64,000 nucleotides of DNA from Aliivibrio fischeri (GTDB taxonomy: Bacteria > Pseudomonadota > Gammaproteobacteria > Enterobacterales > Vibrionaceae): the NCBI GenBank assembly GCA_038993745.2, contig CP160630.1, forward strand, positions 496,001 through 560,000, read 5' to 3'. Below, in pieces: positions 1 through 64,000 of this stretch. Both the position numbers and the translations under genes were made by a program. A model generated the notes under the pieces. The model was not told the DNA's origin. It saw only the letters and a list, made by a program, of their open reading frames with translations, and did not search any database. The stretch's first letter is position 1; each line of letters starts with the position of its first letter.

Positions 1-230
1 CTGCAAACCCTTTACTTCGTCATATTGGTATTTATGCGTATCGTGCTGGCTTTATTAATACATACATTAATTGGCAACCAAGTGTTCTTGAGAAAATTGA
101 ATGCTTAGAGCAACTCCGTGTTCTTTGGTATGGTGAAAAAATTCACGTTGCAGTAGCAAAAGAAGCGCCTGCGGCAGGAGTTGATACACCAGAAGATTTA
201 GAGAAAGTACGCACGATTCTATCTAAGTAG
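1..230 (+). CDS. kdsB: 3-deoxy-manno-octulosonate cytidylyltransferase, C-terminal part
   Basis: This is the last 76 codons of an open frame that enters from the left edge and stops at 228-230. The visible protein contains [11 protein letters not shown], the text [21 protein letters not shown] and a [11 protein letters not shown] tail, all characteristic of KdsB (CMP-KDO synthetase). The enzyme activates KDO with CTP for lipopolysaccharide inner core synthesis in the cytoplasm. In enterics kdsB lies next to the elyC-cmoM-mukFEB block, as here. The N-terminal nucleotide-binding half lies outside the window, so the catalytic site cannot be checked. Confidence 0.9.
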
Positions 231-244
231 TATCAATTTTATAT

Positions 245-286
245 AAAAAAAGCACATACCGTTTTAAACAGTATGTGCTTTTTTAT
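245..286. terminator. Bidirectional rho-independent terminator
   Basis: A perfect 9-bp stem (251-259 with 271-279) has an 11-base loop, is preceded by six A and followed by a run of T. It sits between the convergent genes kdsB and elyC and can serve both. Confidence 0.9.
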
Positions 287-298
287 TTATATACGTTT

Positions 299-1162
299 TT
301 ATTTTTCGTCAGATAAAGGTAGGGAATCTTTTAATTCGTCTACTTTTTCCATGACATCTTCGATTTCCAGTTTAGGCGTCTCTTGAGCTTGTTGCTCTTT
401 CTTCATCACTAAATCTTTTAGCTGCATAAACCAACGACCCATTTGCTCATACCAGAAACGTTCACTTTGCTCTAAATATTTTGCTTTAGGTGCGTACTTA
501 TCCCAAGGTTGTTTAACTTCTGAATGTGCAAGGTAATTGGTTGGAGCTGGTACAGGGTCCATACCTAGCTGATGGAATTCAGACATCGCTCTTGGCATAT
601 GACTCGCAGAAGTAACCAATACAAGTGTACTTTTACCTACCGAATTGAAGGTTTGAATGGCTTCTTCGTGTGTGTCTCGTGCGCTTTCTAACAGTAAAAT
701 ATCTGATTTCTGGACACCTAAAGACAGAGCAACGCGAGCCATCATACGCGCGTGACTTACCGTTGTTCCACCGTTATAACCTGAAAGAATCATTTTAGAA
801 CCAGGATACATACGATATATACGGATCCCTTCAGTTAATCTCATTACTGCTGCTCTCGACAGCTCTGAAATAGGAGATATTTCGTCATCTACAACGTGAC
901 CATTACCAAGAACAAGTACGTACTCAACTGGCGTCTCTGGCGCAATAAACGAAGGATAAATTCGTTCAGTCGATTTTAATAATGGTGTTGTGATTGGTTG
1001 AAAAGAGAGCAGAAAAATACCCAAAAGAGATAAAGTTAATAAAAAAGAGGCAAATCCTTTCCTTTTTGAAAACCATAAAATCAATAATCCAATAAACCCA
1101 ATTAGGAGAAAACCAGGTAGGGGCATTAACATGGATGATAAAAACTTCTTTAACTCAAACAT
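299..1162 (-). CDS. elyC: ElyC/YcbC-family DUF218 envelope biogenesis protein
   Basis: The 287-residue protein has two N-terminal membrane segments (about residues 13-33 and 38-55) and then a DUF218 domain (about 80-245) with the family's VLVLGNG, SGYNGGT and VTSASHMPRA motifs. In E. coli ElyC (YcbC) is an inner-membrane protein needed for normal peptidoglycan and lipid-carrier metabolism at low temperature. The C-terminal tail is acidic and low-complexity. The gene lies between kdsB and cmoM-mukFEB, as in E. coli, and runs opposite to both. SanA-type DUF218 proteins are the main alternative, but the two membrane segments and the location favour ElyC. Confidence 0.85.
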   Translation of the reverse strand: MFELKKFLSSMLMPLPGFLLIGFIGLLILWFSKRKGFASFLLTLSLLGIFLLSFQPITTPLLKSTERIYPSFIAPETPVEYVLVLGNGHVVDDEISPISELSRAAVMRLTEGIRIYRMYPGSKMILSGYNGGTTVSHARMMARVALSLGVQKSDILLLESARDTHEEAIQTFNSVGKSTLVLVTSASHMPRAMSEFHQLGMDPVPAPTNYLAHSEVKQPWDKYAPKAKYLEQSERFWYEQMGRWFMQLKDLVMKKEQQAQETPKLEIEDVMEKVDELKDSLPLSDEK

Positions 1163-1297
1163 ATTTTTTAACTATTACCGCTGATATAGAATGAAAAATC
1201 ACCACTTGAGAACAAAAAACAGCGTCATGCTGTTACTTCCTTGAGCTCTTATGCGACAATGCATGTTTCCAATAGATAATATCATAACTTAACCACT

Positions 1298-2077
1298 GTG
1301 AATAAAGACCGTAATTTCGACGACATCGCCCACAAATTTGCGAAGAACATTTATGGTTCCGACAAGGGCGGGATCCGTCAAACAATTATATGGCAAGATA
1401 TGGAAACTATCTTAGCTGAAAATAATGCAAAATCTGAGCCACTTACCGTTTTAGATGCCGGTGGTGGAATTGGACAAGTTTCTCAGCAAATTGCAAAACG
1501 TGGTCATTCAGTTACGTTATGTGATATTTCTTCAGAAATGCTGAAATTAGCCAAAGAAGCGGTCGAAGATAACGGTTTATTACCGCAATATCAATTTATT
1601 CATACTGCTGTACAACAAATTGAACAGTATAATGTCGGGGAGGTTGATATTCTTCTTTTCCATGCGGTTATGGAATGGTTGGATAATCCAAAAGAAGCAC
1701 TAGATATTCTTTTAAAACAAGTAAAACCGGGTGGATATGCGTCCATCATGTTTTATAACCATCACGGCCTTGTGCTCAAAAATGTGATTTGTGGCAATAT
1801 TCCTCATGTTTTAGATGGTATGCCTCATCGAAAAAGGTTTAAGTTACAACCTCAAAAAGGTCTAATGCCTAATGACGTGTATCAGTGGATTGAAGATGCA
1901 GGTTATGAAATTAAAGGAAAATCAGGCATTCGTTCATTTCATGATTACATTGGTAATATGGAATACATGGGCGATTACCAAATAGAAGACGTACTAAAGC
2001 TCGAAGAGCAGTTATGCCGTCAAGAACCTTATCTCTCTCTTGGCCGTTATATTCACGTATGGGCGAAGAGAAAATAA
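1298..2077 (+). CDS. cmoM: tRNA 5-carboxymethoxyuridine methyltransferase
   Basis: The 259-residue class I SAM-dependent methyltransferase has motif [13 protein letters not shown] (about residues 51-62), an acidic post-I residue in VTLCDIS, and HAVMEWL further on. It matches CmoM (SmtA), which methylates cmo5U34 to mcmo5U in tRNA. The start is GTG at 1298, with no strong Shine-Dalgarno, because no upstream in-frame ATG exists. It is the first gene of a run with mukF, mukE and mukB, the same order as in E. coli. Downstream spacing to mukF is only 25 bases, so co-transcription is likely. Confidence 0.9.
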
Positions 2078-2102
2078 TAATGATGTACACAAAGGATACA
2101 CA

Positions 2103-3440
2103 ATGAGTGAGTTTTCTAATGCTGTTACAGACCAAACTGTTGATGAACTGGTTGGTTGGGTAAAACAGCACGATTTCTCATTGAATTTGCCAACTGAGCG
2201 TTTGGCATTTTTGTTGGCCATTGCTGTTCTCAGTAATGAAAGATTTGATGATGAGCTAGGTGAAGGCGAACTTCACGATGCGTTTGGAATCATCAGTGGG
2301 TTATTTGGACAATCCAGTGACACCATTGCTTTTCGTGCGAACAATGCAATCAATGAATTAGTAAAACAACGTTTAATTAGCCGCTTTAGTGGTGAAAGTA
2401 CTGATGGAATGAACATCTATCGTCTTACGCCATTAGCTATCGGGATCACTGATTATTATGTGCGCCACCGTCAATTCTCTAAATTGAAGCTTTCTATTCA
2501 ATTGGCGATGGTTGCAGAAGAGATCCAAAAAGCATCAGAAGCAGCCGAAAAGGGCGGTGAAGCAAAACACTGGCGTAAAAATGTTTATGGTGTTCTGAAA
2601 TATTCCGTTGGTGAGATCTTTGATCGTATCGATTTAAACCAACGTGTGATGGATGAACAACAGCAATCGGTAAAAGAAGAAATTGCGGAGCTGTTAAACC
2701 AAAATTGGCGTGAAGCGATTTCTAGCTGTGAAAAATTGCTTGATGAAACATCAGGTAATTTACGTGAACTGCAAGATTCATTGCAGGCTGCGGGCGATCA
2801 GCTGCAAACAGAACTGTTGAATATTCAAGAAATTGTTTACGGTAATGAAGAGCTCGAGTTTATTGACGCTCTGTTGTATTCATTACAAATGAAGTTAGAC
2901 CGTATTGTAAGTTGGGGTCAGCAAGCGATTGATCTTTGGATCGGTTATGACCGACATGTTCATAAGTTTATCCGTACCGCAATTGATATGGATAAGAACC
3001 GAGCATTTAGCCAACGCTTACGTGATTCTGTTAAAGGTTACTTTGATGCACCTTGGTTACTGACTTACGCTGATGCTGCTCGTCTTCGTGACATGCGTGA
3101 TGAAGCACTAATACTGCGTGATGATGAAGTAACCGGTATTGTTCCAGATGAAATGGAATACGAAGAATTAAGTGTGATCACAGATATTCTTGCAGAGCGT
3201 GTAGCAGAGATGCTTCAACACCATAAAGATACGGGTGAAGCAATTGAGTTAGGTACGATTCTTAAGAATTACCTATCAACATACCCACATTCTCAGCACT
3301 TTGATCTTGCCCGTCTTGTGGTAGATCAAGCGGTGCGCCTCGGTTATTCAGAAGCCGATTTCCAAGCCGTTCAACCTGATTGGCAGTCTATTAACGAATT
3401 CGGTGCGAAGGTACAAGCAAATGTCATTGACAAATATTGA
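2103..3440 (+). CDS. mukF: Chromosome condensation kleisin MukF
   Basis: The 445-residue product matches MukF, the kleisin of the MukBEF SMC-like condensin that compacts and segregates the chromosome. The N-terminal winged helix (about 1-120), helical middle and C-terminal winged helix that binds the MukB head fit family length (E. coli 440). An in-frame start exists further upstream at 2040, but it lies inside cmoM. The ATG at 2103 is preceded by AAAGGA and begins [20 protein letters not shown] like the family. The 3' end overlaps mukE by 20 bases. Confidence 0.96.
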
Positions 3441-4158
3441 AGAATTTATGCCTGAGAAGTTAGCAAAAGCGATTGCTAATCCATTATTCCCAGAGCTAGA
3501 CAGTTTATTACGTTCTGGTCGTCATGTTGCCAGTGAAGATTTAGATAATCACGCATTGTTATGTGAGTTTGAACATGAGCTAGGCCTGTTTTACCAACGT
3601 TATAACGCTGAACTGGTAAAGGCTCCAGAGGGCTTTTTCTACCTACGTCCACGTTCAACGTCTTTCATTGCACGTAGCGTTTTAGCTGAAATTGATATGC
3701 TTGTTGGTAAAGTATTGTGTTTCTTATACCTAAGTCCTGAGCGTTTGGCTCACGAAGGTATCTTTACTAATCAAGAGCTATTCGATGAGCTATTGGTATT
3801 AGCTGATGAACAAAAGCTAATGAAGCTAGTAACAAATCGTGCTTCTGGTTCTGACTTAGATAAAGAAAAGCTGTTTGATAAAGTAAGAACCTCTCTTCGT
3901 CGTTTAAAACGTCTAGGAATGATTATCCCTGTTGGTGAACAAGGTAAATTCCGTATCAGTGAAGCGGTTTTCCGTTTCGGTGCAGATGTACGTACAAGCG
4001 ATGATATGAAAGAAGCGCAATTACGTTTAATCCGTGATGGTGAAGCGGTGGTTGTTCATCAAGAAGAAGCGAGTCAATCTAGCTTAGATCTTGATGCAGA
4101 TAGCAATGAAAAACCGGCTGAAGAGCAACATGAATTAGAATTGGAAGGTGATCTATGA
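3421..4158 (+). CDS. mukE: Chromosome partition protein MukE
   Basis: The 245-residue protein begins [20 protein letters not shown], very close to E. coli MukE, and holds [18 protein letters not shown] and [14 protein letters not shown] blocks. MukE dimers bind MukF and complete the MukBEF complex. The ATG at 3421 fits the family N-terminus better than a possible start 18 bases upstream. The C-terminal tail (about 215-245) is acidic and variable. The gene overlaps mukF at its 5' end and mukB at its 3' end (ATGA), suggesting translational coupling that keeps subunit ratios. Confidence 0.96.
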
Positions 4159-7100
4159 GTATGATTGAACGTGGTAAATATCAATCACTCACCATGGTTA
4201 ACTGGAACGGCTTTTTTGCCCGTACTTTTGACATTGATAATCTAGTAACTACACTTTCTGGTGGTAACGGTGCTGGTAAGTCGACCACAATGGCGGCGTT
4301 TATTACTACGCTTATTCCTGACCAGTCATTACTGCATTTCCGTAACACAACAGAAGCGGGTAGCTCTCAAGCTTCTCGTGATAAAGGTCTACACGGTAAA
4401 TTAAAACCGGGTGCATGTTATGCAGCGCTAGATATTGTTAACTCTCGTAAGCAACGTGTACTTTTTGCAGTTAAATTACAGCAAGTAGCAGGTCGTGATA
4501 AGAAAGTTGATATCAAACCATTCATCGTTGTTGGTCTACCAAGCCATGTAAAACCAACAGACTTAATGATTGAATCGGTTTCTGAAAATCAAGCTCGTGT
4601 TCGTCAAATCAATGACGTAAAAGAGATAGTTTCACAGTACGAAGGTGTTCAATTTAAAGCGTTTAATTCTGTAACGGATTATCACGCTCAAATGTTTGAT
4701 TATGGTGTATTACCGAAGAAACTTCGTAACACAAGCGATCGTTCTAAGTTCTATCGTTTAATCGAAGCCTCTTTATACGGTGGTATCTCAAGTGCGATCA
4801 CGCGTTCACTGCGTGATTACTTATTGCCACAAAATGGTGGTGTTAAGAAAGCCTTCCAAGATATGGAAGCAGCACTACGTGAAAACCGTATGACATTAGA
4901 AGCGATTAAGACGACTCAGTCTGATCGTGATTTATTCAAACATTTAATCACAGAATCAACGAATTACGTTGCTTCAGATTACATGCGTCATGCTAATGAT
5001 CGCCGTAAGAAAGTTGAGCAAACATTAACGCATCGTGTTGAGTTAATGAATGCGCAACGCAGCTTAGTGGATCTATCATCTGTATTAAATAATATGCAGA
5101 GTGAATTAGAGCTTCTTACTGAATCAGAATCAGGCCTTGAGCAAGATTACCAAGCAGCGTCAGATCATCTTCAATTAGTACAAACTGCGGTTCGTCAACA
5201 AGAGAAGATTGAGCGTTACTCTGAAGATCTAGAAGAGCTAACAGAGCGTCTAGAAGAACAAGTGATGGTGGTGGAAGAAGCCGCAGAACAACTTGCAATG
5301 GCTGAAGAGCAAGCACTATTAACGGAAGAAGAAGTTGATAGTCTTAAAACACAGCTTGCTGATTACCAACAAGCGTTGGATATGCAGCAAACTCGTGCAC
5401 TTCAATACCAACAAGCGGTTAAAGCACTTGAAAAAGCGCAGCAATTAACAGCAAATGAGTCGTTAACTCAAGATAATGCCATTGATCTTCAAAGCGAATT
5501 AAAAGCAAAAGAAGAACTTCAAACTACCGCATTACTTGCGATTAAACATAAGTTGGATCTTTCTTCTGCGGCAGTTCAACAGTTTGAACGCGGCTTAGCA
5601 TTAGTAACTTCGATTGCAGGTCATGTTGAGCGTAATGAAGCATCAGATAAGGCAAAAGCTTTAATTGAACAAGCTCGCCAGTTCAACAATATTGCAGAGC
5701 GTGCAGAACAACTTAAAGCACAGTATAAAGATCTTGAGCGTGCGGTTCGACTGCAACGTCAAGCTCAAGAACTTGCGGAAGAATATGCAAAACGTTTCAA
5801 TATCACGATTGATTCTGAAATGGTTCTTGAAGAAGAGCAAGCACGTCATGAAGAGATGCTTGAAACGGTTCAAGAACAGCAAGAAAATATCGTTGATAAA
5901 CGTTCAGAGCTAAAACGCCAAGAACAACAACATCGTTCAGAAGCACACCGTTTAGAGTCTATTGCACCTAAATGGATTGCAGCAAATGACGCTCTACACA
6001 AACTGAATGAGCAGTGTGGTGTTGAACTGGAAGATAGCCAAATGGTTATCAGCCAAATGCAAGAAACGCTAGAAAATGAGCGTGTATTATCGACAAACAA
6101 AGATCGTCTAGCTGCTCGTAAAGAAGAACTAGAGTCTGAAATTGAGCGCTTAGCTGCCCCTGGTGGTAGTGGTGATGCACGTCTTAAAGGTCTTGCTGAT
6201 ACATTAGGTGGTGTACTGCTTTCTGAGATTTACGATGACATTACATTAAGTGATGCGCCATACTTCAGTTCACTTTACGGTCCAGCTCGTCACGCGATCG
6301 TTGTTTCTGATTTATCAGGTATCAAAGATAAACTGGTTGATCTTGAAGATTGTCCGGATGATCTTTACATCATCGAAGGCGATATTGACGCGTTTGATGA
6401 TAGCGTATTTGATGCTGAAGAGATGGAAAATGCAGTTTGCGTTCACTTAAATGATCGTCAAATGCGTTACTCTCGCTTCCCTGAATTACCATTATTTGGT
6501 CGTGCAGCCCGTGAACAGCGTTTAGAAACATTACGTGAAGAGCGTGAGATTGCAGTTGAAGAACACGCAAAAGCGGCGTTTGATTCACAAAAATTACAGC
6601 GTCTGTACCAAAGCTTTAATGGTTTTGTATCAACACACCTTGCTGTGGCATTTGATGCGGATCCAGAAGTTGAATTAAAACAAGCTCGTGAACAACTAGC
6701 ACAAGTTAGCCGTCAGTTAACAGAATTAGTGGCGACAGAGCAGCAGCATAAATCACAAATTTCAGCGTCTAAAGAAGCGTTATCTCAACTTGCTAAGATC
6801 GCACCTCATATCAATGTGCTTGAAGATGAAACCATCACAGAGCGTTTTGAAGAGATCAGTGTTCAAGTTGAACAAGTATCAGAAGCAGAAAGTTTCTTAC
6901 GTCAAAATGGTAAAGCCATTGCAGAACTAGAAACACTACAACGTGCATTAGAAGTAGACCCTGAGCAATTTGATGCCTTAAAAGCAGAGCATGAGCAAAT
7001 TGATGCACAGTTACAAAGCTTAAAAGCACAATTATTTGCTATTTCTGATTTAGTAGAACGTCGTCATCACTTTGGTTATGAGGATGCCGTTGCACTACTG

Positions 7101-8627
7101 AATAAGAGCAGCGAACTGAATGAACAACTTAAAGCGAAATTAGTACAAGCAGAACAAGCACGTACTAAAGCGAAAGAGCAGCAGAAACAAGCTCAATCTC
7201 AAGCAAACCAATACAATCAAGTAATGGCATCGCTTAAGAGTTCGCATCAAGCAAAACAAGAAACGGTTCAAGAGTTTAAACGTGAACTTCAAGAACTTGG
7301 TGTTCATGCTGATCACAGTGCATTAGAGCGTGCTGAAGTTCGTAAGAGTGAGCTAAATGAGCGTCTACACAGCTCTCGTGGTCGTAAGAGTGAGCTAGAA
7401 AAAGGCATCACGTCAAATGAACTTGAGATTAAAGGTCTAGTTAAGCAATCACGCAAAGTTGAAAAACTGTACAAAGACTTACGTACTTTTGTTGTTAATG
7501 CAAAAGCGGGCTGGTGTTCAGTTCTACGCTTAGCTCGTGAGAACGATGTTGAACGTCGTCTACATAAACGTGAACTTGCGTACTTAAGTGCTGAAGAATT
7601 ACGTTCAATGTCGGATAAATCGTTAGGTGCGCTTCGTCTAGCAGTTGCAGATAACGAAGACCTACGTGATTCACTGCGTGCTTCTGAAGACACAAGTAAG
7701 CCAGAGCGTAAAGTTCTGTTCTACATTGCTGTATACCAACATCTTCGTGAGCGTATTCGTCAAGATATCATCCACACTGATGATCCAGTTGAAGCAATTG
7801 AAGAGATGGAAACTGAGCTTGGTCGTCTGACTGAAGAGCTGACATCTCGTGAAAACCGTTTAGCACTAAGCTCTGAAAGTGTTGCGAACATTATTCGTAA
7901 GACTATTCAACGTGAGCAAAACCGTATTCGTATGTTGAACCAAGGTTTATCACAAATTGGTTTTGGTCAAGTAACGGGTGTTCGTCTAAACGTAGGTATT
8001 CGTGAAACTCACGCAACACTACTAGCGGGTCTGTGTGAGCATCAAGCACAACACCAAGATCTATTTGGTAATGCTCGTTTAACCTTCTCTGAAGCGATTG
8101 CGAAATTGTTCCAACGTATTAACCCGCATATCGATGTTGGTCAACGTTCACCACAAACCTTAGGTGAAGAGTTACTGGATTACCGTAACTACCTTGAACT
8201 AAACATTGAAGTAAACCGTGGTGCAGATGGTTGGCTACAAGCAGAGTCAGGCGCTCTATCAACAGGTGAAGCGATTGGTACTGGTCAAGCGATCCTACTA
8301 ATGGTTATTCAAAGCTGGGAAGAAGAGTCTCGTCGTCTTCGTAGTAAAGATATTATGCCTTGTCGTCTATTATTCTTGGATGAAGCGGCGCGTCTAGATG
8401 GTAAGTCTATCGCTACGCTATTTGAATTGTGTGACCGTTTGGACATGCAACTTCTTATTGCGGCACCAGAAAACATCAGTCCAGAGAAGGGGACAACCTA
8501 CAAACTGGTTCGTAAGATCTTTAAAGATCGCGAGCACGTTCATGTGGTTGGTCTTAAAGGTTTTGGACAAGAGTCAGCAGCAAGCCGTACTCAACAAACG
8601 CTAGAAGAAGCAGAGATAGCAGAATAA
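4155..8627 (+). CDS. mukB: SMC-like chromosome partition ATPase MukB
   Basis: The 1490-residue product is MukB, the ATPase and DNA-binding subunit of MukBEF. Walker [10 protein letters not shown] lies at residues 36-44. Long coiled coils (about 280-630 and 780-1130) flank a hinge around [16 protein letters not shown]. The C-terminal head has the [14 protein letters not shown] signature and Walker [13 protein letters not shown]. The start at 4155 overlaps the mukE stop and has GGAAGG six bases upstream; an ATG two codons later would match the E. coli N-terminus MIERG exactly. Length agrees with E. coli (1486). Confidence 0.97.
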
Positions 8628-8650
8628 GCGTTAAATAACGTTAATAAGTG

Positions 8651-8683
8651 AATGGCAGTCAGAAATGGCTGCCATTTTTTTTG
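8651..8683 (+). terminator. Rho-independent terminator after mukB
   Basis: An 8-bp stem (AATGGCAG at 8651-8658 with CTGCCATT at 8669-8676) is followed by eight T. It closes the cmoM-mukFEB unit. Confidence 0.88.
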
Positions 8684-8739
8684 GAAAGATAATTGCATAG
8701 CTTCTACCGTTAACTTTAAATAATAAAAAGGATGAAAAA

Positions 8740-9356
8740 TTGACAGAAAACACAAACATAGATAACGCTAATGGTGAATTTGAAAACCCATTAGTGTGGT
8801 CATTATTTGAGGTGTTGCAAGAGTCAAAACAAGTATGGAAAGTGCATACGTTATCAACTCATCTGATGGAAAAGGGATTACTTAATCATTTAGATGAAAA
8901 TCCTGAGAAAGACTTATTTAAACGCAATTTTTTGATCATGAATGCACTTTATCAATTGCAAAGTGAGCTGTATCCAGAGCAATGGTTACAAGTAGAATCC
9001 ATGAATATTTTGTTGTTTCAAGTTTCAAAAACAACAGAAGCGGAATGTGTTATAGATAAAACACATCCTTTGCGTGAATACTATTTAGATTGGTCAAATT
9101 ACCAAGCGAATGAAGATGAAGTAAAACGATTATTAAATGAGTTTTGGAGCAGTTATCGACGTTATCTTGGTGGAATAGTATTAAAACGATGGATCGCCAC
9201 CAAGCATTAAAGTTATTTGGCTTATCAGAAAGTGCAACGTCAAAGGAAATCCGTAGGCAGTGGCGAAAACTAGGAATGAAGCACCACCCAGACAGAGAAA
9301 CCGGTGATGCTAATACTTTTAGAATAATGTGCGAAGCGTGGAATATATTGAGATAG
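8740..9356 (+). pseudogene. DnaJ-related co-chaperone-like protein, frame broken near codon 148
   Basis: The first frame (8740-9210, TTG start after AAAAGGATG) gives the DNAJ_related N-terminal domain with NPLVWSLFEVLQ, FLIMNALYQLQ and LYPEQWLQVE. The second frame (readable from 9189 to 9356) gives a complete short J domain, MDRHQALKLFGLSESATSKE onward with the HPD motif in KHHPDRE. In vibrios these form one protein of about 200 residues. Restoring one A in the AAAA run at 9183-9186 joins the frames into 205 residues. J domains stimulate Hsp70 (DnaK) ATPase; this family's specific role is unknown. A real -1 slip at the same run would give the same protein. Confidence 0.8.
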
Positions 9357-9362
9357 AGGTTG

Positions 9363-10712
9363 TTATAACTCAGGTTCTAATTTTTCTTGGAACAGCAATC
9401 GAGCTCTTAATCCTGGATAATTATCACTTAAACTGATCTGTCCATCGTGTAGTTTCATGACCGTATTAACTAATGCGAGTCCTAAACCAAAACCATGTTG
9501 AGTGCGACTCGGGTCTAATCTAACTAATTGACCTAAGGCGCGCTCTCTATCTTCCGGTTTTATGCCTCTACCATTATCAGCAACCACCACACCAAAACAA
9601 TCGACAATAACTTCGATAACGCCACCTTCATGAGTGTACTTAATGGCGTTATCAATAATGTTGAATACGGCACGGAAAATAAGGCTAGGATTAGCGTAAA
9701 GTAAACAAGGCATTTCTTCTGTGAAATGAAGAGTTTGTTTTTTATCCGCTACTGTAGGCTCTGCAAATTCAATGGCATCACGTACAATTTTACTTAAATC
9801 GCACATTTCTTTATTGATAGGAGTACCTCCATTTTCAAGATGATATAGCTCCATCATGCCATTGAAGGTTTCAAGTAATAAAGAAAAGTCAGACTGTATA
9901 TTATCTAATTGTTCGGTGTGTTGTTGAGAAAGAGACTCGTCATAGAGCAGATCTTCTATTCTTAATTTTATTCGCCCCATAGGGGTTCTGAGATCATGAG
10001 CAATATCGACAGTTAATGATTTTAACTTAGACTCACTTTGCTCCATTTGCTCAAGCATCGAATTTAAATGAAGAGCCAGTAAATCGAATTCGTTCATATC
10101 AGGACCGACTTTTAACCGTACATTACGCTCACCAAGCATCACTCGATTCATTGTTGCATTAACGAGGTTAAGGCGCTTTAGAATGTAGACAGCAATGAGA
10201 ATTGCGATTAAACACAGGGCAATAAAAGGAAAGAACGTTCCCCAAATTACCGATGAATCTAATTGCTTCTTAAAGCTCTGATAGCGATTTTGGTCAATAC
10301 CAACGACAAGTTCCGAACCATCAGGCAGATTTATTTTGGTTGCCCGCATATCTGGAAGGTCAGTATTTGTAGAAGATTGTTTTATTTGTGCAATAACAGG
10401 ATAAGCCGTTGCTGCAGTATTCGTTGGTGTTGGCGATGCATGATGAACGAATTGATAAATGTATCGGCTATCACCTTGAGTATTATTAATATTTTGTTGA
10501 ATGGCATCGACACCCTCTGTATCGACAATCGCTTGTAGTTGCGCCGTTTCAGCTCTAAGCCATTCATCAAGGTTGTGGTTATACAGTTGAACAGAAGTTG
10601 AATAGAGTTGGTAAATAATCAACCCCATAACTAAAAATAACCCGATAGCAAACCATATTAATAATTTTAAAATGGAGGAACGGTAAAGCTCATCACGTTG
10701 TTCTAAGAACAT
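9363..10712 (-). CDS. Sensor histidine kinase of two-component pair
   Basis: The 449-residue protein has two membrane segments (about 17-38 and 160-182) bracketing a periplasmic sensor of about 120 residues, then a HAMP region, a HisKA domain with DIAHDLRTPMGR (phosphoacceptor His) and an ATPase domain with N box NIIDNAIKYT, VADNGRGIK and GFGLGLALV. The ATG at 10712 has GGAG six bases before it; a GTG four codons upstream is less likely. It overlaps the end of the response-regulator gene by 20 bases, so the two form an operon. The signal is not identifiable. No target gene is obvious nearby. Confidence 0.88.
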   Translation of the reverse strand: MFLEQRDELYRSSILKLLIWFAIGLFLVMGLIIYQLYSTSVQLYNHNLDEWLRAETAQLQAIVDTEGVDAIQQNINNTQGDSRYIYQFVHHASPTPTNTAATAYPVIAQIKQSSTNTDLPDMRATKINLPDGSELVVGIDQNRYQSFKKQLDSSVIWGTFFPFIALCLIAILIAVYILKRLNLVNATMNRVMLGERNVRLKVGPDMNEFDLLALHLNSMLEQMEQSESKLKSLTVDIAHDLRTPMGRIKLRIEDLLYDESLSQQHTEQLDNIQSDFSLLLETFNGMMELYHLENGGTPINKEMCDLSKIVRDAIEFAEPTVADKKQTLHFTEEMPCLLYANPSLIFRAVFNIIDNAIKYTHEGGVIEVIVDCFGVVVADNGRGIKPEDRERALGQLVRLDPSRTQHGFGLGLALVNTVMKLHDGQISLSDNYPGLRARLLFQEKLEPEL

Positions 10713-11370
10713 AACCAGCTCCACGTACGGTTTCGATGAGATCCACTGCTCCAGAGTTATCTAATTTTTTGCGTAACTTAGCAATATGAACATCAATAAC
10801 ATTGGTTTTTGGATCAAAGTGATAATCCCATGCAGCTTCAAATAATCGCATTCGAGAAACCACTTCATCAGCATTTTCCGCAAGATAACGTAATAAAATA
10901 AACTCTTTATTTTGTAATGGAACAATGTTGTCATTGATCGTGACTTTTTGCGAACGTAAATTGATGTTTAAATTCTTAATTTTCAGTTCGTTAGAAGCAC
11001 TTTCAATCGGTCTATTTCGACGTAATATGATATTGATACGAGCTAATAGCTCAGCTAAAGCAAAAGGTTTGGTTAGGTAATCGTCACTACCTGCAGTAAG
11101 TCCTTCAACCCTTTGATCGACGCTATCTAATGCACTAAGAATAAGCACAGGGGTATTATTTCCTGTAGCACGAATTGCTGATAGGATTTTTAACCCATCA
11201 AGATTAGGTAGCATGCGGTCAAGAATGATTAATTGATAATCACAACTTATCGCCATCATTAAACCTTCTTTGCCGTCATCAGAACTATCAACAATGAAGC
11301 CTTCTTGTTCTAGCGCTTTTGTCACAAAATCTCGAGTTGTTTGGTCGTCTTCAATAACCAATATCTTCAT
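10693..11370 (-). CDS. OmpR-family response regulator
   Basis: The 225-residue regulator has a receiver domain with acidic pocket EDD (residues 7-9), phosphoacceptor D51 in LILDRMLP and K101 in YLTKPF, followed by an OmpR/PhoB winged helix (about 128-222) ending VIETVRGAGYVLR-like. It is the first gene of the pair with the kinase downstream. The receiver resembles the QseB/CusR/TctD group, but I cannot assign a name. A 240-base gap upstream separates it from a divergent gene and should carry its promoter. Confidence 0.9.
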   Translation of the reverse strand: MKILVIEDDQTTRDFVTKALEQEGFIVDSSDDGKEGLMMAISCDYQLIILDRMLPNLDGLKILSAIRATGNNTPVLILSALDSVDQRVEGLTAGSDDYLTKPFALAELLARINIILRRNRPIESASNELKIKNLNINLRSQKVTINDNIVPLQNKEFILLRYLAENADEVVSRMRLFEAAWDYHFDPKTNVIDVHIAKLRKKLDNSGAVDLIETVRGAGYVLRTT

Positions 11371-11610
11371 AACTTACTCTCTTATTTAGAGATTTTATTA
11401 TAACAAGAAAAAAGTGTTGATTCACAATTATAGAAAAAACTAAGTAATGACTCTCAATTCTAAGGACTAGAAATAATACGACTTTCAATTTTTGCGTAAA
11501 TATAAGCAAAAATGAACATTTAACTCTAGTGCGATATTAATCGATTGTTTATAAAACCTATGGCTATTGAGTAAGTTAAAAATAATCTTATATCGTGGTG
11601 GAGAAATAAT

Positions 11611-12012
11611 ATGAGTAATTATTTTGACGATTTTCCTGAAGAGAATCCGAAAAATGGGGTAGGGAAACAATTCAATTTTGAATTAGCGCAGTATTTTCGT
11701 GAACAACAAGAATCTAGTGATGAAGCGACATCAGAAATAATAACACTAGAAGAAGCGAGCAAGGCGTTAATTGAGCAAGAAGAACGTGAGCAAAGAGAAT
11801 TAAAGCTCGAGTTTTTATCAAGAATTGAAGAATGTCCACACTGTAATGAGACAGAATTAAATATCTACCATTTTACGAGAGAATTATTTAGGTATGAATG
11901 CCAATGCTGTGGGATTTATGGCAATGGAATAAATGAAGCTGAAGCGTATCAAGCTATGTTACTGGCTATTGAAGAGGGCTTTGATTGGCGGAAACATCAG
12001 GTTGCATTGTAA
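11611..12012 (+). CDS. Hypothetical protein with two CxxC pairs
   Basis: The 133-residue cytoplasmic protein has a hydrophilic acidic N-terminal half (about 1-70, rich in Glu, likely helical) and a C-terminal part with CPHC (about 89-92) and CQCC (about 109-112), a spacing suitable for a small zinc ribbon. GGAG lies about ten bases before the ATG. I do not recognise the family. It stands alone, divergent from the two-component pair, and is followed by a strong hairpin. Confidence 0.7.
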   Translation: MSNYFDDFPEENPKNGVGKQFNFELAQYFREQQESSDEATSEIITLEEASKALIEQEEREQRELKLEFLSRIEECPHCNETELNIYHFTRELFRYECQCCGIYGNGINEAEAYQAMLLAIEEGFDWRKHQVAL

Positions 12013-12018
12013 AGATAA

Positions 12019-12048
12019 AGAGCCTTAACGGGGGAACATTAAGGCTCT
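12019..12048 (+). terminator. Hairpin terminator between convergent genes
   Basis: A perfect 10-bp stem (AGAGCCTTAA with TTAAGGCTCT) has a 10-base loop. There is no clear T run on either side, so termination strength is uncertain. Confidence 0.6.
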
Positions 12049-12086
12049 GAGTTTACAACATAATATCTGGTACGAATATTATGAAG

Positions 12087-13544
12087 TTAAGCGTTCAAAA
12101 TTGCCTTCATTTCTGCTGCAACTTTGTCTACTTTTCCTAAGCCAATAATGACTTGTAAACCACCTTTACCCATTGGAACAACACCTGCTGCGCCAAGAGC
12201 TTTTAATTTTTCACTGTCAGCAAGACCTGAGTCTTTAACTGTTAGGCGTAAGCGAGTAATACAGTTATCTACTTCAACGATGTTATCTGCACCACCAATC
12301 GCTTCGATATACGCATTTGTTACTTCAGTGATGTTCTCTGTTTGCTCATCTTTGTTCATGTCTTCGCCACGACCTGGAGTTAGGAAGTTAAATTTCTTAA
12401 TCGCAAATCTAAAGATAGTGTAGTAAAGAACAAAGAATACAAGACCTTGTGGGATCAACATGTACCATTTCACTGCTAGTGGGTTTTGACTTGAAAGAAC
12501 AAAGTCAACTAAACCTGCAGAGAAACCAAATCCTGCCATCCATTGCATACTTGCTGCGATAAATAGAGAGATGCCCGTTAAGATTGCATGAATTAAGTAT
12601 AACCAAGGTGCAAGGAACATGAAGCTAAACTCTAGAGGTTCAGTGATACCTGTAAAGAATGAAGCCATTGCAGCTGCAAGCATGATAGAGAATACCGCAG
12701 CTTTGTTACGCTTTTCAGCACAGTGGTAAATAGCAAGTGCAGCGCCTGGAAGACCAAACATCATGATAGGGAAGAAACCAGCTTGGTACATACCTGTTTG
12801 ACCTGGAATACCAGTACCATTAGCAATAGATTGTGCGCCACCTAAGAAGTTTGGAATATCGTTAATACCAACAACATCAAACCAGAATACAGGGTAAAGC
12901 GCATGGTGCATACCAACAGTTAGCATTAAGCGGTTAAAGAAACCAAATAGGCCAGCGCCAACAGCTCCCATAGATTGAAGTTGTGTACCAAAAGCGATCA
13001 ATGCATCAAAAATAGCAGGCCATACGTACAGAAGAACGAATGATAAAGCCATACCTGCAATTGAAGTAAGGATCGGAACCAGACGTTTACCACTGAAGAA
13101 AGCTAATGCTTTAGGTAGTTCAACTGTCGAGTATTTGTTGTAAATTTCAGCTGAAATAATACCAACGATAATACCAACAAATTGGTTATTGATTTTGCCA
13201 AATGCAGCAGGAACTTGATCTAATGGAATATTTTCAAGTTGAGCCACTACAGCAGGAGAAAGAAGGGTTGTTACTACGGTAAAACAAATGAAACCAGCTA
13301 ATGCTGCAGAACCGTTTTTATCTTTACTTAAACCAAATGCCACACCAATAGCAAAAAGCATTGGCATTACATCAATAATAGCACCACCTGATTTGATTAA
13401 GAAAGCAGCAAAAACACTGTTTGCACCCCAACCAGTTGGATCCATCCAGTAACCAACACCCATTAATATTGCAGCAGCAGGAAGCGTAGCGACGGGAACC
13501 ATCAACGCTTTACCGACTTTTTGCATGTAACCTAATACACTCAT
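12087..13544 (-). CDS. nagE: PTS N-acetylglucosamine-type permease IIBC
   Basis: The 485-residue protein has about ten membrane segments of the glucose-family EIIC (residues 1-385) and a C-terminal EIIB domain (about 410-485) with the phosphocysteine in DNCITRLRLT. The TPGRGED linker and ITEPLEFSFMFLAPWLY block match NagE more than PtsG, so the likely role is GlcNAc uptake with phosphorylation by HPr and a separate EIIA. No EIIA domain is fused, unlike E. coli NagE. I chose the ATG at 13544 because GAGGAA lies ten bases upstream; an upstream in-frame start would add 18 residues without support. Substrate specificity is inferred. Confidence 0.82.
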   Translation of the reverse strand: MSVLGYMQKVGKALMVPVATLPAAAILMGVGYWMDPTGWGANSVFAAFLIKSGGAIIDVMPMLFAIGVAFGLSKDKNGSAALAGFICFTVVTTLLSPAVVAQLENIPLDQVPAAFGKINNQFVGIIVGIISAEIYNKYSTVELPKALAFFSGKRLVPILTSIAGMALSFVLLYVWPAIFDALIAFGTQLQSMGAVGAGLFGFFNRLMLTVGMHHALYPVFWFDVVGINDIPNFLGGAQSIANGTGIPGQTGMYQAGFFPIMMFGLPGAALAIYHCAEKRNKAAVFSIMLAAAMASFFTGITEPLEFSFMFLAPWLYLIHAILTGISLFIAASMQWMAGFGFSAGLVDFVLSSQNPLAVKWYMLIPQGLVFFVLYYTIFRFAIKKFNFLTPGRGEDMNKDEQTENITEVTNAYIEAIGGADNIVEVDNCITRLRLTVKDSGLADSEKLKALGAAGVVPMGKGGLQVIIGLGKVDKVAAEMKAILNA

Positions 13545-13620
13545 ATCGTATTCCTCAAAAATTAATCTATTATTTTTTAAACTAAGAGAAGAATACAAAA
13601 GGGTGGATTAACAAAAGATT

Positions 13621-13652
13621 GTGCCAACATTAACTTTAGTTAATGTTGGCAC
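13621..13652. repeat. Perfect 32-bp inverted repeat between nnrS and nagE
   Basis: GTGCCAACATTAAC is followed by a four-base TTTA loop and its exact complement. It lies 77 bases before the nagE start and 48 bases after the nnrS stop, both on the minus strand. It could be the nnrS terminator, though the T run is weak, or an operator/attenuator for nagE. Confidence 0.7.
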
Positions 13653-13699
13653 TTTAAGAATTAAAATGTGAGTGAGATCTAATTAATTCGAGGAGTAAA

Positions 13700-14884
13700 T
13701 TAACCTGGATGACCATCTACGCGTTTTGAGCATAGCATAGGCGCAAAATGCCAAATGAATAATCCAAATGCAATTGTCCAAAGAACGGCAGTAATGTTGA
13801 TTATATCGAGCATATATTCTGGAAATGCAATCACTCCAAATGAGCGAATAAATGCCGCTAAAATGATAGCACTATAAGCAACCCACATTGACGGACCTTT
13901 ATAGATCTCACGCCCAGTATGACCCATAGTAACTCGAGCAATCATTGCGAGAATAACACCGCCTAAGGCACCAATTGCAAATAAATGAATTCCGGTATGA
14001 GATGTAAAGTAATCAGTGCTTAATCCACGTAACAATAAACTCAGCGGGATACATAAATAGCCAGCGTGAAGAGACCAAACAAGCGGCTCACTTAATGTTT
14101 TATATCCTTTCCAACGTATCATTCTGATTAATTGAGCAATGCCTGCAATGATCATTAAATATGGACTTACTTGTTCTGACGTTAGAGGGAAAAAGCTCAA
14201 AATAAAGAGCATAGCTAATGGGATATTACATAACGCATCTAACCAAAGAATTGGTTGTGCCTTTTCAAACTGAAAACGACGGGCTGTGAAGAAAGGAATA
14301 ACGCGCGCGCCCATTACAGAAAGTAATAAAGTAAACCACCAAAGCATAGATTCCCAAACTGCAGCAGAAGTGAAAGGAGGCATTCCCTTGATCGTTGCAT
14401 AACTAGCAAAGTTGGCTGCGATAGCCACTAAAAATAATGGAATGAAAAAGAAGTTTCTCACACCTTTTGTTTTGATTACACGGAAACCTACTTCATAGGC
14501 AATAGCTAGTATAAATAGGGCCTCTATGCTTGATGTTAGCCATAGTGGAGCCGGAGTCCAAAATAAAACTCTTGGTAATAACCATAATAAGACAATGAAC
14601 CCGAGACGTTTATTGGATGTACCTTTAACTCCAGTCCAGTTTTGAACCGCACTTAAAACAAAGCCGGCAACAATAGCCATAGAAAAACCAAACAACATTT
14701 CGTGAACATGCCACCACAGTGCAGGAACTTGTAGGTAAGCCGGTTGACCCGTTTGGAAAGCCCAAACCCAAATTACGACGGCGATAATTGCATAAATGCT
14801 GCCTAGTAAGAAGAAAGGACGAAAGCCTAAGCGTAGGATCGGTGGGATCTTTTCTTCAATGGTTTTATCAGTAATATTTATCAT
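13700..14884 (-). CDS. nnrS: NnrS family haem/copper membrane protein
   Basis: The 394-residue protein has about twelve membrane segments and the NnrS features: LRLGFRPFFLLGS near the N-terminus, WWHVHEMLFGFSMAIVAGF, ARVIPFFTARRF and ARVTMGHTGREI. NnrS proteins are polytopic haem- and copper-binding proteins linked to resistance to nitrosative stress. The gene stands alone, and a 23-bp site resembling the NsrR operator lies 55 bases upstream, which agrees with its known place in NO-responsive regulons of vibrios. Confidence 0.9.
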   Translation of the reverse strand: MINITDKTIEEKIPPILRLGFRPFFLLGSIYAIIAVVIWVWAFQTGQPAYLQVPALWWHVHEMLFGFSMAIVAGFVLSAVQNWTGVKGTSNKRLGFIVLLWLLPRVLFWTPAPLWLTSSIEALFILAIAYEVGFRVIKTKGVRNFFFIPLFLVAIAANFASYATIKGMPPFTSAAVWESMLWWFTLLLSVMGARVIPFFTARRFQFEKAQPILWLDALCNIPLAMLFILSFFPLTSEQVSPYLMIIAGIAQLIRMIRWKGYKTLSEPLVWSLHAGYLCIPLSLLLRGLSTDYFTSHTGIHLFAIGALGGVILAMIARVTMGHTGREIYKGPSMWVAYSAIILAAFIRSFGVIAFPEYMLDIINITAVLWTIAFGLFIWHFAPMLCSKRVDGHPG

Positions 14885-14938
14885 AATTTGTTCTCAATTT
14901 TTAGTGACAAAACAAGTATAACGCAAAGGGAAAATAAT

Positions 14939-14961
14939 AACATGTATTTTTTATGCATGTT
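14939..14961. promoter_or_regulatory. Putative NsrR (nitric oxide) operator of nnrS
   Basis: Two 9-base arms, AACATGTAT and ATGCATGTT, surround a five-T centre with 8 of 9 positions complementary. The 23-bp layout and the AAnATGyAT half-site resemble the NsrR consensus. The place just upstream of nnrS supports it. Confidence 0.65.
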
Positions 14962-15084
14962 TAAGTTGGATCATTCTTGTCCCTTTGTGATTGTTGTTTA
15001 AATGTTAATTAATTGGAGCAATAACTCGACTTTACTAAATCATCAGTTAAGATGAATCCATAAAAGCAATAAATGGAATAATGT

Positions 15085-15939
15085 ATGAGTCAGAAGATTT
15101 ACTTTGGTACTGAAAACAAATTCAGTGTTAAGCGCAGCGCTTTGAATGTCGTTACTCGTTTGCATCATTTGCTAATTCCAAGTCATGCAAAGAAAATGGG
15201 AAGGAAATTATTACTGACACCAGTAAGAACAAAGCCGAAAAACACTGAGCCAAATGGATTAATTAAAAGTAAATTAACCTCTACCGAAGGAACTCTTAGT
15301 TTATATAAGCTGGGGCAAGGTCCTATTTGGGTATTGGCTCATGGTTGGTCAGGTAATTCGAGTCAATTTTATCCATTGATGGAATACATTGCATCGAAGG
15401 GGTTTACAGCCATTGCGTTTGATCATCCTGCTCATGGTGAGAGTGAAGGAAAACACGCTCATTTACCTGCATTTATTGAGGGCTTAAATGCGGTATTGGA
15501 CTCTTGTGATGAAGTTGCAGGTGTCATTGCACATAGTATGGGGACATCAGCGGTATTGGAATGTCGTCATTATCAATTGGAACAGACCCCATTGTTATTG
15601 ATTGCGCCGGTATTAAATTATACCGAAAACTTGTTTAGTAGCATTGAGCGTTCAGGCTATTCAATGAAGCTGTTTACAGCCATCGTTGGGGATATTGAGG
15701 AGCAGTATCAGAGAACCATCGACAGTTTTAATCCGTATCAACGATTACAACAAAGAGAAACTCAAACAATTATCGTACATGATAAAGAAGATCGTTTTTC
15801 TAGTTTTGAGCTTTCAAAAGCGGCAACAGAACATATTGAACAAGTAATTTTATACCCAACAATCGGTTTAGGTCATGGGCGTGTAATGGCAAGTGAAGAG
15901 GCTAAAAAAGCGTTTGATGAGTTATCTAAGTCGAATTAA
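15085..15939 (+). CDS. Alpha/beta hydrolase
   Basis: The 284-residue protein has the hydrolase fold from about residue 75: oxyanion strand LAHGWSGNSSQF, the elbow AHSMGTS (Ser nucleophile), an acid in IVHDKEDRF and a histidine in GLGHGRV. There is no signal peptide, so it should be cytosolic. The first 70 residues are basic and of unknown role. The substrate cannot be deduced. It is monocistronic, divergent from nnrS, and ends at a strong terminator. Confidence 0.8.
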   Translation: MSQKIYFGTENKFSVKRSALNVVTRLHHLLIPSHAKKMGRKLLLTPVRTKPKNTEPNGLIKSKLTSTEGTLSLYKLGQGPIWVLAHGWSGNSSQFYPLMEYIASKGFTAIAFDHPAHGESEGKHAHLPAFIEGLNAVLDSCDEVAGVIAHSMGTSAVLECRHYQLEQTPLLLIAPVLNYTENLFSSIERSGYSMKLFTAIVGDIEEQYQRTIDSFNPYQRLQQRETQTIIVHDKEDRFSSFELSKAATEHIEQVILYPTIGLGHGRVMASEEAKKAFDELSKSN

Positions 15940-15984
15940 GCTTTTATGATTTTTGCTTCAGTTATTCGTAAATAATAGGCTGAA

Positions 15985-16030
15985 TAAAAAAGCCGATGCA
16001 TAAAAAAACAATATGCACCGGCTTTTTTAT
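15985..16030. terminator. Bidirectional terminator
   Basis: AAAAAAGCCG plus ATGCATA pairs with TATGCA plus CGGCTTTTTT around an A-rich loop, with one bulged base. It sits between the convergent hydrolase and acyltransferase genes. Confidence 0.88.
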
Positions 16031-17055
16031 TATCGGAATAACATTTGTTTGAATGGTGTTTTATCCATGATTAAAACAAATAAGGTAGATGCTGTTGCTG
16101 TACCAAATACAATGACAAAATCTCGCATTGCTAATGTTATTCCCATCATTCCGGTAATATTTAAGAACACGACCACAAATAGCAAATGGCAAACGTAAAT
16201 GCCAAGAACATGTTTACTTAACGTGAAAGTGATAGGGTGATGGCCAAGTTGTGGTTTAGATAATAAAAGAAAAAACACGCCAATTCCCATTAATGGAGTG
16301 CCAATTAAAAAGTCATGCAAGTTAAAAGGTACATCAAACTGAGTTAACCAATACGCCTCACTAAAATGAATAGCAAAACCAACCAGTAATAAGATCAAAG
16401 CGTTAGTTGATGAAAGCGTAATCTCTTTTCTTCGTAATTCAAATCCGATGACCACCATTAAGGTACTAAAGAAAGGGCCATTTCGAGTAAAAAATGGAGT
16501 CCAAACTTCAGTGAGTGTTTGATAGCTACCACCAGCAAGACCGTATACATATAAGATCACAGCGACAGGAACAATCCATGTCGTTTTTTTAAAGTGAATT
16601 AATAACCCAATAATTGAAACGGCGATAATGAGTGCAGGAATAAACCATAAATGTACCATGCCACCTTCAAATAAAGCGTTTAATGGATTCTGAGTTAACC
16701 AATTCCAATATCCAGTGCGCTCTGCTAGATACCCATTTTCAGCGACTTTTCTCCAATGAAAAGGCAAAGCTAAACTCAATGCGCTCCATACAATCCATAT
16801 TTTAAATAAAGGAGCACAGTAAGATTGGATCGTTTTTAAAGGAGTATGCGTCAATTTAGGTTGGATAAAATAACCAGATAAAATGAAAAAGAAAGGAACC
16901 GCAAAACGGGTCAGCTGGTTAAATATATTGCCGAAAACTGGGAAATCATCCATTAGTAGATAAGTCATGAAAACTTGTGAGTGTAAAGCGATGATCGCGA
17001 ACATAGCAAGAAGGCGTCCTAACTCTAAGCTAGCGATTTTATTTGTATTTTCCAT
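16030..17055 (-). CDS. Acyltransferase 3 family membrane protein
   Basis: The protein of about 341 residues has around ten membrane segments and the acyltransferase-3 pattern: ELGRLLAMFAIIALHSQVF near the start (catalytic-type His), RFAVPFFFILSGYFI, VHLWFIPALI and SKHVLGIYVCHL near the end. Such enzymes O-acetylate surface sugars or other exported molecules from the inner membrane. The start is uncertain: 17055 (ATG) fits the family N-terminus, while an in-frame TTG at 17082 adds nine residues. No polysaccharide genes are adjacent, so the acceptor is unknown. Confidence 0.78.
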   Translation of the reverse strand: MENTNKIASLELGRLLAMFAIIALHSQVFMTYLLMDDFPVFGNIFNQLTRFAVPFFFILSGYFIQPKLTHTPLKTIQSYCAPLFKIWIVWSALSLALPFHWRKVAENGYLAERTGYWNWLTQNPLNALFEGGMVHLWFIPALIIAVSIIGLLIHFKKTTWIVPVAVILYVYGLAGGSYQTLTEVWTPFFTRNGPFFSTLMVVIGFELRRKEITLSSTNALILLLVGFAIHFSEAYWLTQFDVPFNLHDFLIGTPLMGIGVFFLLLSKPQLGHHPITFTLSKHVLGIYVCHLLFVVVFLNITGMMGITLAMRDFVIVFGTATASTLFVLIMDKTPFKQMLFR

Positions 17056-17215
17056 TATGAATACCATTAAATTTTTCGACAATCTACCAATCTGTTTTTT
17101 AATAAAATATGAGATAGATTAATTTTGTAGAGGTTGAGCAGAAGATGTTTACGAAATTGAGATTGCTTTCACATATAAGGTTTACTTTTAAAAATGAAAT
17201 TATTTGATAAACGCA

Positions 17216-17246
17216 TTGACCTTCCCCTAAGTGGAGGCTTTAGTAT
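17216..17246 (+). promoter_or_regulatory. CueR-type copper-responsive promoter/operator
   Basis: A -35 TTGACC and a -10 TAGTAT are separated by 19 bases, the overlong spacer typical of MerR-family promoters. The spacer holds ACCTTCCCC...GGAGGCTT, an imperfect dyad very like the E. coli copA CueR site. It lies just upstream of the copper efflux cluster. Confidence 0.82.
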
Positions 17247-17268
17247 GGGTTCAATTCTTTAATGTAGA

Positions 17269-17664
17269 GTGTTATTTGTGATTACTTCTTTTTCTAAATG
17301 GTTAGTGACAAGCGTTACGCTGATGGCATTAGTGCTATCTAGTGTTGCGTATAGCTACCCAATGAAAATGGAAGTGACAAACACTGATATGCAGCATCAT
17401 GCAAGTATGGCATCTGATTGCCATTCAACACAAAGTGATACTGTAGAGTGTAATATGGGCTCTATGAAAATGAGTATTGATCATCATTGTTCAGGTAAAG
17501 GGGAAACTTGTTGTAAGACGGCGTGCGTCACTTCAATCTGCGCTTTACCTTCAAATTTATATGCTTATATTCATTCAGCAGAATCAGTAATTAATTACAT
17601 CCAATATAATGAACAGCCTCGTTCATTTGTTTCTTCCTCTTTGTTTCGACCTCCTATTCTTTAA
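17269..17664 (+). CDS. Small exported His/Met/Cys-rich metal-binding protein
   Basis: The product (up to 131 residues) starts with a signal-like hydrophobic stretch (about 8-30) and then has a metal-ligand-rich region: MKMEVTNTDMQHHASMASDC, CNMGSMKMSIDHHC and CCKTAC. No named family is certain; it recalls the small periplasmic proteins that often open CusCBA-type operons (CopL/DUF2946-like). The GTG at 17269 is the first possible start and another GTG lies at 17278. It is the first gene behind the CueR-type promoter, so a role in binding periplasmic copper is inferred. Confidence 0.65.
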   Translation: MLFVITSFSKWLVTSVTLMALVLSSVAYSYPMKMEVTNTDMQHHASMASDCHSTQSDTVECNMGSMKMSIDHHCSGKGETCCKTACVTSICALPSNLYAYIHSAESVINYIQYNEQPRSFVSSSLFRPPIL

Positions 17665-17839
17665 TTCCAATGAATACCAATCTCAGTAAATAGTTTACTT
17701 CGTTAATTCTGAACGCTTGCTTACTGTGGTTGATATAAAACTCATTAAATCAATTAGCTAAATAGTTTTTCCTTTCTATTTAACGGTTTAATTATGGTGA
17801 TGATCTGTAGATAGATTGCGCCATTATTGGAATGATCTT

Positions 17840-19173
17840 ATGAAAAATTACCACTTATACGTTTTAAAAAAGCGTGGTTAGTTTCTGCTATCTCTATAGT
17901 TCTATCACATCAAGTGATGGCAGAAGAACAATTAACACAATTGATAGAACAAGCATTGTCTTCTGATGCAAGCAGAGAGCAGATATACGCACAATCTCAA
18001 GCAATGCGAGCAACAGGTATTGCAAATTCAACTCTAGCGGATCCCACTCTCAAAGTAGGATTTGGCGGTTTACCTGTTGATAGCTTCAAGTTCGATGAAG
18101 ATCCAATGACGAATATATCCGTTGGATTAATGCAGAAATTTGGTCGTGGCTCAAGTTTGGACCTACAACAAAAGCAAATGGGGCAACAAGCAGATGTATT
18201 AGCAATGCAAGTTCAAGTTCGTGAATTAGAGGTTGCCAATGCAATTAGTCAGTTGTGGATTGAACTTGGATTTTTACAAAAAGCAGAAGCGATCTTACAT
18301 GAAAATCGTCGTTTACTGACTGAAATGGAATCGTATATCAATACTAATTACTCTATCGGTAAAAGTGAAAGCCAAGACTTATTGCAAGCGCAATTACAAC
18401 TCACTCGTTTAGATGAAAAAGTGCAGACCAATAAGCAATCACAAGAGCGAATTTATGCACAGCTATCAGAGTGGTTACCGAATTTACCTCAGCAGCAATT
18501 AGATAAAATCAGGTCACTTAACTGGGATTATTTAGAGCAAATTTTGGAGAGAAATGCTCATAGTTCTACTGATTTTTATGAGTTATTAAAAACCAACCCA
18601 ACAATAAAAATGAGTGAATTAGCAATTGTTGCGACAAAAACAAAAGTCGATATTGCTGATGAATCTTATTCGCCTCAATTTGGTGTAGAAGTGATGTATG
18701 CCTATCGTCAAGCTAATGGTATGGGTGGTCAACCCGCATCAGATTTAGTTAGTGCTTATGTCACTATGGATATCCCTTTATTTACAGACAAGCGCCAAGA
18801 TCAGAATTATGCAGCAGCTCAATATCAAGTTGGCTCTGCGAAATCACAGCGTGATGTGTTACTGCGTCAAATGAACGCAAAAGTGAACGCATTATTAGTG
18901 GATAAAAGTAATTTGGAACAGCGTCTTTCTCGTTACAACGAAACGTTATTGCCTCAATCAAAAGAGAGAACGAAAGCGGTCGAGCGCGGTTATGAGAATA
19001 ATACCGCTCAATTTAATGACGTCATTATAGCCTCTAATGATGAGTTAAGTTTAGAACTAGAAAAACAACGTTTAATGAGTGATTTAGATAAAACAAACAG
19101 TAACTTAGCATTTTATCTTAATGGGTTTGATTACCACATATCAGCACCACAACTAGCACCATCTGAGAATTAA
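17840..19173 (+). CDS. TolC-family outer-membrane efflux protein (CusC-like), frameshift near start
   Basis: The open frame readable from GTG 17914 encodes 419 residues with two outer-membrane-factor repeats, rich in coiled coil (for example LQQKQMGQQADVLAMQVQV and LEQRLSRYNETLLPQSKER). Upstream in the same frame are codons for LPLIRFKKAWLVSAISIVLS and HQVMA, a signal peptide, but no start codon. An ATG at 17840 joins this frame if one A is restored to the AAAAA run at 17843-17847, giving 444 residues beginning MKKLPLIRF. It would form the outer-membrane duct of the copper/silver RND pump encoded by the next two genes, from which it is separated by ten bases. Confidence 0.82.
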
Positions 19174-19183
19174 GGAAGAAAAT

Positions 19184-20680
19184 ATGAAGTCATTTAAAAT
19201 CGCCGTACTTTCAGTTGTTATTGGTGGTGTAATTGGTGCTGGAAGCATGAATTTCTATTCAGCACATTCAATGAATATGATGCCGAAGAATCAGGATACA
19301 CCATCAGTAAGTTCGAGTAATGAACCTTTGTATTGGGTGGCTCCAATGGATGCAAATTATCGTCGTGATAAACCGGGTAAGTCACCTATGGGAATGGATT
19401 TAGTTCCAGTGTATGCCGATGATGCTCAAGGTGAGAAAGCACCGGTAGGAACCGTGACGATTGATCCAAGCGTTGTTAATAATCTTGGTGTGAAAAGTGC
19501 GTTTGTAGAGAAATCAATTCTCTCTCCAAATATAGATACTGTCGGTTACATTGCTTTTGATGAAAGTAAATTATGGCAAGTCAACGTACGAGCGGCGGGT
19601 TGGGTTGAGAAATTGAATATCAACGCGATTGGCGAGCGGGTAAATAAAGGTGATGTACTATTTACACTTTATTCACCGGAGTTAGTTAAAGCACAAGAAG
19701 AGTTGTTGAATGCCTATCGAACAGGTCGTAAAGGTTTGGTTAAAGGTGCGAGAGAACGTTTGTATTCATTAGGTGTTGATAAAGTCCAAGTTAACTCTAT
19801 TGTTAGGTCTGGGAAGGCTAATAAAAACATAGAGATAAAAGCAAGTTCTAATGGTGTGATCGCGAGTTTAAATATCCGAGAGGGAGGCTATTTGTCACCT
19901 TCACAAATCGTGATAACCGCTGGTCCACTTGAAGATATATGGGTTGATGCTGAGGTATTTGAACGTCAAGCTCATTGGTTATCTTCGGGAAATAAAGCGG
20001 TGATGACACTGGATGCGATCCCAGGAAAAATGTGGGAAGGCGAAGTGGATTATGTTTATCCCATTCTAGATCCAAAAACTCGTACTATGCGTATGCGCTT
20101 GAAGTTTGATAATCAAGATGGCGCATTAAAACCAAATATGTTTGCCAATATAACAATACAACCAAAAACCAAAGAAGAAGTGTTAACCATTCCTCGCCAG
20201 TCTGTTATCCGTTCAGGTGGTATGACACGAGTGGTATTAGATGAAGGAAATGGTAAGTATCGTTCTGCTCGAATAGTGATTGGACGAGAAGCAGGCAATA
20301 AAGCAGAAGTCGTTAAGGGACTGAAAGAAAACGATAAAGTAGTTACATCTGCTCAATTCTTATTAGATTCAGAATCAAGTAAAACCGCAGAACTAAGCCG
20401 AATTAATGGCCCAGAAAACAGTATTTGGATCTCTGGTGATATTACGATGTTAATGGCTGATTTTGGCATGGTTACTTTTGAGCATAAAGCCGTTTCACAA
20501 TGGGATTGGAAAGCAGGAGAAATGAACTTCTCGGTTGAAAATAACATTGACCTTTCTGCTTTTCATGAAGGTGAAGCTGTTCATTTTTTAGTGCAAAAAG
20601 ACAATGATGAATTCAAATTACTAGAAATTGAAAAAGAAGGGAAGCATTATGATCCCCGCAATTATACGTTGGTCTATTAA
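19184..20680 (+). CDS. cusB: Cation efflux periplasmic adaptor CusB with fused CusF domain
   Basis: The 498-residue protein has an N-terminal membrane anchor or signal (7-25), a heavy-metal binding domain [20 protein letters not shown] (about 49-75), barrel-sandwich and helical-hairpin regions of an RND adaptor (about 110-400) and a C-terminal CusF-like copper/silver domain (about 415-490). The adaptor links the inner-membrane CusA to the outer-membrane duct and passes metal ions. CusF is a separate protein in E. coli; here it is fused, so no free cusF is needed in the cluster. The end overlaps cusA by 32 bases. Confidence 0.9.
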
Positions 20681-23600
20681 AAATCGATTTTTAGTTTTAG
20701 TTGCTACTTTTGCCCTTGTTGTTGCTGGAATTTACAGTGTAAAGAATACGCCTGTTGATGCTTTGCCGGATCTTTCAGATGTTCAAGTGATCATCAAAAC
20801 AAGTTATCCAGGGCAAGCACCACAAGTGGTGGAAGATCAAGTGACTTATCCTTTAACGACGGCCATGTTAGCCGTACCCGGAGCAGAGACGGTTCGAGGT
20901 TATTCCTTCTTTGGTGATTCTTACGTATATATCATTTTTAACGATGATACAGACATGTACTGGGCACGTTCGCGTGTTTTAGAGTATCTAAGTCAAGTTG
21001 CACCTAAGTTACCAGCAGAAGCAAAACCGACATTAGGCCCAGATGCAACCGGTGTTGGTTGGGTGTATAGCTATGTATTACAAGATAAAACCGGTCAGCA
21101 TGATCTTGCTGAATTGCGCAGTTTGCAAGATTGGTTTTTAAAATATGAATTACAAACGGTTGATGGTGTATCAGAAGTTGCTACGGTAGGCGGAATGGTA
21201 AAGCAATATCAGGTTGAAATTGATCCTGATAAGTTAAGAGCTTACAACTTAACCTTACAACAGGTTAATAAAGCCATTAAAGAGGGAAATCAAGAAACGG
21301 AGCATCCGTTATTGAAGTGGCAGAAGCTGAACATATGGTACGTACATCAGGTTACTTAAGTAGTATTGAAGATATCCAATCTTTGCCACTAAAAGTAACA
21401 GATAAAGGTACGCCTCTGTTATTAGGTGATATTGCTGATATTAATTTGGGCCCACAAATGCGTCGAGGGATCTCTGAGTTTAATGGAGAAGGGGAAGCCG
21501 TTGGTGGTGTGATTGTGATGCGATTTGGTGAGAATGCCAGCGAAGTTATTGCTAACGTGAAAGAAAAGTTAGCTCAACTTCAAAAAGGGTTGCCAGATGG
21601 CGTTGAAATAAAAGCCACTTACGATCGTTCCACATTAATCGATCACGCCGTGAAGAACCTTTGGGAGAAATTAGCTGAAGAGTTCATTGTTGTTGCTATT
21701 GTTTGTGCTCTGTTCTTATTCCACATACGGTCTTCATTGGTCATCGCATTAAGTTTACCCGTTGGGATCTTGAGTGCTTTTATTGTGATGCATTGGCAAG
21801 GTATTAACGCCAACATCATGTCCTTAGGTGGTATTGCGATAGCCATAGGGGCGATGGTTGATGGTGCGATTGTAATGATTGAAAACGTACATAAGCATAT
21901 AGAAAAAACACCATTAACGGATAAAAATCGTTGGCAAGTGATTGGTAAAGCGGCAGAAGAAGTCGGTCCTCCGCTATTTTTCTCATTACTTATCATAACC
22001 TTAAGTTTTGTGCCTGTCTTTGCTCTTGAAGGGCAAGAAGGAAAAATGTTTTCTCCATTAGCCTTTACTAAAACCTTTGCGATGGCGGCATCTGCTGGCT
22101 TAGCTATTACGTTGGTACCCGTATTAATGGGCTATTTTGTACGAGGAAAGATCTTACCTGAGCATAAGAACCCAATTAATAAAACATTGGTTTCATTATA
22201 TCGACCGTTACTTAATGTGAGCTTGCGTTTCCCTAAAACGATGTTACTTGTTGCTATGGTACTGATGGGCTCCGCTTATTACCCAATATCTAAGATGGGA
22301 AGTGAATTTATTCCTCCATTAGATGAAGGTGATTTAATGTATATGCCAACGACGTATCCTGGTATATCCATTGGTAAAGCGCGTGAATTATTACAGCAAA
22401 CCAATAAGTTAATTAAAACGGTACCAGAGGTAGATACGGTATGGGGAAAAATAGGTCGAGCAGAGACAGCGACCGATCCTGCACCGTTAACCATGATAGA
22501 GACGGTGATTCAGTTCAAACCTAAAGATGAGTGGCGTGACGGCGTCACAACTGAATCAATTAAAAACGAACTAGATCAATTGATTCAATTTCCCGGAATT
22601 ACAAATGCATGGGTAATGCCGATTAAAACTCGCATCGATATGTTGGCGACAGGGATTAAAACACCAATAGGAATAAAAATCGCAGGGCCAGATCTTAATG
22701 TTATTGAAAAGATAGGGGCAGAGTTAGAGCCTATTTTAAATAACATTCAAGGAACGACTTCTGTTTATGCAGAGCGTGTTGCTGGTGGTCGCTATGTCAC
22801 TATTGATATTAAACGCCGTCAAGCTGCTCGATATGGATTAAATATTAAAGATATTCAGCAGGTTATATCAACAGCCGTTGGTGGAATGAATGTTGGTGAA
22901 ACCATTGAGGGCCTAGAGCGTTATCCAATTAACGTTCGGTACCCGCAATCGTATCGAGACTCAGTCGTTAAATTACAAAACTTACCTCTTATCACATCAA
23001 GTGGTGCTCGAATTGCTCTAGGTGATGTAGCGGAGATCCGTTATGAAGATGGGCCACCTATGATCAAAACTGAAAATGCACGTCCAAATGGCTGGGTATT
23101 CGTTGATATTGATGGAAGAGATCTTGGTTCATATGTTCATGAAGCACAGCAAGCAGTACATGACCAACTGGATCTTCCTGCCGGTTATTCTCTTGGATGG
23201 TCAGGGCAGTATGAATACATGGAGCGTGCTAAAGAGCGTTTGACCACAGTCGTCCCGATTACGATAGGCATCATTATGCTGCTTTTATATTTGAGTTTTA
23301 GACGATTTGGTGAGGTGTTAATTATCATGGGGACATTACCGTTAGCAATGGTTGGTGGGCTCTGGTTAATGCATTTGCTTAATTTTAACTTCTCGATAGC
23401 GGTGGGTGTTGGGTTTATTGCATTAGCGGGTGTTGCTGTTGAAATCGGCGTGATCATGCTGGTTTATTTGAATCAGGCATGGCATGAAAAACAGATCACA
23501 GCACAAGAGCAAAACAACATATTAACTCAACAAGATTTAACTCATGCGATTGAAGATGGCGCTGGTTTACGTGTGCGTCCTGTGATGATGACGGTACTAA

Positions 23601-23767
23601 CCGTGATTATCGGTTTAATCCCAATTATGTATGGCTCAGGTACTGGTTCTGAAGTGATGCAACGAATAGCAGCTCCAATGATTGGAGGTATGGCGTCAGC
23701 TTTATTATTAACGCTACTTGTATTGCCCGCGGTATTTAAATTATGGAAACAATCTCAGTGTAAATAA
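20649..23767 (+). pseudogene. cusA: Copper/silver efflux RND pump CusA, frame broken near codon 218
   Basis: The ATG at 20649 follows GAAGGGAAG and starts [19 protein letters not shown]. The first frame stops at 21359. The second, from about 21300 to 23767, continues at [20 protein letters not shown]. Restoring one G at 21299-21300 (GG to GGG) gives a normal 1039-residue HME-RND pump. Twelve membrane segments, the DGAIVMIEN motif of the family, and methionines in RIDMLATG and GPPMIKTENARP (CusA metal path) are present. The pump exports Cu(I)/Ag(I) from periplasm or cytoplasm through CusB and the TolC-like duct. Confidence 0.9.
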
Positions 23768-23865
23768 GGTTTATACCATTTTTATTGGTGCTCAAACCAT
23801 TTATTAATGGCCTACGAAATAAGTAGTAAGCCATATATTAATTAAGAAATGAAAAGGAAAATAAT

Positions 23866-24432
23866 ATGAAAAAGACAGTATTAGCAATTGCATTAACACT
23901 TGTTGCAAGTTCAGCAATGGCAGAGATGGACCACAGTAAAATGGATCATGGTTCAATGGATATGGAAGGGATGGACATGAGTCAAATGGATCATTCAAAA
24001 ATGAATATGAAAGACATGGATATGAGTAAGATGGAAGGCATGTCTATGAAGGATATGAATGCGGTAGGTATGCCAGCAACAGGTATGAAACCAGATAAAG
24101 TAGTACATGTAATTTTATCTGATGATATGAAAATTACCTTTAAGAAAGAAGTGAATATTGAACCAAATGATATTGTACAATTTGTGATCATGAATACAGG
24201 TAAAATTGACCATGAATTTGCTATTGGTAATGAAGCTGAACAATTAGAACATCGTGAGATGATGAAGAAAATGTCTTCTGGTCATGCGCATGATAGCGGC
24301 AGTGCAGTAACTGTAAAACCGGGTAAAGCAAAACAAATTATTTGGCATTTTCATGGTGATAAGAATGTGGAATTTGCCTGTAATATGCCAGGACACGCAG
24401 AAGCGGGCATGGTAAAGAAAATTACATTGTAA
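23866..24432 (+). CDS. Periplasmic cupredoxin with Met/His-rich N-terminal segment
   Basis: The 188-residue protein has a signal peptide cut after SAMA (residue 19), then about 45 residues of repeated Met-Asp-His motifs (for example MDHSKMDHGSMDMEGMDM) and a cupredoxin domain (about 75-188). The type 1 copper ligands are visible: His in HEFAIG and the CNMPGHAEAGM loop with Cys, His and Met. It resembles CopI-like copper-resistance cupredoxins of vibrios. It lies 98 bases after cusA and ends the copper cluster at a strong terminator. Copper storage or electron transfer in the periplasm is inferred. Confidence 0.85.
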   Translation: MKKTVLAIALTLVASSAMAEMDHSKMDHGSMDMEGMDMSQMDHSKMNMKDMDMSKMEGMSMKDMNAVGMPATGMKPDKVVHVILSDDMKITFKKEVNIEPNDIVQFVIMNTGKIDHEFAIGNEAEQLEHREMMKKMSSGHAHDSGSAVTVKPGKAKQIIWHFHGDKNVEFACNMPGHAEAGMVKKITL

Positions 24433-24461
24433 TACCAATGTAAACAACTAGATGATATGAA

Positions 24462-24492
24462 AAAGCGCTAAGGAGGGTGGCCTTAGCGCTTT
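24462..24492. terminator. Terminator after copper cluster
   Basis: A perfect 12-bp stem AAAGCGCTAAGG/CCTTAGCGCTTT has a seven-base loop. It separates the convergent cupredoxin and chemoreceptor genes and may serve both. Confidence 0.9.
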
Positions 24493-24509
24493 CTTTCATT
24501 AAGAGAACA

Positions 24510-26138
24510 CTATAACTTAAAGAATGACAGTTGTTGTTTCTGCTCTTCAGCTAATCGAGACAGTTCTGAACTTGCAATGGCACTTTGGCTGATGCCTGTG
24601 ACGTTTTGGTTCACTAATTCAGACATATTAACGACGTTACGGTTAATGTCTTGAGTTACTTGCGATTGCTCTTCAGCAGCTGTAGCAACTTGAGTGTTCA
24701 TGTCGTTAATGGCATTGATTGATTCAGTAATACCAATTAATGCATCGCCAGCTTTTGCCGTTAGTTCTTTATTTAACTCCAGCATATCAAGGCTAGTTTG
24801 CATACTTTCATTAGCCAAACCAGATTGCTCTTGAAGGGCTTCAATAATGGTTTGGATCTCTTGAGTTGAAGATTGCGTACGTGCAGCAAGTAAACGAACT
24901 TCATCTGCTACCACAGCAAAACCACGACCAGATTCACCAGCACGTGCCGCTTCAATTGCCGCATTCAAGGCAAGTAGGTTAGTTTGCTCTGAGACGCTAC
25001 GGATCACTTCAATAACGTTATTAATTTGCTCAGATTGCTCTTTTAGGCGATTAACAACGACTGCAGCATCCGTTAGTGCAACCGCCATTTTTTCGCTTGC
25101 ATCCGTACTTTGAGTAAATACATCTAAACCTGCTTTGGCTAAATCACTGGTGTTTTGAGCAGTTTTATCTGCCGCTAATGCATTATCACTTACGTTATTT
25201 GCTGTGCTTGATAGCTCGTTTACCGCAGAAGCAACTTGTTCAATTTCACACAACTCTTTTTGAGAGTTAAGCTCAGCTTCATTCATTACGGCTGCAAGCT
25301 CAGTCGATGCTGAAGCCACGCTTTGGTTGATGTTGTGAAGTTCTTCAATGGTTGCTTGAAGTTGAATAGCAGTGGTGTTGATGTCTTGGCTTAATTGAGC
25401 AATTTCGTTCTCGCCATCAATATCAGTACGAACCGTTAAGTTACCTTCTGCTAATTTACGGATAACCAATTGAAGTTTTTGGATCGGGTGAACGATCAAG
25501 CCTGATAGCCACCAAGATGTGACTAATGAAATAACAAAAACAATAAGAACAGTGATAATTGCATTGTGTTGAACTTGCGTGTTTCTTTCTGTGCTTTTGT
25601 TTATTTCATTGGTAGAGGTATCATTAATTTTTGCAGATAGCGTATTAATTGATTCCGCCATAATATTCCCTAACTTGCTGTATTGAGCAATTAGTGAATG
25701 GTAATCTTCGCCAGTTGTTATTCCTTGCTCTTTTTGTTCTTGAAAGTTAAGAATCTTTTTAGAGAAATCTAAATAGTCATGAACCGCTTTTTTAACTATT
25801 GCAGCGTCAGAGCTGAAGGTTTTATGAGCAGAGATTTCAACAAGAAGTTCGTTTAGGATCTTCTCATTTTGGCTTAAACTCTTTAAGAAATCGATTCTAC
25901 GTTCGTGATCATAGATGGCATAAACAGCGCTGATACGCATTGGGTACATATGATCATCAATTTTTGCCAATTGATCTTTGTAGAAAATAAATGAAGTCGT
26001 ATTACTATTTAGAATATCTTGCTCTTTATCAAGGCTTACTGACGTATACCAAAGAGAAAAGAACAAAGCCAATGCTGTAAATAATACTGGCAGTAAAACT
26101 TGAACGCGAATAGACGTATTTTTAAGTGAAAATTGCAT
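24510..26138 (-). CDS. Methyl-accepting chemotaxis protein (copy 1 of tandem pair)
   Basis: The 542-residue chemoreceptor has a membrane segment at about 12-30, a periplasmic helical ligand domain (about 31-190), a second membrane segment (about 191-212), a HAMP domain and a long cytoplasmic signalling coiled coil. The hairpin tip [20 protein letters not shown] and [19 protein letters not shown] are intact. The C-terminus ends FFKL without a CheR-binding pentapeptide. It is a paralogue of the next gene: cytoplasmic parts are nearly the same, while ligand domains differ. The ligand is unknown. Confidence 0.92.
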
Positions 26139-26191
26139 TTTCAGCCTCTGTAATTCGAAAAAATATCGTTAGATATGTCTCATTATTAGAA

Positions 26192-26242
26192 TTTTCTCGA
26201 AATATAGACCTTTGTCACATTCTTGTCGATTGAAATTGTAAC
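26192..26242 (-). promoter_or_regulatory. Conserved upstream block of chemoreceptor copy 1
   Basis: A 51-base segment 54 bases before the start matches the segment at 28037-28087 before the second receptor at 43 of 51 positions without gaps. It probably holds the promoter or an operator shared by the two genes. Confidence 0.6.
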
Positions 26243-26302
26243 TAAATGTGTATTTTTAATTGATCTAGATTAATTGAATGCAAATTCATTTTCTATAGAT
26301 AC

Positions 26303-26335
26303 AAAAAAGCAGCAAGAGATTAACCTTGCTGCTTT
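26303..26335 (-). terminator. Terminator after chemoreceptor copy 2
   Basis: An 11-bp stem AAAGCAGCAAG/CTTGCTGCTTT is followed on the minus strand by a T run (the A run at 26303-26308). It ends the upstream receptor transcript, so each receptor is its own unit. Confidence 0.85.
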
Positions 26336-26356
26336 AATTCATTATGGGTGCTTACA

Positions 26357-27985
26357 TTACAACTTGAAGAATGATAACTGTTCTTTTTGTTGTTCAGCCA
26401 GCTTTGATAGTTCATTACTTGCACTTGCGCTTTGGCTGATGCCTGTAACATTCTGATTGACTAATTCAGACATGTTTACCACGTTGCGGTTAATGTCTTG
26501 AGTTACTTGAGATTGTTCTTCAGCAGCTGTTGCAACTTGCGTATTCATATCATTGATCGATGCAATTGAATTGGTAATTTGAAGTAGGGCATCACCAGCT
26601 TTCGCTGTTAGTTCTTTATTTAATTCCAATTTATCTAAGCTTGACTCCATGCTTGCATTAGCAAGATTAGATTGCTCTTGAAGTGATTCAATAATCGTTT
26701 GAATTTCTTGGGTTGAATCTTGCGTACGAGCTGCAAGCATACGAACTTCATCAGCAACAACCGCAAAACCTCGACCAGATTCACCAGCACGAGCAGCTTC
26801 AATTGCCGCATTCAATGCGAGTAGGTTAGTTTGATCAGACACGCCACGAATAACTTCAACGACATTGTTTATCTGCTCAGACTGTTCTTTCAGGCGATTA
26901 ACGACCACTGCCGCGTCTGTTAGCGCTGAACCCATTTCTTCACTTGCTTTATTACTTTGAGTAAAGATATCTAATCCATTATGAGCCAATTCATTTGTTT
27001 CACGTGCGGTTTTATCTGCCGCTAATGCATTGTCACTTACGTTATTAGCTGTACTTGATAGTTCATTAACAGCAGAAGCGACTTGTTCGATTTCACTTAG
27101 TTCTTGTTGTGAGTTGTTTTCCGCTTCAGTCATCACAGCCGCTAGTTCTGTTGAGGCTGCTGCAACATCTTCACTTATGCGTGATAATGCTTCTACTGTG
27201 GTTTGTAGTTGAGATGCTGTGGTATTAATGTCTTTGCTTAATGTTGCAATCTCATTATCGCCATCGGCATTAGCTCGTACCGTTAAATCACCTTCAGCTA
27301 AGCGACGGATAATTAATTGAATTTGTTGAATTGGATTAACAATTAAGCCTGAAAGCCACCATGCAGTGATCATCGAAATAATAAAGACAGCTAAAATAGT
27401 TAAACCTGCTGTGGTCTTCACTTGAGTGTTTTTCTCATAGCTTTCTTTCATTGCAATATCAGAAAACTCATTCACACGTTGAGAAAGAGCATTGATAGAA
27501 GAAACCATACTATTACCAATATTACGGTATTGCGAGATAAGCGCATCGTAACTTTGAGAAACAGCCTGACCACTTTCTTTTTTATTCAGATACTCAATAA
27601 CCTTATGGGAAAACTGAACGTAGTTATTGATATTAGTACGAACTAGACTAACTTCTTTAGCGAATGTTTTTCTTGCTTCTAGTTCATCCAATAATACATT
27701 GATATCATCTACTTTATTTCGTAATTCATTCGTGAAGTTTGCACGACGATCCGTATCATAAATGGCATAAACAGCACTGATACGTAGGGGATAGATTTCA
27801 TCATCAACTTTTGCAAGTTGGTCTTTATAGAAGACGAAAGAGTCAGTATTGCTAGCAATAATATCTTGTTCTTCCTCAAGTGTAGAGGCGGTGAAACCTA
27901 AAGAAATGAACAGAGCTAGTGCGGTGAGTACAACGGGTAGTAAAACTTGAATACGTATAGACGTATTTTTTAATGAAAATTGCAT
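26357..27985 (-). CDS. Methyl-accepting chemotaxis protein (copy 2 of tandem pair)
   Basis: The 542-residue receptor has the same length and layout as copy 1: [18 protein letters not shown] start, two membrane segments, periplasmic helical domain, HAMP, and a signalling tip [20 protein letters not shown]. The periplasmic domains share [17 protein letters not shown] text and [10 protein letters not shown], so they are homologous but diverged, as expected after tandem duplication and change of ligand range. The C-terminus also ends FFKL. A terminator downstream and a conserved block upstream suggest independent but similar expression. Confidence 0.92.
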
Positions 27986-28036
27986 TAAAGCCTCTTAAAT
28001 TTGAGAAAATGATTGTAAATTTACATTTATTTTGCA

Positions 28037-28087
28037 TTTTCTCGAATTTTAGACTTTTGTCACACTTTTGTCGATGGCAAATGTAAC
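28037..28087 (-). promoter_or_regulatory. Conserved upstream block of chemoreceptor copy 2
   Basis: This is the partner of the 26192-26242 block and lies 52 bases before the start of copy 2. Shared cores include TTTTCTCGAA, TTGTCACA and TTGTCGAT on the plus strand. Confidence 0.6.
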
Positions 28088-28168
28088 AATTTATGGGCTT
28101 TTTTGTCTTTAGGTTAGCTTTTACTGGTTAACCTGCTGTTTAAATAAGAGTTCTTTATTTATATTTAT

Positions 28169-28414
28169 TTAGTTTTCCGCCATTTCAATTTCATATATTT
28201 CATCAGCAATATCTTGAGTTTTACGTTCAATAATAGCTTGAGCATCGGCTAATCCCTGATTATAAAAGACAGGTCCTGTTTGCTTAATAATGAAATCTAA
28301 TAAGAACTCCCCATCAAATTGACCTAATTCATGATCAAGTTCTTGTTCAAAATAGCGCTGAAATTGTTGGATTAATTCGTCACGTTTGTTCTTAGGAATA
28401 TCAATCGTTGGCAT
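28169..28414 (-). CDS. DUF2164 family protein
   Basis: The 81-residue cytoplasmic, mostly helical acidic protein reads MPTIDIPKNKRDELIQQFQR and later GEFLLDFIIKQTGPVFYNQG, the conserved core of DUF2164. Members are small single-domain proteins of unknown function in many proteobacteria. A Shine-Dalgarno-like GGAAG precedes the ATG. It lies between the receptors and the hut operon and is separated from the latter by a hairpin, so it is probably expressed alone. Confidence 0.8.
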   Translation of the reverse strand: MPTIDIPKNKRDELIQQFQRYFEQELDHELGQFDGEFLLDFIIKQTGPVFYNQGLADAQAIIERKTQDIADEIYEIEMAEN

Positions 28415-28484
28415 TGTACTTCCTTGATTTATTGAATGTATTGATATTGTACTGATAAAAAGTGAAGACTCAAATTGGGAAAGA

Positions 28485-28518
28485 ATACCCTTAGAGATAG
28501 TATTATCTCCAAGGGTAT
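28485..28518 (-). terminator. Hairpin terminator of the hut operon
   Basis: A 15-bp stem with one mismatch (ATACCCTTAGAGATA with TATCTCCAAGGGTAT) and a four-base loop follows hutH directly. The T run after it on the minus strand is short. Confidence 0.7.
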
Positions 28519-28524
28519 GAGTTT

Positions 28525-30055
28525 TTATATACTAGGAAGTAAGGTATCGGGCATTAAATGATTATATACGGCTTCTTTTAATAACGAGTTGGCTTTTGCG
28601 ATATCTGGTGCGAAGTAACGATCTTTATCATAAAAATCAACACGTTCACGTAGCAGTTCTTTTGCTTTTTCTATTCTATTTGAGCTTTTGTTTGGCGCTC
28701 TAAAATCGAGACCTTGAGCTGCGGCTAATAGTTCAACGGCCAAAATACCACGTGTGTTTTCTGCCATATCGTCTAATCGACGTCCTGCAAATGTCGCCAT
28801 AGAGACATGATCTTCTTGGTTTGCTGAAGTTGGTAAACTATCAATTGAGGCGGGTGTGCTAGCGTCTTGTTTTCACTAGCTAATGCTGCAGCGGTTACTT
28901 GTGCAATCATAAAGCCAGAGTTTACACCACCATTATCCACCAAAAATGGAGGTAATTTGCTTAATCCACTGTCAATTAAAAGCGCCATTCTACGCTCTGA
29001 TAAACTGCCTATTTCTGAAATGGCTAAAGCAAGATTATCTGCGGCCATGGCGACTGGTTCTGCATGAAAATTACCACCAGAAATAATGTCGCCATCATCC
29101 GCAAAGACAAGCGGATTGTCAGAGACTGAATTGGCTTCAATCTCTAATATATCAGCAGAGTTTCGGATCTGCTGTAAACAAGCTCCCATTACCTGTGGTT
29201 GGCATCGAAGTGAATAGGGGTCTTGTACTCGTTCACAACATTGGTGAGACAGGCCTATGTCACTGCTTTGACCTAAAAGGTGTCGATAAGCAAGTGCGGC
29301 ATCCATTTGGCTGCGATGACCACGTACACGATGAATTCGTGGATCAAATGGTTTACGACTACCAAGAGCGGCTTCTACAGACATGGCACCACAGACAGTG
29401 GCTGAAGCGTAAAGGTCTTCAGCCGCAAATAAACCTTCAAGTGCAAATGCTGTAGAGGCTTGGGTGCCATTAAGTAGGGCTAGTCCTTCTTTTGGTGCCA
29501 GTGTTATTGGAGTTAACCCAGCTATTTCTAATGCTGTTTTTCCTGTGATTACTTCACCTCGATAGCGAGCCTCACCTTCTCCTAATAGAACGGTACTCAT
29601 GTGAGCTAATGGGGCAAGATCCCCAGAAGCCCCAACAGACCCTTTTTGGGGATGCACGGATAGACTTCTGAATTGACTAATTGTATTAAAGCGTCAATAA
29701 CTAAAGGGCGAATACCTGAATAACCTCTAGCAAGACTATTTATTTTGAGTACCATCATCAAGCGAACAGTCGCATCATCCATAAACTCACTAATACCAGC
29801 TGCATGAGAAAGTACAATACTTCGCTGTAGTGTTTCTAAATCTTTTTCAGCAATACGCGTATTAGCGAGTAAACCAAACCCTGTATTAATACCGTAAACG
29901 GTTTTACCTTCTTCTATGACTTGAGCGACAACATCTGCACTGATGAGCATATCAGGCAGAGCGCTAGGGTCTAACGACAATTTTGTAGGGTGACGGCTAA
30001 CTTCACGTAATTGTTTTAGTGATAATTTACCTGGAATAATTTCTAATGAATACAT
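28525..30055 (-). pseudogene. hutH: Histidine ammonia-lyase HutH, frame broken twice
   Basis: HutH deaminates histidine to urocanate, the first step of histidine use. Three frames cover it: 30055-29606, 29657-28773 and 28800-28525. The MIO prosthetic-group triad ASG is intact in [16 protein letters not shown], and the C-terminal part holds [19 protein letters not shown]. Restoring one base in the T run at 29643-29647 (plus strand) and one G in the GGG at 28852-28854 gives a 510-residue protein, the normal size. It is the last gene of the hutIGUH operon. Two missing bases in one gene favour sequence error, though true loss of histidine use is possible. Confidence 0.9.
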
Positions 30056-30096
30056 AGTTTTCTTCTCATTATAGTTTTATTTTTATTAGTATTAAT

Positions 30097-31791
30097 TTAT
30101 TTGTTAGGTATGGATAACATAGGTAAATCTAGGTTTTGTTCTTTTGCACAATTGATCGCTATACCATAACCTGCATCAGCATGTCGCATTACGCCAGTTG
30201 CTGGGTCATTATGTAATACTCGACTGACACGTTCAGTTGTCTCATCAGTTCCATCACATACGATGACCATGCCTGAATGTTGTGAGAAACCCATGCCTAC
30301 GCCTCCACCGTGATGTAAGGATACCCACGTTGCTCCTGAGGCAGTATTGAGCAGGGCGTTTAATAATGGCCAATCGGAAACAGCATCAGAACCATCCATC
30401 ATATCTTCGGTCTCACGGTTTGGGCTGGCGACAGAGCCGGAGTCAAGATGATCACGACCAATGACGATAGGAGCTTTTAACTCTCCATTTTTTACCATCT
30501 CATTGAATGCTTTACCGAGACGAGCACGATCTTTTAGTCCAACCCAGCAGATACGTGCAGGTAACCCTTGAAATTGAATGCGTTCACGTGCCATGTCTAA
30601 CCAATTGTGAAGGTGTGGATTATCAGGGATCAGTTCTTTTACTTTTTGGTCGGTTTTGTAAATATCTTCAGGATCACCAGATAGAGCTGCCCAGCGAAAT
30701 GGTCCTATACCTTCACAAAATAGAGGACGAATATAAGCTGGGACGAATCCAGGGAAATCAAAGGCATTAGTGATGCCTTCTTCAAAAGCCATTTGTCGAA
30801 TATTGTTGCCATAATCTACCGTTGCTGAGCCTGATTTTTGAAGAGATAGCATTGCCTCTACTTGAACAGCCATTGATTGTTTTGCTGCATTCACTACATT
30901 GATTTCATCTTTTAAGCGCATTTTTGCTGCGTGATCCATTGACCACCCTTGAGGTAAATAACCATTAAGAGGGTCGTGAGCAGATGTTTGGTCAGTGGTA
31001 ATGTCAGGAACAATTCCACGTTTTACAATTTCAGCATAGACATCAGCAGCATTACCTAATAAACCAACAGAAATAGGAGAGCTAGAACGTTTTGCTTCTT
31101 CAATGATAGAGAGGGCTTCACTGAGTGTTGTCGCTTTACGGTCTACATAGCCTGTACGGAGACGGTAATCGATACGAGATTCATCACACTCAACCGCTAG
31201 CATTGAGAAGCCAGCCATGGTTGCAGCAAGAGGTTGAGCACCTCCCATACCGCCAAGCCCACCAGTTAGGATCCAGCGACCTTGTGTATCACCATTAAAA
31301 TGCTGCTTTGCCATTGCAATAAAAGTTTCGTAAGTTCCTTGAACAATACCTTGTGACCCAATGTAGATCCAACTGCCTGCCGTCATTTGACCGTACATCA
31401 TCAAACCTTGCTTATCGAGTTCATTAAAATGTGCCCAATTAGCCCAATGAGGGACTAAATTGGAATTAGCGATTAATACTCGTGGTGCGTTAGTGTGAGT
31501 TTTAAATACTCCAACGGGTTTACCTGATTGCACCATTAAGGTTTCATCATCTTCTAGACGAGTTAACACTTCGATGATTTTATCGTAGCATTGCCAGTTT
31601 CGTGCAGCACGACCAATACCGCCATAAACGACCAAAGCGTGGGGATGTTCTGCGACGTCAGGATGTAAATTATTCATGAGCATTCGAAGTGGGGCTTCTG
31701 TTAACCATGATTTAGCCGTTAACTCGATTCCTGTCGGTGCAATGATAGTACGAGACTCATCCAGTCTAGGGTTAGATGATGTTTGTGTCAT
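30097..31791 (-). CDS. hutU: Urocanate hydratase
   Basis: The 564-residue protein matches HutU (urocanase), which converts urocanate to imidazolonepropionate using tightly bound NAD. Visible conserved text includes [58 protein letters not shown] and the region [20 protein letters not shown] with the glycine-rich [13 protein letters not shown] after it. Length agrees with family members (about 555-565). It lies between hutG and hutH, 41 bases before hutH. Confidence 0.97.
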
Positions 31792-31809
31792 TATTGCTTC
31801 TCCTTGCTA

Positions 31810-32847
31810 TTACATATTTGATTTCATACCGTGAGCGATGGTCCAAACGAGCCGAGCAACTAAACGTGCCGTTTGATTATCAATATCAAAGGTAGGATTA
31901 AACTCAGCGAGATCCGCCAGTAGTAATTTGGATTCACCGTGTTGGTTTTTAGCTTTTAAAATATCGGGTAACAGTGATTCTATAATGTCTAATGAAACAC
32001 CACGCACTGCAGGAGCGCTAACACCCGGTGCGCATGACGCTGGAAATACGTCGATATCGATAGTGAGATAAAGAAAGTCGTTTTGTTCAATGAATTCGGA
32101 AAGAGCCTGTTTAATTTGAGGTAAATTTAATAGGTTCATTTCAATATCATCAAAATGAAGCACACCTAACTGTTTTGCTTTGTGATAAAGAGCTTGAGTA
32201 TTACTGCCTTTATTTAGACCTAAACAGGCATAGTGGAAAGGCCAATGTTGAACATGACAAAATTCTGATATTTGATGGAATGGGGTTCCAGAGCTACCGT
32301 ATTGTTTACTTGATTGAGACGCTGAACTTGATGGTGATTGCGGTAAGTTCCTCAAATCAAAATGTGCATCGAAATTAATGATACCAATACGTGGTGGAAT
32401 AATGGGTGATGTTAAAACAGCTCTGTTTTGTAAATAACGAGCAATGCCTTGAAATGATCCCCACGCCACTTCATGACCACCTCCGAGAACAATAACTTGA
32501 TGCCTATTGGCTAAGGCTGATTTTATTTTGATCCCAAGTTGCTTTTGAGCTAATTCAAGGTCGCCATCATTACACTGAATATCTCCTCCATCATAAACAT
32601 CGCTTTGATGGTGCCAAGCTAAATTAGCTAATGCACGGCGAATGACCTGAGGAGCGGCATAAGCTCCCTTACGCCCTTTATTACGAATAACGCCTTCATC
32701 AGAGGCAAAGCCTAATAGCATTATGCCATCTTGGTTTGTACTGTTTGCCGCTTTTACTTTTTGATGCCATCGTAAACCAAGTTCACCATCTTCATGATCC
32801 ACTCTTCCCAACCAGCTTGTCATATTGACCGATGTATTATTTTTCAT
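31810..32847 (-). CDS. hutG: Formimidoylglutamase
   Basis: The protein of 345 residues belongs to the arginase/ureohydrolase family and hydrolyses N-formimidoyl-glutamate to glutamate and formamide. The manganese-binding motifs are visible: [18 protein letters not shown] and [21 protein letters not shown] chose the ATG at 32847 because GGAG lies upstream; it overlaps the hutI stop by 11 bases. A serine-rich stretch ([15 protein letters not shown]) follows the second motif and looks like a surface loop insertion. Confidence 0.92.
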
Positions 32848-34062
32848 GAAAGATCTCTCCATCGACAACCCTAGCTATTAGGTCAGGTACTCCTAATCGA
32901 TAGGAAAGTTCAGCGGGTGACTCCAACTGCCAAATGGCAAAATCAGCCTCCATACCAACCGCTATTTTTCCTCTGAGATGTTGTAACCCAAGTGCTTGAG
33001 CTGCATGACAAGTGACACCTCGTAATGACTCTTCTGGCGTTAATTTAAATAAGGTACAGGCCATGTTCATTATTGTTCGCAATGACGCAATAGGAGAGGT
33101 TCCGGGGTTAAAATCCGTCGCAATGGCCATTGGTACCTTATATTGCCTTAATAAAGGAATTGGGGGGAGTTTGCTTTCTTTTAGATAATAGAAGGCTCCG
33201 GGAAGTAGAGTTGCTACGGTATTATTTTTTGCTAATGCTTTAACACCATTTTCATCAAGGTATTCGATGTGATCAACAGAGTCTGCTCCCATAGAGGCCG
33301 CTAATGCACTCCTTCAAGGTTAGATAATTGCTCTGTATGTCCTTTAATTCGTAATCCATGATTTAGTGCTGCACGAAAAACACGTTCACATTGTTTGGGT
33401 GAAAATCCAATGCCTTCGCAAAAAACATCAACATGATTGGCAAGATTCAATTTAACCACTTGAGGAATGATGCTATCGCAAATTAAATCAATATATTCAT
33501 CGGAGCGGTTTTTGTATTCAGGAGGGACAGCATGAGCAGCAAGAAGAGTGGTTGATACCTTCATATCAGGTAATTCTGATATACGTTTAGCTACCTTGAG
33601 CATTTTTATTTCATCATCAAGAGTTAGACCATAACCTGATTTGATCTCAATCGTAGTGACACCGTCACGTTTGAGTCCTTCTAGGCGCTGTACCGCTAGG
33701 TGATAAAGCTCATCTTCACTTGCTTCACGTGTTGCTTGAACGGTAGATAAAATTCCGCCACCTTGTTTTGCTATCTCTTCATAAGGTATGCCTTGCAAAC
33801 GTTGTTCGAATTCATTTGCACGATTTCCTGCAAAAATGAGATGTGTATGGCAGTCAATAAAGCCGGGAGTAACTAATGCGTGTGCACAATCAATAATATC
33901 TGGGTGGCCATGTAAAATAGAAGGGCAGGGTTCACCAACATATTCAACTTTCCCGTTTCTTACTCCAATCATGGCATCTTTCAGCACTTGGTAGCCACCA
34001 GAATCCGTCTGCTGTTTATCTACCATAGAAACAAGATGTAAATTAATAAAAACTCTGTCCAT
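32837..34062 (-). pseudogene. hutI: Imidazolonepropionase HutI, frame broken near codon 250
   Basis: HutI opens the ring of imidazolonepropionate, the third step of histidine use. The N-terminal frame (34062-33301) has the metal motif [14 protein letters not shown] and ends [13 protein letters not shown]. The C-terminal frame (33292-32837) resumes [20 protein letters not shown]. Restoring one base in the CC at 33311-33312 joins them as [13 protein letters not shown], which is the family sequence, with 408 residues in all. It is the first gene of the operon, downstream of a predicted HutC site. Confidence 0.92.
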
Positions 34063-34106
34063 ACGTCATGTCCATTTTTATCTGGTTATCGTGATAAAAA
34101 ACTATA

Positions 34107-34116
34107 TGTATATACA
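34107..34116. promoter_or_regulatory. Putative HutC operator upstream of hutI
   Basis: A perfect palindrome TGTATATACA lies 45 bases before hutI and resembles the HutC half-sites known from pseudomonads. The stretch TATACAAATAAA that includes its right half recurs before hutC. Confidence 0.6.
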
Positions 34117-34245
34117 AATAAATAGTCTGTTTTTGATGAAAAGACAAGATGGGATGTAATGAAGTTGTGATCAAAAGTACAATTATTAACCATTGCACTT
34201 TTATAATTGTGAGGAGGGAAATCGATGAAGTGTGAGCTTAGAAAA

Positions 34246-34947
34246 TTATACTTTACTGCGAGACGTCAATTTATATCTGTCACCTGGATGATATAAAAGT
34301 GCAATGCTAACTAATTTGTCTTCACTCCAAGTTCGACGATTCAGTAATAAGCAGGGCGTTTTATTATCCATATGCAAAAGTTCGGAGACGTGTTCATTTG
34401 GAATGATTGCCTCCACAGAATGTTCTATATCACTTAAAGGGCAAATCTGAACCAAATATTCATTCGGCGTTTGATTTGTAAAATCTTGTTTTAAATAATC
34501 TTTTACAAATAACGGATTAACCCATCGGTCTTCTAATTGAATGGGAACATCATTTTCGTAATGAACGATTTGAGTAAAATAAATCGAAGTATCATTACGA
34601 ACTCCAATTTTTAAAGCAATATCATCTTTAGCTATTACTTCTTCTTTTTTAATTACTTTACTACTGTAATGGTGACCACGTTGGTGTACTTCTGTTGCTA
34701 TATTACGAATTTCCATCAGAGGAGATTCAGCTTTTTTATGACAAACAAAGGTGCCTAAGCGCGGTGTTCGCTCTAATAAGCCTTCATTTACAAGCTCTTT
34801 AATGGCTTTGTTTGCTGTCATACGACTGACTGAAAATTCATTAGCAAGATCTATCTCTGTTGGTATTTTATAGCCAATAGGCCAAGTTCTTGTTTGAATT
34901 TTTTCATTAAGATATTGCTTTATCAGTAAGTAACGAGGTTGGCTCAT
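34246..34947 (-). CDS. hutC: Histidine utilisation repressor (GntR/UTRA)
   Basis: The 233-residue protein has an N-terminal GntR winged helix (about 1-75, with IPTEIDLANEFSVSRMTANK and LLERTPRLGTFV) and a C-terminal UTRA ligand domain (about 90-230). HutC represses hut genes and is released by urocanate. It is encoded just upstream of hutIGUH on the same strand, with a 183-base gap holding a separate promoter and operator for hutI. A second operator-like stretch upstream of its own start suggests autoregulation. Confidence 0.93.
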   Translation of the reverse strand: MSQPRYLLIKQYLNEKIQTRTWPIGYKIPTEIDLANEFSVSRMTANKAIKELVNEGLLERTPRLGTFVCHKKAESPLMEIRNIATEVHQRGHHYSSKVIKKEEVIAKDDIALKIGVRNDTSIYFTQIVHYENDVPIQLEDRWVNPLFVKDYLKQDFTNQTPNEYLVQICPLSDIEHSVEAIIPNEHVSELLHMDNKTPCLLLNRRTWSEDKLVSIALLYHPGDRYKLTSRSKV

Positions 34948-34964
34948 AGTGTTCTACTTTTAAA

Positions 34965-34981
34965 TTGACTATACAAATAAA
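34965..34981. promoter_or_regulatory. Putative HutC site in the hutC promoter
   Basis: TTGACTATACAAATAAA shares the 12-base core TATACAAATAAA with the hutI upstream region. It lies 18 bases before the hutC start, where a bound repressor would block the promoter. Confidence 0.45.
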
Positions 34982-35089
34982 AGCAATTTTTTGAATAACT
35001 TTCAAGTTAAATTGTTATTTATTAGATCAGAGTAAGTTAGATGAAATCATTTCATACTCAGAGTAAACTGTGCCTGAAACCAATTCAAA

Positions 35090-35728
35090 ATGATTAGAGC
35101 ATTATCAATGCATTTATTAGACAGATTAACCATTCGTCTTTTTCATGATGAAAGACAGAAGCAGTTTTCAGGTGATCATGCGAGAAGTTTGGGGTGGAGT
35201 TCTACTGAATCTCAATTTTTGCGTTTTAAAACGATGACGCAAGCAATCAACTTTGAGCAAAAAACGGTGTTGGATTTGGGCTGTGGTTACGGTGATTTTA
35301 AAACATTTTTAGATATGAGTTGTTGTATTAAGAGCTATACCGGTGTTGATCAACAGAGCAGTTTTATCAAGCAGGCGAAATCATTATTTAAGCACCATAC
35401 AAATTGTGAGTTTATTAAAGCCGATTTTTCTGCAACGACTTTACCAAAGGCCGATATCGTTGTTGCAAGTGGATCTTTAAATTATCGAGCTAGAAATAAA
35501 ACTTATCATGCAAAAGTGATTAAAGAGATGTATGAGAGAGCGGAAGAGGCCGTTATTTTTAACTTATTGAATAGTGAACACTTTAAATCATCGAATTTAT
35601 TAGAAGCGCATGACCCACAGCAGGTGTTGAAATACTGTTTAAGCTTTTGTCCAGACAGTGAATTAATAACCGATTATGCAGATGAAGATTTCACAATCGT
35701 AATGCGGCATACCAATAGTAGTAAATAA
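35090..35728 (+). CDS. Class I SAM-dependent methyltransferase
   Basis: The 212-residue protein has motif I VLDLGCGYGDFKTFL (about residues 60-74), a post-I acidic residue in YTGVDQQ and FIKADFSATTLPKADIVVAS further on. There is no signal peptide. The substrate is not apparent. An ATG six codons downstream (35108) is an alternative start. It is monocistronic, divergent from hutC, and closed by a strong terminator. It has no link to the hut pathway that I can see. Confidence 0.8.
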   Translation: MIRALSMHLLDRLTIRLFHDERQKQFSGDHARSLGWSSTESQFLRFKTMTQAINFEQKTVLDLGCGYGDFKTFLDMSCCIKSYTGVDQQSSFIKQAKSLFKHHTNCEFIKADFSATTLPKADIVVASGSLNYRARNKTYHAKVIKEMYERAEEAVIFNLLNSEHFKSSNLLEAHDPQQVLKYCLSFCPDSELITDYADEDFTIVMRHTNSSK

Positions 35729-35736
35729 CCAATACA

Positions 35737-35767
35737 AAAATGGCTAATCGAAGTGATTAGCCATTTT
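35737..35767. terminator. Bidirectional terminator
   Basis: A 13-bp stem AAAATGGCTAATC/GATTAGCCATTTT with a five-base loop lies between the convergent methyltransferase and FKBP genes. Confidence 0.9.
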
Positions 35768-35795
35768 ATTTTTATCTTATTGAGATGAATTTGGA

Positions 35796-36269
35796 TTATT
35801 TAAAATCGAGTAGCTCAACATCGAAAATAAGAACTGAACCTGGTTGGATAGAGCCAGCTGAGCGATTACCGTAAGCTAAATCGCTAGGGATAAAGAAACG
35901 CATCTTTTGGCCAACAACCATTAATTGAACACCTTCAGTCCAACCTTTGATCACTTGATTTAAACCGAATTCAATCGGCTCGCCACGCTCAACAGAGCTA
36001 TCAAACACTTTACCGTCGATAGTTGTTCCATGGTAGTGAACTTTCACTTTACTTTTCGCTGTAGGGTGCTCAGTACCTGTACCTTCTTCAAGTACAAGAT
36101 ATTGAAGACCAGAAGCTGTAGTTTGAACACCTTCTTTCGTCGCATTTTCAGCAAGAAATGCGTTGCCAAGTTCAATATTTGCTTTAGCCGCTTTTGGGTT
36201 ATTCACAAAATGTTGAAACAGCATATAACCTAAAACGATTACAGCTAGTGTGATAATGATTTTAGACAC
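35796..36269 (-). CDS. FKBP-type peptidyl-prolyl isomerase, membrane-anchored
   Basis: The 157-residue protein has one N-terminal membrane segment (about 4-20) and a C-terminal FKBP domain (about 65-157) with VKVHYHGTTIDGKVFDSS, VIKGWTEGVQLM and IPSDLAYGNRSAGSIQPGS. It should catalyse proline isomerisation on the periplasmic side of the inner membrane. It follows the DsbA-like gene by 24 bases on the same strand, so the two may be one unit for protein folding in the envelope. Confidence 0.9.
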   Translation of the reverse strand: MSKIIITLAVIVLGYMLFQHFVNNPKAAKANIELGNAFLAENATKEGVQTTASGLQYLVLEEGTGTEHPTAKSKVKVHYHGTTIDGKVFDSSVERGEPIEFGLNQVIKGWTEGVQLMVVGQKMRFFIPSDLAYGNRSAGSIQPGSVLIFDVELLDFK

Positions 36270-36293
36270 ATTATTTCCTTATATTTAAATCAA

Positions 36294-36932
<639 letters not shown>

Positions 36933-36979
36933 TTATGATTTCGAATGAAAATAGCATGAAATGAAGAAAGTAGAAATGA

Positions 36980-37005
36980 AATAGGACAACAAATGTTGTC
37001 CTATT
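36980..37005 (-). terminator. Hairpin terminator after csiV
   Basis: AATAGGACAACA and TGTTGTCCTATT form a perfect stem (outer 11 bp with a four-base loop). It lies 31 bases after csiV and before the DsbA-like gene, both on the minus strand. Confidence 0.75.
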
Positions 37006-37035
37006 TTGGTAAATATGTGTAAAGATTTTATATAA

Positions 37036-37926
37036 TTAGACTTTACGCACTTGGATAATCATACCCATAAGAGGGTGGTCGATATAGTGAGTTTCTCCAC
37101 TACGCATCTGACGTTTCTCTTTCATACGGTAAGATTTAAGAAATTCTTTAATCTCTGTATCTGGGGTTACATCTTCAAGGTGACCAAGTTGAATGTTTTC
37201 ATTCATTGGTTGAGTTGGTTCTAATTCTGTTGCTGTTACTTCAACGGCTTCTTCGTTGTTTTCATCATTTGTAACAACATCTGTTGATTCTTCAACTACC
37301 GCTTCTTTTTCCTCAGGCGTATTTACAATAAATTCATGTTTACCTGGAACTTTAAGATCTAGCTCTGTTTTTACGTATAAATAATGTTGTACGTAAACTT
37401 GCATTGTTCCATCAAGTTCTAGAATTGGACCTGATTGAACCGTTGGCGTTTCTGGCGCTAGGTTTTCATCACCTTCAACAAGTGCTGGTGTCGGTGCTGG
37501 AGCGTCTAAAGGCACTAAAGATAAGTCTGCTTTAGCATCAGCAATGGTTCGGCCATCCGCAACAAAACGATCTGAGAAATCTTGACCTGCTTGGATATGG
37601 AAAATAGGAGAACGAGAAGAGCCTGAATCTCCTTGACGCCAAGCTACATGCACTAATGGTTTAAAACCAGCATGATTCTGAAGTTTTTGATAAACGTCAT
37701 TTAGCTTGTATTGCGAAATTAAAAAAGCACCATTTTTGCTCATCATAGCTTTGTCGCGATATGAGAAAGCGCGATCCAAATTAATTGGATCCAAAACATC
37801 AGGCCAAGCCTCTTGATAAGATGATGGTTCTACATTGCGTTTAAAAATAATAACTTCAATATCAAATTGGCGAGCAAAAGAAGGCCAACTTGCTAGTAAA
37901 ATCAACGCGTAAATTATTTTTTTCAT
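37036..37926 (-). CDS. csiV: Peptidoglycan-binding protein CsiV
   Basis: The 296-residue protein has a signal peptide (1-18, cut after FA), an N-terminal domain with RQFDIEVIIFKRNVEPSS and RDKAMMSKNGAFLISQYKL, an acidic low-complexity middle (about 150-265) and a C-terminal HPLMGMIIQVRKV. This matches CsiV, a periplasmic vibrio protein reported to bind peptidoglycan and help PBP1a activation. It lies directly downstream of mfd, the arrangement known in Vibrio cholerae, 89 bases away on the same strand. Confidence 0.9.
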   Translation of the reverse strand: MKKIIYALILLASWPSFARQFDIEVIIFKRNVEPSSYQEAWPDVLDPINLDRAFSYRDKAMMSKNGAFLISQYKLNDVYQKLQNHAGFKPLVHVAWRQGDSGSSRSPIFHIQAGQDFSDRFVADGRTIADAKADLSLVPLDAPAPTPALVEGDENLAPETPTVQSGPILELDGTMQVYVQHYLYVKTELDLKVPGKHEFIVNTPEEKEAVVEESTDVVTNDENNEEAVEVTATELEPTQPMNENIQLGHLEDVTPDTEIKEFLKSYRMKEKRQMRSGETHYIDHPLMGMIIQVRKV

Positions 37927-38015
37927 TCATACTCCGGTGAAAAAGGGCTCTAAAGCTTCAATCATCCATAACTGAAGCTAAAAATTTGGTTTTTCTTATA
38001 ATTTAAACTTAATAA

Positions 38016-41000
38016 CTAGATTCTATTTTCGTTGAACAGTTTGAGCAAGTCCATTACGTATTTAATTCGTGTTTGTCTCTCTGTTAAGTCTTTTATAAAT
38101 TTGACTTTGGTTGGGCCATCTAGAGCAAATCCCGTAGGGTCTTTCTGTAATAATGACACAAGGAACATAGGGTTTATGTCAGCAGTAGGTTCAAATTCAA
38201 TGTAACCACCATTACCATGTGCTTCTAATTTCTTCACTTTTAATGAAGCGGCTAACATTTTCACTTCTGAGCTGATCAATAATGTTTGCGTTGCTTCTGG
38301 TAGAGTGCCGAATCGGTCAATGATTTCTACTTTTAGCTCATCTAATTCACCGTTGCTCGATACACTTGCAATACGTTTATATAGAGATAGACGAGTATTA
38401 ACATCTGGTATGTAATCTTCTGGAATTAATGACGGCAAACGTAGTTCAACTTCGGTTTGTTCACGTAGTAGATCATCTAAAGAGGGCTCTTTACCTTCTT
38501 TTAATGCTTCAACGGCTTGCTCTAACATTTCCATATAAAGCGTAAAGCCAACGGATTGAATTTGACCACTTTGACCGTCACCCAACAATTCTCCTGCACC
38601 ACGAATTTCTAAATCGTGTGTTGCTAAGGTAAAGCCTGCACCTAGATCTTCAAGTGAAGCAATAGCATCTAAACGCTTTCTTGCATCTTTGCTTAACGCT
38701 TTAGGATGCGGTGTTAATAAATAAGCATACGCTTGGTGATGCGAACGACCAACACGGCCTCGTAATTGGTGTAGTTGTGCTAAACCTAGTTTGTCAGCTC
38801 TATCCATAATAATGGTGTTGGCTGTTGGTACATCAATACCGGTTTCAATAATGGTGGTACAAACCAACACATTAAAGCGTTGATGGTAAAAATCTCCCAT
38901 GATTTTTTCTAGCTCGCGTTCACGCATTTGGCCATGAGCTAACGTAACACGAGCTTCTGGGATCAATTTTTCGATCTCTTCTGCTGCGTTTTGAATCGTA
39001 TCTACGTTGTTATGAAGTACATAAACTTGGCCACCACGCTTAATTTCGCGCAGGATGGCTTCTTTAATAACATCATCGGCTTTTTCACGAACAAACGTTT
39101 TAATAGCTAAGCGTCGAGCCGGTGGTGTAGCAATGATGGAAAGATCACGCATACCGCTCATTGCCATATTCAAAGTTCTTGGAATTGGTGTTGCTGTTAG
39201 CGTTAAAATATCAACGTCGGCACGCATGGCTTTTACTTTCTCTTTCTGACGCACACCAAAGCGGTGTTCTTCATCAACAATAAGTAAGCCTAAATCATCA
39301 AATTTGATGCTGTCTTGCAGCAATTTGTGCGTGCCGATCAGAATATCTACTTTACCTTCAGCGGTTGCTGCTAGGATTTCTTTTTGCTCTTTGGCCGATT
39401 TAAAGCGAGAAAGCACTTCAACACGAATAGGGAAATTCGCAAAACGATCTCGGAAGTTTTCAAAGTGTTGCTGAGCAAGCAAGGTTGTCGGAACTAATAC
39501 GGCAACTTGTTTTTCATTGTGTGTAGCTAAGAAAGCAGCACGCATGGCAACTTCTGTTTTACCAAAGCCTACATCACCACACACAAGGCGATCCATGGCT
39601 TTAGCTTGGCACATATCCGATAATACGGCATTAATCGCGATATCTTGATCGTGTGTCTCTTCAAATGGGAAACTCGCTTTAAAATCAGCATAAGCTTCAC
39701 GATCCTGTTTGAAGGCAAAACCGGGTTTAATGGCGCGTTTTGCGTATACATCTAATAGTTCAGCAGCAACATCACGCACTTTTTCTGCGGCTTTGCGACG
39801 TGCTTTGGTCCACGCTTCCCCACCTAATTTATGAATAGGAGCGGTTTCATCAGCTCCGGCTGAATAGCGACTGATGAGGTTTAATGAAGAAACAGGAACG
39901 TACAATTTGGCTTGGTCTTGGTACTCAAGCATCATGTATTCTGCTGGCATATCACCAACATCTAGAGTTTGAAGCCCCATGTAACGACCAATACCGTGGT
40001 CTAAATGAACAACAGGTTGTCCAATTTTTAGCTCAGCAAGGTTGCGAATAATGGTGTCGCTGCTAGCAGATTGCTTATCACCACGACGACGGCGTTGTAT
40101 GACACGCTCACCCAATAAATCACTTTCACAGATGAAAGCAACGCACGGATCTTGAAGAATAAAACCACGTTCGGCAGAGCCGATAACCAAGGTCGCTTTG
40201 TTTTTATGCGACATGGCTTCTTTCATGGTTTCACAAATTGTAGGTTTGAGCTTAATGCGAGCTAATAGTTCTAATAATGCTTCACGGCGACCTTCTGATT
40301 CAACAGAGAAGATAACTTGTCCACTGAATTTCTCGTAAAATTGACGAAATTGAGCAAACGGTTCTTTGTTTTGATGCTGAATTGCAATTTCAGGTAGCTC
40401 AAGCAGATCGGGATTAAAACGACCTGCTTTTTCTTTCTCTGGTTCTTTAGAGAGTTTTACGCGCGGATACTGCTTAAATAAAGCAAACATATCGGCGGTA
40501 TTTAGCCAAAGTTCATTAACAGGAAGAAGAGGGCGAAGCGGATCAACTCGACGTTGATCATATCGATATTCAGCATCGGCTAAGAAATCGTCGGCTGCCT
40601 TTTCAATGTCACCAATAGTAACCAATAATGTGTTGTCTGGTAGGTAATCAAATAAGGTTTCTGTCTCATCAAAAAATAATGGTTGCCAATATTCGACACC
40701 AGCAGGCCATGCACCTTTACTGATTTGTTGATATACCGATTCTGGTTCACGTCGAGCATCAAAGCGTTGACGCCAACGAATACGGAAATCTTCTATTGCT
40801 TCATCATCGGTTGGAAATTCATGAGCTGGCAGTAGGTTGATCGATTTAACTTCTTCAATCGTGCGTTGATTTTCAGGATCAAATTGACGGATCGAATCAA
40901 TTTCATCATCAAAAAAGTCGATTCTAAATGGGTGACCATTCCCCATTGGGAAAAGATCAATAATGGAACCACGGCTTGCATATTCACCATGACTCATTAC

Positions 41001-41483
41001 TTGATCGACATGTAGGTATCCAGACTTTTCTAATTGCAGCTTTAATTTGTCGAATGATAGACGATCACCAACATTAACCACTAACGCATGTTTGTGTAGA
41101 AAAGATTGAGGAGACTGACGTTGCAGTAATGTGCTTACTGGAACGATAAGAGTCCCATTCTTCTGTTGTGGAAGATGATAAAGACGTGATAGACGGTCTG
41201 AAATGATATCCTGATGCGGAGAAAAACTGTCATAAGGCAAGGTTTCCCAATCAGGAAAGACATCAACTGCATTTTGAGAAAATTGGTTAATTTCATTTTG
41301 TAAACGAAATGCCAATTGAGGCTCAGTAACGGCAACGATGATAGGCCCTTGGTGCTGCTGCTCGATCTCGGCAATCGCGAGAGCAAGAGAAGAACCCGTA
41401 AGATTACCAACAGAGCGGGTATCATTTGCTTTTGTTGGTAATGAAAGTGACAGTAAATTTTTAATAGGCATCAGGATATTCAA
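38016..41483 (-). CDS. mfd: Transcription-repair coupling factor
   Basis: The protein of 1155 residues matches Mfd along its length: UvrB-homology region with DWETLPYDSFSPHQDIISDR, the RNA-polymerase interaction domain (LYVPVSSLNLISRYSAG), Walker A GDVGFGKTEVAMRA, DEEHRFG, TRG motif region GRVGRSHHQAYAYLL and the C-terminal TRCF domain. Mfd removes stalled RNA polymerase and recruits UvrA. The start is either TTG at 41483 or ATG at 41471; neither has a clear Shine-Dalgarno. It starts just three bases after the PilZ-like gene, so the two are likely co-transcribed. Confidence 0.97.
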   Translation of the reverse strand: MNILMPIKNLLSLSLPTKANDTRSVGNLTGSSLALAIAEIEQQHQGPIIVAVTEPQLAFRLQNEINQFSQNAVDVFPDWETLPYDSFSPHQDIISDRLSRLYHLPQQKNGTLIVPVSTLLQRQSPQSFLHKHALVVNVGDRLSFDKLKLQLEKSGYLHVDQVMSHGEYASRGSIIDLFPMGNGHPFRIDFFDDEIDSIRQFDPENQRTIEEVKSINLLPAHEFPTDDEAIEDFRIRWRQRFDARREPESVYQQISKGAWPAGVEYWQPLFFDETETLFDYLPDNTLLVTIGDIEKAADDFLADAEYRYDQRRVDPLRPLLPVNELWLNTADMFALFKQYPRVKLSKEPEKEKAGRFNPDLLELPEIAIQHQNKEPFAQFRQFYEKFSGQVIFSVESEGRREALLELLARIKLKPTICETMKEAMSHKNKATLVIGSAERGFILQDPCVAFICESDLLGERVIQRRRRGDKQSASSDTIIRNLAELKIGQPVVHLDHGIGRYMGLQTLDVGDMPAEYMMLEYQDQAKLYVPVSSLNLISRYSAGADETAPIHKLGGEAWTKARRKAAEKVRDVAAELLDVYAKRAIKPGFAFKQDREAYADFKASFPFEETHDQDIAINAVLSDMCQAKAMDRLVCGDVGFGKTEVAMRAAFLATHNEKQVAVLVPTTLLAQQHFENFRDRFANFPIRVEVLSRFKSAKEQKEILAATAEGKVDILIGTHKLLQDSIKFDDLGLLIVDEEHRFGVRQKEKVKAMRADVDILTLTATPIPRTLNMAMSGMRDLSIIATPPARRLAIKTFVREKADDVIKEAILREIKRGGQVYVLHNNVDTIQNAAEEIEKLIPEARVTLAHGQMRERELEKIMGDFYHQRFNVLVCTTIIETGIDVPTANTIIMDRADKLGLAQLHQLRGRVGRSHHQAYAYLLTPHPKALSKDARKRLDAIASLEDLGAGFTLATHDLEIRGAGELLGDGQSGQIQSVGFTLYMEMLEQAVEALKEGKEPSLDDLLREQTEVELRLPSLIPEDYIPDVNTRLSLYKRIASVSSNGELDELKVEIIDRFGTLPEATQTLLISSEVKMLAASLKVKKLEAHGNGGYIEFEPTADINPMFLVSLLQKDPTGFALDGPTKVKFIKDLTERQTRIKYVMDLLKLFNENRI

Positions 41484-41486
41484 TTA

Positions 41487-42056
41487 TTAAGTTAAGTTTC
41501 TTTCTTGCGCACGAAGTTTTAATACTTTCTGCTGTTGGAAAAGCGCCGCTTTTATCAATAAGTCTTGATCGATATCTCGTAGCAGTTGATACGCCATTTC
41601 AATAATAAAGCCGTTTTCTGTCTCAGTACACTGAGTCACCGTTGCATAGCAATAAATGGCTGAAGGCGGGTGCTCTAAAAACAGTTTAACTTTGGCCATT
41701 TGACCTATGGTTAACGCGGTATCAGTCTCGTAAGTAAATTTACTTGCACCAAAAGTTAAGGTTTTATGGCGATACATCGCTTCGTCTTGTTGAATTAACA
41801 AGTAAGAAAGAAGTAGATTAAGTTTTTGATTTTGATTATTTAAATAGTTAGCTAGACGCTTTCCATCGTCTTGTTTTAAAAATGACAATTCACTTTCTGA
41901 TACGTCGTCTAAAGCGCTGCATTCTTGAGCTACACGAAATGGAGCGGGGATTTCTCGCTCAAACGTTTCCATGTTTGGTAGTGGAGTATCAACAGCAAGT
42001 GGTTCTACATTGATGGTTAAATCATAGTGAACCGAAAAATATTCATCGTGCGACAT
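41487..42056 (-). CDS. PilZ-like protein without the c-di-GMP binding motif (PlzB type)
   Basis: The 189-residue cytoplasmic protein has a helical N-terminal part and a C-terminal beta-rich region around FGASKFTYETDTALTIGQMA that resembles PilZ. The RxxxR and (D/N)xSxxG c-di-GMP motifs of classical PilZ domains are not visible. Its place between mfd and lolC is the place of the V. cholerae protein PlzB (from memory). Function is unknown; binding of c-di-GMP should not be assumed. Confidence 0.72.
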   Translation of the reverse strand: MSHDEYFSVHYDLTINVEPLAVDTPLPNMETFEREIPAPFRVAQECSALDDVSESELSFLKQDDGKRLANYLNNQNQKLNLLLSYLLIQQDEAMYRHKTLTFGASKFTYETDTALTIGQMAKVKLFLEHPPSAIYCYATVTQCTETENGFIIEMAYQLLRDIDQDLLIKAALFQQQKVLKLRAQERNLT

Positions 42057-42223
42057 AAGCGTCCCTCTATTTATTATTCATTAATTATGGCGAAGTCACT
42101 GAATATCAGCAAGTGTTTAATCTTTTTGAATGAGAGGAAGAAGTGTAAAAAAGGAATAAATACCAGTATTTTACGTGATAGACTATAGGATTATAGCTTG
42201 TATATGCGCGATTGAGAGAATTT

Positions 42224-43432
42224 ATGTTTCATCCAGTATCAGTATTTATAGGATTACGATATTTAAGAGGTCGTTCTGGCGATAGATTTAGTCGCTTTAT
42301 CTCTTATATGTCCACAGCAGGTATCACCATAGGCGTGCTTTCTTTGGTGACAGTATTGTCTGTGATGAATGGTTTTGAAGGCCAATTAAAAGACCGTATT
42401 TTGGGGGTATTACCTCAAGCGGTTATCTCTAGTACGGATAATCAAATTACGCCATTAGATGACGAGCGTGAGTATGCAACAAGTTTACCTCATGTGACTC
42501 AAGTTACGCCTGTTGTACGTGGTGAAGCCATCATTCAAAGTGCTCGTGGGTTAAGTGCGGGAATGCTGGTTGGTATTGACCCGAATGAATACGATCCTAT
42601 TGCTTATGAATTAATATCAGGAAATGTTCGTCAACTTGCAGCAGGTGAATACGGCATTTTCTTAGGGTCGAAATTAGCACGAGAGTTAAGTGTGCGTTAT
42701 GGCGACACCGTTCGTATTATGGTGACCAATGCGAGTCAATATACACCGTTAGGGCGTATTCCTAGCCAACGCAATTTTAAAGTTGTTGGGGTATTTAATA
42801 CCGGTTCTGATGTTGATGGTCAGCTGATGGTTGCTAATATTCAAGATACCGCTCGTTTAATGAAGCTGAAAAAAGGCAATATAACGGGTTGGCGTTTATT
42901 TTTTGAAGACCCATTTCAAGTGACCGAATTAGCGAAAATGCCATTAGAGCACGAGATGACATGGAGTGATTGGCGTGATCAACGTGGTGAGTTATTCCAA
43001 GCAGTAAAAATGGAAAAAAACATGATGGGATTGATGCTAGGGTTAATCGTCGCTATTGCGGCATTTAATATTATCTCAGCACTGATTATGGTCGTGATGG
43101 AGAAACAAGCAGAAGTCGCTATTTTAAAAACTCAAGGCATGACGAGTAATCAGGTGTTGGCTATCTTTATGGTGCAAGGCGCAAGCAGTGGCGTTATTGG
43201 AGCGATTGTTGGCGGTACCTTAGGGGCTCTTTTTGCTAGCAATATTAACGTGATTCTTTCTACTTTAGGCTTGTCACTATTTACTGTAGGTGGCTCATTA
43301 CCAGCAGAGGTTGAACCATTACAGGTCTGTGTAGTCATTATCCTAGCAATTTTATTAAGTTTATTAGCGACCGTATTCCCATCTTATCGAGCAGCAGTCG
43401 TACAACCAGCAGAGGCATTAAGATATGAGTAA
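42224..43432 (+). CDS. lolC: Lipoprotein-releasing system permease LolC
   Basis: The 402-residue protein begins [20 protein letters not shown] like E. coli LolC and has four membrane segments with a large periplasmic domain between the first two. The block [20 protein letters not shown] and [13 protein letters not shown] are typical of MacB/Lol permeases. With LolD and LolE it extracts outer-membrane lipoproteins from the inner membrane and passes them to LolA. GAGAGAA precedes the ATG at 42224; a TTG four codons upstream is less likely. It overlaps lolD by eight bases. Confidence 0.95.
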
Positions 43433-44141
43433 TCCATTATTAGTTTGTCAGGGTATCCGTAAGGTTTACCAAGAAGGCGCGATGGAAACTGAAGTGCTTA
43501 AAGGCGTGGACTTCCAAATTAATGAAAGTGAGTTAGTGGCGATTGTTGGCTCATCAGGTTCTGGTAAAAGTACACTGCTTCATATCTTAGGCGCGTTGGA
43601 TGAACCAACGGCAGGTACGGTGCATTTCCAAGAGAATGAACTGACGAAGTTGAGTGCTAATAAACAAGCTAAAATTCGTAATCAGCATATTGGTTTTGTT
43701 TATCAATTTCACCATCTGCTTGCTGATTTTAGTGCACTAGAAAACGTAGCGATGCCATTACTTATTGGTGGAGTAAATAAGAAAGAAGCTGCGAAACGTG
43801 CCACTGAATTACTGGAAAAAGTAGGGTTAGCCCACCGTATTGAACACCGCCCGTCAGAGTTGTCTGGTGGTGAGCGTCAGCGTGTTGCGATTGCTAGAGC
43901 CTTGGTGAATAAGCCGGCTTTAGTATTAGCGGATGAACCAACAGGTAATCTAGATCATAAAACGGCATTAGATATTTATAATTTAATGCGTGAGCTTAAC
44001 CAAGAATCAGGCACGGCGTTTTTGGTTGTCACTCACGATAATGAATTAGCCGCAAAATTAGATAAGCAACTAAGTATGCAAGATGGTCGCTTTATCACAG
44101 AAACGGTACGTTCAAGTTTAGTTCAAGAGATGGAGGCGTAA
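43425..44141 (+). CDS. lolD: Lipoprotein-releasing system ATPase LolD
   Basis: The 238-residue ABC ATPase has Walker [11 protein letters not shown]-loop region [14 protein letters not shown], signature [15 protein letters not shown] and Walker [13 protein letters not shown]. It powers LolCE. It overlaps lolC at its start and lolE by one base at its end, so the three are one transcript with coupled translation. Confidence 0.96.
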
Positions 44142-45385
44142 TGTTTTCACCGCTTTCTCTTTTTATCGGTAGTCGTTTTGCACGAGCGAAGCAACGAAAC
44201 AAAATGGTGTCGTTCATTTCAATCTCGTCTACGTTAGGTATTGCGATTGGCGTAGCCGTAATTATCATTGGTTTATCTGCCATGAATGGCTTTGAGCGTG
44301 AGTTGCAAAATCGTGTTTTGTCCGTTATTCCACACGCTGAGCTTGAGGGCGTAAAAAAACCGGTGACTGATTGGCAATCTATGATGATCCAAGCTAAAAA
44401 ACACCCAAAAGTTACTGGGGCGGCACCTTATGTTCGTTTTACCGCTTTATTAGAAAGAGGCAGTAAATTAAAAGCAGTAGAAGTAAGGGGTGTTGAACCT
44501 TTACTTGAAAATTCTGTATCTAAATTACCTGAGTATATTGATAAAGCTGCTTGGAATGCGTTTGAAGCCAATAAACAAAGTGTGATTTTAGGTAAAGGCG
44601 TAGCGGATACACTTAATGTGAAAGTTGGGGATTGGATAACCGCAATGATCCCTGATGAGAATGCAGATAGGCAATTACGCTCTCCAAAACGCCAACGTTT
44701 ACAAGTGGTAGGTTTACTTTCTCTTGGTGGGCAAGTTGACCATGGCTTAGCTATTGTTCCTCTTAGGGATGCACAGCAATACATTAACTTAGGTGACAGT
44801 GTCACAGGTGTATCATTACAAGTAAGCAGTGTACTTAATGCTCAAGATATTGTACGTGAAGTGGGTGGTACATTAAGTGAATACGTGTATTTACGCAGTT
44901 GGATTCAAAAATACGGTTATCTGTATCGTGATATTCAATTAGTACGCTCCATTATGTATTTAGTCATGGTGCTCGTTATTGGGGTGGCGTGTTTTAATAT
45001 TGTATCCACTCTCATGATGGCGGTAAAAGATCGCGCTGGAGATATCGCGATTCTTCGTACCATGGGGGCTAACGATGGCCTGATTAAACGGATATTTGTT
45101 TGCCAAGGGATTTTCTCTGGCGTAACAGGAAGTATCGCAGGTTCTGTTTTAGGATCGGTAGTGGCATTGAATTTGACCCCAATGATTAAAGCGCTTGAAT
45201 CTCTTATTGGTCATCAGTTTTTATCTGGGGATATCTATTTTGTTGATTTTCTGCCGTCGCAATTGGTGTGGAGTGATGTGGCGATTGTCACATGTACTGC
45301 GATTTTATTAAGTAGCATTGCCACTTGGTATCCTGCTCGTAGAGCGAGTCGATTGCAACCCGCTGCAGTATTAAGCTCAAAATAA
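44141..45385 (+). CDS. lolE: Lipoprotein-releasing system permease LolE
   Basis: The 414-residue permease starts [20 protein letters not shown] and has the same four-segment layout as LolC with a large periplasmic domain. Motifs include AVKDRAGDIAILRTMGANDG and PARRASRLQPAAVL at the end. It pairs with LolC in the LolCDE complex. It is the last gene of the unit and ends before a terminator. Confidence 0.95.
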   Translation: MFSPLSLFIGSRFARAKQRNKMVSFISISSTLGIAIGVAVIIIGLSAMNGFERELQNRVLSVIPHAELEGVKKPVTDWQSMMIQAKKHPKVTGAAPYVRFTALLERGSKLKAVEVRGVEPLLENSVSKLPEYIDKAAWNAFEANKQSVILGKGVADTLNVKVGDWITAMIPDENADRQLRSPKRQRLQVVGLLSLGGQVDHGLAIVPLRDAQQYINLGDSVTGVSLQVSSVLNAQDIVREVGGTLSEYVYLRSWIQKYGYLYRDIQLVRSIMYLVMVLVIGVACFNIVSTLMMAVKDRAGDIAILRTMGANDGLIKRIFVCQGIFSGVTGSIAGSVLGSVVALNLTPMIKALESLIGHQFLSGDIYFVDFLPSQLVWSDVAIVTCTAILLSSIATWYPARRASRLQPAAVLSSK

Positions 45386-45406
45386 AATATAAGTTTTTAG
45401 TAAGAC

Positions 45407-45440
45407 AAAGCCCTTAGATATATTCTGAGGGCTTTTTTTA
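45407..45440 (+). terminator. Rho-independent terminator after lolE
   Basis: AAAGCCCTTAGA pairs with TCTGAGGGCTTT (one G-T pair) around a short loop, followed by seven T. Confidence 0.9.
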
Positions 45441-45549
45441 TGTGATTTAAAAATTCCTAACTATACTTATAGGATATTAAAACTAGATATATAAGCAATA
45501 AGGAAAGGCATTATAGAATTTAGTTAATTCATATTGATAGAGGTTAGAT

Positions 45550-46899
45550 ATGGATATACATGATAATAATCGTATTTCAATGTATGTTATTGGAAATGAT
45601 ATTCCAATTAATTGTCAGGACCTTGATTTTATATATGTTAATAATTTAGATGAATTAACATTAGATTCTCCTTCAGTAATAATTTTAGCTTTAGAGCCTA
45701 AAAAACAGAATCAAGCATTACTCTCCTTACATCAAGATTTTCCACTTTGGAATAGCCAAGTCTATGTTTTACAAGAGAGTACATTGACTGAATACCTATC
45801 TGATGGCATTTTTGATCCCTTCAAAATTACAGCGCAATGGAAACAGCATCAAAGTAAATTATCTTTAATTGAAGAAGAACCAACAGACAAACTACTGGCG
45901 TGGTTATGGCTTGGGTTGGATCGACGTTTATTGCCTTTATGCCAAAGTGAGAAAAGAGAACTATATTATTATCCATTATTACATTGTTATTTTGGTGAGG
46001 ATTATGAGCCTTATCATTATTTTCAATTAGAGGAAAAAAGAGGGTATTTAGAAAAGCTTAATACCGTAGATAAAATAAGATTATGCTCATCTTGTCATAG
46101 CGGACATTTAAATTACATCGAGACTTGCCCCGACTGTAAAAGTACAAACATCGAAGAAATATTATCTCTGCATTGTTTCACTTGTGGTCATGTGGGTAAA
46201 GAGCAACGTTTTGTTAAACAAGATAAACTGCAGTGCCCAAATTGTTTTACTAAGTTACGTCATATTGGTGTTGATTATGATAGGCCGTTGGAGCGCTATC
46301 AATGTCGAGATTGTCAGTTATCATTTTCAGAATCGGTAGTGAGAGTTCGATGTCTTTCTTGTTTCCATATGAATGAAACCAGTGAGTTAATAGCAAGGCC
46401 AATTAATCAATTTAAAGTGGGTGAGCAGGTTAAAGGTCTTATGATGTATGGTCGTCGACCGATAGAGCAAGCGCTCTCACTTAACGGTTTAATTGACCAA
46501 AATTCATTTCATAATTTGTTGGTATGGATAAATAAGTTAGCAATAAGACATGAACAGCACCATTTATTATTAGGGGTTCAATTATCCGGAATTGATAGCT
46601 ACTCAAAAGAGTTTGGTGAGATAAAGCGGATACAGTTAATCGATGAAATATCATCTCATTTTAATGGGTTGCTGAGAGATACAGACATTTGCTGTCAATA
46701 CAATTCAGAGTTGATGTTACTTCTTATGCCAATGACACCAAGAAGTTCGCATAAAATTATTGAAGATAAAATCGCCAATATTGCCAGTGATATTGAGTCT
46801 GAACTGGTGACTCTTCATTTGTACATCTGGGAATTGCCTGACCCTTCATTGAGTAATAGTGCCTCAGTATGGTTAGCTGATTTGCTTAAGGATATATGA
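45550..46899 (+). CDS. Zinc-ribbon protein with degenerate GGDEF domain (cassette A, gene 1)
   Basis: The 449-residue cytoplasmic protein has an N-terminal alpha/beta region (about 1-170, perhaps a pseudo-receiver), a module with six CxxC pairs (179-182, 193-196, 209-212, 229-232, 252-255, 268-271), enough for three zinc sites, and a C-terminal GGDEF-like fold (about 310-400). The catalytic motif is replaced by NSELM (385-389), but RDTD (376-379) stands exactly five residues before it, the place of the RxxD inhibitory site that binds c-di-GMP. The zinc module resembles the Pfam TackOD1 domain (from memory). It overlaps the glycosyltransferase gene (TGATG) and is the likely c-di-GMP receptor for it. 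Confidence 0.75.
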   Translation: MDIHDNNRISMYVIGNDIPINCQDLDFIYVNNLDELTLDSPSVIILALEPKKQNQALLSLHQDFPLWNSQVYVLQESTLTEYLSDGIFDPFKITAQWKQHQSKLSLIEEEPTDKLLAWLWLGLDRRLLPLCQSEKRELYYYPLLHCYFGEDYEPYHYFQLEEKRGYLEKLNTVDKIRLCSSCHSGHLNYIETCPDCKSTNIEEILSLHCFTCGHVGKEQRFVKQDKLQCPNCFTKLRHIGVDYDRPLERYQCRDCQLSFSESVVRVRCLSCFHMNETSELIARPINQFKVGEQVKGLMMYGRRPIEQALSLNGLIDQNSFHNLLVWINKLAIRHEQHHLLLGVQLSGIDSYSKEFGEIKRIQLIDEISSHFNGLLRDTDICCQYNSELMLLLMPMTPRSSHKIIEDKIANIASDIESELVTLHLYIWELPDPSLSNSASVWLADLLKDI

Positions 46900-48212
46900 T
46901 GGCTGAATTTCAATATATTCTTTATTTAATAACCGGTACGTTGACGACATATTGGGAGTTAATGCTAACTTTTTTGCCTATATTATTGCTTGTTGAAGTC
47001 CCGCTTTTATTGCTCATTTTTATTGGTATTTTGCATTGGTCATGGGGAGCGAATGAAGTCAGGAAACATGAACATCCATCAATCAGTTTTATTGTTACCT
47101 GTTATGCAGAAGGTAAAGAGATAGAAAAAACCATTGCTACTTTGGTTGAGCAAATCTATCCAAACCACATTGAAATCTTAGTTGTGATTGATGGTGCTAA
47201 AGAGAATAAAGAGACGTATAGAACAGCTATATCTTTGATTAAAAAATACAAAAATATACCGAATAAGACCATTAAAATTCTTCCTAAATGGCAACGTGGT
47301 GGACGTGTATCGACTCTTAATGCCGGGCTATCAGAAGCAAAATATGAATTGGTTATCAATGTGGATGGAGACACCTCTTTTGATAACAATATGGCGCTTA
47401 AAATGGCGCGAACATTTGCAAATCCTAATGTTATTGCTTGTGGAGGTGCGTTAAGGGTAAGAAATCGAGAGAGCAGTTTCTGGACAAAAATGCAGTCACT
47501 CGAATATATGATGTCGATGCAGAGCAGTAAAACAGGAATGGCAACATGGGGCTTATTGAATAATATTTCTGGTGCATTTGGTGGTTTTAGGCGTTCAGTA
47601 TTGAAACAGGTCGGTGGCTGGAATACACATACAGCAGAAGATCTTGATTTAACGATTCGTTTAAAACAATACAAAAAACGATACCCAGGAACTCGGCTTA
47701 ACTTTTCCCCTAGAGCGATTGGACATACTGATGTACCAGATACATTTAAAGGTTTAATGAGCCAAAGATTACGTTGGGATGGCGATCTTCTGTTTGTGTA
47801 TTTACGAAAACATAAACATGGGTTACGCCCAAAATTGTATGGATGGGGAAGTTTTGGTTACACCTTAGTTTATGGTGTTTTACAAGCTGTATTATTACCG
47901 GTATTAATGACACTGTTTAATTTTTATATATTTATATTTTATCCAACAACAGTGGTTCTCGCAGTCCTAAGCTGTTTATACGTCATTTATTTGGTATTCA
48001 TTGCCATGACCTTTCTTATCTATCTCAGCTTGATTTCCGAACGGATCCAAGAAGACCGTGAAATGCTTTTATGGTTATTGATATATCCATTCTATGCATT
48101 GTTTATGCGGTTTGTTACTGCATTTGCCATGATAAATGAAATTGTTAGACGAAGTCATGAGGAGTCAAGCATGGCTCCATGGTGGGTACTCAAACGTGGT
48201 AAGAGGTTTTAA
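46899..48212 (+). CDS. Processive family-2 glycosyltransferase (cassette A, gene 2)
   Basis: The 437-residue inner-membrane protein has an N-terminal membrane segment (about 22-48), a GT-A domain with VVIDGAKE (about 98), VNVDGDTSFD (DGD, 156-158), TAEDLD (about 245-250) and QRLRW (289-293), and three to four C-terminal membrane segments. D, DxD, ED and QxxRW together mark processive beta-glycan synthases such as BcsA, PgaC, Alg8 and HasA. The polymer cannot be named. An ATG one codon upstream is also in frame, but 46899 matches the copy B start. It should make and export a polysaccharide under control of gene 1 with help from gene 3. Confidence 0.85.
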   Translation: MAEFQYILYLITGTLTTYWELMLTFLPILLLVEVPLLLLIFIGILHWSWGANEVRKHEHPSISFIVTCYAEGKEIEKTIATLVEQIYPNHIEILVVIDGAKENKETYRTAISLIKKYKNIPNKTIKILPKWQRGGRVSTLNAGLSEAKYELVINVDGDTSFDNNMALKMARTFANPNVIACGGALRVRNRESSFWTKMQSLEYMMSMQSSKTGMATWGLLNNISGAFGGFRRSVLKQVGGWNTHTAEDLDLTIRLKQYKKRYPGTRLNFSPRAIGHTDVPDTFKGLMSQRLRWDGDLLFVYLRKHKHGLRPKLYGWGSFGYTLVYGVLQAVLLPVLMTLFNFYIFIFYPTTVVLAVLSCLYVIYLVFIAMTFLIYLSLISERIQEDREMLLWLLIYPFYALFMRFVTAFAMINEIVRRSHEESSMAPWWVLKRGKRF

Positions 48213-48217
48213 CGATT

Positions 48218-49263
48218 ATGGATGTTAAATTTCATTTAGAAAAAAAGAATAAACCGACCTCAGACAACGGTATGAAAGTGTTGTATGGAATGGAAAAACG
48301 TGGAGCGTATCGTTTTCGATGGTATCTGATACTGGCTATTATTCTTAGTCCTATATTTTTTATGATTTACACCTTTGCAAAACAACATTTATTTACTGTA
48401 GCTCCTGGAATAATCACCACAGGGCCTGTGATCATCACAGCATCTCAAAATGGAACAGTAAAGTTAATTGATGTGAAAGACAGTGAATTTGTTTTGGAAG
48501 ATCAATTGCTAATGGAATTAGATGCGCCCATTTTAGAGCAAGAAATTGAATTTATAGAAAATGAATTAGAGCAATTATACCAAGAGCAAACGCAAAAAAT
48601 TACAGAAGATTTTGGTCCGTATATTAGTGCGATTGGAGCTGCAAAGCTTAATTTAAAAAAGATAACGAAAATCAAAGTCAATTATGATCAATACGCAAAA
48701 GAGGGGAAAGTATCCCAAGTGGATTATGCCGCAATTGTTGGTATTTATAACACCGCACAAAATAATCTTACTAATGCTTATATTGCATTGAATCAAGCTG
48801 AAATCGCACAAAAGCAACGCCTATTGGCTGGCGGTGTTGCTCAAGTTACTCGTGAATTAAACCAAGCATTAACAACGAAAAAAAATCAACTTGATGCATT
48901 GTCAATTAGAGCTCCGTATATGGGATTGGTGATTGATATTAATGCCTTGAAAGGACAACAAATTAGCATTGGGGATCCACTGGTCACTGTATCACCAGAT
49001 GTTGCTCCTTATGTCATTAGTTATTTAGACCCTAAGCACATTGAAAAAGCAAAACTAGGAGCATTAGTAACGGTTAAACTTCCTAATGGTAAAAAAGTAG
49101 AGGCGAGAGTGTCATCTGCCATAGGTTTAACCTCAAAACTTCCTATTCAGTTAGCAAAACCTTTTGAAGGTGCTAAAGCTTTACTCAAGGTTAAAATTAC
49201 ATTTTTAGGGGGTTATTAGAAAAAGAGTGGGTAGAAGGCATGCCGGTAGAGGTGTATTTTTAG
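48218..49263 (+). CDS. HlyD-like membrane fusion protein (cassette A, gene 3), frameshift at C-terminus
   Basis: The protein has a cytoplasmic N-terminus (about 1-38), one membrane segment (about 39-58), a lipoyl/barrel-sandwich region (APGIITTGPVIITA...RAPYMGLVIDINAL) split by a helical hairpin (about 105-210), and a beta domain. The open frame stops at 49219 with ITFLGGY. Restoring one G in the GGGGG at 49208-49212 extends it to 49263 with EKEWVEGMPVEVYF, which matches the end of copy B (EQWVEGMPVQVSF), giving 348 residues against 347. It is analogous to the fusion-protein part of Alg44 and may lead the polymer through the periplasm. Confidence 0.8.
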
Positions 49264-49400
49264 TATTTTTATTAAGTTAGTATAATTAATGAACAACGTT
49301 AGTTTTTACCTATCAATACAATAACTAAAACTGATTAGTAATAAAGAGAAGTTGTTCTTATTATACAGAGATACTTTGCTGTGTATCGGATAGAAAAATA

Positions 49401-50903
49401 ATGACAATTTCGGACAACAATACCATCGTAATTTTTGGCGCTTCGGGCGATCTCACTTATCGAAAGTTGATCCCGGCTTTATATCATTTGTATGCCAGTA
49501 ACCAACTTCCTTCTACGTTTTCCATTTTAGGTGTAAGCCGAACTCAATATGATGACGAGTCATATAGAGAAAAAATGAAACAATCATTAAGAGAGTTAGA
49601 GAAAACGGAACCTGAAATTTTAGATGCGTTTTGTCATCATTTGCATTACCAAGCACTGAACACATCAGATGTTGATGAATATTCAAAATTGGTGTGTAAA
49701 TTAGACCAGCTTGCTGATAAATACCAATTAGAACAACAAAATACACTTTTTTACTTGGCAACACCGCCAAGTCTTTATGGTGTGATCCCTTCGTGTTTAG
49801 CCGCTCATGGATTAAATGATGAATCTAATGGCTGGAAACGTTTAATCATCGAAAAACCATTTGGTTATGATTTGGCGTCAGCGCTAGAACTTGGTAAACA
49901 AATTCATCAATATTTTGAAGAGCATCAAATATATCGTATTGACCATTATCTTGGTAAAGAAACCGTTCAAAACTTATTAGTACTGCGTTTTTCAAATGTA
50001 ATGTTTGAACCTCTGTGGAACCGTAATTTTATTGATTATGTTGAGATCACAGGCTCTGAGTTTCTTGGAGTAGAAGAGCGTGGTGGTTACTATGATGGCT
50101 CAGGGGCAATGCGTGATATGTTCCAAAACCATTTGTTACAAGTATTGGCAATGGTTGGAATGGAATCGCCTTCAGCAATTAATGCAGATTCGATGCGTGA
50201 TGAGATTGCTAAAGTATTACAAAGCCTACAGCCTCTGACAGAACAAGATCTACGTAATAACCTTGTATTAGGTCAATATACTGAATCTGAAGTAAGAGGG
50301 CAGTTTTTACCAAGTTATCGTGATGAACATGGTGTGGCAGATGACTCTCGTACTGAAACTTATGTTGGCTTAAAAATGTTTATCAATAACTGGCGATGGA
50401 ATGGGGTTCCATTTTATGTCCGTACTGGTAAACGTCTTCCAACCCGTGTAACAGAAGTTGTTGTTCATTTTAAAAAGACGCCGCATCCAGCGTTTGCAGA
50501 AAATGCTCCTGAAAATAAATTAGTGATCCGCATTCAGCCTGATGAAGGTATTCAAATGCGTTTCGGCTTGAAAGAGCCAGGTTCAGGCTTTAATGTGAAA
50601 GATGTATCAATGGACTTCCATTATCAATCACTGGCAGAAACGCAAATGCTGACAGCTTATGAACGTTTGTTATTAGATGCGTTAAATGGAGATGCTACGT
50701 TATTTGCACGAAGTGATGCTGTAAATGCATGTTGGAAATTTGTTCAACCGATACTCGATTTTAAACAAGACCCACAAGCCTTATTTGGCTATGCATGTGG
50801 CACTTGGGGACCAAAAGAAGCCGATCAATTATTGGAACGTGATAATAGAAAGTGGCGTTTTCCTTGTAAGAACTTAACAGATACGGATTACTGTGAATTA
50901 TGA
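49401..50903 (+). CDS. zwf: Glucose-6-phosphate 1-dehydrogenase
   Basis: The 500-residue enzyme has the coenzyme motif [17 protein letters not shown] near the N-terminus and the active-site [13 protein letters not shown]. It oxidises glucose 6-phosphate to 6-phosphogluconolactone with NADP, the entry of the oxidative pentose phosphate path. It overlaps pgl by four bases, and gnd follows, so the three genes of the oxidative branch form an operon. A 137-base gap separates it from cassette A. Confidence 0.97.
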
Positions 50904-51622
50904 TTAACCATAAAATATTTGAAACACCACAAGATGTAGTGACAACGCTAGCGGATGAGCTAAAGCAATTAGGTGAGCAAGGAAAACCTGTTCACATTTC
51001 ATTATCCGGTGGTAGCACACCAAAGATGCTTTTTTCACTTTTAGCATCAGAGGCTTATGCTAAAAATATTCAATGGAATAATCTTCATTTTTGGTGGGGG
51101 GATGAGCGTTGCGTTACTCCTACTGATCCTGAGAGTAATTATGGAGAAGCAAATGAATTATTGTTCTCTCGTATCGATATTCCGTTAGAAAATATTCATC
51201 GTATTGAAGGCGAAAATGAACCTTTGGAAGAAGTGAATCGCTTCTCTAATGAGATGAGAGAATTGATTCCGTTAGAAAATGGAATCCCAGTTTTTGATTG
51301 GATTTTATTAGGCGTAGGAGCAGATGGTCATACTGCATCATTATTTCCTAATAAGACAGATTATAACGATACAAACTTAGCCGTTATTGCGACTCACCCA
51401 GAGTCAGGTCAACAAAGAGTATCGAAGACAGCAAAAGTATTAGAAGCAGCTAAACGTATTAGCTATCTAGTGTTAGGTAGTGGTAAAGCTGAAATTGTTC
51501 AAGAAATTCATACTAAACCAGTTAATGAGTTGCCATACCCGGCAGCAAAAATTCACTCAGCATTGGGTGAAACTGAATGGTTTTTAGATATAGATGCAGC
51601 GGCTCGCATTATTAATAAATAG
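50900..51622 (+). CDS. pgl: 6-phosphogluconolactonase
   Basis: The 240-residue protein has the family motifs [36 protein letters not shown] and [15 protein letters not shown]. It hydrolyses 6-phosphogluconolactone to 6-phosphogluconate. The start overlaps the zwf stop (ATGA) and gnd follows after 36 bases. Confidence 0.95.
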
Positions 51623-51658
51623 AAGTTCGAGCATAACGCAAATTTTTGGAGTAAAGAT

Positions 51659-53107
51659 ATGAAAGGCGATATTGGCGTAATTGGTCTTGCAGTAATGGGC
51701 CAGAACCTAATTCTAAATATGAACGATCACGGTTATAAAGTGGTAGCACATAACCGAACTGCTGAAAAAGTAGATGAGTTCTTACAAGGTCCTGCAAAAG
51801 GGACAAATATTGTTGGTGCATATTCGCTTCAAGAGTTAGTCGATAAATTAGAATCACCACGCAAAATTATGTTAATGGTACGAGCTGGTGATGTTGTTGA
51901 TTCATTTATCGACAAGTTGGTTCCTTTATTAGATAAAGGCGACATCATCATTGATGGTGGTAATACAAATTTCCCAGATACTAACCGTCGTGTTGCTGCG
52001 CTGAAAGAGAAAGGAATTCACTTTATTGGTTCTGGTGTTTCTGGTGGTGAAGAAGGCGCACGCTTTGGTCCTTCGATTATGCCTGGCGGTTCACCAGAAG
52101 CATGGCCATTTGTTAAACCAATTTTTCAAGCAATCTCAGCAAAAACTGAAAATGATGAGCCTTGTTGTGATTGGGTTGGTAACGATGGTGCTGGCCACTT
52201 TGTAAAAATGGTTCATAACGGCATTGAATATGGCGATATGCAGCTTATCACCGAAGCATACCAGTTCATGAAAGACGGCCTTGGTATGACGCATGATGAA
52301 ATGCAGTCTGTTTTTATTGAGTGGAACAAAACCGAGCTAAATAGTTACTTAGTAGAAATCACTTCAGACATCTTAGGTTATAAAGATACAGATGGTGAAC
52401 CATTAGTAGAAAAAATTCTTGATACTGCTGGCCAAAAAGGCACAGGTAAGTGGACAGGAATTAATGCATTAGATATGGGGATCCCATTAACGCTAATTAC
52501 AGAATCTGTATTTGCACGCTGTTTATCATCATTAAAAGATCAACGTGTAGAGGCTGAAGAGTTATTTGGTAAGAAAGAATCAATTGTTGAAGGTGATAAA
52601 CAAGTTTGGATAGAAGCATTACGCCAAGCACTTTTAGCATCGAAAATCATCTCATATGCACAAGGCTTTATGTTGATGCGTGAAGCGTCAAACGAGAATG
52701 GTTGGGATCTAAATTACGGTAACGTGGCATTGATGTGGCGTGGTGGTTGTATTATCCGTTCTGCATTCTTAAGTAATATTCGTGATGCGTACGATATTGA
52801 TCCTGAACTTTCCTTTTTAGGTTCAGATAGCTACTTCAAAGGTATTCTAGAAAATAGTATGTCTGCATGGAGAAAAGTAGCAGCAAAATCAATGGAAGTA
52901 GGGATCCCAATGCCATCAATGACATCAGCATTGACTTTCCTTGATGGTTATACAACCGCTCGTCTTCCTGCAAACTTACTGCAAGCACAACGTGATTATT
53001 TTGGTGCTCATACTTACGAGCGTGTAGATAAACCAAAAGGTGAGTTTTTCCATACGAATTGGACAGGTAAAGGCGGTGATGTATCATCGACAACGTATAA
53101 CTCGTAG
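51659..53107 (+). CDS. gnd: 6-phosphogluconate dehydrogenase, decarboxylating
   Basis: The 482-residue enzyme has the NADP-binding start GDIGVIGLAVMGQNLILNM, IIDGGNTNFPDT, VGNDGAGHFVKMVHNGIEYG (catalytic Lys and substrate-binding region) and the C-terminal block near FHTNWTGKGG. It makes ribulose 5-phosphate, CO2 and NADPH. GGAG lies upstream of the ATG. It closes the zwf-pgl-gnd operon before a strong terminator. Confidence 0.97.
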   Translation: MKGDIGVIGLAVMGQNLILNMNDHGYKVVAHNRTAEKVDEFLQGPAKGTNIVGAYSLQELVDKLESPRKIMLMVRAGDVVDSFIDKLVPLLDKGDIIIDGGNTNFPDTNRRVAALKEKGIHFIGSGVSGGEEGARFGPSIMPGGSPEAWPFVKPIFQAISAKTENDEPCCDWVGNDGAGHFVKMVHNGIEYGDMQLITEAYQFMKDGLGMTHDEMQSVFIEWNKTELNSYLVEITSDILGYKDTDGEPLVEKILDTAGQKGTGKWTGINALDMGIPLTLITESVFARCLSSLKDQRVEAEELFGKKESIVEGDKQVWIEALRQALLASKIISYAQGFMLMREASNENGWDLNYGNVALMWRGGCIIRSAFLSNIRDAYDIDPELSFLGSDSYFKGILENSMSAWRKVAAKSMEVGIPMPSMTSALTFLDGYTTARLPANLLQAQRDYFGAHTYERVDKPKGEFFHTNWTGKGGDVSSTTYNS

Positions 53108-53131
53108 CTGTTACCTTTCATCGATAAAATA

Positions 53132-53167
53132 AAAAAGCCCCTAACTTGTATGAGTTAGGGGCTTTTT
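53132..53167. terminator. Bidirectional terminator after gnd
   Basis: A perfect 15-bp stem AAAAAGCCCCTAACT/AGTTAGGGGCTTTTT has a six-base loop and lies between the convergent gnd and DedA genes. Confidence 0.93.
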
Positions 53168-53180
53168 ATATCGAATTAAT

Positions 53181-53846
53181 TTAACAGATTTTTTTACGAC
53201 GGTATTTTTTTAAACAGTAACCACTGATAAAACTACATACTGCAATCGCCAGTGTGATGACTGGTGCTGCCATTAGTGCCATGGTGATATATTTCGACAG
53301 CTTTTCCGGTAAAAATGATAATGAATAACCGAAACCAGTTAGTAATAAAATCCAAATAATAGCGCTCATCCAAGCAAAATAATGGAAGCGAGCTGCTTGT
53401 TGCATTCGTAGTCCCATCATTAACGGTAAAAGAGGGCGAACAACAGGAATAAAACGAGCTACAAAAAGAGCAATTAGCCCATGTTTAGTTAACAAAGAGT
53501 CAACTGTCTGTAATCTGTGTGGTGGAACTGCATTAATCCATTTCTGAATTGTTGGAAATTTATGTAACCAACGACCTTGTATAAAAGCCAATTGACTACC
53601 AATTGCCGCGGCCATGATAAGACCGGCAACAATTACAGGGTAGCTAATTACATTAGCAGCAGCTAGAGAACCTGCAAGAATAACAACACTATCGCAAGGT
53701 AGTGGTGCAGCTGGAATAAAAGCACTTTCTAACCAAATAAATAGAATCAAACAAAAGTAGATCATCGTCATACTTGCTGGGTTTTGTAGAATTGTGAAAT
53801 CTTGTTGCCATAAAGCCGTTAGAATCGAAATAAATGAATCAAACAT
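53181..53846 (-). CDS. DedA/VTT family membrane protein
   Basis: The 221-residue protein has four to five membrane segments and the DedA motifs: ESAFIPAAPLPCDSVVILAG, a re-entrant region, and ARFIPVVRPLLPLMMGLRM, with the F-x-R-x-x-P-x-x-R pattern. DedA proteins take part in membrane homeostasis, and some flip undecaprenyl phosphate or phospholipids. The ATG at 53846 has GGAG seven bases upstream; longer in-frame starts exist but add a poorly supported N-terminus. Confidence 0.88.
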   Translation of the reverse strand: MFDSFISILTALWQQDFTILQNPASMTMIYFCLILFIWLESAFIPAAPLPCDSVVILAGSLAAANVISYPVIVAGLIMAAAIGSQLAFIQGRWLHKFPTIQKWINAVPPHRLQTVDSLLTKHGLIALFVARFIPVVRPLLPLMMGLRMQQAARFHYFAWMSAIIWILLLTGFGYSLSFLPEKLSKYITMALMAAPVITLAIAVCSFISGYCLKKYRRKKIC

Positions 53847-54469
53847 CGCCATTCTCCAGACGAAAATTAAGCCGAAACTTGTTGTGACAGATAGGTCGAG
53901 AGTAAGGTAAGTGATAGATAAAGTCACTAAGAATTTTCACTGTCATAAAAAGTTCACATAAGGTAGATAAACTAGATGATTCAACAAGTTGGGTCAACAT
54001 TTCCTTACAAATGTGCGTAAATTGTTACCAATAGATAGTAGGTTTACATTTTTGGTGAAGCGATAGAGACACTTATCGAAAATTAACTGTTTTTATATTT
54101 TCGTTTTTAGAAATAAAATTAATGACAATTATTATATGTAATGCAATGTTGCATATAATATCAAAAAATATATTTTTATATAAACACTGGTAGTCTCCTA
54201 AGCTATTGTATTTAATGGTTTTTATTGTGTTGGTGATTATTCTTCAACTGTTCCCTCTAATTCAAACAATATAATTAACTAAGTAATTACGTATAATTTG
54301 ATTGATTATTCGTATGGAGTATATTTCTCTCACCTAACTAAACCAATTAATCAAATCAATAATAATAGATTTATTGTTAGTTAGATTTTGTTTCATATAA
54401 CCATGTTTACTTCAAATTAATGAAGAGAGCATTAAGTAGTGTTAATCATTAACTACCGGAAATAAAAAG
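53847..54469. other. AT-rich intergenic region without a gene
   Basis: About 620 bases separate the divergent DedA and outer-membrane barrel genes. No credible frame is present. It has an imperfect inverted repeat CTAACTAA...TTAGTTAG (about 54335-54386) and a TGCAATGTTGCATATA stretch near 54140-54160, which may be operators. The length suggests complex regulation of the outer-membrane gene or a small RNA, but neither can be shown from the sequence. Confidence 0.5.
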
Positions 54470-55092
54470 ATGAAAAAAATATATTTAGCTGCGTTTGTAT
54501 TTGGTGTTTTTTCTGTATCGTCTTCAGCTGAAATGATGCCTTATGTTGGGGAAATATTGGTATTGGTGGTATTACTTCACCAGATGCTGATATTGACAAT
54601 ATGAACTATTCTCAAGAATCAGGAAAGTTTGCTTGGAGCTTGAATACTGGTCTATTATTTAATTCAAAAATGAATAATAAATTTCAATACGGTGCAGAAG
54701 TGAGTTATTCGACTTATGCAACAAATGAAAATCGTTTTGAAAATTTGAAGTTTGACTATGATGGCTACAACATTGCTGCATTAGGTGTAGCAAAGTACAA
54801 CTTCAATAATAAGTGGAGTATTTTTGGTAAAGCGGGTGCAGCTTATACAGTTCAAGAGCTAACAAGTAATGTAAACGTTTTTAATAAAAAAGAATCGAAA
54901 GTATTGCCAAAAATCGGTTTAGGTGCATCGTATAACATTACAGATAACTTTGCGATTAACGCTAGCTTCGAGCATATCTTTGGTGATGACTTAGCCGAGT
55001 TTACGAATAAACCAAATAACCATCAATTGTCGGACTATACAAATGTAGGATCGGTAAGTACCATGTATATTGGTATGGGTTATTCATTCTAA
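54470..55092 (+). pseudogene. OmpA-like beta-barrel outer-membrane protein, frame broken after signal peptide
   Basis: The ATG at 54470 starts MKKIYLAAFVFGVFSVSSSA, a signal peptide, then EMMPYVG. The frame breaks at the GGGG at 54548-54551. Restoring one G gives VGGNIGIGGITSPDADID and joins the frame that runs to 55092, 207 residues in all. The mature part alternates as in an eight-strand barrel with conserved glycines (IGLGASYNITDNFAINASFE) and ends in YSF, the C-terminal aromatic signal for outer-membrane assembly. The function is not known. It precedes the ToxR-like regulator on the same strand. Confidence 0.75.
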
Positions 55093-55402
55093 TTATTTAT
55101 AGTCTTATTTTTTAAGTTTAGATTTTACCTTGTAAATAAGACGTAAACTAATTAACAATGAAGTAGGGTATTGCCTATTTCTGTTATGAAATAGGCTGCT
55201 CTATATTTGCTCAAAAATTAAGTATAAACAGCATTTCTGTATTACGTTTGTTCTTTTTGTGTTTATACTTTGTTTTTTATTGGTTTTGGTTTTGAACAAA
55301 GTTAACGAATATAGATAAGTTGGTCTCAATATATTGACAATAAAGATGAATAGGTTTATTTATGACTTGTATTTAATTCGATAACTGTTAAGTCAGGATG
55401 AT
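55093..55402. other. Intergenic region with hairpin and spaced inverted repeat
   Basis: A 9-bp stem GCCTATTTC/GAAATAGGC (55173-55196) may end the outer-membrane protein transcript, though no T run follows. Further on, AAGTATAAAC (55220-55229) and its exact complement GTTTATACTT (55261-55270) lie 31 bases apart, upstream of the ToxR-like gene. No small gene is visible. Confidence 0.55.
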
Positions 55403-56012
55403 ATGGTTTTTAAACTCAATGAAATCTATTGGGATCCAGCAACAAAAAAATTGTACGATACGCTAGAAGATGCAGTTAATGGTAATAACGAATATGGTTC
55501 AACAACGCCTTTAGTTTCTGCAATTCTGACTTTGTTAATAAAAGAACATCCTTCTATTTGTAAAAATGAACATATTAAAGATGCTCTTTGGGGACTCAGT
55601 GGATATCAAATGAAAGCATTCCTCAGTTAATTAAAAGAACAAGAGTATCAATAAAAGATACGAATAGACATGTTATCGAAAATGTAAAAGGCAATGGTTA
55701 TAAAATAAACAATGTAGAAGAGATTAGAATAAATTCAAATAGCATACAATGCACAGAGAAAAAAAGTCACATTCTAAACTAAAAGAAACATCTATTTTTT
55801 TATTTTCAATCATCATTTTCATTTTATCTAGTTCAGCATTAATCTTTTGTATAGAAAAACATGTGTTTTACGATCTAATTCCTTTAGAAGAGATAAAAAA
55901 AGTCAAAGATTTTGATTTAATTAAAATCTCTGAAGATAAGTTTTTAATTAAGACTAAAGACCAAGAGTGTGAATTGAACCTTAAAAATAAAATTGCTCGA
56001 TGTAAAATATGA
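55403..56012 (+). pseudogene. ToxR-like membrane-bound transcriptional regulator, frame broken twice
   Basis: Three overlapping frames form one protein of about 203 residues once a G in the GGGG at 55590-55593 and an A in the seven-A run at 55759-55765 are restored. The N-terminal part (about 1-105) is an OmpR-type winged helix without receiver (SAILTLLIKEHP, DALWG, ESIPQLIKRTRVSIKDTN, VKGNGYKIN). A membrane segment follows (about 130-152, IFLFSIIIFILSSSALIFC), then a short periplasmic tail with two cysteines (ECELNLKNKIARCKI). This is the layout of ToxR, TcpP and VtrA. It overlaps the next gene (ATGA), which looks like its ToxS/TcpH/VtrC-type partner. The family is inferred by layout. Confidence 0.7.
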
Positions 56013-56398
56013 AAAGTCAAATATCGAAAACATTAATTGTTTTTTCTGTAATTAATTTACTCATAATAATAATATGGCATAAATTTTATCGAGTCGATTT
56101 AGTTGGAACAATAACAATAAATGAAAAACAAGTTAACTATGTAAAGTATGAAAAGTATTTAGATTCTGTCAATGTAGTTAATACTAAGTATAGTGATGAT
56201 ATAGCTGTTCCTGCAACAAGTACCGCAACAAAGTATTTTGTCGATTATAATTTATCTCAAGGTAAATTATATGCATATGATGGAACAAATTATTATATTT
56301 TAAATATATATTCATTAGGGGACTCTTGTTTTGTAACTCTTCAAGCAGGAAGTGGTAGTCTCAAAAAAATTGGTTTTTCTTGCAAATACAATAATTAA
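56009..56398 (+). CDS. ToxS/TcpH/VtrC-like membrane partner protein
   Basis: The 129-residue protein has an N-terminal membrane segment (about 8-25, TLIVFSVINLLIIIIW) and a periplasmic domain of about 100 residues that is rich in beta strands and Thr/Tyr, with two cysteines near the C-terminus (DSCFVTLQAG and GFSCKYN). Sequence identity to a named family is not recognised. It overlaps the ToxR-like gene by four bases (ATGA), the standard arrangement of regulator and partner in co-component systems such as ToxR-ToxS and VtrA-VtrC. A joint sensory role in the periplasm is inferred. Confidence 0.6.
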   Translation: MKSQISKTLIVFSVINLLIIIIWHKFYRVDLVGTITINEKQVNYVKYEKYLDSVNVVNTKYSDDIAVPATSTATKYFVDYNLSQGKLYAYDGTNYYILNIYSLGDSCFVTLQAGSGSLKKIGFSCKYNN

Positions 56399-56450
56399 TT
56401 TATTTTCAATAATTTGATTGTTATTTATAGAGTGTGTTTAGGGTACATAA

Positions 56451-58141
56451 TTGAATTCAACAATTTCTTTCTTATATCAACCAAAAGTACAGAATGGAAG
56501 TATTATCAGTGTTGAAGCTTTACTAAGAGTTCCTGGTGTTACAAATATTGAGAGCTATGTTTCGATGGTAACAAATAAACCTTTGTTTGATTATACAATA
56601 ATAAGGAAAGTATTATCAGATAGAAGGGAATATCACGAAAACATTGGTTACTCTTTCCCTGTATCTATAAACATTTCGATACAGAGTTTAGAATCAGATT
56701 ATTTTATTAATAAAACATCTAAGTTATTGAAAAATGAACCTAATGTAACGTTGGAGATAACTGAAAATGACAGTTATTTATCTTTAGAACGTGTTAAAGA
56801 ATCGATGGGAATACTTAAATCATTAGGTGTTAAGTTTTCTTTAGATGACTTTGGTAAAGGCTTTTCAGATATTGAACAAGTATTGTCATTAGACCTTGAT
56901 GAAATCAAAGTGGATGGTTCTTTAGTTAATGATATTGAAAACAATTTTTATAAGTTTAGGCATTTAAAATATACGCTAGATGAATTAGAAGATATCAGTA
57001 ACTTTAATATTGTTATTGAGCGGGTTGAGAATAAAAAACAAGTTAACTTAATTGAATCCCTTGGAAAAAAAGTATCATACCAAGGATACTTTTTTTATAA
57101 ACCAATGAATTTATTTGACTTAACAATCGCGACACCAGAACCGCATAAAGAAGAAAAACATGAACCTAAGTTATTGTTAGAAAAATTGATTTATGAGTTG
57201 ATCAAAACAGATAATGATAATAAGTGCGCACAGTTAGTTAATGATATTCACTCTGTAGATATATTTAATAATCTTGGTTCTAAGGTTTGTGACAGTTTAA
57301 CTATAACAGAAGTAAAAAAAAGCATACTAAAAAAATACAATAAGATAGCGCTTAACCCGAATAGTCCTGAAAATTTGTTTTTCAAATCATATCTTAATTG
57401 TATGAGTCGCTTAGTCATAATCCGAGATTCTGAAGGTAATGCTTTATTCAATAATCAAGCCCATATTAATTTTATGAATGTGGACTTGGTAGGAATGCCT
57501 CTAGAAAGCATTTATGAAAAATTTGAACAATACGAAGGCTGTATTGCAATAGATAAGGAGTTGATTGAATCAAAATCCAACTTCTTAGCGGTAAGAGAAG
57601 TTGTCGACTTTGATGGGCAAACTAAATCGTATTATACGTTTAGGCAGAAAATTAACCATTATGGAAAAACACTAATAATTACGATTGTTTATGATGAAGA
57701 TGATAGAGATTCGTTTCCTAGGGATGCCTTAACAGATTGTTTTGATAGAACCATTTTGAACAGCTACTACATGAATCAATTTAACATGGTTGCTTTCATT
57801 GATATGGATGGGTTTAAAAAGATTAATGATAACTTCAGTCATAAGCTAGGTGACGACTGTTTAAGCAAATTTGTTATGTATTTAAAACATGAATTAAGAA
57901 AGGAAGACCTTATCATTAGATACGGTGGTGATGAATTTTGATTTTTACTCAATGGGATGACCGACATACATTTGAAAGTCGCTTAAATCTGATAAGGAAT
58001 AAAGTCGAAAAGCTGTTTAAATCAAACAACATAGACTTGTCATTTTCATATGGCATTGAAGATTTATCAAAAGGTATGGAAATTGCGATTAACTGTGCGG
58101 ATGAAAAAATGTATGCTGACAAAAGCAGAAAATTACAGTGA
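56451..58141 (+). pseudogene. EAL-GGDEF c-di-GMP turnover protein, frame broken inside GGDEF
   Basis: The cytoplasmic protein starts at TTG 56451 (GGG upstream) with an EAL domain (about 8-225: VEALLRV, SINISIQS, LEITEND, LDDFGKGFSD, IKVDGSLV, IERVE, YQGYFFYKP), then a linker and PAS-like part (about 300-420), and a GGDEF domain (about 425-563). RYGGDEF is present and the RxxD inhibitory site RKED lies five residues before it. The frame breaks just after GGDEF; restoring a T at 57936-57939 joins LIFTQWDDRHTFESR to 58141, 563 residues. EAL-then-GGDEF is the reverse of the usual order. Both activities look possible. It overlaps the next gene by four bases. Confidence 0.8.
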
Positions 58142-59484
58142 GTTCTATTAGATATAAAGCATTAAGACTAAAAAGAATCGGCATTGTAGTGATGCTATCG
58201 TTTATTTATATGAGTGTCGGGTATTTTATTTTTGATTTAAGTAATAACCTTACTGAAGAAAGAAATAAGACGAATATGCGACACTTATTGAAAAAATATG
58301 AAAGTGAAATTTTAATAAAAGTAAATGAATACTTAACTTTATCAAAGGTTTATAAGTATATGCTTTTTAAGAATGATTCTTTTATATCAAAAAACGACTT
58401 CACTTCAATATCTAAGAACTTAATCGAAAAAAACAAAGTAATTAAGAGTTTACAATTAGCGCCTAATGGTACAGTGACATATGCATATCCTGAGAAAGGA
58501 AATGAAAACGTGTATATTGATTTGTTTGCAGATAAAAAAAGAAGGGGAGATGCTATTTATGCCAGAGATAATAGAGTAAGTATCATGTCTGAACCACTTG
58601 AGCTATTTCAAGGTGGGATTGGACTAATAATTCGGACTCCTATTTTTGTCGGCAAGGATTTTAATACATTTTGGGGTTTTAGCATCGTTATACTTAAGGT
58701 AAATGATTTTTTAAATACTTTATCATTACCTGAGTTATGTGATGGTGGATATAACTATAAACTGAGTGTTATACAAAAAAATAGCAATAACAAAATTGTT
58801 ATTAGTGAATCATCATCTGATGACTTAGTAAATGCAGTTGAACATGAATTTAGTGTTCTTAATCAAAATTGGCTGATATCAGTGGGTTCTCCAGGTAAAT
58901 GGATTAATGAATTAGAATATACCTACAAAACGTATATTTTAGTTTTCTTTGTCTTTGCTTTATCACTTATAACCTACATGTTTTACCGGTTGTTGATAAA
59001 AAAAGAAAAAATGTATGAACTGTCTTATATTGATTCCTTAACAGGCCTTTATAATCGAAGGGCATTTGATAAAGATGCTAAAAAGAGTTTTAAGAGTTCA
59101 ATTTTGTTTTTCTGTGATTTAAATGGTTTTAAAAAGATCAATGATATTTATGGTCATGAAGTCGGAGACCAACTACTCATTGAAGTATCTAAAAGGATGC
59201 GCTCTTTTATCGATAGTAAAGGAACTATATATAGATTAGGCGGTGATGAATTTTCAATACTCTTAAATAAGAATGAAAATGTTGATGTTCATGTATTTAT
59301 TAATGAGTTATTTGAAATGATATCTGAGTCTTTATCAATTAGTGATGTTGTAATAAATATAGGCATTAGTACAGGTTACAGTGTTTATCCAGTTGATGGC
59401 TTAATTCTAGAGGATTTAATCCGTATAGCTGATAAAAGAATGTATCAAGCAAAGTTTCAATATAAAAATAGAAATAAAGTATAA
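58138..59484 (+). CDS. CHASE-GGDEF membrane diguanylate cyclase
   Basis: The 448-residue protein starts at GTG 58138, overlapping the previous stop. It has a membrane segment (about 12-33), a periplasmic CHASE-like sensor (about 34-265, with IKSLQLAPNGTVTYAYPEKG and LIIRTPIFVGK), a second membrane segment (about 268-290) and a GGDEF domain (about 300-445) with DSLTGLYNRRAFD, FFCDLNGFKKIND and RLGGDEFSILL. The active site is complete, and the inhibitory-site position reads DSKG, so product inhibition is unlikely. It should make c-di-GMP in response to an unknown small periplasmic ligand. It lies just before cassette B. Confidence 0.88.
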   Translation: MSSIRYKALRLKRIGIVVMLSFIYMSVGYFIFDLSNNLTEERNKTNMRHLLKKYESEILIKVNEYLTLSKVYKYMLFKNDSFISKNDFTSISKNLIEKNKVIKSLQLAPNGTVTYAYPEKGNENVYIDLFADKKRRGDAIYARDNRVSIMSEPLELFQGGIGLIIRTPIFVGKDFNTFWGFSIVILKVNDFLNTLSLPELCDGGYNYKLSVIQKNSNNKIVISESSSDDLVNAVEHEFSVLNQNWLISVGSPGKWINELEYTYKTYILVFFVFALSLITYMFYRLLIKKEKMYELSYIDSLTGLYNRRAFDKDAKKSFKSSILFFCDLNGFKKINDIYGHEVGDQLLIEVSKRMRSFIDSKGTIYRLGGDEFSILLNKNENVDVHVFINELFEMISESLSISDVVINIGISTGYSVYPVDGLILEDLIRIADKRMYQAKFQYKNRNKV

Positions 59485-59602
59485 ATCTAAAGTTCTTTTT
59501 CTTATTTATCTTATATAGATGGTCATTTCATTTTTGGAGTGACTATTTTTTATCAAACGTTAATACCAATTATTTTTGGTTTGCTGCACAAATGGTTATT
59601 TT

Positions 59603-60955
59603 ATGAAGATGGAAAGTTCAGTGTCTATTCCTGTTTATGTTATCGGTGAATCTAAATCAGTGTATGGAAGTGATATTAATATAATTCATGTTAAGAGTGC
59701 TGATGCTCTTTTATTACACGAGCCAGCTATTTGTATTGTGTCATTACCACCTGAAGAACAAGATAGAACATTAGAATATCTGCATTCTAAATTACAGCTA
59801 TGGAATTGGCATGTATATGTATTAAAAGCGAGTAAGTTAAGCTCTCATCTTTCCGATGGAGTATGGACACCGACTAATGTGGCTGAACAGTGGATGCTAC
59901 ATAAAGCGAAGTTAGCTCTGATAAAAGATGAACCTCTGGATAAACTTCTTGCTTGGCTTTGGTTAGGTACTGAAAGGTGTTTAAAACCATTGTGTGATAG
60001 CAGTAAAAAAGAACTTTATCACTACCCTCTGATTACTGCGTACATTGGTTATAAAAATGCGTCCAATAATTATCTTCAATTAGAAACTAAAAGAGGTTTT
60101 CTAAAGAAAGAGTATACAGTGGATCGAATTCGATTATGTCCATCGTGCAATAGCGGCCATCAAAACTATATTGAAACATGTCCATCATGTAAGAGTGTCG
60201 ATATAGAAGAGATGGTTTCTCTACATTGTTTTACTTGCGGGCATGTAGGGAAACAAGACCACTTTATGCAACGTGGGAAATTAGAGTGTCCTACTTGTTT
60301 AACACAGTTGCGTCATATTGGAGTGGATTACGACAGGCCGCTTGAAAGCTATAAGTGTTTAGATTGTGATTATAGTTTTTCAGAATCGGTTGCTCGTGTT
60401 CGTTGTTTGTCTTGTACCGACAGTAATGAGATTGATGATTTAATCACCCGTCATATAAGTACCTATAAAGCAGGCGATCAAGTAAAAAACTTAATGATGT
60501 ATGGTCATCAATCTTTTCATCAAGAGTTGACGTTAAAAGGACTTATTGACGAGGATTCGTTTGATAATTTGCTTGTATGGATAAATAAATTGGCAATCCG
60601 TCATCAACACTCACATATTTTATTAGGTATAAAGCTCGCAGGTATTGAAGAATATTCTGCTCAATTTGGTGAAACTAAATTGATGCAATTGATTGACCAG
60701 ATATCAAATGATCTTAACTCAATACTGCGTGATACCGATATTTGCTGCCAGTATCGATCAGATATGATCCTATTATTGATGCCGATGACTCCAATTGACT
60801 CATTACCGGTGTTGCAAAAGAAGATTGAACTTATTGCTGGAAAAATTGAGTCAGAGTTAGTGCTTCTGAATGTTCATATATGGTCTTTGCCTAATGTATC
60901 CCTTCAGGATGATGCTGCAAAGTGGTTAGTTGATGAGCTTGGTACTATTGAGTAA
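59603..60955 (+). CDS. Zinc-ribbon protein with degenerate GGDEF domain (cassette B, gene 1)
   Basis: The 450-residue paralogue of cassette A gene 1 has six CxxC pairs at exactly the same residue numbers when translation starts at 59603, which supports this start over one 27 bases upstream. The GGDEF fold (about 310-400) has RSDMI in place of the catalytic motif, but RDTD is kept five residues before it. The N-terminal region (VYVIGES...SDGVWTPTNVAEQWM) and the region KLLAWLWLGTERCLKPLC are clearly related to copy A. It overlaps the glycosyltransferase gene by one base. A c-di-GMP receptor role for the adjacent synthase is inferred. Confidence 0.75.
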   Translation: MKMESSVSIPVYVIGESKSVYGSDINIIHVKSADALLLHEPAICIVSLPPEEQDRTLEYLHSKLQLWNWHVYVLKASKLSSHLSDGVWTPTNVAEQWMLHKAKLALIKDEPLDKLLAWLWLGTERCLKPLCDSSKKELYHYPLITAYIGYKNASNNYLQLETKRGFLKKEYTVDRIRLCPSCNSGHQNYIETCPSCKSVDIEEMVSLHCFTCGHVGKQDHFMQRGKLECPTCLTQLRHIGVDYDRPLESYKCLDCDYSFSESVARVRCLSCTDSNEIDDLITRHISTYKAGDQVKNLMMYGHQSFHQELTLKGLIDEDSFDNLLVWINKLAIRHQHSHILLGIKLAGIEEYSAQFGETKLMQLIDQISNDLNSILRDTDICCQYRSDMILLLMPMTPIDSLPVLQKKIELIAGKIESELVLLNVHIWSLPNVSLQDDAAKWLVDELGTIE

Positions 60956-62268
60956 TGAGTGAATTTGAATACATTTTTTACTCAATAATAGGGATGATAA
61001 GTGAAGATACAGAATTAATATTTATATTATTTCCAATCATGATCTTAATCGAAATGCCTCTATTTATTTTAGTTGCGAGCGGTGTTTTGCGTTGGTCTGT
61101 TAACTTATCAGAACTAGAAGCAACGTCATGTCCTTCAATTAGTTTTATTATTACTTGTTATGGAGAAGGGGAAGCCATTAGTGAAACGATCGATACACTT
61201 GTTGAGCAGGTTTATCCTAATAAGATAGAAATTTTAGTTGTAGTGGATGGTGCCAAACAAAATGCAGAGACTTATCAAGCAGCCTTATACGGTGCTAAAA
61301 AACATCAGCATAAGCAAATGCGGACAGTTAAAGTCATCGCTAAATGGCAAAGAGGTGGCCGTGTATCTACATTAAATGCTGGTTTATCGGAAGCAAAAAA
61401 TGATTTAGTCATTAATGTTGATGGAGATACTTCATTTGACAACAACATGGCATGGGAAATGGCTAAGCAGTTTTCAGATCCAAACGTTTTAGCCTCTGGA
61501 GGTGCACTTCGTGTCCGAAATTGGGATGCTAATTTATTAACCAGAATGCAATCCCTTGAATATATGATGTCCATGCAGACGGGTAAAACCGGAATGAGTA
61601 ATTGGGGAGTCTTAAACAATATTTCTGGTGCTTTTGGTGCATTTCGGATTGAAGTGATTAAACGAGTTGGTGGTTGGGATACTCATACGGCTGAAGATCT
61701 CGATTTAACCATGCGATTAAAACAATATAAAGGACGGCATCCAAATAGTCGTTTAGCATTTACTCCTCATTCTGTTGGCCATACTGATGCTCCAGATACG
61801 TTAAAAATATTGTTAATGCAGCGGTTACGATGGGATGGCGATTTACTTTTTCTCTTTTTAAGAAAACATAAACAGGGACTAAGCCCGAGTTTATTAGGTT
61901 GGGGCAACTTTGTTTATACATTAGTTTATGGTGTGATTCAAAACGTGGTTCTACCGTTATTAATGGCATTGTTTAGTTTATATGTTTGTTTAAGTTATCC
62001 AATTACATTTGTACTCTCAATGCTTTTGTTTATTTATCTCATATACATAACATTTATTGTTTTAACTTTTTCAATTTACATTGGTCTTGTTTCAGAAAGA
62101 CCTAAAGAAGATATTAAATTATCAATATGGTTACCTCTTTATCCTATATATGCATTTTTTATGAGATTAATAACTGCATTTTCAATGGTGAATGAAATAA
62201 CCAGAAGAAGTCATGAGGAGTCAAGCATGGCACCTTGGTGGGTACTTAAACGTGGAAAAAGATTTTAA
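60955..62268 (+). CDS. Processive family-2 glycosyltransferase (cassette B, gene 2)
   Basis: The 437-residue protein equals copy A in length and layout: an N-terminal membrane segment, then VVVDGAKQ, VNVDGDTSFD, TAEDLDLTMRLKQY, QRLRWDGDLLF and C-terminal membrane segments, ending SSMAPWWVLKRGKRF as in copy A. The catalytic D, DxD, ED and QxxRW are all intact. The strong conservation of the catalytic core and divergence elsewhere suggest that both copies are under selection. The product is a polysaccharide of unknown type. Confidence 0.85.
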   Translation: MSEFEYIFYSIIGMISEDTELIFILFPIMILIEMPLFILVASGVLRWSVNLSELEATSCPSISFIITCYGEGEAISETIDTLVEQVYPNKIEILVVVDGAKQNAETYQAALYGAKKHQHKQMRTVKVIAKWQRGGRVSTLNAGLSEAKNDLVINVDGDTSFDNNMAWEMAKQFSDPNVLASGGALRVRNWDANLLTRMQSLEYMMSMQTGKTGMSNWGVLNNISGAFGAFRIEVIKRVGGWDTHTAEDLDLTMRLKQYKGRHPNSRLAFTPHSVGHTDAPDTLKILLMQRLRWDGDLLFLFLRKHKQGLSPSLLGWGNFVYTLVYGVIQNVVLPLLMALFSLYVCLSYPITFVLSMLLFIYLIYITFIVLTFSIYIGLVSERPKEDIKLSIWLPLYPIYAFFMRLITAFSMVNEITRRSHEESSMAPWWVLKRGKRF

Positions 62269-62273
62269 ATATT

Positions 62274-63317
62274 ATGAAAGTAAAATTTCACTTAGAAAAA
62301 GATAAGCAACCAACATCTGATAATGGAATGAAAATTATATACGGAAGTGCTAAGAGAGGCGGATATCGATTTCGTTGGTATTGTATTTTAGCATTAGTGT
62401 TAAGTCCTATATTAATAATGGCATACGTTTTTTTTCAACAATATATACTTACTTTAGCTCCAGGGATTATTACAACAAGTCCAGTAGTGATAACCGCTCC
62501 TCAAGACAGTATGGTTACAGCTATAAATGTCAAAGAGGGGAATGAAATTTCCTATGGTCGAAATGTTTTAGAGTTAAATGATCCTGTATTAGATTCAGAT
62601 ATTCAGTTTATTAAAACAGAGTTAACTAATTTAAATAAAAGGAAGTCTAAAGTACAACATGATCTAAAGTCTTATTTGTTAGCAATTAGAAATGCGAAAG
62701 ATAATTTAGAAAGCATAAAGAAAATAAAACTGAATTATGACAAGTTCATTAAAGAAGGGAAAGTATCACAAGTTGATTATGCCAATATCATTGGTATGTA
62801 CAATAGTGCGCAAAATACGTTAACTAGTGCGGACATAGGATACCAAAAGGCACTATTAGACAGTGTGCAAGTTGAATTAGCTGGTGGTATTGCTCAAGTA
62901 GTTCGTTCATTAAATCAAGAGTTAGTTACTAAGTTAAGTCAGAAAAAACTACTAAGTATTCATTCTCCATATGACGGAAATATCTTAGAAATTAATACGG
63001 TAGTAGGACAAAGAATAAAAAAGGCTGATGTATTAGCGACGATTGCATCTAAGGCTGATCCATTTGTCATAGCGTACTTAGAACCTAAATTTATTGAAAA
63101 GGCGAAAGAAGGTAGTGTCGTTACCGTCATACTTCCAAATCGTGAAAGATTAAAGGGTAACGTATCTTTAGCTATCGAAACCACAACTAAATTACCAGCT
63201 CAGTTGGCTAAACCGTTTGAGGGACCAAAATCGTTGTTAAAAGTTAAAGTCACATTAAAGAAAAAAATAACTAAAGAGCAATGGGTAGAGGGGATGCCAG
63301 TACAAGTTTCTTTTTAA
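62274..63317 (+). CDS. HlyD-like membrane fusion protein (cassette B, gene 3)
   Basis: The 347-residue protein has a short cytoplasmic N-terminus MKVKFHLEKDKQPTSDNGMK, one membrane segment (about 38-58), barrel-sandwich halves (VVITAPQDSMVTAINVKEGN and IHSPYDGNILEINTVVGQRI) around a helical hairpin (about 110-210), and a beta domain ending QWVEGMPVQVSF. The gene begins five bases after the synthase stop, the same spacing as in copy A. It is intact here, which shows the expected end of the broken copy A. No outer-membrane exporter follows. Confidence 0.85.
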   Translation: MKVKFHLEKDKQPTSDNGMKIIYGSAKRGGYRFRWYCILALVLSPILIMAYVFFQQYILTLAPGIITTSPVVITAPQDSMVTAINVKEGNEISYGRNVLELNDPVLDSDIQFIKTELTNLNKRKSKVQHDLKSYLLAIRNAKDNLESIKKIKLNYDKFIKEGKVSQVDYANIIGMYNSAQNTLTSADIGYQKALLDSVQVELAGGIAQVVRSLNQELVTKLSQKKLLSIHSPYDGNILEINTVVGQRIKKADVLATIASKADPFVIAYLEPKFIEKAKEGSVVTVILPNRERLKGNVSLAIETTTKLPAQLAKPFEGPKSLLKVKVTLKKKITKEQWVEGMPVQVSF

Positions 63318-63385
63318 TATAACTATAAGGTTAATAAAATAAGAGGAAGCGACGATACATTTTATTTATAGATAGAGGTTAGAAA

Positions 63386-63625
63386 ATGAAAGTAGATTAT
63401 ATTTACTTAACAAATAAAATTTTAGATTCATGTGAATTTTTAAGGTTCGCAATAGAGAAAGATAATGAATTATTTAAAAATAACAAAGAGACAATATTAA
63501 AATTAATAAGTCTTAATGATTGGCTTATTAGTGAGTTATCAAACTCTAATCTTAAAGATGAACAGCGTGAATTAATGCTACAAAATTGTTTAACTCTTAG
63601 TGAAATACTAAAGAAGTTAGATTAG
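63386..63625 (+). CDS. Small helical hypothetical protein
   Basis: The 79-residue protein (MKVDYIYLTNKILDSCEFLR...) is acidic, mostly helical and has no signal or membrane segment. AGAGG lies about ten bases before the ATG. I do not recognise a family. It follows cassette B by 68 bases on the same strand and may belong with it or with the partial membrane protein downstream. Confidence 0.6.
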   Translation: MKVDYIYLTNKILDSCEFLRFAIEKDNELFKNNKETILKLISLNDWLISELSNSNLKDEQRELMLQNCLTLSEILKKLD

Positions 63626-63699
63626 CTCTATAAAATAAAAACACTTACTATTATAAATTAGAATCTTAATATTCTATTAGGATTATGGACGCGTGTAAT

Positions 63700-64000
63700 A
63701 TGAAAAACATTTCATTGAGAAATAAAATACTCTTCCTAGTAGCATTTAATGCAACAGGTTTATTTGTGGCTCTTAATATTATTTATATGAACTATGTAGA
63801 TAATGATAAGACTGAACAATTTCTATTTAGACAGGTAATTCAATCGTCAGAAATTTTTGATAATTTCGAAAAGAAACTAATTTCGTTAAGAAGAACAGAT
63901 TTAGCTTTGATATCTATTCGATTTGAAGATGAAGAAGAGGTAACAGCAAGAGATAAGTTAATCTATGACATTAATTCATTATTAAATTCATATAGTGAGT
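63700..64000 (+). CDS. Membrane sensor or chemoreceptor-like protein, N-terminal part
   Basis: The open frame runs off the right edge after about 100 codons. It begins MKNISLRNKILFLVAFNATG, with a membrane segment at about 9-28 followed by a helical region that should be periplasmic (SSEIFDNFEKKLISLRRTDL). This is the usual start of a chemoreceptor or of a membrane sensor kinase or diguanylate cyclase. The start could also be the in-frame ATG at 63685. The signalling domain lies outside the window, so the class is unknown. Confidence 0.6.
   Translation, partial: MKNISLRNKILFLVAFNATGLFVALNIIYMNYVDNDKTEQFLFRQVIQSSEIFDNFEKKLISLRRTDLALISIRFEDEEEVTARDKLIYDINSLLNSYSE

Follow-up and report, generated by a model that had tools for sequence, protein, structure and literature searches.

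Two diverged Aliivibrio fischeri cassettes homologous to the core Mxd genes of Shewanella

Two three-gene cassettes, each predicted to encode a zinc-ribbon protein with a degenerate GGDEF domain, a processive glycosyltransferase and a membrane fusion protein, are present in a 64,000-nucleotide stretch of Aliivibrio fischeri DNA (the window). The question raised by this locus is whether the cassettes represent a new c-di-GMP-gated exopolysaccharide machine, as suggested in a preliminary description whose author did not recognise the trio, or a system already known from another organism. The homology described below indicates that the trio is the core of the known mxdABC(D) system of Shewanella oneidensis, and we put the probability that each cassette consists of homologues of the Mxd core, a putative synthase, adaptor and c-di-GMP receptor, at about 0.8.

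Organization of the cassettes and kinship with Shewanella mxdABC

Both cassettes are on the forward strand with an identical gene order. In copy 1, the mxdA homologue (45550..46899, +, 449 aa) comprises an N-terminal α/β domain, a TackOD1 zinc-ribbon (residues 106-290) and a degenerate GGDEF-like domain with an RxxD motif at residues 376-379. The mxdB homologue (46896..48212, +), a membrane GT2 synthase according to the Pfam and NCBIfam GT2 models, has two adjacent start codons, at 46896 or 46899, giving 438 or 437 aa, and is followed by the mxdC homologue (48218..49219, +), an HlyD-like membrane fusion protein of 333 aa (PF13437, E 3.9e-9). The copy-2 counterparts are an mxdA homologue (59603..60955, +, 450 aa; PF18551, E 3.1e-70), for which the longest frame begins at 59576, an mxdB homologue (60955..62268, +, 437 aa; GT2 models) and an intact mxdC homologue (62274..63317, +, 347 aa; PF13437, E 3e-12). 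The frame coordinates of both copies confirmed the features noted earlier, the shared gene order, the overlap of genes 1 and 2 and the five-base gap 5' of gene 3. The lengths first given (449/450, 437/437 and 348/347 residues) also held, except that copy-1 gene 3 is not a single frame of 348 residues running to 49263; it stops at 49219. The proteins of the two copies are 56% (gene 1), 63% (gene 2) and 53% (gene 3) identical along their length, a similarity far beyond chance.

The link to Shewanella was anchored by five published mxd-promoter primers, the genome-matching parts of which lie just 5' of a gene-1 homologue in one Shewanella genome, where adjoining homologues of genes 2 and 3 follow. 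The identity to these homologues is 50% and 54% for gene 2 of copies 1 and 2, respectively, and only 30-35% for genes 1 (35%) and 3 (30-31%), which counts against the assignment. Shewanella MxdA is reported to be a c-di-GMP-binding effector with a degenerate GGDEF domain and MxdB a glycosyltransferase required for biofilm; a requirement of Mxd for biofilm or aggregation is reported from that organism. Because these roles had been reported in Shewanella, the mechanism proposed in the preliminary description was largely right yet not new: the GT2, the HlyD-like protein, the zinc/degenerate-GGDEF receptor and the two diverged versions are supported by homology, and the claim of a new system is not. 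The gene at the mxdD position (122 aa, named by position) had no match at E 1e-4 in the window or in 80 loci, the best 80 of 413 relatives, nor in the A. fischeri genome itself, a weak negative since that search had no positive control. Five of the 80 loci are from Shewanella, so mxdD may be no part of the core. Thus, the Aliivibrio and S. oneidensis systems share the three gene families and their order, MxdA of Shewanella being a reported c-di-GMP effector, and differ in that Aliivibrio has two copies, other neighbours, no detected mxdD and 30-54% identity.

The 413 relatives were collected with two short peptide patterns, and the counts over named loci are weighted to close relatives because the best 80 were used. 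Among these, gene 2 follows gene 1 in 79/80, and gene 3 is present in 77/80, the remaining three stopping at contig edges. The trio therefore recurs as a unit beyond Aliivibrio, contrary to the possibility raised earlier that the genes would not be found together in other genomes. The gene-1 alignment left out two loci with split frames (L073, L106), and the gene-2 alignment three with split or cut frames (L042, L043, L083), all of which are still included in the 79/80; the order and class samples were draws. When 755 flanking frames were clustered, no family common to several genera was found at a fixed position that could be a partner gene. The top cluster looks like mixed ABC transporters, one locus (L046) having been checked with Pfam.

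The putative receptor and synthase

The synthase assignment is consistent with the conservation of the catalytic acidic and QxxRW residues, which are invariant in 81/81 gene-2 sequences and correspond in copy 1 to D98, DxD 156-158, ED 247-248 and QRLRW 289-293 (counted from the second ATG). The nearest named model was PgaC/IcaA, with scores of 163 and 151 bits that are under the equivalog cut-off of 422.

A profile search identified TackOD1 zinc-ribbon and GGDEF-like domains in gene 1. Among 83 aligned homologues, the RxxD c-di-GMP site is kept in 81, the GG[DE]EF signature in none, and each cysteine of six CxxC pairs in 81-83. MxdA is thus predicted to sense c-di-GMP and not to make it, since the catalytic signature has been lost and the RxxD inhibitory site kept, as in PelD. 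The RxxD motif is also found in ordinary GGDEF domains, which counts against this reading. No PilZ match was found in any of the six cassette proteins at E 1, no GAF match in gene 1 at the same threshold (TackOD1 being there instead) and no membrane helix in gene 1 by hydropathy. A REC-like fold was considered for the N-terminal domain, which in whole-model alignments could be placed, from residues 2-9 or so onward, on PleD, WspR and DgcR, but at 9-21 Å rmsd. Comparing its profile with one built from six REC sequences gave no match, nor was Pfam REC matched from 49 N-terminal sequences (49 of the 79 available rows).

The conservation of the CxxC pairs to the same degree as RxxD could also mean that Aliivibrio gene 1 is a regulator that senses zinc or redox state, or a platform on which CheY docks, with RxxD as a structural leftover. 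Shewanella MxdA is reported to interact with CheY3, as well as with E. coli and V. cholerae CheY, and a chemoreceptor gene adjoins copy 2. We consider this quite improbable, since MxdA of Shewanella is reported to bind c-di-GMP and gene 1 has retained RxxD although its catalytic signature drifts freely. A point against the Mxd reading is that TackOD1 occurred without a GT2 gene alongside in 4/19 new loci over the cut-off in the class draw (L119, L133, L134, L143), the last three being partial domain matches.

If gene 1 is a c-di-GMP receptor, then MxdA, for which binding is reported in Shewanella, would act as a soluble receptor and its zinc-ribbon domain presumably as a scaffold that relays the signal to MxdB. 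The motifs of MxdB suggest a processive GT2 synthase that would form the polymer from cytosolic sugar nucleotides and move it across the inner membrane. MxdC, by analogy with its relatives, would start in the inner membrane, reach into the periplasm and deliver the polymer to a duct in the outer membrane, for which a TolC-family protein is the likeliest candidate.

Ancestry, surroundings and integrity of the two copies

Copies 1 and 2 of Aliivibrio formed separate clades, each at a fixed site, in the trees (the gene-2 tree was seen in part), which indicates that the two cassettes are an old diverged pair kept at two fixed sites. A recent tandem duplication of the cassette received no support from the trees.

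A terminator-like hairpin with a T run (45407..45435, +; consensus scan, 12 pairs) lies between lolE and copy 1 and suggests that copy 1 is transcribed as a separate unit; such matches are close to chance in the region, with 3 found versus a shuffle mean of 2.3. Upstream of copy 2 there is an EAL-GGDEF gene (56451..57941, +; Pfam), the frame of which is shortened to 496 aa, compared with 563 aa in locus L036, by a one-base difference at about 57937. It adjoins copy 2 in L034, L035 and L036 as well. A CHASE-GGDEF diguanylate-cyclase-like gene with an intact GGDEF motif (58138..59484, +; Pfam) is immediately upstream of copy 2 and adjoins it in 4/4 other copy-2 loci. Downstream, a gene for a methyl-accepting chemotaxis protein begins (63685..63999, +; 547 aa, extending beyond the window), also present at 4/4 other copy-2 loci; its frame was followed into L114, and the homologue in L036 has MCPsignal (PF00015). 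A c-di-GMP riboswitch 5' of either cassette was considered and rejected, since Rfam gave no match at gathering scores anywhere in the window and none at E 0.5 in 53900-59700. Since copy 2 has genes for c-di-GMP enzymes and for a chemoreceptor alongside, the two Mxd machines could well be turned on by different signals, a proposal to which we give roughly even odds.

At about 49209, the window has one base fewer than the relative in A. fischeri emors.2.1, and the comparison with L032 shows a one-base difference at this place. As a consequence, copy-1 gene 3 stops at 49219, whereas it encodes 348 aa in two near-identical relatives (L032 and L115). The frame break may be either a real mutation or a sequencing error. 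Copy 1 might then be a decaying pseudogene operon in the source strain, with copy 2 alone functional, a view that draws on the frameshift close to the 3' end of gene 3 and on the residues lost there, which are fairly conserved (for example, F347 in copy-2 numbering, kept in 79/82 aligned rows). However, the first two genes of copy 1 are intact, with 99-100% identity to their G002 counterparts, the damage is limited to the final stretch of gene 3, and a second one-base loss in the window, at 57937, makes an assembly error possible, so we regard such decay as unlikely.

Polymer export and relation to other systems

In 21/77 loci, mainly Pseudomonas (within the best 80 of 413 relatives), genes 2 and 3 are separated by an extra gene, the product of which joins a TolC-like channel to a TIM barrel similar to that of glycosidases, PgaB among them; the model of this fusion was built from 17 of the 21 proteins. 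The TolC link comes from pseudomonad-type relatives, and gene 3 of these matched only weakly (78-124 bits), which counts against it. Because relatives carry this TolC-like/glycosidase-like fusion gene between mxdB and mxdC, the Mxd polymer may leave via a TolC-type channel, a prediction to which we give about even odds. In the other 56/77 loci, no OEP gene and no OEP or GH profile match was found, and the TolC-docking tip motif is not conserved in gene 3. These observations would fit an MxdC that meets another outer-membrane exporter, such as a TPR-plus-barrel porin encoded elsewhere in the style of alginate and PNAG, with the TolC fusion being a pseudomonad peculiarity; classic synthase-dependent systems are described as having a TPR domain and an outer-membrane pore (PMC7112194). 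We consider this somewhat unlikely, given that a TolC-family gene is inside the operon at 21 loci, that the flanking-frame clustering gave no family recurring at a fixed place next to the trio across genera and that five open frames of the A. fischeri genome with strong OEP matches could serve as the channel.

Mxd is little studied and known from Shewanella; a word search found no mention of it in the main text of two reviews and one survey on c-di-GMP effectors and synthase-dependent polysaccharides. Mxd may, with an equal chance either way, be a separate synthase-dependent exopolysaccharide class next to those of cellulose, acetylated cellulose, PNAG, alginate and Pel. It would have a soluble zinc-ribbon receptor that reads c-di-GMP through a GGDEF inhibitory site, a GT2 switched on by this receptor, an HlyD-type adaptor and a channel of the TolC family, and would thus send a polysaccharide along a type I-like route, the channel being fused to a trimming glycosidase in pseudomonads and two differently wired machines occurring in A. 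fischeri. If shown, its presence across several gammaproteobacterial families, doubled in A. fischeri and with a pseudomonad TolC-glycosidase-like fusion, would raise Mxd from a peculiarity of a single genus to a secretion route of more general standing.

The comparison with PNAG (PgaABCD) rests on PgaC/IcaA being the best-scoring, sub-cut-off model for gene 2 and on the similarity of the pseudomonad TIM barrel to the PgaB C-terminal domain, whereas in its outer-membrane part the pseudomonad fusion resembles TolC and not PgaA, and the receptor differs. BgsBA, which makes a mixed-linkage beta-glucan in rhizobia, likewise pairs a glycosyltransferase synthase with an HlyD-like protein and is activated by c-di-GMP, but there c-di-GMP binds the synthase's own C-terminus, and the bgsBA operon as described is bicistronic and has no separate receptor gene (PMC9495663). 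Alginate Alg8-Alg44 shares the GT2 synthase, the inner-membrane-anchored fusion-protein domain and the c-di-GMP gating; Alg44 is reported to carry both the PilZ receptor and the fusion domain on a single polypeptide, in contrast to the Mxd receptor, a separate soluble zinc-ribbon/GGDEF-like protein. In PelD, too, the receptor is a degenerate GGDEF domain that has its c-di-GMP site at RxxD (PMC8461298), like gene 1 with RxxD and without GG[DE]EF, but PelD sits in the membrane, contains a GAF domain and works with a GT4 enzyme, whereas gene 1 is predicted to be soluble, carries TackOD1 and adjoins a GT2 gene.

Two three-gene cassettes and their reading frames

The + strand of the window carries two cassettes, each consisting of three genes. 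Copy 1 (45550-49219) is flanked by lolE and zwf, and copy 2 (59603-63317) by genes for a CHASE-GGDEF protein and a chemoreceptor. The genes are homologues of mxdA (gene 1, TackOD1 and GGDEF-like), mxdB (gene 2, GT2) and mxdC (gene 3, HlyD-like), and the protein identity between the two copies was 56%, 63% and 53%, respectively. The window bears out two details of the preliminary description: gene 1 overlaps gene 2, and gene 3 comes after a gap of five bases.

The length of 348 residues previously assigned to copy-1 gene 3 had to be corrected. In the window as read, the frame stops at 49219 and encodes 333 residues; the gene of a close relative has 348, and the window is one base shorter near 49209. 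The EAL-GGDEF gene that adjoins copy 2 (56451-57941) was shortened likewise near 57937, to 496 residues compared with 563. The frame breaks directly after the GGDEF motif, where the window and Aliivibrio fischeri emors.2.1 differ by one base. In another Aliivibrio genome (G004), the copy-1 cassette is split between genes 2 and 3 by a DDE transposase gene (PF13612) on the - strand (6830-7720 of locus L116).

Further genes of the window, upstream of copy 1 by about 22-28 kb, encode a TolC-family outer-membrane protein (OEP; 17914-19173) and an AcrB-type pump (21317-23767). Five open frames of the window's genome match OEP strongly, and this TolC-family gene is among them.

Conservation of the trio and of the TackOD1-GT2 pair

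Genome contigs were scanned with two short peptide patterns, which gave 413 relatives, and the best 80 of the 413 were kept. These 80 include Aliivibrio, Vibrio, Photobacterium, Shewanella, Aeromonas, Pseudoalteromonas, Rheinheimera, Pseudomonas, Stutzerimonas, Vreelandella and others. In 79 of these best 80 loci, a few with split frames, gene 1 is followed by gene 2, and gene 3 was found in 77 of them; L083, L086 and L093 stop at contig edges. The trio is thus conserved as a unit in genomes outside Aliivibrio, and the Mxd cassettes are a genuine, recurrent and duplicated system.

The TackOD1 domain scored over the cut-off in 17 of the 295 genomes drawn from the order. In the genus and order searches, a GT2 match adjoined TackOD1 at all of the over-cut-off loci (27/27), down to 31% identity. 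The draw of the class gave TackOD1 over the cut-off in 19 of 369 genomes, and 15 of 19 new over-cut-off loci had a GT2 match; in this draw no GT2 match was found beside TackOD1 at L119, nor at the partial domain matches L133, L134 and L143. L143 is a second TackOD1 locus of the same genome (G705), where the domain may serve a different purpose. Six very divergent TackOD1 genes (L016, L123, L125, L127, L128 and L132), only 25-29% identical to gene 1, are nonetheless adjoined by a GT2 match at 31-35% identity. Since such divergent genes retain the arrangement, the pairing of TackOD1 with GT2 may date back much further than the close Mxd group.

History, setting and putative mechanism of the two copies

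At least one copy was present in 9 of 14 genomes of the genus Aliivibrio, and both copies in two of the 14. For all three genes, copy 1 of the window grouped in one clade with five loci located between lolE and zwf, and copy 2 in another with four loci in the copy-2 setting (support 98-100/89-100). Vibrio sinensis joined the pair of copies at a branching place that varied with the gene. The separate clades on all three genes indicate that copies 1 and 2 split before the sampled species within each type diverged.

Both the CHASE-GGDEF gene and the chemoreceptor gene flank copy 2 in all four of the other copy-2 loci. Others have reported that Shewanella MxdA binds c-di-GMP and contacts CheY3. 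Because of the reported MxdA-CheY contact and the neighbours of copy 2, a local circuit at this copy is plausible. In Photobacterium lutimaris (L046, 3604-7828), genes for a LapD-like protein (LapD_MoxY_N, HAMP, GGDEF, EAL) and an ABC transporter lie upstream of the Mxd trio, and a c-di-GMP-controlled adhesin system may therefore neighbour the trio at this locus.

Within the present analysis, the evidence consists of homology, conservation, gene order and distribution. In the mechanism proposed, MxdA would activate MxdB, which would carry out processive synthesis, and the polymer would leave through a TolC-type exit. Copies 1 and 2 would respond to separate inputs. The most interesting new lead is the TolC-glycosidase-like fusion encoded between genes 2 and 3 in some relatives, mainly Pseudomonas; it comes from these relatives and not from the window.

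Identity with Mxd of Shewanella

The mxdABCD genes of Shewanella oneidensis were tested as a candidate identity of the system by primer matching. The mxd-promoter primers are those published in Table 2 of PMC3691769, and a primer match was obtained in one of 129 Shewanella genomes. In the matching region, L113 (reverse-complement coordinates), parts of five primers match at 3801 to 4229 and gene 1 starts at 4235, followed by genes 2 and 3. The identity to the window was 35% for gene 1, 50-54% for gene 2 and 30-31% for gene 3. Gene 3 of L113 is followed by a 122-aa gene, presumably mxdD, for which neither the window nor its own genome, nor the loci of the best 80 of 413 relatives, gave a match.

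As judged by titles and the beginnings of abstracts, no description of these genes in Aliivibrio was recognised among the papers listed from one open-licence library. A single paper of that library mentions TackOD1. In Shewanella, a role of Mxd in biofilms has been reported by others, and mxdA and mxdB mutants are described in PMC3691769 as deficient in aggregation. The original reading of the cassettes as a c-di-GMP-gated exopolysaccharide machine was right in outline, and the system matches Mxd by homology, conservation and gene order. It is therefore a system already known in Shewanella, and its identity is Mxd.
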